A DNA stretch of 64,000 bases from Henricia sp. BOLD:AAB3569. Lineage: Eukaryota > Echinodermata > Asteroidea > Spinulosida > Echinasteridae. Both the position numbers and the translations under genes were made by a program. Each line of letters opens with the position of its first letter. Within the stretch, counting starts at the first letter, position 1. The stretch is taken from contig JBBELK010000821.1 of NCBI GenBank assembly GCA_037783545.1, forward strand, positions 62,001 through 126,000. The letters are read 5' to 3'. Shown here piece after piece: positions 1 through 64,000 of this stretch. Below the pieces are notes generated by a model. That model made no database searches, was not told the DNA's origin, and saw nothing but the letters and a program-made list of their open reading frames with translations.

Positions 1-54
1 AAGTTGCGCAAGTGGGCTTATGCAGTGCATAAGGTTTCGTGAAATCGTCTGCCG
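1..54. repeat. End of a palindromic MITE cut by the window edge
   Basis: The first bases (TTGCGCAAGTGGGCTTA, then TTTCGTGAAATCG) are the reverse complement of 40239-40290, which is one arm of a complete hairpin element at 40239-40402. The rest of this copy lies outside the window. Confidence 0.7.
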
Positions 55-719
55 GTGAGGAAACCTTAGGAGGGAGAAAATTCCAAATTTTTCTTTTTTG
101 TCTTAGGTAAATGAATCATTTTCAGGCTGCAAACAGACAAAATAGACAAAACCATTTGGTGGTGCTTTTTTATCAAGTGTGCGAAATATGGTCAGCACTG
201 TCACTCAAAGATGCTGTTCTTTTAGAAATTATTAAAGTAAAATCATGAGTGTGACACGGGAAAAGGTGCTATGAAACAGAAGGGGAGAGCCAAGAATGCA
301 TTTAAAAATTACAATCCATTAAAATTTATAATCCCTGATGAGTCGTCTTTGGTCAATAATGCAGTTAGTCATGAATAACAAAGCCAATTCGTGTGGCAAT
401 GTTGTGTTGATATGATTCCCAAATGACTCATGCCAGAAATAAAGTTGGCATCCTTGGGTTGTTTTCTTTCAGATGTCTCCTAGAGATTACCTCAACAATC
501 AGACAATGACACAAACAAACCCAATGCAATAAAACAACCAATGATTGCCCAAACCCAATCGAACAACCACTTTAACAAAGAAATCCTTAGCCTTTTGTCG
601 TCTGCACTGCACTGCTCTGCATACAACCACCAATTTATTCAAACCGGCAGCTGTTGAAACTGTTTTCAGTAAAAAAATTAAATATAGGCTAACTCGTAAA
701 AGAAAAATTTTGTACTTAC

Positions 720-990
720 GAACTTCTACAGCCCTCGCATCGAGCGTGTTGAGGTGTTCTTCCAAGCGTTCAGCGCGGGCTTTCAAGCGAGACGAGCGGT
801 CGTAAATGTCCTGAGACTCGGCGCAAATCCCGTCGAAAATGCTGGTGGCGTGGCCGGCGATGTCTGCCAACTGCCGCACCAAATTCGCGAGCGTGTTGTT
901 GGCCACATTTTCTAACTCGGTTCTACATCCATCCGGAAGGATTTTGTTGCTCAAGTACAGAGGTTCCACTCGCCGGTTGACGAAAGGCAT
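720..990 (-). CDS. NHS: First coding exon of an NHS-like protein (WAVE homology domain)
   Basis: The exon encodes about 90 residues starting MPFVNRRVEP and ends at a good donor (C|GTAAGTAC, donor G at 719). Start MPFxxRxVEP, the RQLADIAGHA segment and the closing LNTLD match the N-terminal WAVE homology domain of the Nance-Horan syndrome (NHS/NHSL, fly GUK-holder) family. WASF/SCAR proteins share this domain and are the alternative, but they start MPLVKRNI, so NHS-like fits better. In the family this domain binds the WAVE complex partner and regulates actin at cell edges. The remaining exons must lie beyond base 1, since nothing in 1-499 continues the protein. The exon leaves phase 1. Confidence 0.7.
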
Positions 991-1682
991 CTTGGAAGGA
1001 TGCAGTGCTCCTGGGGGATAAAATTCCGGGGCAAAATTTGGAGTTTACATCATCGATCCGGTGGTCATTTCGTCCGATGATGTTTCGACGTCCGCACCCA
1101 CGCCATTTCTGTGTACAACGTATTCCCGTACTGACTAATATCATACACTTGAACACAACAGTTCGTGTGCACAGCTATGCACAATGATTTCTGACACCAA
1201 CTACATGTTATCGATAAAATACTAAAATCATCCTTGGTGGCGTTGTACTCAACAATCAAAGCTTTAAACTTTACCCCAAAAAATGCCAGTCAACCATTTG
1301 ATTTTCTGAGTCCGCCAGCAGTGTTTTCTTTCGCATGGCGGTGCCTTTAAAAAAATTAATTATTTATCTAAATTAAGATAATACATGTTATTGTCAATTG
1401 AGATTAAAATAACTGACAAATTATTAAAGATTGTTGGCAATTTAAAAATGATTCCGACATACATGTACGTGCATGGTACGATAGCTTTATACCGATTCTG
1501 CTGAATTTTCTTTGCTTTAGGCCTATACTTGAAAAAGAACATCAAACCTTGGAAAATTGGAAGAGTATGGTCATATTTTGTTACATTTGCAACCCCACCC
1601 TTGAGCGGAGAACTAATGTTTAATGAAGAAATAAGTAAAATATTGCATTAAAAATCTTATTTTTTTTAAAGCCCTCATATAA

Positions 1683-1816
1683 TTAAAGGCACAGCTCGTC
1701 AGCAATGCGCGCGTGCCAAATTCGTGCCACGAAATACGCAGCTCCATGCATGTGCTATGGAGCTGCGTATTTCGTGGCACGAATTTGGCGCGCGCGCATT
1801 GCTGACGAGCCTTTAA
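1683..1816. mobile_element. Palindromic MITE, family 1 (TTAA ends), copy 1
   Basis: The element folds back on itself almost end to end: arms with GCTCGTCAGCAATGCGCGC and ATACGCAGCTCCAT flank a short loop. It starts and ends with TTAA, the target-site signature of piggyBac-type elements. Other copies lie at 11166, 18934, 38826, 56598 and 60656. In this copy the right end has lost part of the CCTGTGCC stretch. Confidence 0.85.
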
Positions 1817-1950
1817 AGTGCCTTAAGTTGCATACAGGAGAAAGCACTCGGCACATTAGAGGACAAAGCCACAACCCCACCCTGTGACCAAAAGCCAGAT
1901 CCGTCCCTTGTTTGATTTCATATTTATTTCCAATTATATAAATAATCAGG

Positions 1951-2140
1951 AATCAGGTTGGCGTAGTGGTATATACTTTCCTCGCATCCCCCATGCAGTG
2001 TGGCCCTGGTTCGAATCCCTGCTCCGGGTCAGTAATAATTGTGGTTTGCGTTTGGCTTCTTAGTTCCGTATAGGGTTTCCCAGTAAAAGTGAGCATTTCC
2101 TTTTGTTCAGTCTTACACTTTGTGGCCAGTTGCAATGGTC
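1951..2140 (+). repeat. tRNA-derived SINE-like element
   Basis: A B-box-like GGTTCGAATCC at about 2010 is preceded by a glycine-tRNA-like A-box region (GGCGTAGTGGTATA) and followed by a unique tail without the tRNA 3' acceptor pairing. This fits a SINE head better than a functional tRNA. Confidence 0.5.
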
Positions 2141-2256
2141 ACGTGACCTCTTAAATGACCCATGTTGGATGTTCATCAGTTAACATCGGTTAATTAGTGA
2201 TAAGCCTAACCCCCACCCCCACCCCGCCGCACCACCTCCCCCCTCCCCAAACTTAC

Positions 2257-2335
2257 CTTTGATATGGAAACTTTCCTCAGAAAGATCGTCAGTGCTTCAG
2301 AAAAGTATTCGCTAAAATGACTGAGTCGGACGGAT
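2257..2335 (-). other. Possible noncoding 5' exon of the NHS-like gene
   Basis: On the minus strand a strong donor (ATCAAAG|GTAAGTTTGG) ends at 2257, about 1.3 kb upstream of the NHS-like start codon and in the right orientation. No reading frame is required. This is only a donor-site guess; the upstream limit is arbitrary. Confidence 0.2.
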
Positions 2336-3254
2336 AAAGAACAGTTGTCAGTTAACATACATTGTACGCAATCGTATTCCATGATTAGATAACGATGTTA
2401 ATTATAACTTCGGGGATTTTTGTTTTTCTCTAAACTATTTATTGCAACAGCACGTGTCGACACTTCCTTTACAATGTGACAACCCTACTAATGCGAAGCA
2501 CAGAAACGGGAAATCAAAACCCCTTGTTGTTTATCAAAAACACAAATCTAGACATGCTGTTGTTATTCCTTAATGGATATGACGATACAAAAGTAAAACT
2601 AATTTTGGGAGTTTCTATGTTTTAGGCGTGACGTTCATCATGAGACAACAGGAAAAAACGAAAGTTTTAAAAATACTTTTGATGTACAAACGTGGGAGAC
2701 AAGGGGATAGCACCAGTTATTTTCCAGTAAGGAATGAAATGGCACGGGGCATTTAATGATTTTCCTCACAAAATCAGGCCAATTTTCCTACTATTTATTT
2801 TATAAATTTGCTGTTTTCAACACTTTGTCGACTATTTCAGGGAAAGACACAAATTGCAGTAGATTTGATAAAGTGATATGGTTTGGATTTAACGTTCTCT
2901 TGTCTGTTGCGGGACCCCGTCGGGATAACAATACCCAATTTCCTCTAATCCAATTACCACAGTGAGAACGGCCCTCCGGCAATTACAATCACAGTCAAGT
3001 GCTATCTACACTAATTGGCATCACTTGACAAGCCCACGTTTTCGGAAACTCAGTTCGTTTTTGTCTTAAGACGTGTTTAATTCGGGACGCGCAGACATTT
3101 AGTAAAACCATGGAGGAAGGAAAGCGAGCTTGTTTTCCTTTTTTGTTTCCTTAATTCCTCCATGGTAAAACTCACCTAGCCGATATGTCATGTCCTTTAA
3201 TAGTATTGCTTGGGTTTCAAGGGAAAACCCGACGGAGGATTCAAGTGTGCCTTA

Positions 3255-3325
3255 TATAGGCTCAGCTATAGAGCGTCTGCCTGAAGAGCCAGAGGTCTTT
3301 GGTTCGAATCCCGATGAGAGCCATG
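3255..3325 (+). repeat. tRNA-like SINE head (CTGAAGA anticodon-loop region)
   Basis: The stretch has a D-arm-like GCTCAGC..AGAGCG, an anticodon loop around CTGAAGA and GGTTCGAATCC. The anticodon stem does not pair cleanly, and the acceptor stem is weak, so I call it a tRNA-derived repeat and not a working tRNA-Phe gene. Confidence 0.45.
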
Positions 3326-3355
3326 ATTTGTTTCTTCTTATCCCCTGGTTGCATA

Positions 3356-3688
3356 TTAAAGGAGCGTAACCAGATCACATTTTCCCCACGAGTTTTGAGA
3401 TTTTGATACCACATGCGTCATATTTTTCTCATGCACCATTCGGAAATTTCGCGCCCACAATCCGTATATTTCCAGGGAAATATCCGTATATAATCCACCG
3501 AAGTTTAGTAAACTAATTTATCCGGTTACATAAAGCAATGCAGTGATTACACCAACCTTTTTACTTCCACATCGAAATTGGGGATTGCAAATTTCCTATT
3601 TTCTGCACATGGAAAGTGTTTGCGGAGGTATGATTGTTAGGTTAGAACGAAATCCATTTAAAAATAATAAATCTGGCACCTCCTTTAA
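3356..3688. mobile_element. MITE family 4 (TTAAAGGAG...ACCAGATCACATTTT), copy 1
   Basis: The element runs from TTAAAGGAGCGTAACCAGATC to GGCACCTCCTTTAA. It is present in inverted orientation at 46705-47124 and as a truncated piece at 15632-15745. All copies share the internal run with GGGGATTGCAAATTTCC-like sequence. Confidence 0.75.
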
Positions 3689-3749
3689 ATTCAGTGCGAA
3701 CATTAAACAGTCCATGTATAATGTGGTATATGATATGATTGACAGTTAG

Positions 3750-3850
3750 AGATGAATTTAGAAACACAAGAAAATTGCAATGCCCCGACTGGGATTCGAA
3801 CCCAAATCCTTGGCATACATGGCCAACTGCTCTACCAACTAACAGTCCGT
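3750..3850 (-). repeat. tRNA-derived SINE, same family as 16804-17030
   Basis: The tail GAATTTAGAAACACAAGAAA and the head with GGGATTCGAACCC on the plus strand (B box on minus) match both arms of the pair at 16804-17030. The tRNA-like part is degenerate. Confidence 0.6.
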
Positions 3851-4599
3851 TAGTTTATGCGTTGTTCGTGTAGTTTTTACATCGATAGTTTCTGTTTGGT
3901 CACTCTGCTTAAAAAGCGTCCGGTTCCAGCAGTTACCAACTTTTTTGAAAGGTTGCTATACAAAAAGGCGCCAAAAATGAGACACGAAAAGAAACTACCA
4001 ATGCTCCCGACTGCTTATATCTTATTTACTTAATTCCCCAGATTAAAATTAAAACAATGTGATGACATGGTAGATCTTTAAAATCATAATGTAATGAAAA
4101 TGATCAAATCAGGATACATCCGTCTCAAAGAATCCAACAGAGATACGTTTTGGTTTTGGGAGATTTCAAGATCATTCACAAATATTTGTGATATCGAAAA
4201 CTATCCAAATATTTTTTTAAAAAAGGAATTAATCCTCTAATCACGAAACAGACTGCATCTCTCCCTAATTTGTTACACCCTTTAAAGAAAAAAAAGTATA
4301 AAAAGAATAAAAGCTGTACATAAACTAAAATGCACTTTAGAAAAACTCTGCAACTAAATCCCGAGTCGTTAAGGGAAAAACAAAATCAAAAAAAAATGTT
4401 TGTTAGAATCTCAACTGAAAATGTTATAAGCGTCTGTATTGAGCAAGGAGGAAGTACGAGGAAGAAAAAGCACACTGGGTGAGGTAAGGTTCTACAACGC
4501 GCGCTAGCCAGATTGCAATTAGAAATTTTAGAATTCATTATATGCTTTGTATTAGTTTTCTTTCAGTCAACTTAAGTCAATTACGTACATGTACGTACA

Positions 4600-4808
4600 A
4601 AAACTGTGGTGTTAAATTAACACCAGTAGTGTTGTCTCATATAGATACCAAGCCTGGTGTTAAAATTTAACACCACAAGTATTAGTTCTAACACCTAGTG
4701 TGTTAAAAATAATGCATTGATTCCAATTGAGGTGTTAAATTTTAACACCAGACTTGGTATCTATATAAGACAACACCACTGGTGTTAATCTAACACCACA
4801 GTTTTTTT
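4600..4808. mobile_element. Long palindromic MITE (GTGTTAA-rich arms)
   Basis: The arms begin AAACTGTGGTGTTAA and end TTAACACCACAGTTT. Both arms also contain matching ACACTAC/TGTTGTCT and GATACCAAG/CTTGGTATC blocks, so nearly the whole 209 bp can fold into one hairpin. It has no coding capacity. Confidence 0.8.
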
Positions 4809-5268
4809 GCAGTGTGTAATTCAATAAATATGAAACAATTAACACTGAATTGTGTCAAACAAAAACTTCACCTTTTGGGGAGAATGAATGATAAGTTGTG
4901 GGTTCTCATTGCATTATTTGTATGCAATGTATTTGGTATGGTGCCTACATGTAATTACCAATTAAAAGGAAACAACCAAACTTGGGATGAGAGGTCCATA
5001 TGATTTTTCACTCATCCCAAGTTTCGCAATACTTTTTAGTTAACATTGACTACCAGATGTCTTATGACTCGTCACAAGTTCATTAAAGGTTCTGCATCTT
5101 ATTTCAAGTCACAAGCTACTTAAAAAACTTCAACAAAGATGTTCTATAGTGCTAACTTGGTCGCTTGTGAGCAGACTCAAGACCATTACTGGAACTGTGA
5201 TAAACTTATGATGGTCTTAACCAGTTAACGCCAGGATTATTTAAAACATTGATGCACGTAGGCATGGG

Positions 5269-5274
5269 TTTATT
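5269..5274 (-). terminator. Candidate polyadenylation signal of ashwin
   Basis: TTTATT on the plus strand (AATAAA on minus) lies about 270 bp past the ashwin stop. Position fits a 3' UTR end, but nothing else confirms use. Confidence 0.3.
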
Positions 5275-5538
5275 TTTAGTGGAAGCATGGAAAACAACTG
5301 AACTCATTAACCATGAGCGGTAAAGTATTGTTGTTATGTCGATGCACTGCCATTGTATACCCACAATTCAGCTTTGTTATGAACTGTTGTGGGCATTTCC
5401 CTCGAAATTTACTGCGGGTGTAGACATCATGTGTTTACATGTCCTCCGGCATCAAGTGGTTAACCAACAGCGTTGATGTATTGTACTCTCTGACCGAGAA
5501 GGCTGTTGCAAACAGATGTGTATGATGACCTTGTGTTC

Positions 5539-5797
5539 TTATGGCCACGAAATCTTCTTAATTTTTTTCTTGGGTGCTGTATTATCATCCGAGGAAGCCG
5601 ATTTGGTTTTGGCATCGGATGACACTGTATTGGTCTGAATAAAAAGAGAAACATTAAAAATCCAATTAAGTCAGTTTTGTTTTTTAGGTTTACTAATGGG
5701 GAATTCCATGCAAAATGTCTTTCCTTTACCGGAAAGTCAATAATGCTATAGTATAGACCCTTTGCATGGGTGGCCATGATGGGGTGGTTGGGTGGGT

Positions 5798-5842
<45 letters not shown>

Positions 5843-8524
5843 GGAGTCACATTATTCCCGTGTGTCATGCATGAGAGTAGGCACTTTCTGGATCTATTGT
5901 CACATCATTTAAATATAGAAAACTGCCCCCTGTCATGGATGCTGGTGCAAAGGGCCTATTGGTGACTAGAGTTGCCAGGAATTGCAATAGTGTTGTCAAA
6001 TTTAAGTTTGAAATGTGTGAGCTTTTATCTAAATAATGATCACAATAAAAGATCTGTATTTTAGGAAAGTGATAATACAAGACACAAAGGTGTGCTGTTC
6101 TATGGTAACCTCTGTGTAGAATTGTCTTAACATACAGAAGTTCTAAGGAAGACAAACCATTCCCCATTAAGCACGTGTACCTTTCCATTAACGTCTGACG
6201 GTGCAGGCCGCTTGAGGCCAATCTTTGCTGTATTGGTGCCTGCTCCCGATCCAGGTGACTTCAGGGATATAGTACGCATTTGATTGGCGACAGGTGAAAC
6301 TGAAGAATTTGCGCTTCTGCCAAGTTTGATGGCCGTAAAGTCTCTTCGTATTCCTGCTGTTGGACTGGTCACTGTTCCAGAGTCCTGATCGGATTTTAAT
6401 GATTTCGCAGCCGATGTCTCGCTGAAAACTATCTTCTTTCGTTCAAAGGTGATTTTGTTTGGTTTGGCAGCATCTTTTAAAGAGTCTTGTTTTTCTGGAC
6501 TTGCTTCACTCGATGAGCTTGACGATTGCGTTGACGATTGCGTTGACATTGATGTTGATGATGATGATGTATTATTGAGTTTGATTGCTCGTTTACTGGA
6601 CACAATTGGAGGTGGCTTCAGCCTGCTTGTCCCAGGTACCGAGGTTGAATGGGAGGTACTTGTTGGACCTTGAGTTTGTTGGTTTCTGATGTTGAAATCA
6701 GTAAGACATTAACAATAAGACATCAATAAAATGATTTTCTCTTTTGCCTGACAAAAGAATTTGTTCTGTGTATACACTTGATAAAGCGGAAACAAAATTA
6801 CTTGTTTTGGCAGACTTTAAAAATCTTTTTCTGTGATGGCCCAAAGATTCTTTACATTTGCACTTAAATTTAAGAAATACAAAATATTCTTATCCACCGA
6901 CAGTATTTGGAAAGAATTCCACAGGCCTACAATTGTAAATTTAAGGAATATATTGGATATTTTAAACTCTTAAATTCATTTTCTTTTAAAAGATTTTTTT
7001 CTATTTTATTTAACTTTTTTATTTATCTTATGGAAAAACTACCGGACACGTTCGCCAGTTGAGTCCATGGAGCATGACATAAAAATTTAAGTGTTTTCAA
7101 AGACAAACTTGATATTTTCTCATTGCTAAAATCATGCTTCCTAACAAAATTTACACTTTCTGGGACATTATCATGTCATATTATTAGGGAGAATTATAGT
7201 GGCGAAGGTGTATAGTATTTATACCTATTTTTATAACAAAGTTCACAATGAGACGACTTAAATGTATATACCAGTAACTTTTTGGAAGAAGTTTTAAACC
7301 AAGTCTACACACCTCTTGGAGAAGCCAATCTTCAGCATTGCTTTTGACGCATCGCTACTCTCTCCCTCCAATCTGCGCTTGGCTTGCAGCTTTTTGTGGA
7401 TATGCGCTATAGCCTGCCCTCGCCTGTTGGCTCTGGGCTTGCGCTGAGGGAGAGGTGTGATCGTCCTATGGAAGATCTCAATCAGATCATCCTTTGAAGT
7501 TTGGGGACGATCAAGCTTGATGTGGCGCTGGTAAAAAGAAAACGTACAAATATGAATTTTGCTTTCCATTTACATGCAACATGTTTAATGTGCATTAACA
7601 ATGTTGTTTTTTAGTTTAAGCCAAGAATTCACAACAATAATTTGACAGGACAAAATATGAAAATGTTACTTGAAAAAAATGACATTTATCAAATCATGTT
7701 TATCAGCCACTGCCGTAGGTTTTTCACATGAGTTCTTAGGTGATGTCCAACTTGTAAATTCTTTCTAAAACTTGCCTACTACAATTTAGGACGAGATTTC
7801 CAACATGATGCACCATACACCTACAACAATGAATGTTGTGAATGTTTGTACGCTGGGCAACTCAATAGACTGGTTCCCGTCCACATATTCCACACAGGAG
7901 AAAGATAAGGACGGGTAAAGGGCGCTTCATCTGGATCTGTATCGTCTTTGCGCGTGCCCATTGTGTTTTTTTATATTTAAAAATTGGCCAAGCCCTTTGC
8001 TTTAGGCAATGTTCTTTATTTAGATAATTGGATATGTTCGACACGCACGGCCAAGTTACAAATGTCAATGCAAAATCTGCGCACTGACTAAAAAAAAATA
8101 ATAATAATAATAACTACGTGACGGGCAAAATTCTGCCCGTCATGGGTCCCCTTTACCATGTTTACCGATCCCTATATTTTCGCAATAAGCGAACCGATCT
8201 ATAGGGATCGGGAACCAATCAAGGCAACTTGCCTACCACAAATTTATTACGGACGAGATTTCCAACATGATGCACTATACACGTACACCTACAACAATGA
8301 TTGAATGTCATGAATGTTGTGAATGCAACTAAACTGGCAAGTAAAAACAAACATCAAATAATTACTCACAAAAGTAACCAATAAACGTCAAATCGCCCTG
8401 AATGAATTCACCAACAGTGTAAAATATATCTTACCTGAGAAAGTAGACTAATCAAGTCGTCTTTACTCAAAATTTCTGGATGTAAAATATCAACTTCGGT
8501 CGCTTCGTTGTCGCTCGACTCCAT
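5539..8524 (-). CDS. ashwin (C2orf49 homolog): Ashwin homolog (C2orf49), 4 exons, 301 aa
   Basis: Model: complement of join(5539..5634, 6181..6685, 7313..7527, 8435..8524); 906 nt with every intron GT-AG and phases 0, 2, 0 agreeing. The N-terminus has DILHPEILSKDDL, then a second SKDDL block followed by HRTITPLPQR and a basic NRRG segment, as in vertebrate ashwin (KDxLxxLxxxxxIPLPQR). A serine-rich middle precedes a KRPAP motif and a lysine-rich C-terminus ending ISWP, equivalent to the vertebrate VTWP end. Ashwin is a nuclear protein linked to cell survival and axis patterning in frog embryos and to the tRNA-ligase complex. The start codon lies 17 codons before the first conserved block. The gene is head-to-head with PYROXD1. 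Confidence 0.88.
5752..5959. mobile_element. MITE family 3 (TATAGACC...GGCCAT), copy 1, swollen by poly-G
   Basis: Ends read TATAGACCCTTTGCATGG and GCAAAGGGCCTAT. The same approximately 145-bp element occurs at 11003, 41514 and 45284. Here a run of more than 40 G residues (5797-5840) interrupts the left arm. It lies in the last intron of ashwin. Confidence 0.7.
5797..5841. repeat. Homopolymeric G tract
   Basis: An almost uninterrupted run of G. It can form quadruplex structures and is hard to sequence, so its length here is uncertain. Confidence 0.9.
7741..8330. repeat. Direct repeat pair in ashwin intron 1
   Basis: The block GACGAGATTTCCAACATGATG with the following ACCTACAACAATGA occurs at about 7790-7850 and again at about 8250-8330. 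Between them sit two small perfect hairpins: GACGGGCAAAATTCTGCCCGTC near 8120 and CGATCCCTATA / TATAGGGATCG at 8165-8210. Confidence 0.6.
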
Positions 8525-9206
8525 TTTGCATTGTTTGTGTCAAAGGTCAACAAGATGGCGGCGCCCATGCGGCCACGATACACTGCACAACGATACACTG
8601 CACAACAGCTTCAACTGAGCGATTTCGCAGCAGTAGTGAAATAAACACAAAGCAGTCAACGTCTACCGCACAAAGCGCGCGCACAGGGCGGCCATCGGTA
8701 TTTTTTCCCTAAACCCTGGTTGAGTAAATTTGCTAAAACAGCTAGAACTTAGAAGCCGTACGCAGTACCTCGCATGTGTGTACGCGTGTTGATCGACGGC
8801 GCTAGTGCAGTGTAGTGATTAGTGAGAGTCACGTGACTGTCATTTGATGACCTTTTTAGTCAAGCTACAAACTTTTCGGGTTCTAAATGTTAATCCTAGA
8901 GACAGTTTGGGGTAACGCAGTTTGGAAACATTGGACATTACTTTATTTGCTGATGCAGTTTTACTATCTAAAACCTTTTTGTATTTTTAAATATATATTT
9001 TGAATAAATAAATTGGGGCACTGGAAAGTGGAAGGGCACTGCCACTGGTTCATCAGTTTTATTGTTAAGTTAGAAGGATATGTTTGAAACTTTGAATACC
9101 AATTCAACCACATTCCTATCCTTAATTTATAAAGAATCAGAAAGCCCCCAGTCAGTTTCTTTTAGTTTGCTATTTTGTTTTAATTTGTACAACTTACAGT
9201 CACAGC
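8525..9206. promoter_or_regulatory. Shared upstream region of ashwin and PYROXD1
   Basis: The two start codons are 682 bp apart and diverge. The ashwin side (8530-8830) is GC-richer, with ATGGCGGCGCC and E-box-like CACGTGAC at about 8829. On the PYROXD1 side a pyrimidine-leaning run ends ACTTACAG just 9 bp before the ATG, so the start codon may sit at the beginning of a second exon with an untranslated first exon inside this region. Confidence 0.45.
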
Positions 9207-12200
9207 ATGGCAGAGAGTAAACCGCAACCCGACGTCTACCAGTATGTAGTGGTTGGCGGTGGCATTGCGGGAGTGACATGTGCAGAGCAGCTGTCTGCAT
9301 TGCGTCCTGATGAAAAGATCCTACTCATTACAAGTTCATCTCTTATCAAAGCGGTGACAAACTTTACCAAAGTAAACGCCTACGTATTCATATATGCACT
9401 AGAGTTGTTATAGACAGCACCTAGGCCAGTTTGAGTTGTATAATGCATATTACATCTCAAATATTCCAACAATAACTTTTTTCCTCGGGGAAAGGGGGGC
9501 GGGCTGTTAGTGCAGGGAGGTAGCATACATTTAGCAGAACTTGTATATACCCAGCAGGATATGTGGCAAAGGGACTCCCCCTAAACCTCAACACACACAC
9601 TAAACCCCCCTCCCCCACCCCCTAAAAACTGAAAGGAATTCCTTGGATGTTTGACACAATGGGGGGGAACAATGGTGGGGGGGGGGTGGGGGGGTGGGGG
9701 GGGTGGGGGGGGTGGGGGGGTTGGGGGGGGGTGGGGGGGGGGGGGGGTGGGGGGGTGGGGGGGGTGGGGGGGGGGGGGGGGTGGGGGTGGGGGGGGCGTC
9801 CAGTACCCTCTGCCACATATCGCGCTGCATATGAACTTGTTTACCTTAAGCCATTACACAAATTGGTCTGGTCATCAAATGTCTCTTTTATTTCATAATT
9901 GGGGTTGGGTGGGCAATGAATACCTTCTTGAGAGGTGGGGATGCCGCCACTCTTCCCAACATCAATTGGGTTGGTTCCAGTTGGGTAACCATAAGTTGAG
10001 ACAGACAGAATTGAATTTCCCAATTGTTTTAAATGGTTTATATTGTGTAATCCACTCTAGTCTGTGTGTAACTTTTTTTTGGAGACCTCAGGTTGTATAT
10101 CTAGCATGAGATAGAGGTGGAATAACACTGGTACATTACACCAGGAAGGCTAATGTTTAAATCTCAATTTAACAAAATCGAAATATCTTTTATTAGATTT
10201 CCAAAACTCTGGAGGAATTTGACGTGGAGGAACGCCCTGCAAGCAGCATGCAGACAAAATGCAGTAATGTTAAGGTTCTTCATTCAACGGTCACAGGCCT
10301 GGATGCTACAAGTCACAAACTTATACTTCAAGATGGTTTGGTAGTACCCTTCAAAAAACTCTGCATTTGCACTGGAGGTCAACCTAAACTGATCGCCCGA
10401 GACAATCCCTACGTCTTGGGGCTTCGAGACACGGAGAGCATTGTGAAGTTCCAGCAGAGAATGGCTGGAGCTCGGCGCGTGGTTATCGTTGGGAATGGCG
10501 GCATCGCGACGGAGCTCGTCTACGAGATCGAGGGATGCCACGTGATTTGGGCAATCAAAGATGGCTCCATCAGCAGCACGTTTGTGGATGCAGGAGCCGC
10601 AGAATTCTTCATGCCACAGCTGAATGCTGATAAGGAGGCTTCTAAAGTACCTCTTAAGAGGCACAAATATACTGGTACATGTGGCTATAAGGGACTGTCC
10701 ATAAAGTACGTACGCACAGAAGGGGGGTGGGGAGAGGAAGTCAGAGCCAATACGTACACCAATGTTAAAGTCAATGGATGACGTCACAAATTTTGCCAAA
10801 AAATGCAAACAGGGGCCCGGGTTGGGGGTCTAAAAAGTCGTGCGTATGTACATTATGGACAGCCCTAATGTCATTAACATACAGCTTTTTGATCCAAAAA
10901 AATGTTAACTTTAGTACTGTAGTACACTCTAGCTTTCTCTGTACAGGGTTAGCACCTTACTGGTCAACAGTGTTCAATGCCACTAAATTATCAATGTGAA
11001 GAATAGACCATTTGCACAGGCGGCCATCTTGGGGGAAATCGCATCGTCACTGTACGTCATGCTTGAGTAGGTGATTTGTGCATCTGTTGTCACATCATTG
11101 AAATAAGAAAACCTGCCTCAAACATGGCCACCAGTGCATAGGATCTGTATGCCTCTTGGGGTACTGCAAAGGCATGGAGCTGCGTATTTCGTGGCACGAA
11201 TTTGGCGCGCGCACGCATTGCTGACGAGCCTGTGCCTTTAATAATAAACTTTGACATTTATAAAATATGTATTGTATTATTGTATTCAGTTACAGAAACC
11301 GCATCAGGCAGTAGTGAAAATCAAGGGGGCGCTCTTGGTCCTGACTGGAGTACAGGATTAGAGATGAAAGGGCAGGCAGCTGTCTCGCATTGCATTCATG
11401 TGGAGTACAAGTGTGAGGTAACTAGGTACATTTGCATACAAATACCACAAATCCAGAGACGATCACACAATGCTTAAATGTTCGGCATGTTAAATTTGGT
11501 GGTCTTGGTTCAGACAGGGGTTCAGGGTTGTGATTAACATTCGTCTTTCCCGATTTAAAACGTTCTTTTTCAGTTGATGTTTTTATGAATAAGTTATATT
11601 AAACTGCCTACGTTTAATTCCAGAGTACTGACCAAATGAAATAATCTTTTCTTAATTTTAAGCAATTATTTGTCAATTTCTTGACCGTTAGGTGGCAGAA
11701 ATACTAACACCGGCACAGTTAGCAGCAACGAAACAAACTCCAAACACTCTACCAAACATGGGGGACAGCACAACGACCATTTCATGGCCCGTCTACGTCA
11801 CACTGACAAACGGTAAAGTGTACGGCTGTGATTTTGTCATCAGCGCAACAGGCGTAGTCCCAAATACAAACCCATTTGCTGAGTCAGCGAAGTTTGATGT
11901 CGCTGAAGACGGTGGTTTAAAAGTCAATGACCACATGCGGACGAACGTTGCAGACATTTATGCAGCTGGTGATGTTTGCACTGCATCGTGGGAGCCCGCT
12001 CCTCATTGGTTACAGATGCGGTTGTGGTCTCAGGCGCGTCAAATGGGCGCCTATGCTGCAAAATGCATGATAGCAGACGTATGCGGGGAAACCATTGCGC
12101 AGGACTTCTGCTTCGAGTTGTTTGCTCACGTCACAAAGTTCTTTGGCTACAAAGTTGTGCTTCTTGGTAAATACAACGGCCAAGGATTGGGCTCGGAATA

Positions 12201-12402
12201 TGAGATCTTGTTACGAATGACCAAAGGCGTCGAGTACATCAAAGTCATCCTGAAGGATGGCCGAATGCAGGGCGTCGTTCTCATTGGAGACACTGACTTG
12301 GAGGAAACGTTTGAGAATTTAATCCTGAATGGGATGGATCTGAGTTGCTATGGAGAGGACCTGCTAGATCCAGGAATAGATATTGAAGATTATTTTGACT
12401 GA
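9207..12402 (+). CDS. PYROXD1: PYROXD1, pyridine nucleotide-disulfide oxidoreductase, 4 exons, 491 aa
   Basis: Model: join(9207..9371, 10197..10674, 11296..11417, 11692..12402), 1476 nt, GT-AG introns, phases 0, 1, 0. Residues 13-22 give the FAD-binding VVVGGGIAG; residues 151-159 give the NAD(P)-binding VIVGNGGIA; the C-terminal part has the second FAD motif (DIYAAGD), [17 protein letters not shown] and the conserved end [17 protein letters not shown]. The human protein is 500 residues, so this is full length. The family is a nuclear and cytosolic flavoprotein reductase that protects the tRNA ligase complex from oxidation. Introns carry a long G/T tract (intron 1) and MITE copies (intron 2). 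Ashwin is also linked to the tRNA ligase complex, which makes the head-to-head pairing noteworthy. Confidence 0.95.
9657..9796. repeat. Low-complexity (GGGGGGT)n tract in PYROXD1 intron 1
   Basis: About 130 bp of G runs separated by single T residues. Proline- or glycine-rich ORFs on both strands here are artefacts of the repeat. Confidence 0.9.
11003..11145. mobile_element. MITE family 3, copy 2
   Basis: It starts ATAGACCATTTGCACAGGCGGCCAT and ends in ATGGCCACCAGTGCATAGG; its middle includes GTCACATCATT as in the other copies. It lies in PYROXD1 intron 2. Confidence 0.7.
11166..11241. mobile_element. MITE family 1, half copy
   Basis: Only the right arm (GGAGCTGCGTATTTCGTGGC to GAGCCTGTGCCTTTAA) is left, in PYROXD1 intron 2, so this copy can no longer form the hairpin. 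Confidence 0.8.
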
Positions 12403-13032
12403 TGGAAAGTGCCCTTAAGATAATATTTAGCAATCTATGAAATAAACGTTTACTTTGTAAAACAATCTGGAAATCAAAATCATTAATTTTTCTGTGAGAA
12501 GCATCTAGTGTTAATTTAATGGAAAAACACTAATTTTAACTCATTGAAATTCATTTGAGCTAAGTCATCAATAAAAGCTGTACATCTACTTTGAACATGG
12601 TTTCAATAAAGCAAGGTTTTCCATAGATTAGAACAAGTTCCTGAATTATTTTAACCAAACATGGAATAAGGCACCATGATACCAAATATTGCATTTTTTA
12701 CATTATTTTAACACATTATTTTAACACATGTACTTATACTAGTGAAAATTCTAAACAAACTTTTCAGGCACATAAGATTTGCAGTGGCCAGATTAAGTGC
12801 ATTCTATTTTTAAATTGTTTGGAAATGAAGTTAAGTCTATTAATTATTGAAGTTTTAGCCCTTGGGGAAACAGCATTTGTTGTTAAATAAATGGTCCTGA
12901 AGATTTAAACTGAGAGTGATTGTATTTTCATTCCAAAAATCTAAAGTTGCTGTGGTACGGCCGTTCCCCCCTCCCACAGCAAAATGTGGCATTTAAACCT
13001 GAGCTAGAGTTTAGAATAAAGTAGTTTTGGGG
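12403..13032. other. Convergent 3' intergenic region PYROXD1 / IRAK1BP1
   Basis: Both genes end here, 630 bp apart. Apart from AT-rich sequence and AATAAA motifs I see nothing coding. Confidence 0.6.
12441..12610 (+). terminator. Candidate polyadenylation signals of PYROXD1
   Basis: AATAAA occurs at 12441, 12570 and 12605, that is 39 to 203 bp past the stop codon. Any may be used. Confidence 0.5.
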
Positions 13033-14938
13033 TCATGATTTCAACTGTTTTCCCTTCTCACGTGATACAAGTTCAAACTGTGCGAAGACCTTTGTGGTGA
13101 CCATGATCGTGGCATTGGCAATGCGTTGCTGGAACGTGATTGGTCCATCATGGCCATTAGATGAATCCCGTGTCGTTCCTTCAGACTCTGTAGTTTCCTC
13201 TTCTCTGATGGTCAATGGTCGTCCTAGAGCCTGGCGTAGCAATCGGACTACCTCTAGAGCTTTCTGCTTGGCATTGTGTACTGCGTTCAGACAAGCCTGT
13301 CTCCTGTTAGTCAAATAGCATAGAAAGCTTTACTCCACATTTTCTCACTCAAAAGTAGTAAATGGCTACCTCGACAAGATTATACCATAACAGAGACTTA
13401 GGACCTTTCTTACGACCTACAAATAAACTTTGTAAAAATGCACCACATACCCTGCACCTCCCAGTCCAAGTAGCTTCAAAAGATTGTATTACAAAGGGAA
13501 GTTGTACGGTTCAGGAACCAGTCGATGGGCAACAAAGCATGCACACTAACTTGAATAAGATAATTTTGGAGTTACAGGGTATTCTGCAATTGCTCAAAAA
13601 ATTAGTCTTAAAAAATATGAGGGAACATCTCAATATCACTTTGGGACAAAATTTCTAACTTGTCCCATATCATCATCATCATCATATGTTCTGCGCATGG
13701 AGTGCCATGCAGGGGTGACAGTGTACATGATATTGTACTGCGAGGCAAATAGGTATAAATGCCACTAATTCTTCATATGACACCCTAAAAAAGTGTAAAT
13801 ACGGTGAGGAAACATGAATCTAGCAGTGAGAAAATTTTCTTTGAAAACACTTAGAAATTTTATGTCATAGACTTAGTACATGGAGTCTCAACTGGGGAGG
13901 ATGTATGGTATTTTTTCCCAAGTTTATCAAAAAGAGAGATTTTTAAGGGACAGGTATGCGGTATTGCCATTGTATTCCAATAGCTCACCTAACTGCCTCT
14001 AACCCCGCGGCGCTGTGGTAGAAGTGTGGAGGATGTAGCTTGACTGATTCATCCAGCTTTTCCACAAGGAAATTACAGACGGATTGACACTTGGTGAAGT
14101 CCACAAACACGATCGTAATCTCGGCTTCCATGCAATACAAACTCTCCTCTCGTTGAATGAATTTACTGATGGTTACATCGCCTTCCTGTAACAAGTTTAC
14201 ACATTGAGAAATTTACATATTACGGAAAAAAACATGCAAAATGTTTAAACATGTTAAAGGAAAGTGATTTAGGAATGAAAACAGTAAACCCTTTCACGGT
14301 TATCGACGCCATCTTGTTCACGGGGCACTTCGAACACGCGTTGCCATGTGTGTGCACGCATCGTAGCTAATGCACAGTGACCTAACAATGCATTCGTATA
14401 CGATCCGCGCACGCACACAGCAACGCGTGTTCGAAGTGTCCCGTGAACAAGATGCCGTGAAAGGGTTTATTTAACAATCTCTTTAAAATATGTAGACTTT
14501 TCAGACTTTTTCAGCCCTTACCTGGCTATAGACTTAACACACGCCATCTCAGTAGCGACCAGTTAACAGAATTACCAAATCTTTAAATGTTTATATTTTT
14601 GTAGGCCTACTTTCTTTCGATGAAATCTGCACTAAACTTCTGAATTCTTACCGAATTAATATTGGATAACCCACCTTAACATTGTGCGTATGAAGCGTCT
14701 GTATGATGTAATCAAGTCGTCTCGTCGTGCTTGTCTTAGCATCAGCAATCGATTCCTTCGTGCTGGTGACCAGCACACGAACCACGGCGCGGTCCGGGGG
14801 TCGAGTCGCTTCTCCCGTTGAAGAAACTTGAATTTCACGGAGTAACTTCTGGCTTTTTACTGCAGCGCCCTGGCATTGTTTGGCCTCGTCTGCTCGTGGG
14901 CAGAATGAGGCAAATACCTGGGACGGTTTGAGATCCAT
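13033..14938 (-). CDS. IRAK1BP1: IRAK1BP1 homolog (SIMPL domain), 3 exons, 243 aa
   Basis: Model: complement of join(13033..13303, 13989..14185, 14675..14938), 732 nt, phases 0 and 2. The SIMPL-domain signature is clear: REIQVSSTGEA, then RRLDYIIQTL, YCMEAEITIVFVDF, NFLVEKLD, PPHFYHSA, RRQACLNAVHNA, LGRPLxIxEEE. The human protein is 260 residues. In mammals it binds IRAK1 and modulates NF-kB p65 signalling. I chose the ATG at 14936-14938 (MDLKPSQVF) because it aligns with the human start; the frame is open upstream but without another ATG. An innate-immunity adaptor close to an Ig receptor cluster may be chance. Confidence 0.9.
14285..14469. mobile_element. Palindromic MITE, family 2 (TAAACCCTTTCACGG), copy 1
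   Basis: Arms TAAACCCTTTCACGGTTATC and CCGTGAAAGGGTTTA, with ACACGCGTTGCC / CAACGCGTGTTCGAAGTG inside. It lies in IRAK1BP1 intron 1. A second copy sits at 57851-58046. Confidence 0.85.
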
Positions 14939-15183
14939 TTTAACTTCGTCTGGCGAGTTTTTCGGTTTTAATAGTCTTCTTTTTGAACTTCGATTCAACA
15001 GCTTGCTCACACTACACGTGTCCCATTTTGTTTGCAAAATGGAACACAAAAATGGCGCGCCTTCGCTTCGTCTTATGGACGCATGAGGGCGCTATCACAA
15101 AATAATGGATGGTCCTGGCCGATTTCGAAACGAGAGGTTTCGGCTTTAGATTTGGTCTTTTTGATTTAAGTGCCTTTCTATTA

Positions 15184-15493
15184 CTGAGCAAGTTCGGGTG
15201 GGCGACTAGACTTAACCATAGTCGATATGGGCAGTGCGGGCGACTATAGTTAACTAGACTAACCTACCCCCGGGGCTTGGTTCCTCTAGTCAGACTAGCT
15301 AGTCAAACCACGCAGCGTTCGAGTGACATCTAGTTCGAATATGGTTAGTCTGGTTAACTATATTCGCCCGCCCGAACTTGCTCTATATGTCACCCGAACG
15401 CTGCGTGGTTTGACTAGCTAATCTGACTAGAGGAACCAAGCCCCGGGGGTAGGTTAGTCTAGTTAACTATAGTCGCCCACCCGAACTTGCTCA
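15184..15493. mobile_element. Foldback element with nested inverted arms
   Basis: Outer ends read GAGCAAGTTCGGG and CCCGAACTTGCTC. A long inner block (GTTAACTAGACTAACCTACC to CACGCAGCGTTCG, 15248-15322) returns inverted at 15400-15470. A third CCCGAACTTGCTC occurs at 15370, so the element looks like one hairpin partly duplicated into another. Confidence 0.8.
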
Positions 15494-15631
15494 CTGTGTA
15501 GGAAATTCACTGTGAGATGGTCTTGTATAATTACTCAAATTTATTCTAAAATTAGCATACATTTATCTTATGATTTATTTGAAACAATAGGTATGCAATA
15601 TTTAACATTTCAACACCAGTAACAATCAAGT

Positions 15632-15745
15632 TGAGGAGTGCAAATTTCCTATTTTTTTCCCATGGATAGTTTGGGGAGGTATTTTATGAAATTCTTGGGT
15701 TGGAATGAAACCATTTTCTGGACAAATCGGAACACGCTCCTTTAA
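15632..15745. mobile_element. Truncated MITE family 4 copy
   Basis: It matches the right third of 3356-3688, from GCAAATTTCCTATTTT to GCTCCTTTAA. Confidence 0.6.
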
Positions 15746-15850
15746 ATGGTGATAATTCTTGACCAATTAAAAGGCAACTGTTTTAAAACAGGAGACAGTA
15801 CCCAAGAAAGGCTGTGTTTGGTTACCTATTATTAATACAATTAAAAACAA

Positions 15851-16624
15851 TCACTTTGCCTTTTTGGCATCCCAAGTGACAGCAAGCTGCCTAGCACAAT
15901 TTAGAATCTGAACATAAAGCACTAACTTTGAAGTATACATGAAACACCATGTGAGACTAGTGAAAACTAGCGGATTAAAAAACTTGTTATAGTCCTGGAA
16001 AATTGGTTTAAAGTCCGCATAGTATGTCCAGTATCCATACACGATTCCACTCAGACCACAGACTAGGGTGCCTAGGCTCGCAAACTGAAGGAGTAGTTTC
16101 CTGTTGCGTGGAAGTGACGCCACGTAGACGAGAGAAAAGACGCAGTTTAGTAGCAGCAGGTACTGGCTGAGGTTAGGTCGAAGGTCAAAGGGCACGTGCA
16201 CTAGACGGAGGTGATCGTTGATAATGAATGCGCCTTCAGGAAGCGTCAGGAAGAGGTTCAGGTAGCTACAGATCTTCAGCTTGGATTTCAGAAGGGTGCT
16301 GCAAAAGAAAAGTACAATTGTTAGGATTACCGTCATCAAATGTTAAAAAAATCATCATTGACAACGATAAAATAAGAACCGGAGTTGAATGCAGAGATGT
16401 CTTGGGAGCAATTCTGACCAAAATAATTTCTTAGTCCTAGTTCTAAATAAATAGGCGCAGCCCCATATTATTAAGCATACTATACTAGTGTCGGAAATGG
16501 ACGTATTTCAATACGTTTTGTGTTGGCTTTCTAACCTTGCGTGGTATCTTGTTGCAACTTGCTCTCTGTGCGTAAAGTCACTGCCATCAGAACCGGCAGC
16601 TCTTGGTCCGCCACGAGATGCCAT
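15851..16624 (-). CDS. JAGN1: JAGN1 (protein jagunal homolog), 2 exons, 178 aa
   Basis: Model: complement of join(15851..16298, 16536..16624), 537 nt, phase 2. The first exon gives [17 protein letters not shown] and then THRExVAxxYHA, almost the human jagunal N-terminus (MASRAGPRAAGTDGSDF). The second exon contains four hydrophobic segments and the loop SLPRNR, equivalent to SFPRNN in human. It ends with a basic KKAK tail, as expected for ER retention. Human JAGN1 is 183 residues. The family acts in the early secretory pathway and ER organisation, and is needed for neutrophil function in mammals. Confidence 0.92.
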
Positions 16625-16803
16625 AATCTGCTACTGGCGACTTGGAGAAAGCTATGGCTATGGAACCTGTGGCCGATACTTATGCAACACGCGTACTTGA
16701 ACAAGTTTGTGTACATGTCAACGGAAGAGGGCGCTACAGATTATGGCCTTTTAAAAGCTTTCTTTTTGCAGGATAACAGGATAAAATTGAAGGTTTATGA
16801 TAA

Positions 16804-17030
16804 TTGAAAGATGAATTTAGAAACACGAGAAAATTGCAATGCTCCGACTGGGATTCGAACCCAGGTCATTGGCATACATGGCAATCAAGTAGCAAACAAA
16901 AGATTGTTGTGGCGCTCCGACGGGCCCCAGATAGCTCAGTTGGTAGAGCAATTGGCCTAGCCAAGGACCTGGGTTCAAATCCCAGTCGGGGCATTGCAAT
17001 TTTCTCGTGTTTCTAAATTCAACTTTTAAA
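16804..17030. repeat. Inverted pair of tRNA-derived SINEs
   Basis: Two copies face each other. Their outer ends are GAATTTAGAAACACGAGAAA and its complement; their inner parts are tRNA-like (plus-strand copy 16926-16993 with AGCTCAGTTGGTAGAGC and a paired CTGGG/CCCAG T arm). The anticodon stem of the plus copy does not pair, so I do not call a functional tRNA. Confidence 0.65.
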
Positions 17031-17199
17031 ATATTGCACAAAACCAGTCTCTTGTAATTTGTTTTAGAGCGATGATCTTTAAAAAATATCTTTCAATAAT
17101 CTTTGAATAAATAAAAATAAAAATGATATTTAAAAAGTTGAACAGAAGTACAAGTCCAGCAATTCCTCTGGGCTGCTTTTATAAATTGTAGCGATGGGT

Positions 17200-17440
17200 A
17201 AACAAGTACATGACTTTTGTAATAGAAATGTATTTGATGTAGGCCTACTCTGAATATTCAAGTTTGTTTAAAGTTTACCATAAGAAATTTTGTTAATTTG
17301 TGATTACATAAATGTTAGTTTTCTTGGATATATATTGAATAACAATACCAAACGTTTTTCCACGTTTCCTTAGGAATAATTTTTTTGTTGTATGCGTGAT
17401 TGCAATTATTTTACAGCAAAGCTTGGGATTACAGAATTTT
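17200..17440. repeat. Dispersed repeat shared with 35040-35330
   Basis: Blocks such as TTCTTGGATATATATTGAAT and TGCGTGATTGCAATTATTTT, then GCAAAGCTTGGGATTAC, occur in the same order and strand in both places. It has no coding signal. Confidence 0.7.
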
Positions 17441-17640
17441 GAGCGGTTCGCAGCATGTCCATCACGTGACCATTGACGTCACTGGGAGCAATGTCCTCTT
17501 CATAGAATGTCCGAATAATAAGGGAGATGCACTTTCCGTATATATTCCGTATTATACATCAAATATGTTCAATCATTATTACCCTTCACCATTGGTATTA
17601 ACAGCGGGCAGCGTAAGACACAATTCTTAATATCAGGTAC

Positions 17641-17790
17641 GGGGGCCGGGTTGTGCTATTTTAGACTTATTTCAAGTCTGATATTGTGTATCACCAATTA
17701 TGTATAAGGTATACTTTTCATACATTTGTGAAGTATGCGCGATCTCAGACGTGAAATAAGTCTAAAATGGTACAATCTGCCCTCCGTGTC
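17641..17790. repeat. Palindromic element
   Basis: ATTTTAGACTTATTTCA near 17659 returns as TGAAATAAGTCTAAAAT near 17752, and both are followed or preceded by matching GTACAA/TTGTGC. It lies in the 3' flank of IgR-A. Confidence 0.6.
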
Positions 17791-18086
17791 TGATGTCAAA
17801 GATTGTTTTCTTACGCTGCCTCCTGGTCTCAATAATATAATTGTTTAAGGTATTAATGTGCAGGATTGGCTTTGAAGGTCATTTTCAGAAATATATGGAT
17901 ACAGTGCTTTGTGTTACACACAAAACACTGAACAGACATGTTCGGACCTTTGATTTGTTTATGGATGCCAGGGGGAAAAAACAAAACAAAATAGACAAAC
18001 TTTAGACGAAAGTCTCTGTCGGTTTTCAGCTGGCAATCTCCAAAAATGATATGCATAAATTCCACTTTTCCCAGCTTTTTCCGCTT

Positions 18087-21000
18087 TTAAAAAGGGTCCA
18101 GTCTAGCTTTGCCCTTTGCCGTCTTGCCAAACTTGTCGATATCGCCGAAGTGTCGATCATTTACTACGACATCGTCGGTCGACGCCACGTACAGAACATT
18201 GTCGACAAACAAAGAGTCGTCATCTTGAACGCTTCTATCGCCAATGTCGAACTCTCCGCTCCTGTCGACATTTTCACGCGTGTCGACTTTTCCCGGTTTT
18301 CGGTCCTTTTTACTCTTTGTTTTCAAGCCGTTCTTTTCACTCTTGGCGTCCGTCTTTTTCTTGCTCTTTTTCCCCGCATTGTCGGCCATGTTCTTGTTGT
18401 CATGTTTGTCTTTCTTGTTGTCATGTTTGTCGTTCTGGTTGACGTTGTCGATCGGAGTTTCCACGGCAGTTTCATCAAGCGGTGCTGATGGGGACCCAAA
18501 GGGGCCATTGATCGGCCCAACCTCTGCATACATGCCGGTGTCGACCTGCTCGCGACAAGTACTATCTAACTTTTCATCTAAAAGAAATGTGGGAAAGTGA
18601 GTTGAATTTCCACAATCTGTATTTTAATTTCCATAGTTTATTTTTTAAGGAAAAAGAGAATCGCGAGATTGTCCAGCCGTAATATCACTCAAATCCGACA
18701 CCTTACCTTTCCCCATGCTATACACCCGAAACCCAGGGAAAAAAACATGTCCCCGTGATCCGGAGTTGGATTGCAATATAATAAAGAAAGGTAATATGTC
18801 TTACATCCTAAGACGTAGTTAACTAAGACATCATTATGTCAATTTAGTCTCGCAATAAACATTTCTGTGCCATAACTTGTATCTTGAAAGGCATGAAACT
18901 TAACTCACCTAAATTTAGATATGTGTCTTGGACTTAAAGGCACAGGCTCGTCAGCAATGCGCGCCCGCCAAATGCGTGCCACGCAATACGCAGCTCTCTA
19001 GCAAAGGCATGGAGCTGCGTGTTTCGAGCACGAATTTGGCGGGCGCGCATTGCTGACGAACCCGTGCCTTTAAGATGGTTATTATTGTAATCCACCCCCT
19101 GATTAATCTGGACTAGGACTCGAATTAGGAATCCAAACCTCAAATTGAATCTCAAATCTAAACCTCACCTTGTCTGTCACCCTCAGTCCTTACATCTTCA
19201 TCGTGCGATGCAGCACCTTCACCAAAACTGTCTGCCATTGTCTTGAGATCAGCATACGCGTAGTAATTCAGTGCTTCTTCTTGTGTGTTTTCGCTGTCAG
19301 GCTCCAAGACGTGATACAAAGGAGACATTGGCTGTCTTGAGATGGTATCATCTTCTGATCTACCTTCAGTCTCGGTATCTTTCTTCTTAGGTTTGGTAAC
19401 GCTAGCATACATTCCGGCGTCCATCTGCTCAGGAGTATCAAACTTTTCATCTATAAGAATAAATGAAATGTGTATTCTACAATAATCATGTATATTTTCC
19501 ATCTTTGTTTTTATAAAATGAATCTAGAGATTGTTAGGCCGTAATCACTGCGATCTCAATCAACCCAATTATTATTATTTTTCTCAATCAACCCAAAAAC
19601 TCTGTTTGCTAGGATAGGGCAACAATTTGTGTGTAAAAAAGCTATATTAGGGCGACACGCTCAATAGGGCGACAATTTGGTGTCGCCCTAATATTTTTGA
19701 GATTAAAAACAATTTTTTTAGGTCAAAAACAATTTTTTTTTAAATCGAGAAACATTTTTATTAGGTCTAGAACCGTCTCTCTTAGGTCTGTAACCATTTT
19801 TGGAAGCTTCGGGTAGAGAAATTTGGTGTCATTTTGAGTGATTCTTGCCTGATTTTTCGGTGGTCCCCGCGGGGAAAGGCTTCCCGAATTGTCGCCCTAT
19901 TGCCGCATCCAGAGTTCTTACAATTATTTTTGTCATTAAGGCAGCAACGCTATTTCCAAAAATAGCAGCTGGCCTTTCTGATGAAGTGGTTTTCTGTCTT
20001 ATATATCAGAAAAACCACAAAGAACTCGGTAAAAAAGCACACCACCAATTCTTTCAGAATGATACCAAAATACGAAACGCGATTGGCTAACCCACTCATA
20101 CCCATGCACCCTCGACGCTCCTTACGCCTCAGTAACCTTGTACGTGTACCCCCAAAAACCAGAGGAAAGAACAGGCCCTCACGATCCTGAAAATTTCATG
20201 TATAAAACCCAAGGCCGATCCCAAATCTGAGCATTAAGTTACCTTGTCTGTCATCCCCTGTCGAAACATCGTCATTATCATCATCCGATATAGCATCTTC
20301 TGCTATTGGTTTGGTAACGGCAGCATACGCGTAGTCGTAACTCCTTGCTTCTTGTTGACTCTCACTATCTGGCTCCAAGACGTGGTACACGGAAGACAGT
20401 GGCTGTCTTGAGATAATGCCATCTTCACCTGTGTCTTCGTCTGTTTCTTCATCTGTGTCTTCCTTCTTACGTTTGATAACGCTAGCGTATGCATTGGCGT
20501 TATCATTTGCTTCATCTACAGGCGTGTCGTGGCTCTCTGGCTCCATCACGTGATACACTGGTGATTGTGGTTGTCCTGGCAACGCAGCATCTTTTGATGA
20601 CGTGTTGGTGGTGGAGTGGGCGTTTGGTTCCTTCAGCGGGGCGCGGATGTCCTCGTGGAGGGTGTTGTAAATCGGCGATCTTGGTTGGGATGGGATGGCC
20701 TCTGTGTATTGGGCAGGTGTGGTTGCCTTCTGTGCCGGCATTGGTCTTGTGTATTGGCGTGGAGATGGTTTACTAGCAATGGGTTTCATACCGTATGGTG
20801 GAATGATCTGATGTCGGTCTGTATCGGAAGGTGGTTGGGACGATTGTCCACTCTGTCTGAAGTCCCTCAGCGGTACGTTTTGGTATGGCCGAGATAACTG
20901 ACCACTAAAGTGACCCCCCTCTCTCATGATCTCGTGGTCAGTAGAGGCAGCGGTGTGTCCGTGATTTTCGTACGCATTGGCCATCGAAGCTTGGGTTTCA

Positions 21001-21851
21001 ATGTCCGTCGAGTTCATTTCAGCAGACAGTCTAAAATTGGTAAACGCTGGCTCAGTGTTTTCACGGCTTCTCTTTGATTTTCTTCGTGACCACAGAAGGC
21101 ACGCAATGATGATTAGTAGGATGATTATGACAGCACCACAAGCACCTGCTGCAGCCGCTATTACTGTGATGTTTAGAGGGGAGTCTGCAGCGGGGGCCTC
21201 GGTAGTTGTGATCGGATCTGGTATGGTGGCGACAACGGTAGATTTCGGCGTGGGACTGGAATCGGAGGTTTCAAAAGTAGCAAGGACTTGTGATGTTGAG
21301 CTTGCGTCCTGATCACTGCGTGTAGAATAAAAACCCGTGACTCCATTTCGGGATGTGTCCGAACTCGTCAACACAACTTCTTCCGTCGCTGAATCGATAG
21401 GGGTAGTATGTAGCGAGGTTGTGGGAGGAATCACTGTCACGCGTATATTACCTGAACTGCTTCCTCCATTACGTTTTAAAGCAGCACAGTTAAAGGTGGC
21501 ATTATCCTCGATGTTGCTTCTGTGAATCGTTAGGCTCGTGGTTGCATCGTTATTTGCACCCATTTTATATCGTATAGTCCCTCTGTTGTCTGTAGTGTTA
21601 ATTAGCTGACATACAATCACATCACTTACACAGCTTGAAATATCCAATGAACCGGCTAATAAAACCATCCCACGGTACCAACGAATACCGGACAAAACAT
21701 TAGCAGGAATTATGTCCGTTATGAGACACGTCAGAGTAAACGGCTGGCCGCTTTGAACAGTCACTGATTCGTTTCTTGGTGTTACAGTAATTGACACCGA
21801 TGTCGACACTACTGAAGACAACAGAACAAAAATAACGGCCAAAGAATGCAT
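18087..21851 (-). CDS. IgR-A: one-Ig type I receptor with long tyrosine-rich tail, 793 aa
   Basis: Model: complement of join(18087..18577, 19169..19450, 20243..21851), 2382 nt; both introns GT-AG, phase 1. Residues 1-20 are a signal peptide. Residues 21-141 form one V-like Ig domain: C42 (TLTC), W58 (IRWYR), C122 (DNATFNC), plus an extra C74/C81 pair. A Thr/Ser/Pro stalk follows, then a membrane segment (about 228-254) and a basic stop. The tail has many tyrosine motifs: YENH, YQNV, YNTL, YHVM, YHVL (twice), YASV (twice), YADL, YAEV; these fit SH2 docking or ITIM-like sites. Exon 2 duplicates the end of exon 1, and exon 3 begins with the same DEKxD..GMYA sequence, so the tail grew by exon duplication. 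The last exon ends lysine-rich. The ligand is unknown. The ORF extends 33 nt upstream but only with a TTG; I use the ATG before the hydrophobic stretch. Confidence 0.72.
18934..19073. mobile_element. MITE family 1, copy in IgR-A intron 2
   Basis: Full palindrome, TTAAAGGCACAGG to CCGTGCCTTTAA, with TTAA ends and GGAGCTGCGT arms. Confidence 0.85.
19560..19920. repeat. Repeat with GGGCGACA/TGTCGCCC pairs in IgR-A intron 1
   Basis: TTAGGGCGAC and AATAGGGCGACAATT are matched by GTCGCCCTAATA and AATTGTCGCCCTATT nearby, with several AAAAACAATTTTTT blocks. It looks like a degenerate inverted-repeat element. Confidence 0.45.
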
Positions 21852-23000
21852 TATTCTTGTTAGCGTGTCTTGATGTTTTCTCAAAGCTGTTGCAAATTCG
21901 CTTTTGGCGAAAATTTATATATACAGTGTAGGAAGTAAACAATTCAACTTGAGAGGTCAACGCAGTGGTCGGACATCAATTCCGAGGCGGAAAATTCCCA
22001 TCTCTTAAACGACACTGACGTTATCATGACTTCCTTGCTCTATGCTTACGACGACGACAAATAAATAGTTGCCAATGGATTTTCTCTCGCAGATGTTGTA
22101 TAGGTTACAGTGTGTCGAAAATCCAAAGTGTAATTTCCGCAATGAACTTAACTGGTTTGTAGAAGATAATGCACAAACTTGTCATGTCTCTCACCAGAAG
22201 ATTCAGGATTAAGATACCTCCAAGCAAATGTGGACGTAAGGCAATTTGTACGAACTGCAGTGAGAAAGTGTCGATATGATTACAACATTTGGTGCTATAG
22301 GTTTTACAAGCGCTGATTTCATGTTGTGCTGGCAATATATGTGTAATTTCCTGGTTCCGTTCATGACCCGTGTTTGTCGCAAATCCGCGAAGCCATAACA
22401 AAAAGCTTAAAAAGGTGAATTTGAATAAGAATAAACTCCCTATTTTGAAGAAAGCCACAATAGCAGTAACTCGACAAGGAATCGGGTATTCCCCTCACAT
22501 TTCCAGGCCGCGACTGCATCCATTGTGCAAGATTCATACGCTCTGCCGCCCCCATAATAAATATTCAATAGCTTCACAATTTGCCTAAATTTATTTATGT
22601 TTCTTTATGTCTCTTTAATACTCCGATTATATTTGTTTTGATATTCACTCGGTTAATCAAACAATTTTGCAAAATGCTATCAATTAAGCTATCATTAGTA
22701 CGACGGACTGAAACAAATATAAAGCACATATAAACTGTACAAACAACTAAACAAAAACACACACTCTCGAGAATTAAAGGGGTATCCTTCTTTTCGAGCA
22801 ACTTCACGCACGGCAAACCTTTTAGTCAAATCGCTTTTGTACAGATTCTGATGAATTTATAACCGCCAACGATAGAGGGCCTACTTAGCACGTCATGCAG
22901 ATGTCCGATCATTCCCGGTTTGTCGAGCTGGAATTTGGAACAAGACTGAAATTAGGCGTGGATCGAGTGTTCGTTTACAAATTTATGTAAACAAATATTT
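21852..23000. repeat. Duplicated 5' flank, copy of IgR-A
   Basis: About 1.1 kb from the IgR-A start codon outward is almost base-identical to the flanks of IgR-C (27659-28800) and, in two blocks, IgR-D (30765-31340 and 31615-32160). Small ORFs inside it (for example 22105-22458) are shared only because the DNA is. Confidence 0.85.
21905..21925 (-). promoter_or_regulatory. TATA-like core promoter of IgR-A
   Basis: TATATATAAATT on the minus strand lies about 60 bp upstream of the IgR-A start codon. The identical motif is present at IgR-C (about 27720) and IgR-D (about 30827), is altered in IgR-B (about 24965), and is deleted in IgR-E. Confidence 0.5.
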
Positions 23001-23275
23001 GTTTAATATTTACACAAACAGAATATAAAACTGTAAGTAGTCATAAGAAGTATTGGAAAACCTTACACAAAGTGTGTCCCTTATGTCGTGTCCATTTTGA
23101 TATCTATAGACAATAATGTATACAGTTGACTCCCGTTATAAAGAACACCATTGCTATAATATTCGTTTAAGAAGGAAAAGTCCAACAAAAGCTCGTTTTC
23201 CATCAGTATGATTATGAGGTTCTTCTGGGTTCTTGCGAAGTAATTTGGAAGTCCCCAGGACCATCTTAGCAAAAC

Positions 23276-24902
23276 CTACATCCACGGATGGACAGCCTCA
23301 TAGTCGCCTCGCGTAGAGTCTTTACCTAAGAAAGACAGATTAAAGGAAACTCAAATAAGGACAAACGTCTTTAACATAAAAACTTTAACAGTCACGACGT
23401 ACGTGTATTAAATTTGTCACACTTTGTGTGCCAGTTAAATAACCTTTTAGACGCTTGGTGGCAGCAAACAAACCGGTCTTTTTTCCATTGCTACGTCATA
23501 CTGAGCATGCGTACTTCAGCTCAAACATTGGAAGAGGACCGGTTTGTTTGCTGCCACCACGCGCTTTAAAGTCTCCCAAATTAAGTTTGAGGTAAGACTC
23601 TGACCCACCGTGATCGTTGTGTGCCAGGGGCGTGTATCTCGCGTTATCAATATCAGCCAAGTTACCTCCGCCTTCATAAGAGATGATATACGGTGTGTAG
23701 CCATCAGTCCCGGGTCGAGATCGGATGTTGTCATCGGTCTGTGGCATGTTTAAAAGGTCTTGTGACGAATTCACAACTCCTGTGACCGGGGTTTCGTATG
23801 AATGGCTCTGGGTTTGTCGTGAACCGGCACTTTGCCATTGGTGGCTCTGGCTCGCGTAGCCGTCGTGATCTACGATGCCATTCCCGGTTCGTGGTTGGAT
23901 GTTGTCGGGCTGTGGCAGGTTTGAGACGCCCTGCGAAGAAGGTGCAGTTGTGTTCCTTCCTGTAATTGAGGTCTCGTACTGGCTCTGGGTTTGACGCGAG
24001 TCGGCACTTTGCCCTCGGTGGCTCCTGACTACCTCCATTTGTATGATGTCCTGGTTCGCGTCCGAGTTCACATTTTCACGTAAATTTGTCACATGCCCAT
24101 TGTTATTGTTCAGGGGAGAATCTGTCTTTGTGAGCGTTTCCAGTAGCTTCCTCCTAGATGTATACGCGATGATGAAAATGAGAATGAAGTTAACAATAAC
24201 ACTGGTTGCTAAAATTACTACAAGAGCAAGGAATACAGTATGAGATGGGTAGTATATGATACTGGGAGGAGGGGAGTTTGCGCCAAGAGACTTGGTTTTC
24301 GCCGTTGCTGTGGAATCAGAGGGTTCAAAACCATGGACATGTGATTTTGAGCTTGTGCTTTGATCAAGAGAGCTGCTTGTAGGAGCAACATCTGTAGCTC
24401 CATTTGAAGATAATGTATCCGAACTCGTCAACACAACTCCTTCCGTCGCTGAATCGATAGGGGTAGTATGTAGCGAGGTCATGGGAGGAATCACTGTCAC
24501 GCGTATATCACCTGAAATGCTCCCTCCATTACGTCTTACAGCAGCACAGTTGAAGGTGGCATTATCCTCGATGTTGCTTCTGTGGATCGTTAGGCTCATT
24601 GTTGCATCGTTATTTGTACCCATTTCATATCGTATAGTCCCTCTGTTGTCTGTTGTGTTAATTGGCTGACATACAATCACATCACTTACACAGATTGATA
24701 TATCCAATGAACCAGCAAAAGCCATCCCACGGTACCAACGAATGCCGGGCAAAACAGCAGACAGGTCAGTTATAAGACACGTCAGAGTAAACGGCTGACC
24801 GCTTTGAACAGTAACTGATTCGTTTCTTGGTGTTACAGTAGTTGACACCGATGTCGACACTACTGAAGACAACAGAACACAAATAATGACCAAAGAATGC
24901 AT
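23276..24902 (-). CDS. IgR-B: one-Ig type I receptor, 447 aa
   Basis: Model: complement of join(23276..23325, 23609..24902), phase 1. Signal peptide (MHSLVIICVLLSS), one Ig domain with TLTC, GIRWYR and DNATFNC, stalk, membrane segment (VFLALVVILATSV onward) and a tail with two QTQS..YET repeats, GYTPYIIS and YTPL. The exon should end at G|GTGGGT (donor 23608), because the acceptor TTTCTTAG at 23326 restores the frame into a 50-nt exon ending GDYEAVHPWM. Without splicing the ORF runs through a DNA hairpin to a stop at 23496, which I regard as intron. IgR-B has a slightly shorter region around the Ig C' strand than A, C and D. Confidence 0.7.
23457..23558. repeat. Hairpin in the last intron of IgR-B
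   Basis: GGTGGCAGCAAACAAACCGG at the left arm returns inverted at the right arm (CCGGTTTGTTTGCTGCCACC). The same hairpin is in IgR-C, D and E but not F. Confidence 0.85.
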
Positions 24903-25982
24903 TGTTCTTGTTAGCGTTGCTTGATGTTTTCTCAAAGCTGTTGCAAATTCACTATTGGCGAAAATTTACGTATATAGCAAGTAAAAAATTCAACTTGAGA
25001 AGTCAACGCAGTGGTCGGACATCAATTCCGAGGCGGAAAATTCTCATCTCTCGAACGACACTGTCGTTATCATGACTGACAACGACAAAGAAATAGTTGC
25101 CAAAGGATTATCTCTCGAAGATGTCGTTATAGGTTACGATGTGTCGAAACTCAAAAGTGTAATTTCCGCAATGAACTTACTGGTTTTCAGAAGATAATAC
25201 CATCAATGTCTGCTTTGTAGAGAACAAAAAAAGCAACTCAACGGAGAGTCGGGTATTCCCCTCACATTTCCAGGCCGTGACTGCATCCATTGTGCAAGAT
25301 GCATACGCTCTATACCGCCCCCCACAATAAATATTCAATAGTTTGGTAGACCCTTGACATCGAAATTTGCCTAAATATATTTATGTTTAGTAATATCTTT
25401 TTAATACTCCGATTATATTTGTTTTGACATTTACTAAAATGTTATTTAATAATCAAACCATTTTGCAAAATGCTATCAATTGAGCTGTCATTAGTACGAC
25501 GGACAGAAAAACTACAAAGCATATAATCTGTACAGACAATTAAGCAAAAACATAAACTCCGCTCGAGAATTAAAGGGGTATAATTCCTTTCGATCAACTT
25601 CATGCACGGCAAACCTTTTAGTCAAATTGCTTTGTCGAGCTGGAATGGTGGCCTAACAAGACTAACATTTGACGTGGAGTGTTCGTTTATAAATCGATGA
25701 GACAAAAACATACTTGTTTAATATTTACACAAACAGAATATAAAACTGTAAGTAATCATAAGGAGTACTGGAAAACCTTACACAAAGCGTGTCCATTATG
25801 TTGTGTCCATTTTCAACTCCCGTTAAAGAACATCATTGCTACAACATTCGTTTAAGAAGAAAAAGTCCAACAAAAGCTCGTTTTCCATCAGTATGATTAT
25901 GAGGTTCTTCTGGGTTCTTGCGAAGTAATTTGGAAGTCCTAAGGACCATCTTAGCAAAACCTACATCCACGGATGGATAGCC

Positions 25983-27658
25983 TTAAGGTGGGCACTGTAC
26001 GTCCTCATAGTCGCCTCGCGTAGAGTCTTTACCTGAGGAAGACAGATTAAAGGAAACTCAAATAAGGACAAACGTCTTTAATATAAATACTTTCTGGAGA
26101 CCAACTTTAATAGTCACGACGTACATGTATTACTAGTAGATTTGTCACACTTCGTGTGCCAGTTAGAACCTTTGAGACGCTTGGTGGCAGCAAACAAACC
26201 GGTCCTTTTCCATTTCTACGTCATACTGAGCATGCGCAGTTTAGCTCAAACGTGACGTAAACAATGGAAAAGGACCGGTTTGTTTGCTGCCACCACGCGC
26301 TTCAAAAGTCTCCTATTTAGTTTGAGGCAAGACTCTGACCCACCATTCGCGTTGTGTGCCAGGGGCGTGTAGCCGGCGTTATCACCCGAGTTACTTTCGT
26401 CATCATGAGCTATGATATACGGTGTGTAGCCGTCAGTCCCGGGTCGATGTTGGATGTTGTCATTGGTCTGTGGCATGTTTGAGAGGTCTTGTGACGAAGC
26501 TACAACTCCTGTGCCTGATGGGGTTTCGTATGAATGGCTCTGGGTTTGTCGTGAGCCGGCACTTTGGCCTTGGTGGCTCTGGTTCGCGTAGCCGTATTGA
26601 TCTACGATGCCATTCCCGGTTTGAGGTTGGATGTTGTCGGGCTGTGGCAGGTTTGAGACGTCCTGCGAAGAAGGTGCGGCTGTGTTCCTTTTTGATCCTG
26701 TAATCGATGACTCGTATGGATGGCTCTGGGTTTGACGCGAGTCGACACTTTGCCCTCGGTGGCTCCCGACTACCTCCATTTGTATGATGTCCTGGTTCGC
26801 GTCCGAGTTCACATTTTCACGTAAATTTGTCACATGCCCATTGTTATTGTTCAGGGAAGAATCTGTCTTTGTGAGGGCTCCTATTGGCTTCCTCCTAGAC
26901 GTAGCAAAGTACGCGATGATGAAAATGAAAATAAAGTTAACAGTAATACTGGTTGCTAAAGTTACTACAAGAGCAAGGAATGCAGTATGGGATGGGTAGT
27001 ACATGATACTAGGAGGAGGGGACTTTGTGCCAGGAGACTTGGTTTTCGCCGTTGCTGTGGAATCAGAGGGTTCAAAACCATGGACACGTGATGTTGAGCT
27101 TGTGCTTTGATCAAGAGAGCTGCTTGTAGGAGCACCATCTGTAGTTCTTTTTGAAGATAATGTATCCGAACTCGTCAACACAACCCCTTCCGTCGCTGAA
27201 TCGATAGGGGTAGTATGTAGCGAGGTTGTGGGAGGAATCACTGTTACGCGTATATTACCTGAACTGCTTCCTCCATTACGTTTTAAAGCAGCACAGTTAA
27301 AGGTGGCATTATCCTCGATGTTGCATCTGTGAATCGTTAGGCTCGTGGTTGCATCGTTATTTGTACCTGTTTCATATCGTATAGTCCCTCTGTTGTCTGT
27401 AGTGTTAATTAGCTGACATACAATCACATCACTTACACAGCTTGAAATATCCAATGAACCGGCTAATAAAACCATCCCACGGTACCAACGAATACCGGAC
27501 AAAACATTAGCAGGAATTATGTCCGTTATGAGACACGTCAGAGTAAACGGCTGGCCGCTTTGAACAGTCACTGATTCGTTTCTTGGTGTTACAGTAATTG
27601 ACACCGATGTCGACACTACTGAAGACAACAGAACAAAAATAACGACCAAAGAATGCAT
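25983..27658 (-). CDS. IgR-C: one-Ig type I receptor, 454 aa
   Basis: Model: complement of join(25983..26032, 26344..27658), phase 1. The ectodomain up to about residue 160 is nearly identical to IgR-A and IgR-D (differences such as METGTNN for KMGANN in the Ig domain). The membrane segment and tail belong to the B/C/D/E type: SRRKPIGALTKTD, HVTNLRENVNSD, two QTQS..YE repeats, GYTPYII and GYTPL. The terminal 50-nt exon (acceptor CCTCAG) adds GKDSTRGDYEDVQCPP. The unspliced frame would continue 32 codons through a hairpin. Confidence 0.72.
26183..26294. repeat. Hairpin in the last intron of IgR-C
   Basis: Arms GGTGGCAGCAAACAAACCGG and its complement, with GACGTAA/TACGTCA also mirrored inside. 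Longest of the four copies. Confidence 0.85.
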
Positions 27659-28800
27659 TATTCTTGTTAGCGTTGCTTGATGTTTTCTCAAAGCTGTTGC
27701 AAATTCGCTTTTGGCGAAAATTTATATATACAGTGTAGGAAGTAAACAATTCAACTTGAGAGGTCAACGCAGTGGTCGGACATCAATTCCGAGGCGGAAA
27801 ATTCTCATCTCTTAAACGACACTGACGTTATCATGACTTCCTTGCTCTATGCTTACGACGACGACAAATAAATAGTTGCCAATGGATTTTCTCTCGCAGA
27901 TGTTGTATAGGTTACAGTGTGTCGAAAATCCAAAGTGTAATTTCCGCAATGAACTTAACTGGTTTGTAGAAGATAATGCACAAACTTGTCATGTCTCTCA
28001 CCAGAAGATTCAGGATTAAGATACCTCCAAGCAAATGTGGACGTAAGGCAATTTGTACGAACTGCAGTGAGAAAGTGTCGATATGATTACAACATTTGGT
28101 GCTATAGGTTTTACAAGCGCTGATTTCATGTTGTGCTGGCAATATATGTGTAATTTCCTGGTTCCGTTCATGACCCGTGTTTGTCGCAAATCCGCGAAGC
28201 CATAACAAAAAGCTTAAAAAGGTGAATTTGAATAAGAATAAACTCCCTATTTTGAAGAAAGCCACAATAGCAGTAACTCGACAAGGAATCGGGTATTCCC
28301 CTCACATTTCCAGGCCGCGACTGCATCCATTGTGCAAGATTCATACGCTCTGCCGCCCCCATAATAAATATTCAATAGCTTCACAATTTGCCTAAATTTA
28401 TTTATGTTTCTTTATGTCTCTTTAATACTCCGATTATATTTGTTTTGATATTCACTCGGTTAATCAAACAATTTTGCAAAATGCTATCAATTAAGCTATC
28501 ATTAGTACGACGGACTGAAACAAATATAAAGCACCTATAAACTGTACAAACAACTAAACAAAAACACACACTCTCGAGAATTAAAGGGGTATCCTTCTTT
28601 TCGATCAACTTCACGCACGGCAAACCTTTTAGTCAAATCGCTTTTGTACAGATTCTGATGAATTTATAACCGCCAACGATAGAGGGCCTACTTAGCACGT
28701 CATGCAGATGTCCGATCATTCCCGGTTTGTCGAGCTGGAATTTAGAACAAGACTAAAATTAGGCGTGGATCGAGTGTTCGTTTACAAATTTATGTGAAAA
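27659..28800. repeat. Duplicated 5' flank, copy of IgR-C
   Basis: Offset of about 5.8 kb from the IgR-A flank with only scattered substitutions; the TATA-like box is kept. Confidence 0.85.
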
Positions 28801-29114
28801 AATACTTGTTTAATATTTACACAAACATAATATAAAACTGTAAGTAATCATAAGGAATACTGTAAACCTTACACAAAGTGTGTCCCTTATGTTGTGTCCA
28901 TTTTGATATCTTGGGATATAGACAATAATTTATACAGTCAACTCTCGTTAAAGAACATCATTGCTACAATATTCGTTTAAGAAAGACAAGTCCAACAAAA
29001 GCTCGTTTTCCATCAGTATGATTATGAGGTTCTTCTGGATTATTGCGAAGTTATTTGGAAGTCCCCATAGCCAGGACCATCTATAGCAAAACCTACATCC
29101 ACGGATGGATAGCC

Positions 29115-30764
29115 TTAAGGTGGGCACTGTACGTCCTCATAGTCGCCTCGCGTAGAGTCTTTACCTGAGAAAGACAGATTAAAGGAAACTCAAATAAGGA
29201 CAAACGTCTTTAATATAAAAACTTTCTGGAGACCAACTTTAATAGTCACGACGTACATGTATCAGATTTGTCACACTTTGTTGCCAGTTAGAGACTTTTG
29301 AAACGCCTGGTGGCAGCAAACAAACCGGTCCTTTTCCATTGCCTACGTCATACTGAGCATGCGTATTTCAGCTCAAACGTTGGAAGAGGACCGGTTTGTT
29401 TGCTGCCACCACGCGCTTCAAAGTCTCCCATTAAGTTTGAGGTAAGACTCTGACCCACCATTCGCGTTGTGTGTGAGGGGCGTGTAGCCGGCGTTATCGC
29501 TCGACCTATTACCACCTTGATGAGAGATGATGTACGGTGTGTAGCCGTCAGTTCCGCCTCGAGGTTGGATGTCGTCGGTCTGGAGCAGGTTTGAGACGTC
29601 TTGAAAAGAAGCTACAACTCCTGTGACTGGGGTTTCGTATGGATGGCTCTGGGTTTGTCGTGAGCCGGCATCTTGCCCTTGGTGGCTCTGGCTCGCGTAG
29701 CCGTCTTGATCTACGATCATATTTCCGGTTCGTGGCTGGATGTTGTCGGGCTGTGGCAGGTTTGAGACGTCTTGCGAAGAAGGTGCAGTTGTGTTCCTTC
29801 CTGTAATTGAGGTCTCGTATGAATGGCTCTGGGTTTGACGCGAGTCCGCACTTTGCCCTCGATGGCTCCCGACTACCTCCATTTGTATGATGTCCTGGTT
29901 CGCGTCCGAGTTCACATTTTCACGTACATTTGTCACATGCCCATTGTTATTGTTCAGGGAAGAATCTGTCTTTGTGAGGGCTTTCAGTAGCTTCCTCCTA
30001 GATGTAACAAGGTACGCGATGGTGAAAATGAGAATGAAGTTAACAATAACACTGGTTGCTAAAATTACTACAAGAGCAAGGAATACAGTATGGGATGGGT
30101 AGTATGTGATACTGGGACGAGGGGAGTTTGCGCCAGGGGACTTGGTTTTCGCCGTTGCTGTGGAATCAGAGCTTTCAAAACTAGTGTAGACGTGTGATGT
30201 TGAGCTTGTGCTTTGATCAAGAGAGCTGCTTGTAGGAGCAACATCTGTAGCTCCATTTGAAGATAATGTGTCCGAACTCGTCAACACAACCCCTTCCGTC
30301 GCTGAATCGATAGGGGTAGTATGTAGCGAGGTTGTGGGAGGAATCACTGTCACGCGTATATTATATAAACTGCTTCCTCCATTACGTTTTAAAGCAGCAC
30401 AGTTAAAGGTGGCATTATCCTCGATGTTGCTTCTGTGAATCGTTAGGCTCGTGGTTGCATCGTTATTTGCACCCATTTTATATCGTATAGTCCCTCTGTT
30501 GTCTGTAGTGTTAATTAGCTGACATACAATCACATCACTTACACAGCTTGAAATATCCAATGAACCGGCTAATAAAACCATCCCACGGTACCAACGAATA
30601 CCGGACAAAACATTAGCAGGAATTATGTCCGTTATGAGACACGTCAGAGTAAACGGCTGGCCGCTTTGAACAGTCACTGATTCGTTTCTTGGTGTTACAG
30701 TAATTGACACCGATGTCGACACTACTGAAGACAACAGAACAAAAATAACGGCCAAAGAATGCAT
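29115..30764 (-). CDS. IgR-D: one-Ig type I receptor, 451 aa
   Basis: Model: complement of join(29115..29164, 29459..30764), phase 1. Ectodomain almost equal to IgR-A (same KMGANN in the Ig domain), with a GGSSLYNIR change. Tail of the B/C type with HVTNVRENVNSD, two QTQS..YET repeats, GYTPYIIS and GYTPL. The terminal exon reads GKDSTRGDYEDVQCPP as in C and E. If the last intron were retained the protein would end LKLNGRL after 13 further codons. Confidence 0.72.
29319..29410. repeat. Hairpin in the last intron of IgR-D
   Basis: Same arms as in IgR-B and IgR-C. Confidence 0.85.
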
Positions 30765-32160
30765 TATTCTTGTTAGCGTTGCTTGATGTTTTCTCAAAGC
30801 TGTTGCAAATTCGCTTTTGGCGAAAATTTATATATACAGTGTAGGAAGTAAACAATTCAACTTGAGAGGTCAACGCAGTGGTCGGACATCAATTCCGAGG
30901 CGGAAAATTCTCATCTCTTAAACGACACTGACGTTATCATGACTTCCTTGCTCTATGCTTACGACGACGACAAATAAATAGTTGCCAATGGATTTTCTCT
31001 CGCAGATGTTGTATAGGTTACAGTGTGTCGAAAATCCAAAGTGTAATTTCCGCAATGAACTTAACTGGTTTGTAGAAGATAATGCACAAACTTGTCATGT
31101 CTCTCACCAGAAGATTCAGGATTAAGATACCTCCAAGCAAATGTGGACGTAAGGCAATTTGTACGAACTGCAGTGAGAAAGTGTCGATATTATTACAACA
31201 TTTGGTGCTATAGGTTTTACAAGCGCTGATTTCATGTTGTGCTGGCAATATATGTGTAATTTCCTGGTTCCGTTCATGACCCGTGTTTGTCGCAAATCCG
31301 CGAAGCCATAACAAAAAGCTTAAAAAGGTGAATTTGAATAAGAATAAACTCTCTATTTTGAGAGTGAATTCACATAAAGTACAAACCGAACATGTATAAA
31401 GGAAGTACTGACTGACTGCCCCCGCACAATGCCCAGTGTATTAGGCTGTATATTATACTCCTTAGTAAATGGTTTATTGCTCGTGATTTACGCTAAATCT
31501 GTGACTAAGTTTTATATCAGCCCCGGTTTGAAAACATTCCCCATGTCGGCAACCATCACCACGAAGGAGTCTACACCAATAAGTTATGCAATCAATATCT
31601 GCTTTGTATTTTTTTAAGAGAGCCACAATAGCAGTAACTCGACAAGGAATCGGGTATTCCCCTCACATTTCTGCGGCCGCGACTGCATCCATTGTGCAAG
31701 ATTCATACGCTCTGCCGCCCCCATAATAAATATTAAATAGCTTGTTGGACCCCACATCACAATTTGCCTAAATTTATTTATGTCTCTTTAATACTCCGAT
31801 TATATTTTTTTTGATATTTACTCGGTTAATCAAACAATTTTGCAAAATGCTATCAACTGAGCTATCATTAGTACGACGGACAAAACAAATATAAAGCACC
31901 TATAAACTGTACAAACAACTAAACAAAAACACACACTCCTCTCGAGAATTAAAGGGGTATCCTTCTTTTCGATCAACTTCACGCACGGCAAACCTTTGAG
32001 TCAAATCGCTTTTGTACAGATTCTGATGAATTTATAACCGCCAACGATAGAGGGCCTACTTAGCACGTCATGCAGATGTCCGATCATTCCCGGTTTGTCG
32101 AGCTGGAATTTAGAACAAGACTGAAATTAGGCGTGGATTGAGTGTTCGTTTACAAATTTA
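30765..32160. repeat. Duplicated 5' flank, copy of IgR-D, with extra segment
   Basis: It matches the A and C flanks except for an approximately 275-bp segment (31345-31620) that is present, diverged, also in the IgR-E flank (34605-34840). So A and C share a deletion, or D and E share an insertion. Confidence 0.75.
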
Positions 32161-32482
32161 TGTGAAAAAATACTTGTTTAATATTCACACAAACATAATA
32201 TAAAACTGTAAGTAATCATAAGGAATACTGTAAACCTTACACAAAGTGTGTCCCTTATGTTGTGTCCATTTTGATATCTTGGGATATAGACAATAATTTA
32301 TACAGTCAACTCTCGTTAAAGAACATCATTGCTACAATATTCGTTTAAGAAAGACAAGTCCAACAAAAGCTCGTTTTCCATCAGTATGATTATGAGGTTC
32401 TTCTGGATTATTGCGAAGTTATTTGGAAGTCCCCATAGCCAGGACCATCTATAGCAAAACCTACATCCACGGATGGATAGCC

Positions 32483-34104
32483 TTAAGGTGGGCACTGTAC
32501 GTCCTCATAGTCGCCTCGCGTAGAGTCTTTACCTGAGAAAGACAGATTAAAGGAAACTCAAATAAGGACAAACGTCTTTAATATAAAAACTTTCTGGAGA
32601 CCAACTTTAATAGTCACGACGTACATGTATCAAATTTGTCACACTTTGTTGCCAGTTAGAGACTTTTGAAACGCCTGGTGGCAGCAAACAAACCGGTCCT
32701 TTTCCATTGCCTACGTCATACTGAGCATGCGTATTTCAGCTCAAACGTTGGAAGAGGACCGGTTTGTTTGCTGCCACCACGCGCTTCAAAGTCTCCGATT
32801 AAGTTTGAGGTAAGACTCTGACCCACCATTCGCGTTGTGTGTCAGGGGCGTGTAGCCGGCGTTATCGCTCGACCTATTACCACCTTGATGAGAGATGATG
32901 TACGGTGTGTAGCCGTCAGTTCCGCCTCGAGGTTGGATGTCGTCGGTCTGGAGCAGGTTTGAGACGTCTTGAGAAGAAGCTACAACTCCTGTGACTGGGG
33001 TTTCGTATGGATGGCTCTGGGTTTGTCGTGAGCCGGCATCTTGCCCTTGGTGGCTCTGGCTCGCGTAGCCGTCTTGATCTACGATCATATTTCCGGTTCG
33101 TGGCTGGATGTTGTCGGGCTGTGGCAGGTTTGAGACGTCTTGCGAAGAAGGTGCAGTTGTGTTCCTTCCTGTATAATTGAGGTCTCGTATGAATGGCTCT
33201 GGGTTTGACGCGAGTCCGCACTTTGCCCTCGATGGCTCCCGACTACCTCCATTTGTATGATGTCCTGGTTCGCGTCCGAGTTCACATTTTCACGTAAATT
33301 TCTCACATGCCCATTGTTATTGTTCTTTGTGAGGGCTTCCAGTAGCTTCCTCCCAGATGTATACGCGATTATGAAAATGAGAATGAAGTTAACAGTAACA
33401 CTGGTTGCTAAAGTTACTACAAGAGCAAGGAATACAGTATGAGATGGGTAGTATGTGATACTGGGACGAGGGGAGTTTGTGCCAAGAGACTTGGTTTTCG
33501 CCGTTGCTGTGGAATCAAATGGTTCAAAACTAGTGTAGACGTGTGATGTTGAGCTTGTGCTTTGATCAAGAGAGCTGCTTGTAGGAGCAACATCTGTAGC
33601 TCTTATTGAAGATAATGAACTCGTCAACACAACCCCTCCTGTTGTTGAATCGATAGGGGTAGTATGTAGCGAGGTCGTCGGAGAAATCACTGTCACGCGT
33701 ATAGCACTCGAATAGCTTCCTCCATTACCTCCTACAGCACAGTTGAAGATGGCATTATCATCGATGTTGCTTCTGTGAATCGTTAGGCTCGTGGTTGCAT
33801 CGTTATTTGCACCCATTTTATATCGTATAGTCCCTCTGTTGTCTGTAGTGTTAATTGGCTGACATACAATCACATCACTTACACAGATTGAAGTATCCAA
33901 TGAACCAGCTAAAGCCACCCCAGCACGGTACCAACGAATACCGGACAAAACATTAGCAGGAATTATGTCCGTTATGAGACACGTCAGAGTAAACGGCTGG
34001 CCGCTTTGAACAGTAACTGATTCGTTTCTTGGTCTTACAGTAATTGACACCGATGTCGACACTACTGAAGACAACAGAACAAACATAATGGCCAAAGAAT
34101 GCAT
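32483..34104 (-). pseudogene. IgR-E: frameshifted one-Ig receptor
   Basis: Exons equivalent to D: complement of 32827..34104 and 32483..32532. Signal peptide (MHSLAIMFVLLSS), Ig domain, stalk, membrane segment and first part of the tail are intact. At 33171-33176 the sequence GTATAATTGA replaces GTAATTGA of IgR-D, a 2-bp gain that shifts the frame; the shifted frame ends after about 30 codons. The original frame resumes intact to the end (32786-33088) and the terminal GDYEDV exon is unchanged. The 5' side also lacks the approximately 60 bp with the TATA-like box. A damaged gene is likely, though an allele or sequence error cannot be excluded. The 3' half is almost identical to IgR-D, while the 5' half is not. 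Confidence 0.7.
32677..32778. repeat. Hairpin in the last intron of IgR-E
   Basis: Same arms as in IgR-B, C and D; nearly identical to the D copy. Confidence 0.85.
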
Positions 34105-35039
34105 TGTTCTTGTTAGCGTGTCTTGATGTTTTCTCAAAGCTGTTGAGAAGTCAACGCAGTGGTCGGACATCAATTCCGAGGCGGAAAATTCTCATCTCTC
34201 GAACGACACTGTCGTTATCATGACTTACGACGACGACAAATACATAGTTGCCAAACGATTATCTCTCGAAGATGTCGTTGTAGGTTACAATGTGTCGAAA
34301 ATCCAAAGTGGAATTTCCGCAATGAACTTACTGGTTTTCAGAAGATAATGCACAAACTTGTCATGTCTCTGGAAGATTCAGGATTAAGATACCTCCATAA
34401 AATGTGGACGTAAGGCAATTCATGAACTGGAGTGAGAAAGTGTCGATATGATTTGGTGCTATAGGTTTTACAAGCGCTGATTTTATGTTGTACTGGCAAT
34501 ATATGTGTAATTTCCTGGTTCCGTTCATGACCCGTGTTTGTCGCAAATCCGCGAAGCCATAACAAAAGGCTTAAAAAGGTGAATTTGAATTAGAATACAT
34601 TCTCTATTTTTAGAGTGAATTCACATAAAGTACAAACCGAACATGTATAAAGGAAGCACAATGCCCAGTGTATTTGGCTGTAGTTATACTCCTCATAAGT
34701 TTATTGCTTGTGTTTACGCTAAATATCGGACCCGATTTGAAAACATTCCCATTTGGTGGTCATACTAGTATACCATCGCCAAGAGTGAACCTACACGCAT
34801 GAAATACCACCGATTTCGGCTTTGTAGAGAACCAAAAAACCAACTCGGCTGAACGGAGAGCCGGGTATTCCCCTTACATTTCCAGGCAGCGGCTGCATCC
34901 ATTGTGCAAGATTCATACGCTCTGCCACTCCCACACAAAAAAAGTCAATAGTTTGGTAGACCCCACGTCACAATCTGCCTTAATATATTTATGTTTATTT
35001 GTCTTTTTAATACTCCGATTACATTGGTTTTGATATTTA

Positions 35040-35330
35040 CTGAAAATGTAAACAAGTGCATGTAATAGGAATGTATTTTTTTGTACTCTAAATAATTAAG
35101 TTGGTCTAACACACAACACACATTTTGGTTAATTTGTGATTGCACAAACTTTGGTTTTCTTGGATATATATTGAATAACATTACCAAACGCTTTTCCACA
35201 CATTTCCAAAAACTGCGAAGTCTATGCGTTCATCATAATTACACAAAATGAAATAATTATTCAATCTGGCACTTTAATTATTATGCGTGATTGCAATTAT
35301 TTTACAGCAAAGCTTGGGATTACAAATTAG
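35040..35330. repeat. Second copy of the 17200-17440 repeat
   Basis: It carries TTCTTGGATATATATTGAAT, TGCGTGATTGCAATTATTTT and GCAAAGCTTGGGATTAC in the same order. It sits between IgR-E and IgR-F, and the two copies bracket genes A to E. Confidence 0.7.
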
Positions 35331-35663
35331 GCGTGGAGTGTTTGTTAATTTGTTTATAACCGATGTGGAAAACAATTGTTTAATATTTACAGAAACATAT
35401 ATAAAACTGTAAGTAATCATATAGTACTAGGAACCCTTACACAAAATGTGTTCCTTATGTTGTGTCCATTCTGATATCTGGAGATATAGACAATATACAG
35501 TCAACTCCCGTTTAGAACACCGTTGTTACAACTTTCATTTGAGAAGGAAAATCCGGATTTTCATTTTCATTCTTGCAAGGTAAGCCCCGAGACCATCCGG
35601 TATTATTAGCAATAAGTACATCCACATGCAGATGGACAGCATTACGGTGGTCGCTCTAGGTCC

Positions 35664-37276
35664 CTATAGGTCCTCATAGTCGCTGGACGTGGAGTTTTTA
35701 CCTGAGAAAGACGGAATATAGGAAACTAAAATAAGGACAAACGTCTTTAATATAAGTGACACATTTTAAATTAGCAGCGACATCCTCATCCTCGTCCGCG
35801 TCTTTTCATTTGCAAATTCTATCACAAAAGAAAGCACTGAGACTCTCGTATACAGTGACAATTTGAAACTCCTCAATACGCGGGAGCTTCAGTGTGCCAA
35901 GTTTATTGGTAAGACCCACCGTGTAAACGCAGTTCCAGTGCCAGGAGCGTGTAGCCTGCGTTATCATCCAAGTTACTTCCGCTTTGATGAGAGATGATAT
36001 ATGGTGTGTAGCCATCAGTTCCGGCTCGAGGCTGGATGTCGTCGGTCTGAGGCAGGCTTAAGACGTCCTGCGAAGAAGGTGCAGCTCTCTTCGTTCCTGT
36101 AATCGAGGTCTCGTATGGATGGCTCCGGGTCTGAAGCGAGCTGGCACGTTGCCTTTGGTAGCTCTGGTTCATCGCGTCCAAGGTCACACTTTCACGTGAA
36201 TTTGACTCATTCTGATGACTATTGCTTGGAGGAGTGTCTGTCGTTGTAAGGGTTCTCAGTAGATTCCTCCTAGATACGTACACAATGATGATTACGAGAA
36301 TGGTGTTGACAGTGACACTGGTTGCTGCAATAGCAACGATAGGAGTATTGGATGGGCAGTTATCGGGCTGTGTGTTGGTAATGATCGAGTCACTGTTAGA
36401 TGGACTGCTGGTTGTATGCTCTGTAGATGTCCCATCCGAATGACCTTGCTCTGATGACATAGGAATCGTTTGGTCAGTAGACATTTGTGATCCATCAGTC
36501 GTTGTACTGGCTGGAAGGGTTATTGGTCTGAAAGTTGGATTTTCTGGAAAGCCAACTGGTCCAAAGGTACAATTTTGGTTGAGGTTTGGGTGCGTGTCAC
36601 TAGTCACGTGACAAGTAAACAGTAAATTTGGTCTGAGAGCAGTCAAGTCGAGACTGCTTTGCAGCTGATCTCCAACGACAACAGCGCTGTTTGAAATCGA
36701 CATGTTTGTTGAATCGTAGGCCACTGACCATCCAAGGGATATTCCTGGTTGGGCTAGGTTGTAGGAGCAAGTCAAAGTGACATGTGTACCAGAGGTACTT
36801 GCTTGATATGATGATATGGTGCATCTTGGGACGTTAACGGTCACGCGTATTTCCCTAGAAATGCTGCTGCCAGATCTTTTCAAAACAGAGCAGCTGAAGG
36901 TGGTATTATCCTCGATGTCGCTTCTATGAATCGTCAGGCTCGTTTTTGCATCATTGTTTGCGCCTCTTTCAAATTGTACCATCCCTCGGTTGTCCGTTGT
37001 GTTAACCGGATCACATGGCATGAATTGACTAGATCCACATAATACGTCAACTGAGTGAAACGAGCCATACTCGACCCAAGCTAAGCTGGGCGAACGAAAC
37101 CATCTAACACTGGATATAGCACTGGGCGAAGTTATGTCCGCTATGAGACACGTCAGAGTAAACGGTTGACCTCTCTGAACAGTAACTGATTCGGACAGTG
37201 GTGTTACAGTAAGTGGCACCGACGACGTCTTGACAGAAGACAACAGAACAGAAATAATGACCAAAGAGTACACCAT
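35664..37276 (-). CDS. IgR-F: two-Ig type I receptor with ITIM-like end, 464 aa
   Basis: Model: complement of join(35664..35701, 35920..37276), phase 1. Signal peptide (MVYSLVIISVLLSS), first Ig domain with TLTC, VRWFRS and DNTTFSC, second Ig domain with HVTLTCSY, LGWSV and LLFTCHV, then stalk, membrane segment and a tail with YETSITG, GYTPYIIS and GYTLL. The first domain resembles IgR-A to E; the second resembles the second domain of IgR-G and H (VVGDQLQSSLDL against VVGDHVQNRLNL). The 38-nt terminal exon gives KNSTSSDYEDL then stop; SDYEDL fits the ITIM consensus (S/I/V/L-x-Y-x-x-L/V/I). It lacks the intron hairpin of B to E. Of this array it looks closest to the ancestral form. Confidence 0.75.
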
Positions 37277-37982
37277 TCTTTATGACGTCACTGAATGTTT
37301 TTCTCAAAGCTATCTGCCTCACAACAGTGTAAAGTCAACCTTTCAGCATATCGTAATGATAAAGTCACTCATCGTGTCATGAAGTCCTTTACTCAAGAAG
37401 TAATTACATGTACGCATTTGTACACATTTACGTCTTATGACCGTGCAAAACGTGCCTGACAGATGCCGATGGCAAACGAAATGGCGAAACGAAAGTGATT
37501 TGACAAATAGTCCATGAGGATTGCCGGTATACTGTACACGTTTACTTACCCAACCTATCCATTGAACCCATTATAAAGTGGCATGCAGCGCACAAAATGT
37601 GAAATCTGAATAAAAATGAGCTTGTTATTTTGAGGATGCATTCACATGAAATTACATTGTAGAGTGGTGGTGATGACGTCATTTGACGGTGCCTTGCAAC
37701 TGGGTCCCGAGTAGTAATGTACACATTGCAATATTACGTTCAAAGAGAGGCTGGACGTGCAAATGTGAAGTATTACAACGGATCACTGTGTCATATCTGC
37801 CAACGTTACAAAGGATGGAGCAATTGTGGTAAAGTGCCTTGCTCACGGGCACAGGTACCACGGCCGTGTATCGAATCAACAACCCCAAGTCTTCTCAAGT
37901 TAACCCCTTAAGTTAAACCACTCGATCACGATATCCCACAATATGTGTCAACCTGCCTTGCTGTCTTGCCCTGGACCACGGG

Positions 37983-38114
37983 TATAGACCATATCGAATA
38001 TAGCTGCCATATTGTAGGGAAACGTTTGTAAGCACACGATGTGCACCCATATGCATGTCCTCACGGAACATGAAACTGCCCTACAAGATGGAAGCTATTG
38101 GATACGGTCTATAG
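37983..38114. mobile_element. Palindromic MITE, family 6 (TATAGACCATATCGAATA), copy 1
   Basis: Ends TATAGACCATATCGAATA and GGATACGGTCTATAG; CCCTACAAGATGG mirrors CCATATTGTAGGG. A second copy is at 61649-61757. Confidence 0.75.
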
Positions 38115-38307
38115 CTGCAAATTTCCGCAACTAAAATCATCTCTGCTTCCAGCAAAATATCTGATATACATACACAAGCTTGATTAGAGATTGCAAAAGA
38201 AAATTAGCTAAACCGGTTAAAATTGTAGCAAATAAGGAAAACATTTATTAAAAACACAAACCTATTTTTACTATTGTTATCATAGTGCTAAATATACACC
38301 GCGCATG

Positions 38308-38575
38308 TAATAATAATAATAATAATAGCAATCTTATATAGCGCCAAATGCCAGGGCCTCTATAGGCGCTTTACAGTATAAACCAAAGCGATAACATACA
38401 TATACATGTACATATAGATAAAAAAATATTAAACGTTAAAAACCAAAGAGCATCATCAAGAGCATCAAGTCTGGTAATACTGAACAAAAAGATGTGTCTT
38501 AAGCTGGGACTTGAAATTACTGATGGAATAAATTTGACGCATGCTGTTAGGAAGACCATTCCAGAGGTGTGCCGC
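38308..38575 (-). mobile_element. 3' end of a CR1/L2-type LINE
   Basis: Read on the minus strand, 38570-38468 encodes LWNGLPNSMR, NFKSQLKTHLF and a stop; this LWNxLP...FKxxLKxxLF signature is the usual end of a CR1/L2 reverse transcriptase ORF. It is followed by a short 3' UTR with GGCGCTATATAAG and a (TTA)n tail (38308-38332). Only the truncated 3' end is present. Confidence 0.75.
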
Positions 38576-38825
38576 TGTACATGTACGTACGTTTATCATA
38601 TACTCCCAGATCACGTGTTTTTTATATTCATTTATGTACTATTGTTATTGTGTTTGTTTACTCAAACTACTTTCACTACTAAGCTTATATATGTTCATTC
38701 TTTTACTTTCATACATTTCTGTATTTCTGTGGGTTTCATATATTTATATTTCGGTTTCACATGGCCTTGGAAACCTATAAATAGAATTATTGCATAAATA
38801 ATGACTTGCATAATGATTCAAAATA

Positions 38826-38965
38826 TTAAAGGCACAGGCTCGTCAGCAATGCGCGCCCGCCAAATTCGTGCTCGAAACACGCAGCTCCATGCCTTTGCTA
38901 TGGAGCTGCGTATTGCGTGGTACACATTTGGCGGGCGCGCATTGCTAACGAGCCTGTGCCTTTAA
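38826..38965. mobile_element. MITE family 1, complete copy
   Basis: TTAAAGGCACAGGCTCGTC to GACGAGCC-like and GTGCCTTTAA; central loop CCTTTGCTATGG. Confidence 0.85.
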
Positions 38966-39525
38966 GGAGCAATAATTTGTTATGATGCTATTCTCGAGTA
39001 ATATGTTAACTCAATACAAACATTCTGCAAATTCCTTCATTATTTCATAATAAAAAACATACATTTACAAGTATCTTTTTTTCCTTTCAGATGATTTATC
39101 CAAGATTTATGATTTGTATTTATAATTTACAATTACTATATTGACTTTTCTTAATTGTTTATAATTATAATAAATCCAGACAAACTTGTACAATAGTTTT
39201 TAATTTGTGTAAATACCATATACTAGTATATTTATGTTTAATTGTTTTGTCATCCAATCAGTTTGGAGAGCCCTCTGACAGAAACTAGTTTCTTTTAGGC
39301 AATCCTGCGGGAGCTAATTAGAGGTTGTTTTTGTTTTTTATGTTAATTTGCAGTTTTGATTTTTTTTTTTTGGTTTTGTTTTGTTGTGTTGTTTTCCCTT
39401 TATTATTTATTATGATCATTGTCTGTCTGTAGTTCTGTGACATTAAGTGTATATCCCGGAAAATGAAATAAATACAAAATACTAAAAAATACTAAACTTA
39501 AATACTTACCACTTTTTCTTTTACT

Positions 39526-40036
39526 CGTTAAAGATAGTACATGTATAGCCTATATACAATATTGGTAAACTGTTAAAAATAGTTTTATCCCCCTGTGTGA
39601 TTGAAGATATGCATGATTAAAACCAACCTGAGCAAAAACCAGCTCCGTATATACTTCGTCTGACTTTGGATAAAAAAAGGGTTTGCAGTCATTTCGCCCC
39701 AAAACCACTTCGCCCTAAACCATTTCGCCCTGAACCACGGCCTGTGCACGAAGTGGTTTTGGGGCGAAATAGCATTTGGGCGATGTAGTGTTTGAACGAA
39801 GTAATTTTGGGCGAAATGGCACTCGGGCGAAGTGGTTTGGGGCGAATTGAATCTTCGTCTCATGAGTTGAAAAATAATTGTTTCTCAAAGAAAAATAATT
39901 GTTTCTCAAAGACTATAGCACTTCAGACAAAACCATTTCAGGGGCAGTTTTCTGCGGTCATCATGTTTATATTGTGTAAGTTAGGCGTAAATCTGTGAAC
40001 ATTTCTGATTTTCGAGATACCAATCATGTATATGCC
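39526..40036. repeat. Left arm of an approximately 510-bp inverted repeat around IgR-G/H
   Basis: It matches 47678-48184 in reverse complement, beginning GTTAAAGATAGTA and ending GAGATACCAATCATGTATA. The core consists of short units TTTCGCCC..AACCACTTCG in both orientations. Confidence 0.8.
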
Positions 40037-40238
40037 CCTGCAGAGGTACATGTATATCATTTTGTACAATTATACTTATCGAATAATAAGGAGTAATGAT
40101 TATGTTTCATGATGCTATTCTCGAGTAATATGTTAACTTAAAATACTTATACCACTTTTTCTTCTACTCGCTATGCCCATGCGGAGATATATCATTTTGT
40201 ACAACTATACTTAACGTTTAAGACCGGCTACGTACCTG

Positions 40239-40402
40239 CAGCCGAGTTCACGAAACTTACGCAGTTGCGTAAGCCCACTTGCGCAACATTTTATTGCGTA
40301 AGTTGCGCAACATTCTTCCAAAGATATCACGCAAGCTATGGGGCTTGCGCCATTTGTCAAAAGTTGAGCAAGCTGCGCAGTGTTTCGTGAAATCGACTGC
40401 TG
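40239..40402. mobile_element. Palindromic MITE, same family as the window's first bases
   Basis: GAGTTCACGAAAC and GTTTCGTGAAATC bound arms rich in TTGCGTAAG/TTGCGCAA. Confidence 0.75.
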
Positions 40403-40593
40403 GACCCGAGCCGCAAGGCTTGTATTCGGCGATACACGTAATTCCAAGTTATACCAATTATCTACAAATCTTATAGACACAAGGCGTCGGACATCACTTT
40501 CCCATGTCCCTAGTTCCATGAGACTCCCATAGCAATACACACATGGAAACAAAGTGTGACGTCATCGCATCTTGAGTCTGTTGCGGCGGCTCT

Positions 40594-42767
40594 TTAATAT
40601 GGATCCAGTCTTTCTATCCCCTTCGTGGAGAAGAAGTCATTTATATTAAATTTCTGCTCATCCATGAGGGAGAAATCTGCCCCTATGGTGTTGTCCTCGA
40701 ATAGTCGGTTCTCTCGGTTAGTGCCAGCGGTTCGCGCGCGGCGAGACCGGCCAGGTCCAGCGTAGGTTTGACTCGAGCCGCGGTCCTCCAAACTTAGCAC
40801 TGTGGAATTAAATGAAAAGAAGAATGTATTATAGCTCATTTGTGTAACAGATCTCCCCAAATACTCCCCAGTCCCTAACTCTCCCACCACCCCCCCCCCC
40901 CCCCCATTTGAATAAAACAAGTGTCTTTTGTTGAATAAAACAAGTGTCTTTTGTTGAATAAAACAAGTGTCTTTTGTTGTGTCCTGGGGTCAATTTCATG
41001 GCGCTGCTCAGCACAAACATTTGCTTAGCACAGGATTTGTTTGCTTTATTTTGAAAAATAGGATGCCAGCCAAAATCAAAATCGATGTGTACTGAAAGGT
41101 ATTCTCCTACTTTTGCGAAGAACACAAGTCGGCGTATAATTTTAGCTTGTAATCCATTTTATAAAGCAAATAAATCCTGTGCTAAGCAAATTTGTTTGCT
41201 TAGCAACCGGTCCACCTTAAAATTCCCAAGTCAAAATCGACTAGATTATTTTTCCAGAGACAATAAAATGACAATTTAGGGTTAAAATTGCTCGGAAATG
41301 GGTCTTTGTGAGCTTGACAAAAAATATAATGACCCTGAAAGTGTCATATTTGGACCAGGAAAGAGAGTTGGCTCAATTCTAAAACAGATTCCGGGTCAAT
41401 CTGACCTAGACGTTTGCCGAGTACATTATGCCAACTCCTAATTACTGCACTGATAGAACCATGTTGCTTCTGGTACGGAAATCTGGACCAGGTATAGGCT
41501 GGACCGTGGAGAGTATAGACCCTTTGCATGGGCGGCCATGACAGGGGACAGTCACATTGTCACCGTGAGTCAAGCACGAGTAGGAACTTTTTGTCACATA
41601 ATTTAAATACAAATGTATACGAAAACCTGCCCCAGTCATGGCTGCCAATGCATAGGAATGCACATGAATAATCTATATAATATGCTTACCCGATGCGCCA
41701 TTTGTTTCATCCTTTTGGCGATGGCGGTGCGGACGTGATGTCTGACCGCTGGTGGTATCATCATGCCGTGTTAGGCAGAGAGAAAAGTGGGCGTGTGCTC
41801 CTCTATCGCCCCGCCTCTTTGCCCTACACTTACACACCACGCACAGTATGATTAGAAGGAGCGTGAGTGCAATGGTGCCAGAAGATGCTGCGATCAAGAC
41901 TACCGAGTTCTGAGGAGGAGAGAGGGTTTGGGTTGACGAAGCAAAGGTTGTGCCTTGTGAAGAAGTGGCGATGGACGCGGGAGAAGCGTGGGTTGTTTCT
42001 GGAATCCATGGAGCGACTGTAGTGGTGGTCAACTGGACTTGGACGGAACAGTTTCTGATGATATCGGGATACGCCTCGCTTCTCATGTAACAAGTGAATA
42101 TGTGGTTACTATGGGATATATTCCATTCACTGAGATTAAGACGATTCTGGACGTGATCCCCCACTACGATGGAATCAATTGATAAAGATTTGCTGATCGA
42201 ATTCTCTAAAACTTGCCACTCGAGAGAGACCACTGGCCTACCTTTTTCGGATGTGCAGGTCAAAATTGAAGAGCCGTCGGGGGTTTCGGGGAGGTCCGGT
42301 GACTTGGAACACATGGGATAGGTTGTGTTTGGAAGATAGTTGACAGTCACCAATATGGAATCGTGTCCCAAGTCAAATCCACGGGCCGTGCCTGAAGTCC
42401 GTACCTCACATTTAAACCATCCGTTGTCCCCATCATTACTTTGATTAATTGTTAACGTGAACCTTACTGTTTTACCAGTCGTGTTTTCATATTGCACACA
42501 TCCACGACTGTCACGTGTGATATTCCGATTGTCACCGTCCCCGATGTAAATTTCACCGTATGAAGTGTTTGAATTACCCACATACCATATTGCTCTGGTT
42601 ACATTCTCGTCATCTTCTATTTCGATGTTACACGACAACGTCAACTTGTCCCCTCTGTTGACAGTCACATTATGTCGACTCGCTGTGACATTAACTGACA
42701 TCGTCAATGTTACCTGTGCAGCAAACACCAAGAGCAAAGTAAGACATCCTCCATATTGTGGTGCCAT
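40594..42767 (-). CDS. IgR-G: two-Ig type I receptor, 427 aa
   Basis: Model: complement of join(40594..40799, 41690..42767), phase 1, donor G|GTAAGC and acceptor TTCCACAG. Signal peptide (MAPQYGGCLTLLLVFAAQ), first Ig domain with LTLSC, AIWYVG and DNGWFKC, second with SILTC, SLEWQV and IFTCYM, many N-glycosylation sites, a Ser/Thr stalk, and a membrane segment (VVLIAASSGTIALTLLLI) followed by CKCRAKRRG. The second exon adds an Arg-rich segment, SQTYAG, and an acidic end. The link to this exon rests on phase, orientation and splice-site quality only. Without it the ORF ends GASGKHII. The gene is head-to-head with IgR-H. Confidence 0.68.
40890..40908. repeat. C tract in the IgR-G intron
   Basis: A run of about 18 C residues, followed by a triplicated AATAAAACAAGTGTCTTTTG (40913-40977). 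Confidence 0.85.
40983..41212. mobile_element. MITE family 5 (CCAATTTCATAAAGC-like), diverged copy
   Basis: TCAATTTCATGGCGCTGCTC at the left and AGCAAATTTGTTTGCTTAGC at the right, with TTTATAAAGCAAATAAATCC mirrored by GGATTTGTTTGCTTTATT. Related to 52651-52898. Confidence 0.6.
41514..41656. mobile_element. MITE family 3, copy at the 3' side of the IgR-G main exon
   Basis: TATAGACCCTTTGCATGGGC to GTCATGGCTGCCAATGC. It lies about 35 bp beyond the donor of the main exon of G, and a related copy lies at the matching end of H. Confidence 0.75.
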
Positions 42768-43305
42768 CGTTCCTCCGAAAGATCTCCAAAAAGCAAATCT
42801 TTAACACTAACAGCAGTCCAGATTAACGAAGAGTACCAAACATTTCAGGTCGGTGCACGTGATCACACTTCCTCGTTTCTTTAATTTAACGAAGCCTGTC
42901 GCAATTTAAAACATTTACTCCGACATTGTTTTGTGGATGTTTCCACTCGGGTCTTGTTTACATGAAACACATCCCTGTGAAGTTGTGTATTCGTTCTTGG
43001 TCATTTCTGGCACTGCGTAGACAGTACTTATGATTGTAAAAATTACGAGACGAAAACGAAACTCTATATACTGATGGTGAATTGTATTAAACGGTGTGCG
43101 TTTAAAATGCGAGTGAGGGTACAAAGCAGATCATATAGCAGTTCATAACCGTGAAAAATGGTTTTGAAACGTTGCCAAAGTGAAAGCTGGAATAGAAAGT
43201 GAAAGAAATTAAATAAATGATCATCACCTGCACGCAAACATTCTAGCCAGGTGATTTGTTGGGGTATGTGGTTGATCCCTTGGAGAACTTTAAACAGAAG
43301 GCACG
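42768..43305. promoter_or_regulatory. Shared upstream region of IgR-G and IgR-H
   Basis: The two start codons diverge across 538 bp. No clear TATA box is visible close to either start. The region is unique relative to the A-F flanks. Confidence 0.4.
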
Positions 43306-45288
43306 ATGGCGCCACGATATGGACGATCTTTTACTTTGCTCTTGGTGTTTGCTGCACACGTAAGCTTGACGATGTCATTTAATGTCACGGCGAGTCGACA
43401 TACTGTGACTGTCAACAGAGGGGACGAGTTGACGTTGATATGTGACATCAAAATGGAAGATGACGAGGAAATACATTATGCAGGATGGTATGTAATAAGG
43501 CGTAATTCATTCTATACACCTGTATACCGTTCAATTAACGTGCGGGAAGGTGAACAGCAGAATACCTTTGGTGGCAATGGTAGTAGGATGCAGTATGAAA
43601 GCACGACTGCGAATACAGCAAGGTTGTCATTAATAATTGATGAAAGTAACGAAGAGGACAACGGAAGGTTTATATGTGATGTTTCGAGTCAGTCCTATGA
43701 CTTTGAATACGATACCATACTGGTGACTGTCAACTATCTTCCAAATACATGGAATCCCATGTGTTGCAAGTCACCAGACCTCCCTGAAACCTCCGACGAC
43801 TCAATTCTGACTTGCGCATCTGAAAAAGGTCGGCCAGTGGTCTCTCTCGAGTGGCGAGTTTTGGAGAATTCGGTCAGCAAAGTATTATCAAACAATTCCA
43901 TCGTGGTGGGCCTTATGGGGGATCACGTCCAGAATCGTCTTAATCTCAGTGAGTTGATGATATCCCATAGTAACCCCATATTCACTTGTTACATGAGAAG
44001 CGAGGCGTATCCCGATATCATCAGAAGCTGTTCCATCCAAGTCCAACCGGCCATAACGATGTCACTTAAAGTCACGGCGAGACGACATGCGGTGACTGTC
44101 AACAGAGGGGACGAGTTGACGTTGACATGTGACATCGAAACGGAAGGTGGCGAGGAAATACTTAGGGCAAGATGGTTTGTGGGTAATTCAAACACTTCAT
44201 ACGGTTCAATTTACGACATCGGGCACAGTGACAAAATCAAGCAGAACATCCTTCATGACAATCGCGGTAGGGTTCGATACGAAAACATGACTGGTAAAAC
44301 ACTAACGTTGTCATTAACAATCGATCAATGTAACGAAGGGGACAACGGAAGGTTTAGATGCGAGGTATTGATTATAAAACTAGATACCCTGAAATTAGAC
44401 TTCGCATACATACTGGTGACTGTCAACTACCTTCCAAACACAAGCTACCCCATGTGTTACAAGTCACCGGACCTCCCCAAAACCTCCAGCGGCTGTTCAA
44501 TTTTGACCTGCGCATCCGAAAAAGGTCGGCCAGTGGTCTCTCTCGAGTGGCAAGTTTTGGAGAATTCGGTCAGCAAATCTTTATCAAATGATTCCATCGT
44601 AGTGGGGGATCACGTCCAGAATCGTCTTAATCTCAGTGAATGGAATATATCCCATAGTAACCCCATATTCATTTGTTACATGAGAAGCGAGGCGTATCCC
44701 GATATCATCGGAAACTGTTCCATCCAAGTCGAACCGACCACCACTACAGTCACTCCATGGATTCAAGAAACAACTCACGCTCCTCCCACGTCAAAAATGA
44801 CCTCTTCACAACGACCAAGCGAAGGTAACTCCAAGGCAACCCAGACACTTGAAACGACCATCTTGTCACCAACAAACCAAACCAAGGTTACTCCTCAAAA
44901 GAATCATGTCATCCTTATCGCGTCAGCTTCTGTCGGTGCCATTGCATGCACGCTCCTTCTAATCATTGGGCGTGTAGTATTGATAAAGAGAAGAGCAAAG
45001 AAGGAACTTAAAGTAGCTGCACGACACACCCATTTTTCAAGACCTCTCGGTCAAATCCAGTTCAATGCGACGAATAGCGACCTCGTAATATCGAGCACGT
45101 ACATATACCACCAAGCTGCTACTGCTGGAGATTTCGCACACGAGGGGAGAGCGGTATTTGACCGTTCGTCCCCGACGTCACCATCTGGAGTCTCCGCGTA
45201 CACTGCGGACGCACTGACAACAACGGTGTTGCCTCCACCGCCAGAATACACCGGCCTCTCCGCCGACGTCCAACCGGGGAATATATAG
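43306..45288 (+). CDS. IgR-H: four-Ig type I receptor, 660 aa, single exon
   Basis: Signal peptide MAPRYGRSFTLLLVFAAH, then four Ig domains (about 25-142, 143-250, 253-370, 371-478) arranged as two copies of the two-domain cassette seen in IgR-G. Each odd domain starts VTAxRHxVTVNRGDELTL and each even one has KSPDLP, SILTCASEKGRPVVSLEW and CYMRSEAYPDII. The second cassette is closer to IgR-G than the first. Then come a Thr-rich stalk, a membrane segment (about 533-556, VILIASASVGAIACTLLLII) and a tail with YIYHQ, AYTADAL and a PPPPEYTGL site that combines a PPxY-like and a YxxL motif. The TAG stop lies in the first bases of a MITE (45284), so the original C-terminus may have been different. 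Confidence 0.82.
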   Translation: MAPRYGRSFTLLLVFAAHVSLTMSFNVTASRHTVTVNRGDELTLICDIKMEDDEEIHYAGWYVIRRNSFYTPVYRSINVREGEQQNTFGGNGSRMQYESTTANTARLSLIIDESNEEDNGRFICDVSSQSYDFEYDTILVTVNYLPNTWNPMCCKSPDLPETSDDSILTCASEKGRPVVSLEWRVLENSVSKVLSNNSIVVGLMGDHVQNRLNLSELMISHSNPIFTCYMRSEAYPDIIRSCSIQVQPAITMSLKVTARRHAVTVNRGDELTLTCDIETEGGEEILRARWFVGNSNTSYGSIYDIGHSDKIKQNILHDNRGRVRYENMTGKTLTLSLTIDQCNEGDNGRFRCEVLIIKLDTLKLDFAYILVTVNYLPNTSYPMCYKSPDLPKTSSGCSILTCASEKGRPVVSLEWQVLENSVSKSLSNDSIVVGDHVQNRLNLSEWNISHSNPIFICYMRSEAYPDIIGNCSIQVEPTTTTVTPWIQETTHAPPTSKMTSSQRPSEGNSKATQTLETTILSPTNQTKVTPQKNHVILIASASVGAIACTLLLIIGRVVLIKRRAKKELKVAARHTHFSRPLGQIQFNATNSDLVISSTYIYHQAATAGDFAHEGRAVFDRSSPTSPSGVSAYTADALTTTVLPPPPEYTGLSADVQPGNI

Positions 45289-45457
45289 ACCATTTGCAAC
45301 AGCAGCCATGACAGGGGCCAGATTTTCATGTTTAAGTGATGTGACAATATAGATCCACAAAGTGTCTACTCGTGCATGACAATCGGTGACAATGTGACTG
45401 CCCCCTGTCACTGGTGGCCTCCCCGTGTAAAGGCGGCCGCGGACGCGTGGCTATATA
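45284..45457. mobile_element. MITE family 3, copy overlapping the IgR-H stop codon
   Basis: It begins TATAGACCATTTGC and has AGCCATGACAGGGG and CCCCTGTCACTGGTGG as mirrored arms; it ends CTATATAG. Between GTAAAGG and CTATATAG there is an 18-base GCGGCCGCGGACGCGTGG block not seen in the other copies. Confidence 0.7.
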
Positions 45458-46704
45458 GAAAGGTTCAAGCGTCACACTACATGCTGCATATGGCAAATGG
45501 GCAGCAGTATAAATCCATGCATGATTTTTGTATATGAATGGTAAAAAAGTTGTCTGCACGCAACTTTCTCGCACAAAGGTGCCATTTTACACGGAAGAAA
45601 ATCATGTGGCGTTTGTTACCATTGCTATGAAAACATTTAGGCCCTAGGCTGGCGTTTCTTGTCAACTCGTGAAGTAAAATTGTGGGTAACTGCAATTGAT
45701 ATATTGGGGCTAGCTACTGGCCCGGCACTAAATACAATATCCTCTTTCTACAGGCGCGCCAATTACAAAAGTCCTCTTTCTACTGGCGCGCCACTAATTA
45801 CTAGTCAGGAAATTATTGATGGACACACTTTTAAGACGTTCAAGAACTTGGCACGAGTTTCAGAAAGAAGCAAAAGACATGTATGGTTTCTGTAGCTCTG
45901 TAATTATTAAAACTACAATTTTGAGGTATAGCTATACCTATCACGACTACTACATAAAGAATGGACTCTTAAAGTGTGACGTCAGTTACCATTGTAAATG
46001 GATATCAGCGTTCGCTGGTAATTTGCAAAGACCATTGGTAAAGCGCAGGGAAAGTTCACTGGTTTTATTGTAGACCCAGTAACCTAACCAACACACAAAG
46101 GGTGACATTTTCACTTTAGTGCTCTATAACGTCAAATGGACAACCTGTAGGCTATATAATGCGGAATGCTTCTGGCATACAAAGTGGATTTCAAAAATCG
46201 GGAAAACAAAAATGTATGAACTGAATAAGTGACGTAATTACAGATATTAATCCAGATAATAAAAAAAAGTTAAAGCATTTCAGCTTGTAAACGTGTAATC
46301 TGTACAAATATCAAACATTTACAGTCGATTTTCCATTTTATACAGACTTTAAATGACCAATATGTAACCTTTCTTGTTAAAGTGGGATGGCAAGCTCGCT
46401 TCACTTTCATAGTTTTCAACAGAATTCCCTTCTTTGTATAGTCCTTTATGTGGTAAGAACATCAAAATTAAAATTTCTCTCTGAAAAAGTCCGAAATTTT
46501 CATGTTTTTTCTGAAGCCCTTTTTACGAGAATCTGAAAACGAAAGGTCACGTCAGTCAACTCGAGCCATGTGTGTGACGTATTACGTAGGAGACACACAG
46601 AGCTGCTAACATTTCCTTTGGTTTTCCGTGATTGTTTATGAATAATTGTTACCTAACAATTTAGGATGAAGGTTCAACCTAATCCAATTTATAAACATTG
46701 TATT

Positions 46705-47124
46705 TTAAGAAGTGTGACCAGATTTGTTTTTCTCAAAAAATGGATTTCGTTATAACATAAAAACCATGAAAATACCTCCCCAAAATACTATATGGGAAGA
46801 AAACAGAAAATTTTCAACCCCCAATTTGGATGTGGAAGCAAAAAGGTTGGTGAACAGTTTATTGAGCTCTGCGACCCCTGAAAAAGGTGGGGTGTGATGA
46901 GAGCCAGAAACATTGGTGTAATCACTGCACTGCTTTATGGAACTGGATAAAATAGTTTACTGAACTTTGGTGGTTTTTTGACGATATCCCTGGAAATACA
47001 CGGATTGATGCCGCAAAATTTCAGAATGGTAATAAAAAAAATATGACACGACATGGTATAAAAATCTCAAAACCCATGGGAGAAATCGGGGTGTCAAAAA
47101 TGTGATCTGGTCACCCTCCTTTAA
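46705..47124. mobile_element. MITE family 4, inverted copy
   Basis: Left end TTAAGAAGTGTGACCAGAT, right end TGATCTGGTCACCCTCCTTTAA; its middle reads as the reverse complement of 3356-3688. Confidence 0.75.
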
Positions 47125-47399
47125 GTTATTTTAAACATATTCTAAAGTGCAAACAAGTTAATCGTGTTTTAAAATAAAACGATATACTCATTTGGTACAA
47201 ATAAAAATAGATCACTCTTAATGAACAAAAAATAGAATATTATTACCGTGGGCTTGTGATAACCTTTAAACACAAAAATGATTTACTGTATTTGTACAAT
47301 ATGGCGGTTTAGATGCGCGTAAAACGCAAACATGAACGCAAAATGCTTTGAGCTCTTGGTCGTTACTTTAAGGAAAGCTTAAACTGACGAAAACAAAAA

Positions 47400-47615
47400 T
47401 CCACTTGACCAGACTAAATTTTTGCTGCTGCGTGGTGCACGCAGCAGGCGTAAAATACAGAATTAATACCGTGTTCACCGTAGAAAAGAATGGTTTATAG
47501 CAACCAGGCTGTTGATAGGCAATGGCATGCACCACGTACTACGTAGCAATAATAGTATAGTATGTGACTTTGTAAACTGCATCGCCATGCGAAAGTGAAG
47601 AATCCGGGGTGCCAG
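47400..47615. repeat. Dispersed repeat (family 7), copy 1
   Basis: GACTAAATTTTTGCTGCTGC, TGGTGCACGCAGCAGG and AACTGCATCGCC..GAAAGTGAAGAAT occur in the same order at 52948-53262 and inverted at 53685-53895. Confidence 0.7.
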
Positions 47616-47677
47616 CCATTATGGAAATGTTACACGCGAAGCTGGCCAAAATCTGTCACTCAGACCAAATACTTAAA

Positions 47678-48184
47678 GGGAGTATACATCATTGGTAATC
47701 TCGAAAATCAGAAATGTTCCCAGATTTACGCCTAACTTACACAATATAAACATGATGGCCGTAGAAAACTTCCCCTCAAATGGTTTTGTCTGAAGTGCTA
47801 TAGTCTTTGAGAAATGAGTAAAACAATTAGTTTTCGTCTCATGAGACGAAAATTCAATTCGCCCCAAAACCATTTCGCCCAAGTGCCATTTCGACCCCAA
47901 ACCACTTCGCCCGAGTGCCATTTCGCCCCAAATTACTTTGTCCAAACACTACATCGCCCAAATGCCACTTCACCCCAAAACCACTTCGTGCACAGGCCGT
48001 GGTTCAGGGCGAAGTGGTTTTAGGGCGAAATGACTGCAAACCCTTTTTTGACTGTTTTCTCAAAAGTTAGACGAAGTACAGAGCTGGTTTTTTCTCTGGT
48101 TGATTTTAATCATGCATATCTTCAATCCCACAGGGGGATAAAACTATTTGTAACAGTTTACCAATCATGTATACTATCTTTAAC
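47678..48184. repeat. Right arm of the inverted repeat around IgR-G/H
   Basis: Reverse complement of 39526-40036 (see that entry). Substitutions and small indels separate the arms, so it is not fresh. Confidence 0.8.
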
Positions 48185-48440
48185 GCATCATGAATGTTAC
48201 TTCTTCTAGAAATCATTTTAGACCTTTGCATTAATGAAAATGTCAATGAATTAAATTTGAATACGAAGGAAAGTACTGTAAGAGAATAATTAGAGATTAA
48301 TGAATTACTCAAAAATATACACATATAAAACTAAAGAAATATGTTAATATTCAATCAAGGTCTTGTACAAAATTTGCAGTCGTTTATTAGAAAAGTCTTT
48401 GCCTCAATTTCAAATGACTCATCAGGCCCATTTATTGACT

Positions 48441-48711
48441 ATAGACCTTTATCACGGTGCGTCCATTTTTGTATTGTTCCCCATAGTACGCGTCAGGTAC
48501 AATCGGTGCATCTGCGCCACCATGTGATAGATTCGTTGAGAATCACTGTCCACGCTGCGCGCTCTCTTGATCGCGCAACGCCTGTGCCATTGTGATGCAC
48601 ACAATGAACAATTTCAAAACAAGACCAAATTATTTTCTTCTGCAAGACTCGCTTTGGTTACGTTCATTTTAATAGAAGAAGGAAGATGGTCGCGCCGTGA
48701 TAAAGGTCTAT
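48441..48711. mobile_element. TIR element (ATAGACCTTTATCACGG), copy 1
   Basis: Ends ATAGACCTTTATCACGGTGCG and CGCGCCGTGATAAAGGTCTAT. Inner text GAATCACTGTCCACGCTGCG and ATCGCGCAACGCC recurs at 63841-64000. Confidence 0.75.
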
Positions 48712-48787
48712 TCCTTTCATATTTAGTTGGGCATGATGTTACAGTTGGGCCTAATGCTACAGTTGGGACGAACCATAAATTATGTGA

Positions 48788-51700
48788 TCATTGTGATTTA
48801 GCAATGCATTCACTCAAGTTGACCAGCTTAAAGCCTGATGTATGCACCAAGTAATCCATCATAAAAACAGAGACCATGTACGTATCTGGTAGATCTGTAT
48901 CCACGTTAAGAATGCCACCGCTATTCTTGCTCAAAACGTCGTGAATCCGCCTCAGGGCCTTAGGGATGCGTTCCACGTCGCGAAAGTGATAGTAATTATC
49001 CCAAGTCAGCTTCTCCTTGGCACCTGCAGGTTCAAAGAAAATTGAAGGAAATGGGTTTTGGTTTTAATTTGAACAAACTAAATACTGTCACATTCTGTTA
49101 GTAAGAGGTCCTCAGTAAATTGCACAATTCTTCGAAGTAACAGGAAACTTGTATACTATCAAGAAATAAACCAATGAAGAATACACCTGTTCTTAAATAA
49201 CCAATTAGGGGACGTCCATAAAGTACGAACGCTTAAAATGCAGACTTTTTAGACGCCTCTTCTCTCCCCCTGTACGCAAAATTTGTGACGTCACCCATAT
49301 ACTTTAACGTTGGGTGTACGCATTGGCCCTAACATCACCTCCACCCCCCATTGAACTCGTAAACATTCATTATTTGTATACTGACATATTTCAAATTTAA
49401 TAGCACCGACAGCCTCGTTTTATGTTGAGCTATTGTATTACGTCACACATCGTTTCATTTGAAAATTTGTCCACAAAATTCTTCAATTATAGATATTTAC
49501 CACTTCTTGGTGGAAATTCCATAGCTGGTTGAATAATTCTCAACCCTCTTCTGTTAGCCTCGTCGCTAATTCTCGACGTGATTTTCCCAGCCACTGTTGG
49601 TAAGTAGTACGGTGTCGTTATTCCGATTTCTTCCAGACGCAAGATAGTGCTAATCAGGCTCATTCGGACCCAGTTGCCTGAAATCAGCTCCAAGTGACCA
49701 GGAGGACTGTGCCCATCTTCACGCATGCCGATGTCGAAATGCTCCGCCCAGGATTTCACCGTCTCGGGGAAAGCTTTCACAAAATCACCATAGACGAACA
49801 ATGTGGCCGGTACTAGGGGCTTGTGAGCGGCTAGGGCCGACACTACTCTGTGTGCACGCTCATGGTTCATGCCAATAGTCACAGTCAATGCCACGGAGCC
49901 GTGTCCACAGTTTGTGTAGATTACGCCTGCTTCACCAGGGGTACCAGGTGGAACCTACATTAAAGATAAAATCGGTATCGGTATCCATTAAGATTGTTAT
50001 TTTTTTTCAATTTACCTACATGTATCAAGTTGTGTCTACTGTTTGAATGATATAACACGGTTTTTACCTTTACAGGATTAAGTTCCTCGATGTCATCATA
50101 GGTTCGTAGCTCGCCTGCCCAATCCAACATCTTATATGCTAAATGGTCCACATCTTCTCGAACCTTATCTTTCCCTTTTTGAGTCCAACCTGTCAACGTC
50201 CTGTCGTGATATTCGCCGTAAAACCTAGAGCAATTAAAAGAATCTCAACAGATGTAAACGATGCGGTTTTTGAGCTCACACAACAAACATATGGGTCTGT
50301 GGATCAAAGTGTTTTTGTCAGTCACTGATGAAGATCCACAGATTGAAACATTCAACTCCAAAAATTCTGCTTGTATGGGGCCGTCCAAAGTTGTCCAAAT
50401 TTCCACAGTTCTACACACAGTATTTTTTAAGAACCCCCTCCCACTAAAATACTACTTGGGTCTTTCCACGCTAATGGGCCTATTTGAAAAATAAGTCAAT
50501 AATTCCTTTCAGATGTCTTCAGTTTATTTCAAACTTAAAGAAATTTCCTTGTACTGTTCTCAGGAGATAACTTTTGCCTAAAAAGGTAAGAAAAAAGTTT
50601 ATAAATTTTTCTGTCACTACCATGAAGTGGTAACTTTTTACAGTGCATGTAAAGTCTTACGCAGTCTTCGACCCCCTTCCCCCTCCCCCTCCCCCTTTTG
50701 GTATTAATTTGGGGGAAAATGAATAATGCACAGCAGGTATCACTAGTTGAGTTTTGGCTTCACAACTTTTTACTTCTTGGCAGCAAATAACATTGTCAAG
50801 ATTTAGTTAAAGGAAGAGGTTATTCTGAAAGCATTACTTGTCAATGTAGTCAAACGCTTTGTCATTTAACATCTTCCTGAGAATCTCGTATTCCGCGCCT
50901 TCAACGTCCAATTTGAGAATGACGTAATCATCCTTGGAGAAGGTAGTAGTAATCCACTGGGAGAGGTCAATGACCGGGATCGTCTTGCGATAAGACAGCT
51001 TACGAAAACCTCCTGATATCAAAACAGACAAAAAGACATAAACTTGGATACAATATAATATGACATTTACTTAAAGTAAAACAAAACTTATCAATATATT
51101 ATTTTTATAACTCTAAAACTTACTCTATGATGATGATGATGATGATTAGATTTGTATAGCGCACATATCCACCTTGCAGGGTGCTCAAGGCGCTGTTACC
51201 ATTATTACCGCTGCCATCAGGGAATCACCAGAACCATTTCGCTTCAACTAGGTGGCTGCTGGTCAGGCGCACAACCCTATCAGCAGTTAGATTGTGGCAT
51301 TCCCCTTAACAGCTTCCCATATATCGCTTGGGTTGACGAGGTAACTAGGATTAAGTGCCTTGCCCAGGGACACAGACAAGTTGGTCGAAGTGAGGCTCGA
51401 ACCCCCAACCTCTGACTGGGAGTCCCGCTTCATACCCACTAGACCACACGCGCTCCCTATGAGTAGGTCTGTTTGTTAGTTTACCTGTCTTATTGTCTTT
51501 CTTCTCTTGGTTTGTGACAAACAGCGAACCGCCTCCCCACTGCATGTCTACACCATGGCTTAGTCCCTTCTTGGTACCCCAAACCATCTCTGAAAATGCT
51601 GTCATGTTACCTGCAACAAACATTGTCATGTTTAATATCAATAGGGTGTAATGGAAAAATAATAAAACATTTACGGTTAGTTACGTTACATATTTAGCAA

Positions 51701-54181
51701 TTTACTAGAGTTCTATCCTCTATTATATCAACATGCAAGCCTGTCAGTTCTCCATTTTGGTACCATCAATCCATCAAACCATCTCACCAACATCTACTAG
51801 TATACACAAAATAAATTATATTTATGAATTCAATGGTACGAATATTTTCATGAGTTTCAACCCCCCCTCCCTCCCCCGGGGTATCCCACGTAAGAGGTGG
51901 GGATTGTCACTTTTTAAGGATAAAGTCCCCACCCTGAGGCACATTTTATGTAACAAAATCCCCAGCCATGGGTGCAAAACATGCACGTTTGCTACCATAT
52001 GTGCTGACAATCCGATTTGTGTTTGTCAATGTCCCTATAGCCTGGTGCATGAAAAATGTGACAAAGTCCCCATCTAAGGGGTGGGGTTAGAACTGGGGGA
52101 GGGGGAGGGGGGGGGGGGGGGGGGAGGGGGGGGGGGGGGGGGGGAGGGGAAGGGGAAACAATTGATAGGTGTATAAAACAATAAAAATCACTAACCATTT
52201 TTTCCAGCTACACCAACTGGGCAATGCAGCTCATGTTTGTCATACGGGCTGAAATACGGAGTCAGACGATCATCGATTTCAAACGAGTGGATGGTGAAAT
52301 CGCGTCCACCAGGATAGGTCTCGCGAAACAGCAGTACAGTGGACGCAACATTAGCACCACAATCCAGCAGAAATTTACGAGGTTTTTTTTTTACCCCAAA
52401 TTGGGGATTTTGTAAACCAGGTTCGTCTGGCTTGTTCTGGGGCACATTTTTGTGAGTCTGAGAACGCACGGCTTCGATATTCCTGCCAAAGATGGAGACA
52501 AAGCGACAAACAAGGAAATCAATAGTAGGCTTATTGCAAGAGTAGCAATAAATTGGGGTTGTAATTATTATTTTGTAATTTATTTATTTAATGGGTAACT
52601 TTTTAATGAACTTCAATTCGCAACCCGTAGGCTGAATTGCATGAAGCTTACAGGGGCCAATTTCATAAAGCAATTAAGCACAAAAAGTTGCTTAATCAAA
52701 AATTTGTTTGCTTTATAAGAATGAGTCAATAGTCGAAATTGCATGATGTCAACTTGTGTTTTTCACAACAATATCTGCTATTCTTGCTAAAAACACAAGT
52801 TGACGTACAATTTTGATTATTAACCCATTTTTATAAAGCAAACAAAATTTTGATTAAGTGAATTTTTCTGCTTAACTGCTTAATGAAATTGGCCCCAGGT
52901 ATGTTCCACCTTTTGCATGTTTCACATAAATAGCATCTGATGTACCGACTAAATTTTTGTTGCTATGTGGTGCATGCAGCAGGTGTGAAGTACATCATCT
53001 TTTGTTAGTTGCCTAGGCAATGGCTCTACACTAAAAATCACTGAACCGTGTCCCTGTGCTTTTGCAATAATACTTTTTCTTTCGGCAACCCACGTCACAT
53101 TACGGCTGTCTATACCATGTTCACTGTCGAAGAGAAAAACAACCAGACTGTTGGTTGCAAGGCAAGGACGTGCACCACATAGCAACAACAGCATAGTATG
53201 TGGACTCTCCAAACTGCATCTCCATTTGAAAGTGAAGAATTTGAGGTGCGAGCCAATGTGCAAATATTGCTTTCCGTGACGTAGAACATCCGGGAATGTT
53301 TGGTGGTCAACTTTCACGCGCGTACACGCGCGCTCTACTAGACGCACATGGGCACGCGTAAAATATACTACCAGCGTACTTTCATTCGAAGATGCCGCAC
53401 GCGCGCCTTACGTTCAAATTATTAAGCATGCACTGCAGCTTGTAAAAACGACAGTGCTGCGCTTGAATTGATCACAATTTTTAGCCTGAAGAAATACATT
53501 TTTATCTTTAACATAATATAAAGCAAGGTTAAGTAACAGAGGTAAGTGCAACCAATGCGCTTTTATTGCTTTTTTGGCCGGTTATCACTTGAGCCACGTG
53601 GGTCATGAAAAAATTACAACCAAAATGGTGGATGGAAGGGGTGACGTCACCAGAAAGCAATCAATAAGCCGTAGTGCTATGTCTGGCGTTCCAAATTCTT
53701 CACTTTCAAACGGAGGTGCAGTTGAGAAAATCCACATACTGCACCGTTGCCGCTACGTTGTGCATGCTAATGCCTTAATCAACGGTCTGGTTGCTTTATG
53801 CCATTCTCTCCTACGGTAAACACAGTACTGATTCTGTACTTCACACATATCTGCTGCATGCACCACATAGCAACAACAATTTAGTCTGACCATCTGGATA
53901 CCAAATGTGCATGTGAAAGGGAGTATGTCAGAACATCATCACCCTATTCACGTGAAACACGGGAAAGACTAATTTGGACTAATGCTGTAGCCTGGTTCTG
54001 GCTTAACCACTTCTACTGACCTCAAGCTCGAGCCAAGTATCTGGACTGGATGCACCGATCGCTCGACATCACTGTGCTTAAAGTCGGCCATGAAGCTGAA
54101 CCATAGAAATGAAGGCACTAGACCGAGTAAAAATCCTGCTGCTAGGATCAGAATGCCGTAACGACTGGAAAGACGCCGCAT
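48788..54181 (-). CDS. Type II membrane protein: FkbM-type methyltransferase plus NodB-like C-terminal domain, 7 exons, 531 aa
   Basis: Model: complement of join(48788..49023, 49501..49954, 50068..50224, 50838..51012, 51485..51610, 52196..52482, 54021..54181), 1596 nt; all phases agree. The first donor, GTCAGT, is the weakest site. Residues 9-31 are a membrane anchor after a short basic cytosolic end, so a Golgi or ER lumenal enzyme is likely. Residues 91-98 give FLLDCGAN, the SAM-binding motif I; about 227-242 give ILKLDVEGAEYEILRK, the FkbM hallmark, followed by DYIDKFYGEYHDR. Residues about 302-531 form another domain: LFVYGDFVKAFPETVKSWAEH, then DGHSPPGHLEL, and a closing SGFKLVNLSECI, which resembles a polysaccharide deacetylase fold, but the usual catalytic Asp-Asp is not visible. 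Substrate is unknown; a glycan is plausible. Confidence 0.75.
51121..51460 (-). repeat. tRNA-derived SINE in a methyltransferase intron
   Basis: A (GAT)n tract and TTGTATAGCGCAC at the left are the SINE 3' end; the right end carries a tRNA-like head on the minus strand (plus: GGCTCGAACCCCCAACCTC, then ACCACACGCGCTCC). CCTTGCCCAGGGACACAGACA in the middle is shared with the elements at 37838 and 60172. Confidence 0.7.
52093..52160. repeat. G-rich low-complexity tract
   Basis: Runs of G broken by single A residues, in an intron of the methyltransferase gene about 35 bp from an exon edge. Confidence 0.9.
52651..52898. mobile_element. Palindromic MITE, family 5, complete copy
   Basis: Ends CAGGGGCCAATTTCATAAAGC and TTAATGAAATTGGCCCCAG. 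Arms with TTTGTTTGCTTTATAA and AACACAAGTTGACGT make a full-length fold. It lies in intron 1 of the methyltransferase gene. Confidence 0.85.
52948..53895. repeat. Inverted family 7 copies around a second element
   Basis: 52948-53262 and 53685-53895 are family 7 copies in opposite orientation (GTGGTGCATGCAGCAGG against CTGCTGCATGCACCAC). Between them lies 53271-53667, which is directly repeated at 56911-57328. All sit in intron 1 of the methyltransferase gene. Confidence 0.65.
53271..53667. repeat. Approximately 400-bp element (family 8), copy 1
   Basis: It shares with 56911-57328 GACGTAGAACATCCGGGAAT, TTCATTCGAAGATGCCGCAC, a donor-like ACAGAGGTAAGTGCAACC and a final GGGGTGACGTCAC, AAGCAATCAATAA. 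Confidence 0.7.
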
Positions 54182-56597
54182 CGTGTCTGAAGAAAACAGT
54201 CAAGGGTATTTTTTTCAGTATACATTGAACACAAGATATAAAACCATTCACGCACGTGCACAGCGCCCCCTCTGTTGTCACGCTTACGCAAGGACCGCTC
54301 GCACCGAAATTCTGTGCATTTACTTTATGCAGTAATTTTATCATTTATTTATCTCAGAAATGCAACATTTCCGACAGAAGTGCAAGTGGGAAGTAGGCCT
54401 ATATCTTAAAATTGGATGATCTGTTGATATTCCAGGAGGTAATTTCATTCAAATCTTTGTTCAATGTATACGGAAAAAATACCCAGTCAAGATTGTGTCA
54501 ACAGTGGCAAAATGATGATAGGCCTAAAATCCACATTCATGCTGTAAGAATTTACCAGTCAGACTTATCACAGTCATCTTGCATAAGGGAGCTCAGAGGG
54601 TATCTTAGCCCCCATACTACGCTAGAAAAACAAAAATTGGGCAGGAAAAAAATATTGGTTTATTACCATGCACGGTAAGTCAATTTCAACATGTGATAAA
54701 CTGGGTGTGTGTATTAACATCAGTAGAAGGTAAACAAACAGGTTCACTTTAGTTTGTTGTCATGGTTGTTTGTCGACTAAGGAGAGGCATTTGTCGCTTG
54801 ATTTCAGTTCCTCACGCGTGGATCACGTTCTACGCTGAACCAGCATGTCTCGAAACAGAAAAGGCGTGCAACACCTTTTAAACAAAATATTGCAAAAAAA
54901 TAGCAACATGTGAAATACATGTACACTTGTGTGGATGCCGAGAACCACTAGGTTACTCGTTTCCTTTCGCCATTGTTATCATTTAAATGCGATCAAACTT
55001 TGGGACCTACCTCGCTCTAAATCGTCTTTCCTCAATTCGTGCAAAACTTCCCCTTTCTTCGGTTAGTGAGAATTAAGATGAGAGGAAGAGTCGTCCGTTG
55101 CAACTACGACTATACCAAAACGAACGCCAGAATAACCTGTTAGAAAAAGACACCTCCGACTGCGTGATTCAGTAGATGATAACTGGCTGACAGGTAGCCG
55201 ACTATAAATGAAAGGTGCTGCTGACGAACTTGAATGAACTTTGGTATTCGGTAAAATTAGTCTATGCCCAACTTTGCTGATCCTAATCTGCTAATGGTAA
55301 CTAAAAGGTGTCCAGATGTGCCCACATACACCATGTGTACACTGGCCTTTTGTACTAAGTTGGACAGAATTACACCGCCATAAATGCTTCACTTTCGCTG
55401 TTCTGTGTGTCTCATCAGCATAGTCTGTTCCTTGCTCTATGGTCTCAGCATGGATGATCGGTCTCGATACTTTACGATATCTGATATGCATGCACGCTAG
55501 TGTACAATGTTCAGCTAGTATATAGGCCTACTTGTATTTGGCATCTTTGGCAGCGAAAGTAGCCATGCATTTATTATGCCCTTGACATGCATTGAGAATA
55601 ACCACTCAGCCATGCCCATACCGCTTACTCGGCGCAAATGCATTTGTTTACCACCATACGTTGTCATCACTGAACAGACAAGGTTACACACCAGGAAACC
55701 AATGCTAAATGCCAAATTGTCAAAAATAATTTAAAAATACTCACAACTCTCTCAGCGTCTGTAGACGACAACCAAAATACTCATTGAAATCTCATATTTT
55801 CAATTCTGTTCAATTTTTTAGGGGTAATCCGTTACTTTCATTCCTAATTTCCACATGAAACAAAACTACCCCTGCAAGAGAGAAAATTGCCAAACAGACC
55901 AGCGCCATTTTGGAAAGAAAGTCACATTCGCTACTGCCTACTGGGGAAAATACGGCAACTTTCACGAGCTACATTCTCCAAAATGTTTGTAGTTGGAAGA
56001 CAAAATACCCCACATCACGATGGTGGCCAGTTTCCCCAAAAGACCACACTTGTTCAGCTCGCAATTCTCTCTAATATAGAATTTGAGGGCATACTTACTA
56101 GGCCGCACCCACAAGACGAATAGACCGATCCAGTAAGCTCCGCCCATTTTGGAATTGACCAATCACAGCCTCAGGTTGAGGTAACCAAAAAGTGGATCTC
56201 CATTTTGGTTACTAGTATCGTCAGTACTCCTAAATCCACGCGGTCCTAATTCTACGCACTCGCATTATGTTTGCCGGCCAATGCGCGCGCGTACATCAGC
56301 GTTAGGTGCGCAGAATATGGAGGGTCGAGGATACCCGAGTCCTCAAAATTGTGTGCACAGAGCTAGCTACGGCGAAATGCAGCACGAGTGACGCAAAAAC
56401 ACCATAAACATCATTTTTATCAGCGCAGAGGACCCTAGCCGGTTAAAAAAAATGTGTTTTTGTGTAAATGGGAAAAACTCACCAAAATCAGCTTGTCGTT
56501 TTGTTACGTTGTGCATTCAATGCGTTCTAGATGTGTGTGGAGATGTTTTTGTTCGGTTACGCGTGTTGTACGTACGTGCACGCACACGACCGGATAC

Positions 56598-56738
56598 TTA
56601 AAGGCACAGGCTCGTCAGCAATGCGCGTGCGCCAAATTCGTGCCACGAAATACGCAGCTCCATAGCAAAAGCATGGAGCTGCGTATTTCGTGGAATTAAT
56701 TCGGCGTGCGCGCATTGCTGACGAGCCTGTGCCTTTAA
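56598..56738. mobile_element. MITE family 1, complete copy
   Basis: TTAAAGGCACAGGCTCGTC to GACGAGCCTGTGCCTTTAA, perfect outer arms. Confidence 0.88.
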
Positions 56739-56904
56739 GTGCACATTTTGCTTTCGAGCGTGCAGTTTATGTGCGTGTGCGTGTTTCAATACGCGCTTAC
56801 CAGGGCGCGGACGCCGACGCACGGCGCGGCCACGCGACTCTACTGCACACGTGCCAACATGCTCGGCAATTTTTAAATGGGCGGAGCTTACTAGATCGGT
56901 CTGT

Positions 56905-57328
56905 TGATTGCTTTCGATGACGTAGAACATCCGGGAATGTTTGGTGGTCAACAGTCACGCGCGTACACGCGCGCGCCAATAGACGCACATGAACACGCGT
57001 AAAAAATACTCACCAGCGTATTTTCATTCGAAGATGCCGCACGCAGGCGTTGTGATACGTTAACATTTTTGAGCAAGCACTCGGCTTATAAAAACGAAAG
57101 TGCTTTTACTTGATCGCGATGTTCAGCCTGAAGAAATGCGTTTTTATCTTTCTCGATACAACAGCCATGGAGCAACAACATAAAGCTAGTTCAAGCAACA
57201 GAGGTAAGTGCAACCAATGCGCTTTTCTTGCTCTTTTTGCTGGTTATTACTCGAGCCACGTGGGTCATGAAAAATGCCCACCAAAATGGTGGACGGAAGG
57301 GGTGACGTCACTGGAAAGCAATCAATAA
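56905..57328. mobile_element. Family 8 element with short inverted ends, copy 2
   Basis: It opens TTGATTGCTTTCGATGACGT and closes TGACGTCACTGGAAAGCAATCAA, so the ends are inverted relative to each other. It has a CRE-like TGACGTCA and a splice-donor-like CAACAGAGGTAAGTG. Confidence 0.55.
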
Positions 57329-57681
57329 ACAATTTTAAGTTCCTCGTGGTTCAATCCAAAGCGCTTCAGTGACCTCAACATAAAGAACCTCTTGTTGACA
57401 TTGCGTAACATTTCATCAACTTGTGAGTCCCATTTAAGATTATTTTGAAGCCATATACCAAGAACTTTAGCTTTCGTGACATACGGGATAGATTCAGTAC
57501 CGATTGTCAGATCTCGAACAGAAGGAGGAACTTTACTGAAACACACTTGGATGGCCTGACATTTGCTGGGATTAAGCTTCAAGAGATTGTCGTCTGACCA
57601 CTCCTTAAATATATCTAGATCAGCCTGAAGACAACCAGGGTCGGAGACCTTACGATTCTCAACAAATGTCAGGTCATCCAC
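57322..57681 (-). mobile_element. Reverse transcriptase fragment of a non-LTR retrotransposon
   Basis: The 119-residue frame has MDDLTF, then LKLNPSKCQAIQV, VLGIWLQNNLKWDSQV and KRFFMLRSLKRFGL, the order seen after the catalytic motif of CR1-like and related LINE polymerases (xxDDxxF ... LNxxKCxxxxF ... LGxxxxxxLxW). The first catalytic residue is Met in place of the usual Ala, Val or Tyr-Val. Both ends are truncated. Confidence 0.75.
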
Positions 57682-57850
57682 ATATTTCCAATATTCAGAT
57701 TTATCGACGCCATTTTAGACAACCACATTTGCAAATCGATAAACCTACAATGTTATAGTATAGAGTCATTTACCCAATGGAAAAGACCTTTATTATACGA
57801 ATGGCAATTTAAAATGGTCTTGAAACAGTTGACGACCTCCCATCTTATAA

Positions 57851-58046
57851 TAAACCCTTTCACGGTTATCGACGCCATGTTGTTCACGGGGCAGTTTGAA
57901 CACGCGCATGCTGTGTGCGTGCGCGGATCGTATTCGAATGCATTGTTAGGTCACTGTGCATTAGCTACGATCCGCGCACGCACACGGCAACGCGTGTTCG
58001 AAGTGCCCCGTGAACAAAATGGCGTCGATAACCGTGAAAGGGTTTA
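57851..58046. mobile_element. Palindromic MITE, family 2, copy 2
   Basis: TAAACCCTTTCACGGTTATC to GATAACCGTGAAAGGGTTTA, with the arms CGACGCCAT/ATGGCGTCG intact. Confidence 0.88.
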
Positions 58047-58806
58047 TTATTCGCTCGTCTCCAGTGCGACAGGGCTTATGTATTCCGCAATTGTTTATTT
58101 TGGCGAAGGAAACCCATATTCTGTTTAACTTACAACCAGTTATTAGATAATCAAAAAGTGATAACCTTTAGAGGTCACTGGTCACAAAACTTAGTAAACA
58201 AGATTAGTTAAAACTAAATGCTAATTATATATGTCATGCATAAAACATACACACTAATCTAAGCAGGTCAGCACTCTGATATAAAATATTTCGCATTCTG
58301 AGCTAAATCATCTTATCTTATTCCGATACTTCGTAGAAACACCTACTCAATGCATCTTAAGATTGTAGTTGTTGCTACAAAAGCTCATACAAAACATTTT
58401 ACAACAGTCTTTAAGTGCTACCTTACATTCATTCATAATTATAAAGTGAGTGAGTGAGTTTATAGATAGAAGTATTTAAATTAGACTGATTCTGGGCAGT
58501 TTTTCCATGGGGATCCCTCAGCAGGAGGCGGGTTGCGGAGAATCCCCCAGACACCCTGTCCAATGGTCACGCAAGACCGGCCGTTCAGGGCTACGCCGGT
58601 ATTTTTATAGGCCCGCTAAACTCCGGGCGCTGAGTGGACGATGGCACCGAGTGTCTAGTCAATCCTCCACACCCCGTCGCGTCCTGGCCTCCAGGACTGA
58701 TAGGGCCACTTGTTTTACTGCCCAGTAATTTATCATAATGATAAACATCCTGAGATATTTTTTAAAGCGTGAAGACATTGCATTTTTGTAATAAATAAAG
58801 AATAAT

Positions 58807-58936
58807 AGGGGGAGGGGGAGGGGGAGGGGGAGGGGGAGGGGGAGGGGGGGGGGGGAGGGGGAGGGGGGAGGGGGAGGGGGGAGGGGGAGGGGGGGGGGGG
58901 AGGGGGAGGTGGGGAGGGGGAGGGGGAGGGGGAGGA
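58807..58936. repeat. (GGGGGA)n simple repeat
   Basis: About 130 bp of GGGGGA units with expansions; quadruplex-prone. Proline-rich ORFs on the complement are artefacts. Confidence 0.9.
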
Positions 58937-59284
58937 GTCCCTTTGCCATATATACTGCTGGGTATAATGGCAAGAATAAAGCCATAAAATGAAGCAAGGG
59001 CGTTTTCATATATTAATCACGCAGTCTACCTAGCGTCTACCATAAATCGTGTGTAATTTCAAGTAAAGAATTTAGACACGCCTTGAGCGGCGTTTACATT
59101 ATGTGCGCGTGCGTTGCGCGCGATAGGCCGCGAACACGTGGACAATCGGCCTAGACACACGCATTTCATTTTCCCGCGATGTAAAGACGTGAACAGGGGC
59201 CAATTTCATAAAGCTGTTGAGCAGAAAAAATTGCTTAATCCAAAACTTGTTTGCTTTATAAAAAAATGGTAATTGGTTTAGCTT

Positions 59285-59665
59285 CCGTCCGGGTTTGTTT
59301 TTGCCCTTGCCCGACGTGTATTAGCACTGTATACTCAGTGCTTTCCCGATACACTATGAGAAACTTCATAGCGTGCTCTGGCGGGATTCGAACCCATGAC
59401 CTCCTACAGACAAGGCAGACGTCTCGACCTCTCGCCCACCGAGCTAGCCGGTGTTGACTGGCCGGTTCGAATCAGTCAGCAACGGGGATCGCAATTAATC
59501 GGTCATTGGTTTAGCTTCCGTCGGGGCTCGGTGGTCGAGTGGTTAAGGAGGTCGTGGGTTCGAATCCCGCCCGAGCACGCTATGAAGTTTCTCATAGTGT
59601 ATCGGGAAAGCACCGAGTATACAGTGCTAATACACGTCGGGTAAGGGCAAAAACAAACCCTAATT
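59285..59665. repeat. Inverted pair of Ser/Leu-tRNA-like SINEs
   Basis: The left unit reads on the minus strand and the right unit on the plus strand (GTGGTCGAGTGGTTAAGGAG, GGGTTCGAATCCCGCC). Both share the tail GCTATGAAGTTTCTCATAGT, then ATACAGTGCTAATACACGTC. Confidence 0.7.
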
Positions 59666-59781
59666 AACATTATAAAAATGGGAAATTGTATGTCAACTTG
59701 CGTTCTTAGCAAGAATAGCATAATCCAGTCAATTACAATGCACCTCACATAAGATTTTGACTGCTGACCCATTTCTATAAA

Positions 59782-59940
59782 GCGGGCCTCCCACTGTGCG
59801 ATTTTGGCCACGAATTTCCTACGAATTGGTACGATTATCGGAGACTGCCTATAGACCCTACACACAATCGTACCAAATCGTACCCAATCGTACTAATTCG
59901 TAGACAATTCGTGGCAAATATCGCAGAGTGGGAGGCCCGC
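59782..59940. mobile_element. Palindromic MITE nested in family 5 copy
   Basis: GCGGGCCTCCCACTGTGCGA and CGCAGAGTGGGAGGCCCGC as ends; GCCACGAATTTCCTACGAATT and AATTCGTAGACAATTCGTGGC as inner arms. Confidence 0.85.
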
Positions 59941-60171
59941 TTAAAGCAAACATATTCTGGATTAAGCACATTTTACTGCTAAACAGCTGTTTGAAATTGG
60001 CCAATTTCATGGCGCTGTTTATTAATCGATGGCTAATGTGCATTACTACCGCTAATCGCGTGAAAAACGCACTGTGAAAAGGTCTATTGCACTGTTGACT
60101 TTGTCTTCATCAATACAAAAAATATACTCTGCAGCCTCGGCACAACTTAACACGTCAACCCTCGATTATGC

Positions 60172-60525
60172 AGAAATAATAACAATAATAATAGACAGTT
60201 CTTATATAGCGCATTACAGATACGACGGATCTCTCAATGCGCTTTCTGCATTATTACCCCTGGTCATTGGGCTCATTAATATCATTCCATAATCCTTCTC
60301 AGCTCCCTGGGGAGTATACAGTCCTGTGCTGCTTATGCGCACAGGGACTAATCAAACACATTAGCTTTCTCTACCCTCACAGGTACCCATTTCCTCCTGG
60401 GTGGAGAGAGGCAATTCATGGCAAAGTGCCTTGCCCAAGAGCACACGCACCATGGACAAGCCGGGATGGGATTCAAACCATAGTCTTGGATTCAACACGC
60501 CATACCGCTCGGCCATGGTGCTCCA
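60172..60525 (-). repeat. tRNA-derived SINE with (AAT)n end
   Basis: Left (AATAAT)n and TTATATAGCGCATTACAG; right end with a minus-strand tRNA-like head (plus: GGGATGGGATTCAAACCATAG and CGCTCGGCCATGGTGCTCC). Same middle as 51121-51460. Confidence 0.7.
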
Positions 60526-60655
60526 CAATGCCTGTGGCCTTAACATCCACTCAAGTTAACATATACGTATATCGTAGTGACCGTACTTCTATAAGCTAAC
60601 TATACGCTAAAAGAATCCTGAATCCATTACGTGCATGCATGCTAAACAAATGAAG

Positions 60656-60794
60656 TTAAAGGCAGAGGCTCGTCAGCAATACGCACGCTAAAATCGTGCC
60701 AAGAAATACGCAGCTCCACAACAAAGGCATGGAGCTGCGTATTTCGTGGCACGAAATTGGCGCGCGTGCATTGCTGACAAGCCTCTGCCTTTAA
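60656..60794. mobile_element. MITE family 1, copy at the edge of a duplication
   Basis: TTAAAGGCAGAGGCTCGTC to GACAAGCCTCTGCCTTTAA. Its last 25 bp are copied at 61832-61856. Confidence 0.85.
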
Positions 60795-60875
60795 AGAAAT
60801 AAGTTAATAAGTTAATGTTTTTCAGCCTACAATTGTTATAACTTCACCCAAAAAAATTATCAGAACCCCTGTAAT

Positions 60876-61402
60876 AATAATAATTATAATAATTAATAAT
60901 AATAATTAAACTTATATAGCGCATATTCCATATGAATATGTTCATATGCGCTTTACAGATAAAACAAATAAATAAAAATTTACCCACCACACATTACACA
61001 ACTTAAACAGAAAATGCAGTATTGTACACAACTATACTTTCAGTTAAAAGCTTGTTTAAAAAGGTACGTTTTTACTTTCTGTTTAAATAAATTAAAAACA
61101 TCAATATTCCGAATTTCACTGGGTAGCTTGTTCCACAGTTTGGGGGCAGCAGATTGAAATGAACAGTCTCCAAGTGTAGCTTTACATCGGATACTGGCTG
61201 GGATCAATAACAATCCATTACTTGAGCGAAGACTATACCTTGTTTGGTGTGCAACCGATAATAAATTGCTTAAATATTCTGGGCCTGTACCGTGCAAACA
61301 CTTAAAAGTTAAAAGTAATATGATCTTAAAATGAATACGATAAACTACTGGCAGCCAATGAAGGTTATGTAAGACTGGTGTGACATGACAAAAACGTGAC
61401 AG
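60876..61402 (-). mobile_element. 3' end of a CR1/L2-type LINE inserted in one duplication copy
   Basis: The minus-strand frame 61040-61297 gives YLSNLL, RYSLRSSN, FQSAAPKLWNKLPSEIRN and FKQKVKTYLFKQAF then stop, the standard C-terminus of these polymerases. A 3' UTR with TATAAG-like GCGCATATGAAC and an AATAAT-type tail follows. The empty counterpart at 61937/61938 shows the exact ends. Confidence 0.8.
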
Positions 61403-61648
61403 ACCGTATACGACGGTACTTTGTCCAATTTCAACAAATCAGGTTTCGTGTTTATGAGGCAAGATGAAACCAACTAAACAGCTCAGGGATTATACAAATA
61501 CGCATGTTTTTTTTTAAATTAAAAATGCAAAAAAAAGAAGAGATGACTATAATTAGTTCAATAATTCAGCCTCGGACTGTCAGCCTCAGAATTGCAATAA
61601 ACCCTATTCACGTGTAAGAATCCTTCAATCTTGTCTCTGAATCCGTTC

Positions 61649-61757
61649 TATAGACCGTATTGAATAGCCGCACATATTGTACATGCATTTCCATTGTTGA
61701 ACAGTTTAAGTAACAAAAGGTGCCCCAAGAGATGGCGGATATTCGATACGGTCTATA
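61649..61757. mobile_element. Palindromic MITE, family 6, copy 2
   Basis: TATAGACCGTATTGAATAGCC and GGATATTCGATACGGTCTATA as ends. Confidence 0.75.
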
Positions 61758-62208
61758 TAGAACGCAAACTGCTGATTGTAAAAGTGAAAGTTCCAAATCT
61801 CGTTATCAAGATGAGGACTAGAATGCATACAATTGCTGACAAGCCTCTGCCTTTAAAGAAATAAGTTAATAAGTTAATGTTTTTCAGCCTACAATTGTTA
61901 TAACTTCACCCAAAAAAATTATCAGAACCCCTGTAATACCGTATACGATGGTACTTTGTCAAATTTCAACAAATTGGGTTTCGTGTTTATGAGGCAAGAT
62001 GAAACCAACTAAACAGCTCAGGGATTATACAAATACGCAAGTTTTTTTTTTAATTAAAAATGCCAAAAAAACCCAGATGACTATATTCAGTTCAAATATT
62101 CACCTTTCAACCCTGTTTATGTTTTTACGTACATTTTTGAACAATAATTCAGCCTCAGACTGTCAGCCTCAGAATTGCAATAAACCCTATTCACGTGTAA
62201 GAATGTAA

Positions 62209-63030
62209 GATTGAACTCTTTTCCAGCCTCAATACTGTCTACACACCCGTTTTAAAAACATTTGAAAACATTTGCCAAAAAGTGAATTGACACATTCCCA
62301 TCGCCCCCACCCCACCCCCCAACAGAAATTGTCAGAATGCATTAACAGTTTGGACTCTATTATATAGGACTGATTTAGGGGACATGATTGAACTCTTTTT
62401 CAGCATCAATACTGTCTACACACCCGTTTTTAAAACATTTGAAAACATTTGTCAAAAAGTGAATTGACACATTCCCATCGCCCCCACCCCACCCCCCAAC
62501 AGAAATTGTCAGAATGCATAAACAGTTTGGACTCTATAGGACTGATTTAGGGGACATGATTGAACTCTTTTTCAGCATCAATACTGTCTACACACCCGTT
62601 TTTAAAACATTTGAAAACATTTGTCAAAAAGTGAATTGACACATTCCCATCGCCCCCACCCCACCCACCAAGAGAAATTGTCAGAATGCATAAACAGTTT
62701 GGACTCTATAGGACTGATTTAGGGGACATGATTGAACTCTTTTCCAGCCTCAATACTGTCTACACACCCGTTTTTAAAACATTTGAAAACATTTGCCAAA
62801 AAGTGAATTGACACATTACCATCGCCCCCACCCCACCCCCCCAACAGAAATTGTCAGAATGCATAAACAGTTTGGACTCTATAGGACTGATTTAGGGGAC
62901 ATGATTGAACTCTTTTTCAGCATCAATACTGTCTACACACCCGTTTTTAAAACATTTGAAAACATTTGTCAAAAAGTGAATTGACACATTCCCATCACCC
63001 CACCCCCCACCCCCCAAGAGAAATTGTCAG
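62209..63030. repeat. 172-bp tandem repeat, almost five copies
   Basis: Units start GATTGAACTCTTTTxCAGC at about 62209, 62386, 62558, 62730 and 62903 (spacings 177, 172, 172, 173); the last is incomplete. Each unit includes CATCGCCCCCACCCCACCC and AGTTTGGACTCTATAGG. Units alternate between CAGCCTC and CAGCATC variants. Confidence 0.9.
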
Positions 63031-63390
63031 TCAAACTTGCGTTTTTGAACTTTTTCTTAGTTTATATGTCTTTTAGTGGATAAAAAATAAGCTTTTATTC
63101 ACCCTGTAAAAATATGACATCTTGTCAAACAAATGTCAAAATAAAGCTTTAAAAATATGTATACATTTTATCATTAATACCATGACGGAAAGGTTATCGG
63201 CAAGAATGACCAAGAAAACCATAAAAATACTGAATCTAATACCATATAGCACACAAACCCCTTTAAGCACATAACCTTATTTTTACAAAAAGCACTTTGC
63301 AGCAACTGAAACGCAAGCATACCTTACTACAATGAATTGAAAACAGGCACAATGGCAAGTAAAAACACGAGTCTTTCACGGTAAAGGGGG

Positions 63391-63691
63391 CATTTTGGCA
63401 ACACAGACCATATTTTCCAAAAAATACCTTTGTCTGGTCTTAAAATAAAAGAAATAAGTTTCAGTTGTTCTGAAGAGATAACTTAGGCCCAAAAAGAATT
63501 ACAAATAGCGTGACAACATGCCTTTCTAAAAATTTGTACATGGGTTTTTTAGAAAGGCATGTTGTCACGCTATTTGTAACCCTTTCCAGGCCCTAGTAAG
63601 TTATCTCTTCAGAACAACTTAAACCTATTTCTTTTATTTTGAGACCAGACAAAGGTATTTCCTCGAAAATATGGTCTTTGTTGCCAAAATG
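63391..63691. mobile_element. Foldback element, 300 bp
   Basis: Ends CATTTTGGCAACACAGACC and GGTCTTTGTTGCCAAAATG. The centre is a perfect stem: TAGCGTGACAACATGCCTTT, loop, AAAGGCATGTTGTCACGCTA. Confidence 0.85.
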
Positions 63692-63840
63692 CCCAATTAC
63701 TGTGGAAATGCCCAATTACTGATTATTTCTAAGCTTTACCAATAGGCCCGAAGCCTAATGACATCAGTTTGTTTACATAAATACTTCCCTATGATGTCAT
63801 TATGCATTGGGTCTATTTTTTAAAATCCTCACTGCATATT

Positions 63841-64000
63841 TATAGACCTTTATTACAGTGCATCCATCTTTGTCTTGTTCCCCATAATAGGTGTCGGGAA
63901 CGACCAGTGCGTCTATGCGACTGTGTGTGTATTCTATTGTTGATAATCACTGTCCACGCTGCGCGCTCTATTGATCGCGCAACGCCTGTGCCATTGTGAT
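63841..64000. mobile_element. TIR element of 48441-48711, second copy, cut by window end
   Basis: Starts ATAGACCTTTATTACAGTGC and contains AATCACTGTCCACGCTGCG and TGATCGCGCAACGCCTGTGC as in the first copy. Confidence 0.75.

Follow-up and report, generated by a model that had tools for sequence, protein, structure and literature searches.

Receptors of the paired kind, which set related heads on opposed tails, have been described mainly in vertebrates, where the KIR, LILR, PILR and SIRP genes form clusters of related ectodomains on unlike tails, undergo gene conversion and occur in haplotypes that differ in gene content. KIR and LILR proteins belong to the vertebrate leukocyte receptor complex, have C2-type Ig domains only, and have either ITIMs in the tail or a charge within the membrane span that serves adaptors, with which the activating KIRs pair. 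The Alr genes of Hydractinia are clustered, polymorphic and intron-bearing, and encode several Ig-like domains and tyrosine tails; the VCBPs of amphioxus are secreted and carry a chitin-binding domain. Gene pairs of this design occur also in a colonial tunicate: in the part of the report drawn upon here, the Botryllus fester family is polygenic, encodes type I proteins with a variable-type Ig domain and Yxx[ILV] tails, and varies between haplotypes in the number of gene pairs, its co-receptors combining a V Ig domain, sushi and two C2 domains (PMC12065747). The genes described below, for which no report was found among titles and abstract openings of the open-licence PMC literature, lie in a window of 64,000 nucleotides from the sea star Henricia sp. 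In this genome the mitochondrial genetic code and the order of the mitochondrial genes point to a sea star. From sequence comparisons, we consider it rather probable that the genes form one of several clusters, within a sea star genome, of Ig-superfamily genes encoding paired recognition receptors of the cell surface, a family diversified in the germline.

A preliminary description of the window had reported six type I membrane receptors on one strand between 18087 and 37276. Open reading frames, Pfam profiles and topology bore this out: the six genes, named B to G here (A to F in that description), lie on the minus strand (Table 1), and each encodes a hydrophobic N-terminal segment, a V-set domain (31.8-38.3 bits, the Pfam gathering score being 26), a Ser/Thr stalk, one membrane span and a tyrosine-bearing tail. 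The one or two Ig domains announced per protein proved to be one, with a second only in G, which is included in the stretch over which Ser/Thr content was counted between Ig domain and membrane (32-44% in B-G). B has three exons and the other array genes a single one. The interval first delimited does hold six genes, but the locus is larger, and two further receptors, H and I (41673-45288), had been missed. All eight ectodomains pass the V-set cut-off of 26 bits, with E-values of 2.7e-12 to 7.9e-7, and the open frames run to 339-660 codons; frame length and E-values together exclude a chance origin of these frames and domains. None of the eight membrane spans contains a charged residue. An Rfam scan returned a tRNA match only.

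Table 1. Positions of the receptor genes and associated features within the window
Feature	Position	Strand	Description
Receptor B	18087..21851	-	signal peptide, one V-set (34.4 bits), stalk, span, ~536-residue tail
Receptor C	23496..24902	-	single exon, 468 aa, one V-set domain
Receptor D	26246..27658	-	single exon, 470 aa, one V-set domain
Receptor E	29418..30764	-	single exon, 448 aa, one V-set domain
Remaining F tail homology	32786..33289	-	ORF in different frame
Receptor F	33085..34104	-	339 aa, frame stops early in tail
Receptor G	35903..37276	-	single exon, 457 aa; V-set 38.3 bits + second Ig (ig 23.0 bits)
Receptor H	41673..42767	-	single exon, 364 aa, V + C2-like domains, short-tail class
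H-I spacer	42768..43305	.	538 bases between facing starts; candidate two-way promoter
Receptor I	43306..45288	+	single exon, 660 aa, V-C2-V-C2, long-tail class, PPPPEYT motif

The array was also said to contain fresh duplications, one broken member and unequal tails, and each of these could be assigned. D and E are identical at 93.4% of DNA positions over 2.4 kb and E and F at 94.8% over 2.6 kb (97.8% in the tail); the broken member is F, through a frameshift in its tail; and the tail of B is unlike those of C-G, the G tail being related by alignment to those of C-F. The final ~25 residues of D read into a dispersed hairpin repeat, the D end matching 16 other contigs, and the C-terminal end of C likewise enters a hairpin repeat.

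The exons of B lie at 21851-20243, 19450-19169 and 18577-18087, with donors AAG/GTAACT and AAG/GTGAGG, acceptors TTATAG/ATG and TTTTAG/ATG and matching phases, and the spliced frame is open for 793 residues. The ORFs at 18087-18623 and 19158-19523 were considered as a separate gene; this was rejected, as splice signals and phase identify them as exons 3 and 2 of B. The B tail contains ten Yxx[ILVM] motifs against 2.59 in shuffled sequences (a count reached by none of 5000 shuffles), an enrichment absent by the same comparison from the tails of C, D, E, G and I, and a genome search gave no match to it elsewhere except its own exon 2. A strict ITIM-type site was found once in all eight tails, in B, and 1796 of 5000 shuffles reached as much; a strict ITIM/ITAM reading of the tails is unsupported.

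The head of B tells a different story from its tail: its coding sequence is 98.1% identical to that of D and 99.0% to that of E, whereas the tail aligns at 29-77%, and below 58% past the stalk. Within C-F, informative sites in the heads favour the split DE/CF (21 sites) over EF/CD (9) and the third split (0), whereas those in the tails favour EF/CD (41, against 5 and 3). The similarity of the B and D heads, and of the C and E heads, is in part due to segmental duplication. Together with the trees described below, these comparisons show that recombination or gene conversion has swapped heads among the genes, the break in B falling within the stalk.

H and I are members of a V+C2 receptor family that is scattered through the genome, lacks introns and falls into two classes by tail; 14 short-tail and 11 long-tail genes were classed, a count of 25 that takes in two probable haplotypes of one locus. 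The preliminary description would have been refuted by a single-copy conserved developmental gene, which is not what a genome search showed, the family being multicopy. Frames are unbroken in 20 of the 25; the other five are broken, partial or without an in-frame start (two long-tail and one short-tail copies in C480, one long-tail copy in C70, and the C459b long-tail gene, which lacks an in-frame start). Except for B, the window genes run from signal peptide through Ig domains, stalk and span to tail in a single exon, as do those relatives that were read and are intact. Among 14 relatives, H included, Pfam matches at E up to 0.001 were to V-set in eight and to I-set in 11. Short tails have few or no tyrosines, and the frame of I continues beyond the usual long-tail stop. 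Every long-tail gene (11/11) is flanked on the opposite strand by a short-tail gene, head to head in ten cases, with gaps of up to 19 kb in C480; C52 holds two short-tail genes without a nearby long-tail match. In blastn, the H-I spacer matches those of three further pairs (best E 4e-29, 9e-38 and 8e-45). Across the four head-to-head pairs compared the spacer is conserved, and that of H and I is a candidate two-way promoter.

In a tree of H/I-family ectodomains, 6 changes of tail class are required (6.2 in shuffles), and a single clade of long-tail genes is rejected (AU p 9.5e-9), although two long-tail rows in the C459/C429 clade still group together (96/96). In the tail tree, the two classes split at 100/100 and the grouping of C459 with C429 is rejected (p 4e-55). 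Both trees leave out the second C429 pair (read later), C459c_L (which ends at a stretch edge), two genes of C480 (the cut short-tail one at 1056600 and the broken long-tail one at 1086842), and those C70 and C52 genes whose sequence was taken only in part; the tail tree is additionally without C480e_S, C480e_Lfrag and the first half of I. Head and tail comparisons and trees together thus reveal the feature of paired receptors whereby related heads stand on unlike tails in the same cluster.

The contigs C459 and C429 are colinear, with three and two gene pairs respectively, and are probably two haplotypes of one locus; the best V identities of the four C429 genes to the six of C459 are 71.9-85.1%. 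This comparison concerns a related locus and not that of the window, whose flanks (10000-12600 and 48600-50400) matched, at full length, only their own place in a genome search for a second copy.

The V domain of D was modelled with a mean pLDDT of 78.2 (below 50 at residues 44-49 and 55-63), and the 50 PDB matches listed were all V domains or chains containing them (VNAR, TCR V, antibody V), with E from 1.5e-7 and TM by query length of 0.55-0.75; the head of D is therefore predicted to have a V-type fold. A two-domain model of G (pLDDT 69.9) gave a weak fold match (TM by query length 0.29-0.37 among the 50 matches listed). Entropy in the V loops is 1.25-2.01, against 0.64 in the framework and 0.42 in C2, a difference reached by none of 10000 permutations. 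In the C480/C70 group, pN/pS is 2.21 in the loops (P 0.002), 1.03 in the framework and 0.46 in C2; loops of the C459/C429 group gave 1.07 (P 0.35), and C2 domains gave 0.46 and 0.57 in the two groups tested. For the V domains of the B-G array, dN was below dS in eight of ten pairs, and positive selection within the array is unsupported.

The array had been likened to KIR, LILR, fester and Alr. Likeness to KIR, LILR and Alr in architecture and mode of evolution holds, given the related heads on unlike tails, the probable haplotype difference in copy number and the variability of the V loops; membership of KIR/LILR or of the fester co-receptors does not. As in KIR, LILR, PILR and SIRP, related ectodomains stand on unlike tails, in clusters, with apparent gene conversion and a probable gene-content difference between haplotypes; unlike them, the sea star genes are mostly intronless, bear V-set or V+C2 domains and have short- and long-tail neighbours on opposite strands, and those of the window have neither a charged membrane span nor a set of strict ITIMs. 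KIR/LILR membership was rejected on the V-set N-terminal domains and the echinoderm genome, and also on the uncharged spans (8/8) and an ITIM-type site in B not above shuffles; because the eight spans lack charged residues, adaptor pairing as in activating KIRs is likewise unsupported. Hydractinia Alr genes are similarly clustered and polymorphic, and encode Ig-like receptors of type I whose tails carry tyrosines, but introns, several Ig-like domains and another phylum set them apart by description. Amphioxus VCBPs and IgVJ-C2 share germline V-domain diversity and an invertebrate deuterostome host; VCBP membership was rejected, with no chitin-binding domain in the Pfam scan and a membrane span in all eight window genes. 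The fester family, in the portion of its report used here, is likewise polygenic and type I, with V-type Ig domains, Yxx tail motifs and haplotypes differing in pair number, but its co-receptors differ in their sushi and two C2 domains and their tunicate host (PMC12065747); Pfam scans of the window genes and relatives gave no sushi match, and co-receptor membership was rejected.

These genes might instead form a fast-evolving adhesion or gamete-recognition family, with V-set heads acting in cell-cell or sperm-egg contact and sexual conflict driving copy number and loops. Loop diversification and copy-number difference would suit reproductive proteins equally, and G weakly matches CD276, NEGR1, neurotrimin and JAM, among antibody chains (E 7.5e-7 to 0.31); however, intermixed heads bearing unlike tails, and the run of Yxx motifs in the B tail, point to opposed signalling outputs more than to plain adhesion, and we regard this alternative as unlikely, if worth keeping in mind. 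Neutral birth-and-death of tandem duplicates, the mosaics being passive products of unequal crossing-over without paired function, appears less probable still. It would fit the broken F, the entry of C and D into repeat, the defective C480, C70 and C459b genes of the H/I family, the segmental duplication behind part of the head similarity and the framework pN/pS in C480/C70, but it sits poorly with a family in which four fifths of the classed genes are unbroken, C2 domains show pN/pS well below one, tail classes stay separate across clusters and spacers are similar. That the genes are retrogenes with an ordinary single-copy Ig receptor role, intronless by ancient retroposition and expanded for dosage, is very improbable: the single-exon frames are what it would predict, but no intron-bearing parent stood out in genome searches (although an exon-wise search could miss one), and loop diversity speaks against dosage alone.

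The V-set head stands atop the Ser/Thr-rich stalk, and if the genes are paired recognition receptors, its loops may bind a variable ligand, from pathogen or self. The short-tail member would be a non-signalling, decoy or adaptor-dependent partner, and the long-tail member would couple through its tyrosines and PPxY motif, PPxY being a WW/Nedd4-type ligand; B may couple to SH2 proteins through its run of Yxx-hydrophobic sites. The cell would then weigh the outputs of receptors competing for the same or related ligands. More tentatively, at somewhat under an even chance, we propose that an echinoderm arrived independently at a germline system of paired Ig receptors, variable between haplotypes and with V heads open to exchange. 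Each head-to-head short/long pair would be driven from one two-way promoter, the multi-tyrosine tail of unique sequence would have acquired its head from the array next to it, and the system would serve KIR/fester-like recognition in immunity or allorecognition.

If true, this would place KIR/fester-like recognition in a phylum for which the literature searched, in its titles and abstract openings, offers no such system, and if sea stars have arrived at this logic with V-set genes that are mostly intronless, they would be a further deuterostome case of the design. The locus provides concrete genes for tests of self/non-self recognition in sea stars, and the paired-receptor idea could be tested directly through the conservation of the spacer, the two classes of tail and the variability of the loops.

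The minus-strand open frames of the 64-kb window yield six receptors, denoted B to G, and all of them gave V-set matches above the cut-off in a Pfam profile search (31.8 to 38.3 bits; cut-off 26), confirming the preliminary description of six type I Ig receptors on one strand. Each is composed of a hydrophobic N-terminus, a Ser/Thr-rich stretch, one membrane span and a tail. Ser and Thr account for 32-44% of the pre-membrane stretch (the value for G takes in its second Ig domain), and no charged residue was seen in any of the six membrane spans. The model of the D V domain adopts a V fold in which the C'-D stretch is poorly resolved, and its nearest neighbours among solved structures come from VNAR, TCR and antibody V domains; the two-domain model of G was weaker. 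C, D, E and G each lie in a single exon, B contains introns and yields a spliced product of 793 residues, and F, whose tail is interrupted by a frameshift, is the broken member that had been anticipated. A hairpin repeat forms the ends of C and D and, since the copy in D has matches on 16 other contigs in a genome search, a mobile element probably supplies these two C-termini. A 144-base element is also found twice around the array, one copy lying in intron 2 of B.

Coordinates of the features (window positions unless a contig is named)
Feature	Position	Strand	Remark
Pyridine nucleotide-disulphide oxidoreductase exons, Jagunal-family gene	9126-12402 and 15851-16342		left flank
B, end of exon 1	20243	-	donor AAG/GTAACT
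B, exons 2 and 3	19450-19169, 18577-18087	-	in phase with exon 1
144-base element	18933-19076 and 38823-38966		94% inverted match
Duplicated two-gene blocks	21353-25198 and 27160-31083		92.5% identity
Hairpin repeat, long inverted arms	23380-23560, 26150-26330, 29280-29460, 32650-32830		3' ends of C-F
H	41673-42767	-	short-tail
I	43306-45288	+	long-tail
Polysaccharide deacetylase match, weak	49487-49954	-	right of Ig genes; 20.0 bits, cut-off 23.1; one partial DNA relative, on C171
Tandem array	62209-63030		172-base unit, 4.7 copies, 95% matches
C459/C429 match	C459 700000-702400; C429 1907413-1909813		100%
C459/C429 match	C459 797600-800000; C429 1812971-1815341		96%
C459/C429 match	C459 900000-902400 (most of it); C429 1706786-1708224		93%
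~670-base element	C459 900263-900934		
Defective long-tail genes	C480 1086842 and 1094211		broken
Defective long-tail gene	C70 967418		fragment
Defective long-tail gene	C459b		without in-frame signal peptide

Within this array, the heads (the ectodomain end, including the V-set domain) and the tails differ in history. Compared in 100-column steps, B is 95-100% identical to D from ~860 bases upstream of the ATG to ~base 490 of the frame, and 96-100% identical to E from ~530 bases upstream (84% in the preceding step) to the same point, past which its identity drops to 56-77% for two steps and then to 29-54% against C-F. The coding heads differ at 5 of 481 sites between B and E and at 9 of 481 between B and D, and a genome search with the tail of B returned no match except its own exon 2. 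Among C-F, the informative sites of the heads (upstream part included) support DE/CF at 21 positions, EF/CD at 9 and the third split at none, and those of the tails support EF/CD at 41 and the other splits at 5 and 3. D and E share a run of 32 polymorphic sites, reached in 0 of 2000 permutations, and E and F one of 36 (1 of 2000), the runs of the remaining four pairs being 8 to 10 sites long (8 to 80 of 2000), with per-pair counts uncorrected for the six pairs compared. Part of this pattern is due to segmental duplication of two-gene blocks. The tail of B carries 10 Yxx[ILVM] sites, compared to 2.59 in shuffles (0 of 5000 reach 10), and one strict ITIM-type site, which is not unusual against shuffles; no such Yxx[ILVM] enrichment was found in the tails of C, D, E, G or I. 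Of the 10 pairs among B-F, 8 had a lower dN than dS in the V domain; B-E and D-E did not, and both have very few changes.

To the right of the array, H and I face each other with 538 bases from ATG to ATG, H being made of a V and a C2-like domain and I of the same unit twice. They represent the short- and long-tail classes of a dispersed intronless family, for which a genome query with one gene from contig C459 gave 62 matches, many of them weak or fragments. With tail class assigned by reading the tail or by alignment match, and setting aside a gene on C70 (960314-961538) and a fragment on C209, 14 short-tail genes (three on C459, two on C429, four on C480, two each on C70 and C52, one in the window) and 11 long-tail genes (three, two, four and one on C459, C429, C480 and C70, one in the window) were counted. 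Every long-tail gene is neighboured on the opposite strand by a short-tail gene, head-to-head in 10 of 11 cases, with gaps of 0.5 kb to 19 kb; the sole neighbour of the C480 gene at 1051915 is tail-to-tail. On C52, the same query gave no long-tail match close to either of the two short-tail genes. Of the 14 short-tail genes, 13 retain an unbroken frame (the exception is on C480, at 1066248), as do 7 of the 11 long-tail genes. The long tail ends in PPPPEYT and a stop in all nine non-window genes looked at, and in I this stop is lost and 11 further residues follow. The H-I spacer is similar to those of the pairs C459b (best blastn E 8e-45), C459a (9e-38) and C429 (4e-29), the border of the C459b spacer being uncertain because the start of its long-tail gene is uncertain, and it may contain a shared two-way promoter. 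On C248, C406, C93, C329, C368, C369, C275 and C166, open frames of 352-941 codons gave weak matches (E 1e-8 to 6e-5), which suggest further single-exon Ig receptors outside the counted family.

C459 and C429 are colinear, with opposite numbering. The simplest reading of the matching segments is that they represent two haplotypes, a large recent duplication being a possible alternative; loci would be fewer than the genes counted, because the genes of both contigs are probably alleles. Under the haplotype reading, pair number would vary, with three pairs on C459 and two on C429. When the four C429 genes were compared with the six of C459, two best V matches crossed tail class: long-tail C429x_L matched short-tail C459a_S (85.1%) and short-tail C429x_S matched long-tail C459a_L (75.2%), while C429y_L matched C459b_L (78.4%) and C429y_S matched C459a_S (71.9%). 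The ~670-base element on C459 is probably a recently active mobile element, since copies with 99-100% identity are found on at least about 35 other contigs.

Trees were built from 18 ectodomains (10 short-tail, 8 long-tail) and 15 tails, with groups that were named only once the tails were known. Both leave out the second C429 pair, C459c_L, the C480 short-tail gene at 1056600, the C480 long-tail gene at 1086842 and some C70 and C52 genes, and the tail tree also C480e_S, C480e_Lfrag and the first half of I. On the ectodomain tree, tail class changes 6 times, compared to a shuffled mean of 6.2, and forcing the eight long-tail ectodomains into one group carries a penalty of 181 log units (AU p 9.5e-9). 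The tail tree separates the two classes at 100/100 and rejects a grouping of C459 with C429 (p 4e-55). It was concluded that exchange or homogenisation of heads has taken place between the tail classes, the tails being kept apart. Counter to full mixing, two long-tail rows of the C459/C429 ectodomain clade fall together at 96/96. H and I did not pair with each other in the trees.

Loop variability was evaluated with borders that we set from the G model and the alignment. Over 16 V+C2 units, mean entropy was 0.64 in the framework, 1.25 in BC, 1.25 in C'-D, 2.01 in FG and 0.42 in C2, and the loop excess over framework was reached in 0 of 10000 permutations. Among seven C480/C70 genes (one a broken copy), pN/pS was 2.21 for loops (bootstrap P 0.0022), 1.03 for framework and 0.46 for C2, and among six C459/C429 genes 1.07 (P 0.35), 0.59 and 0.57; the pairs are non-independent, and counts of this kind are open to bias from gene conversion and loop gaps.

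The window corresponds to positions 62001-126000 of contig C821, in an assembly that comprises 740.7 Mb. The mitochondrial contig of this assembly (C2104; 16,221 bases) uses the echinoderm code, because COX1 has 8 AAA codons at expected Asn, 5 AGA and 1 AGG at Ser and 21 ATA at Ile, positions that we assume from COX1 conservation; the inverted 16S-ND2-ND1 block fits the sea star gene order. C955 (48.6 kb), with three COX1 copies spaced by that same length, is probably an assembly concatemer. The left-flank oxidoreductase gene, which we take to be PYROXD1-like, occurs once in the assembly.

Searches of the accessible portion of the open-licence literature turned up no account of a paired Ig receptor family of this kind in sea stars. 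The genes are best explained as paired recognition receptors of one germline-diversified family; the architecture, head/tail exchange, opposite-strand neighbours and loop variability of this family can be read at the sequence level. The PPxY of the long tail presumably links to WW domains, and the Yxx-type tail tyrosines, we assume, to SH2 domains. These receptors would bind ligand, give opposed signalling and serve an immune role.
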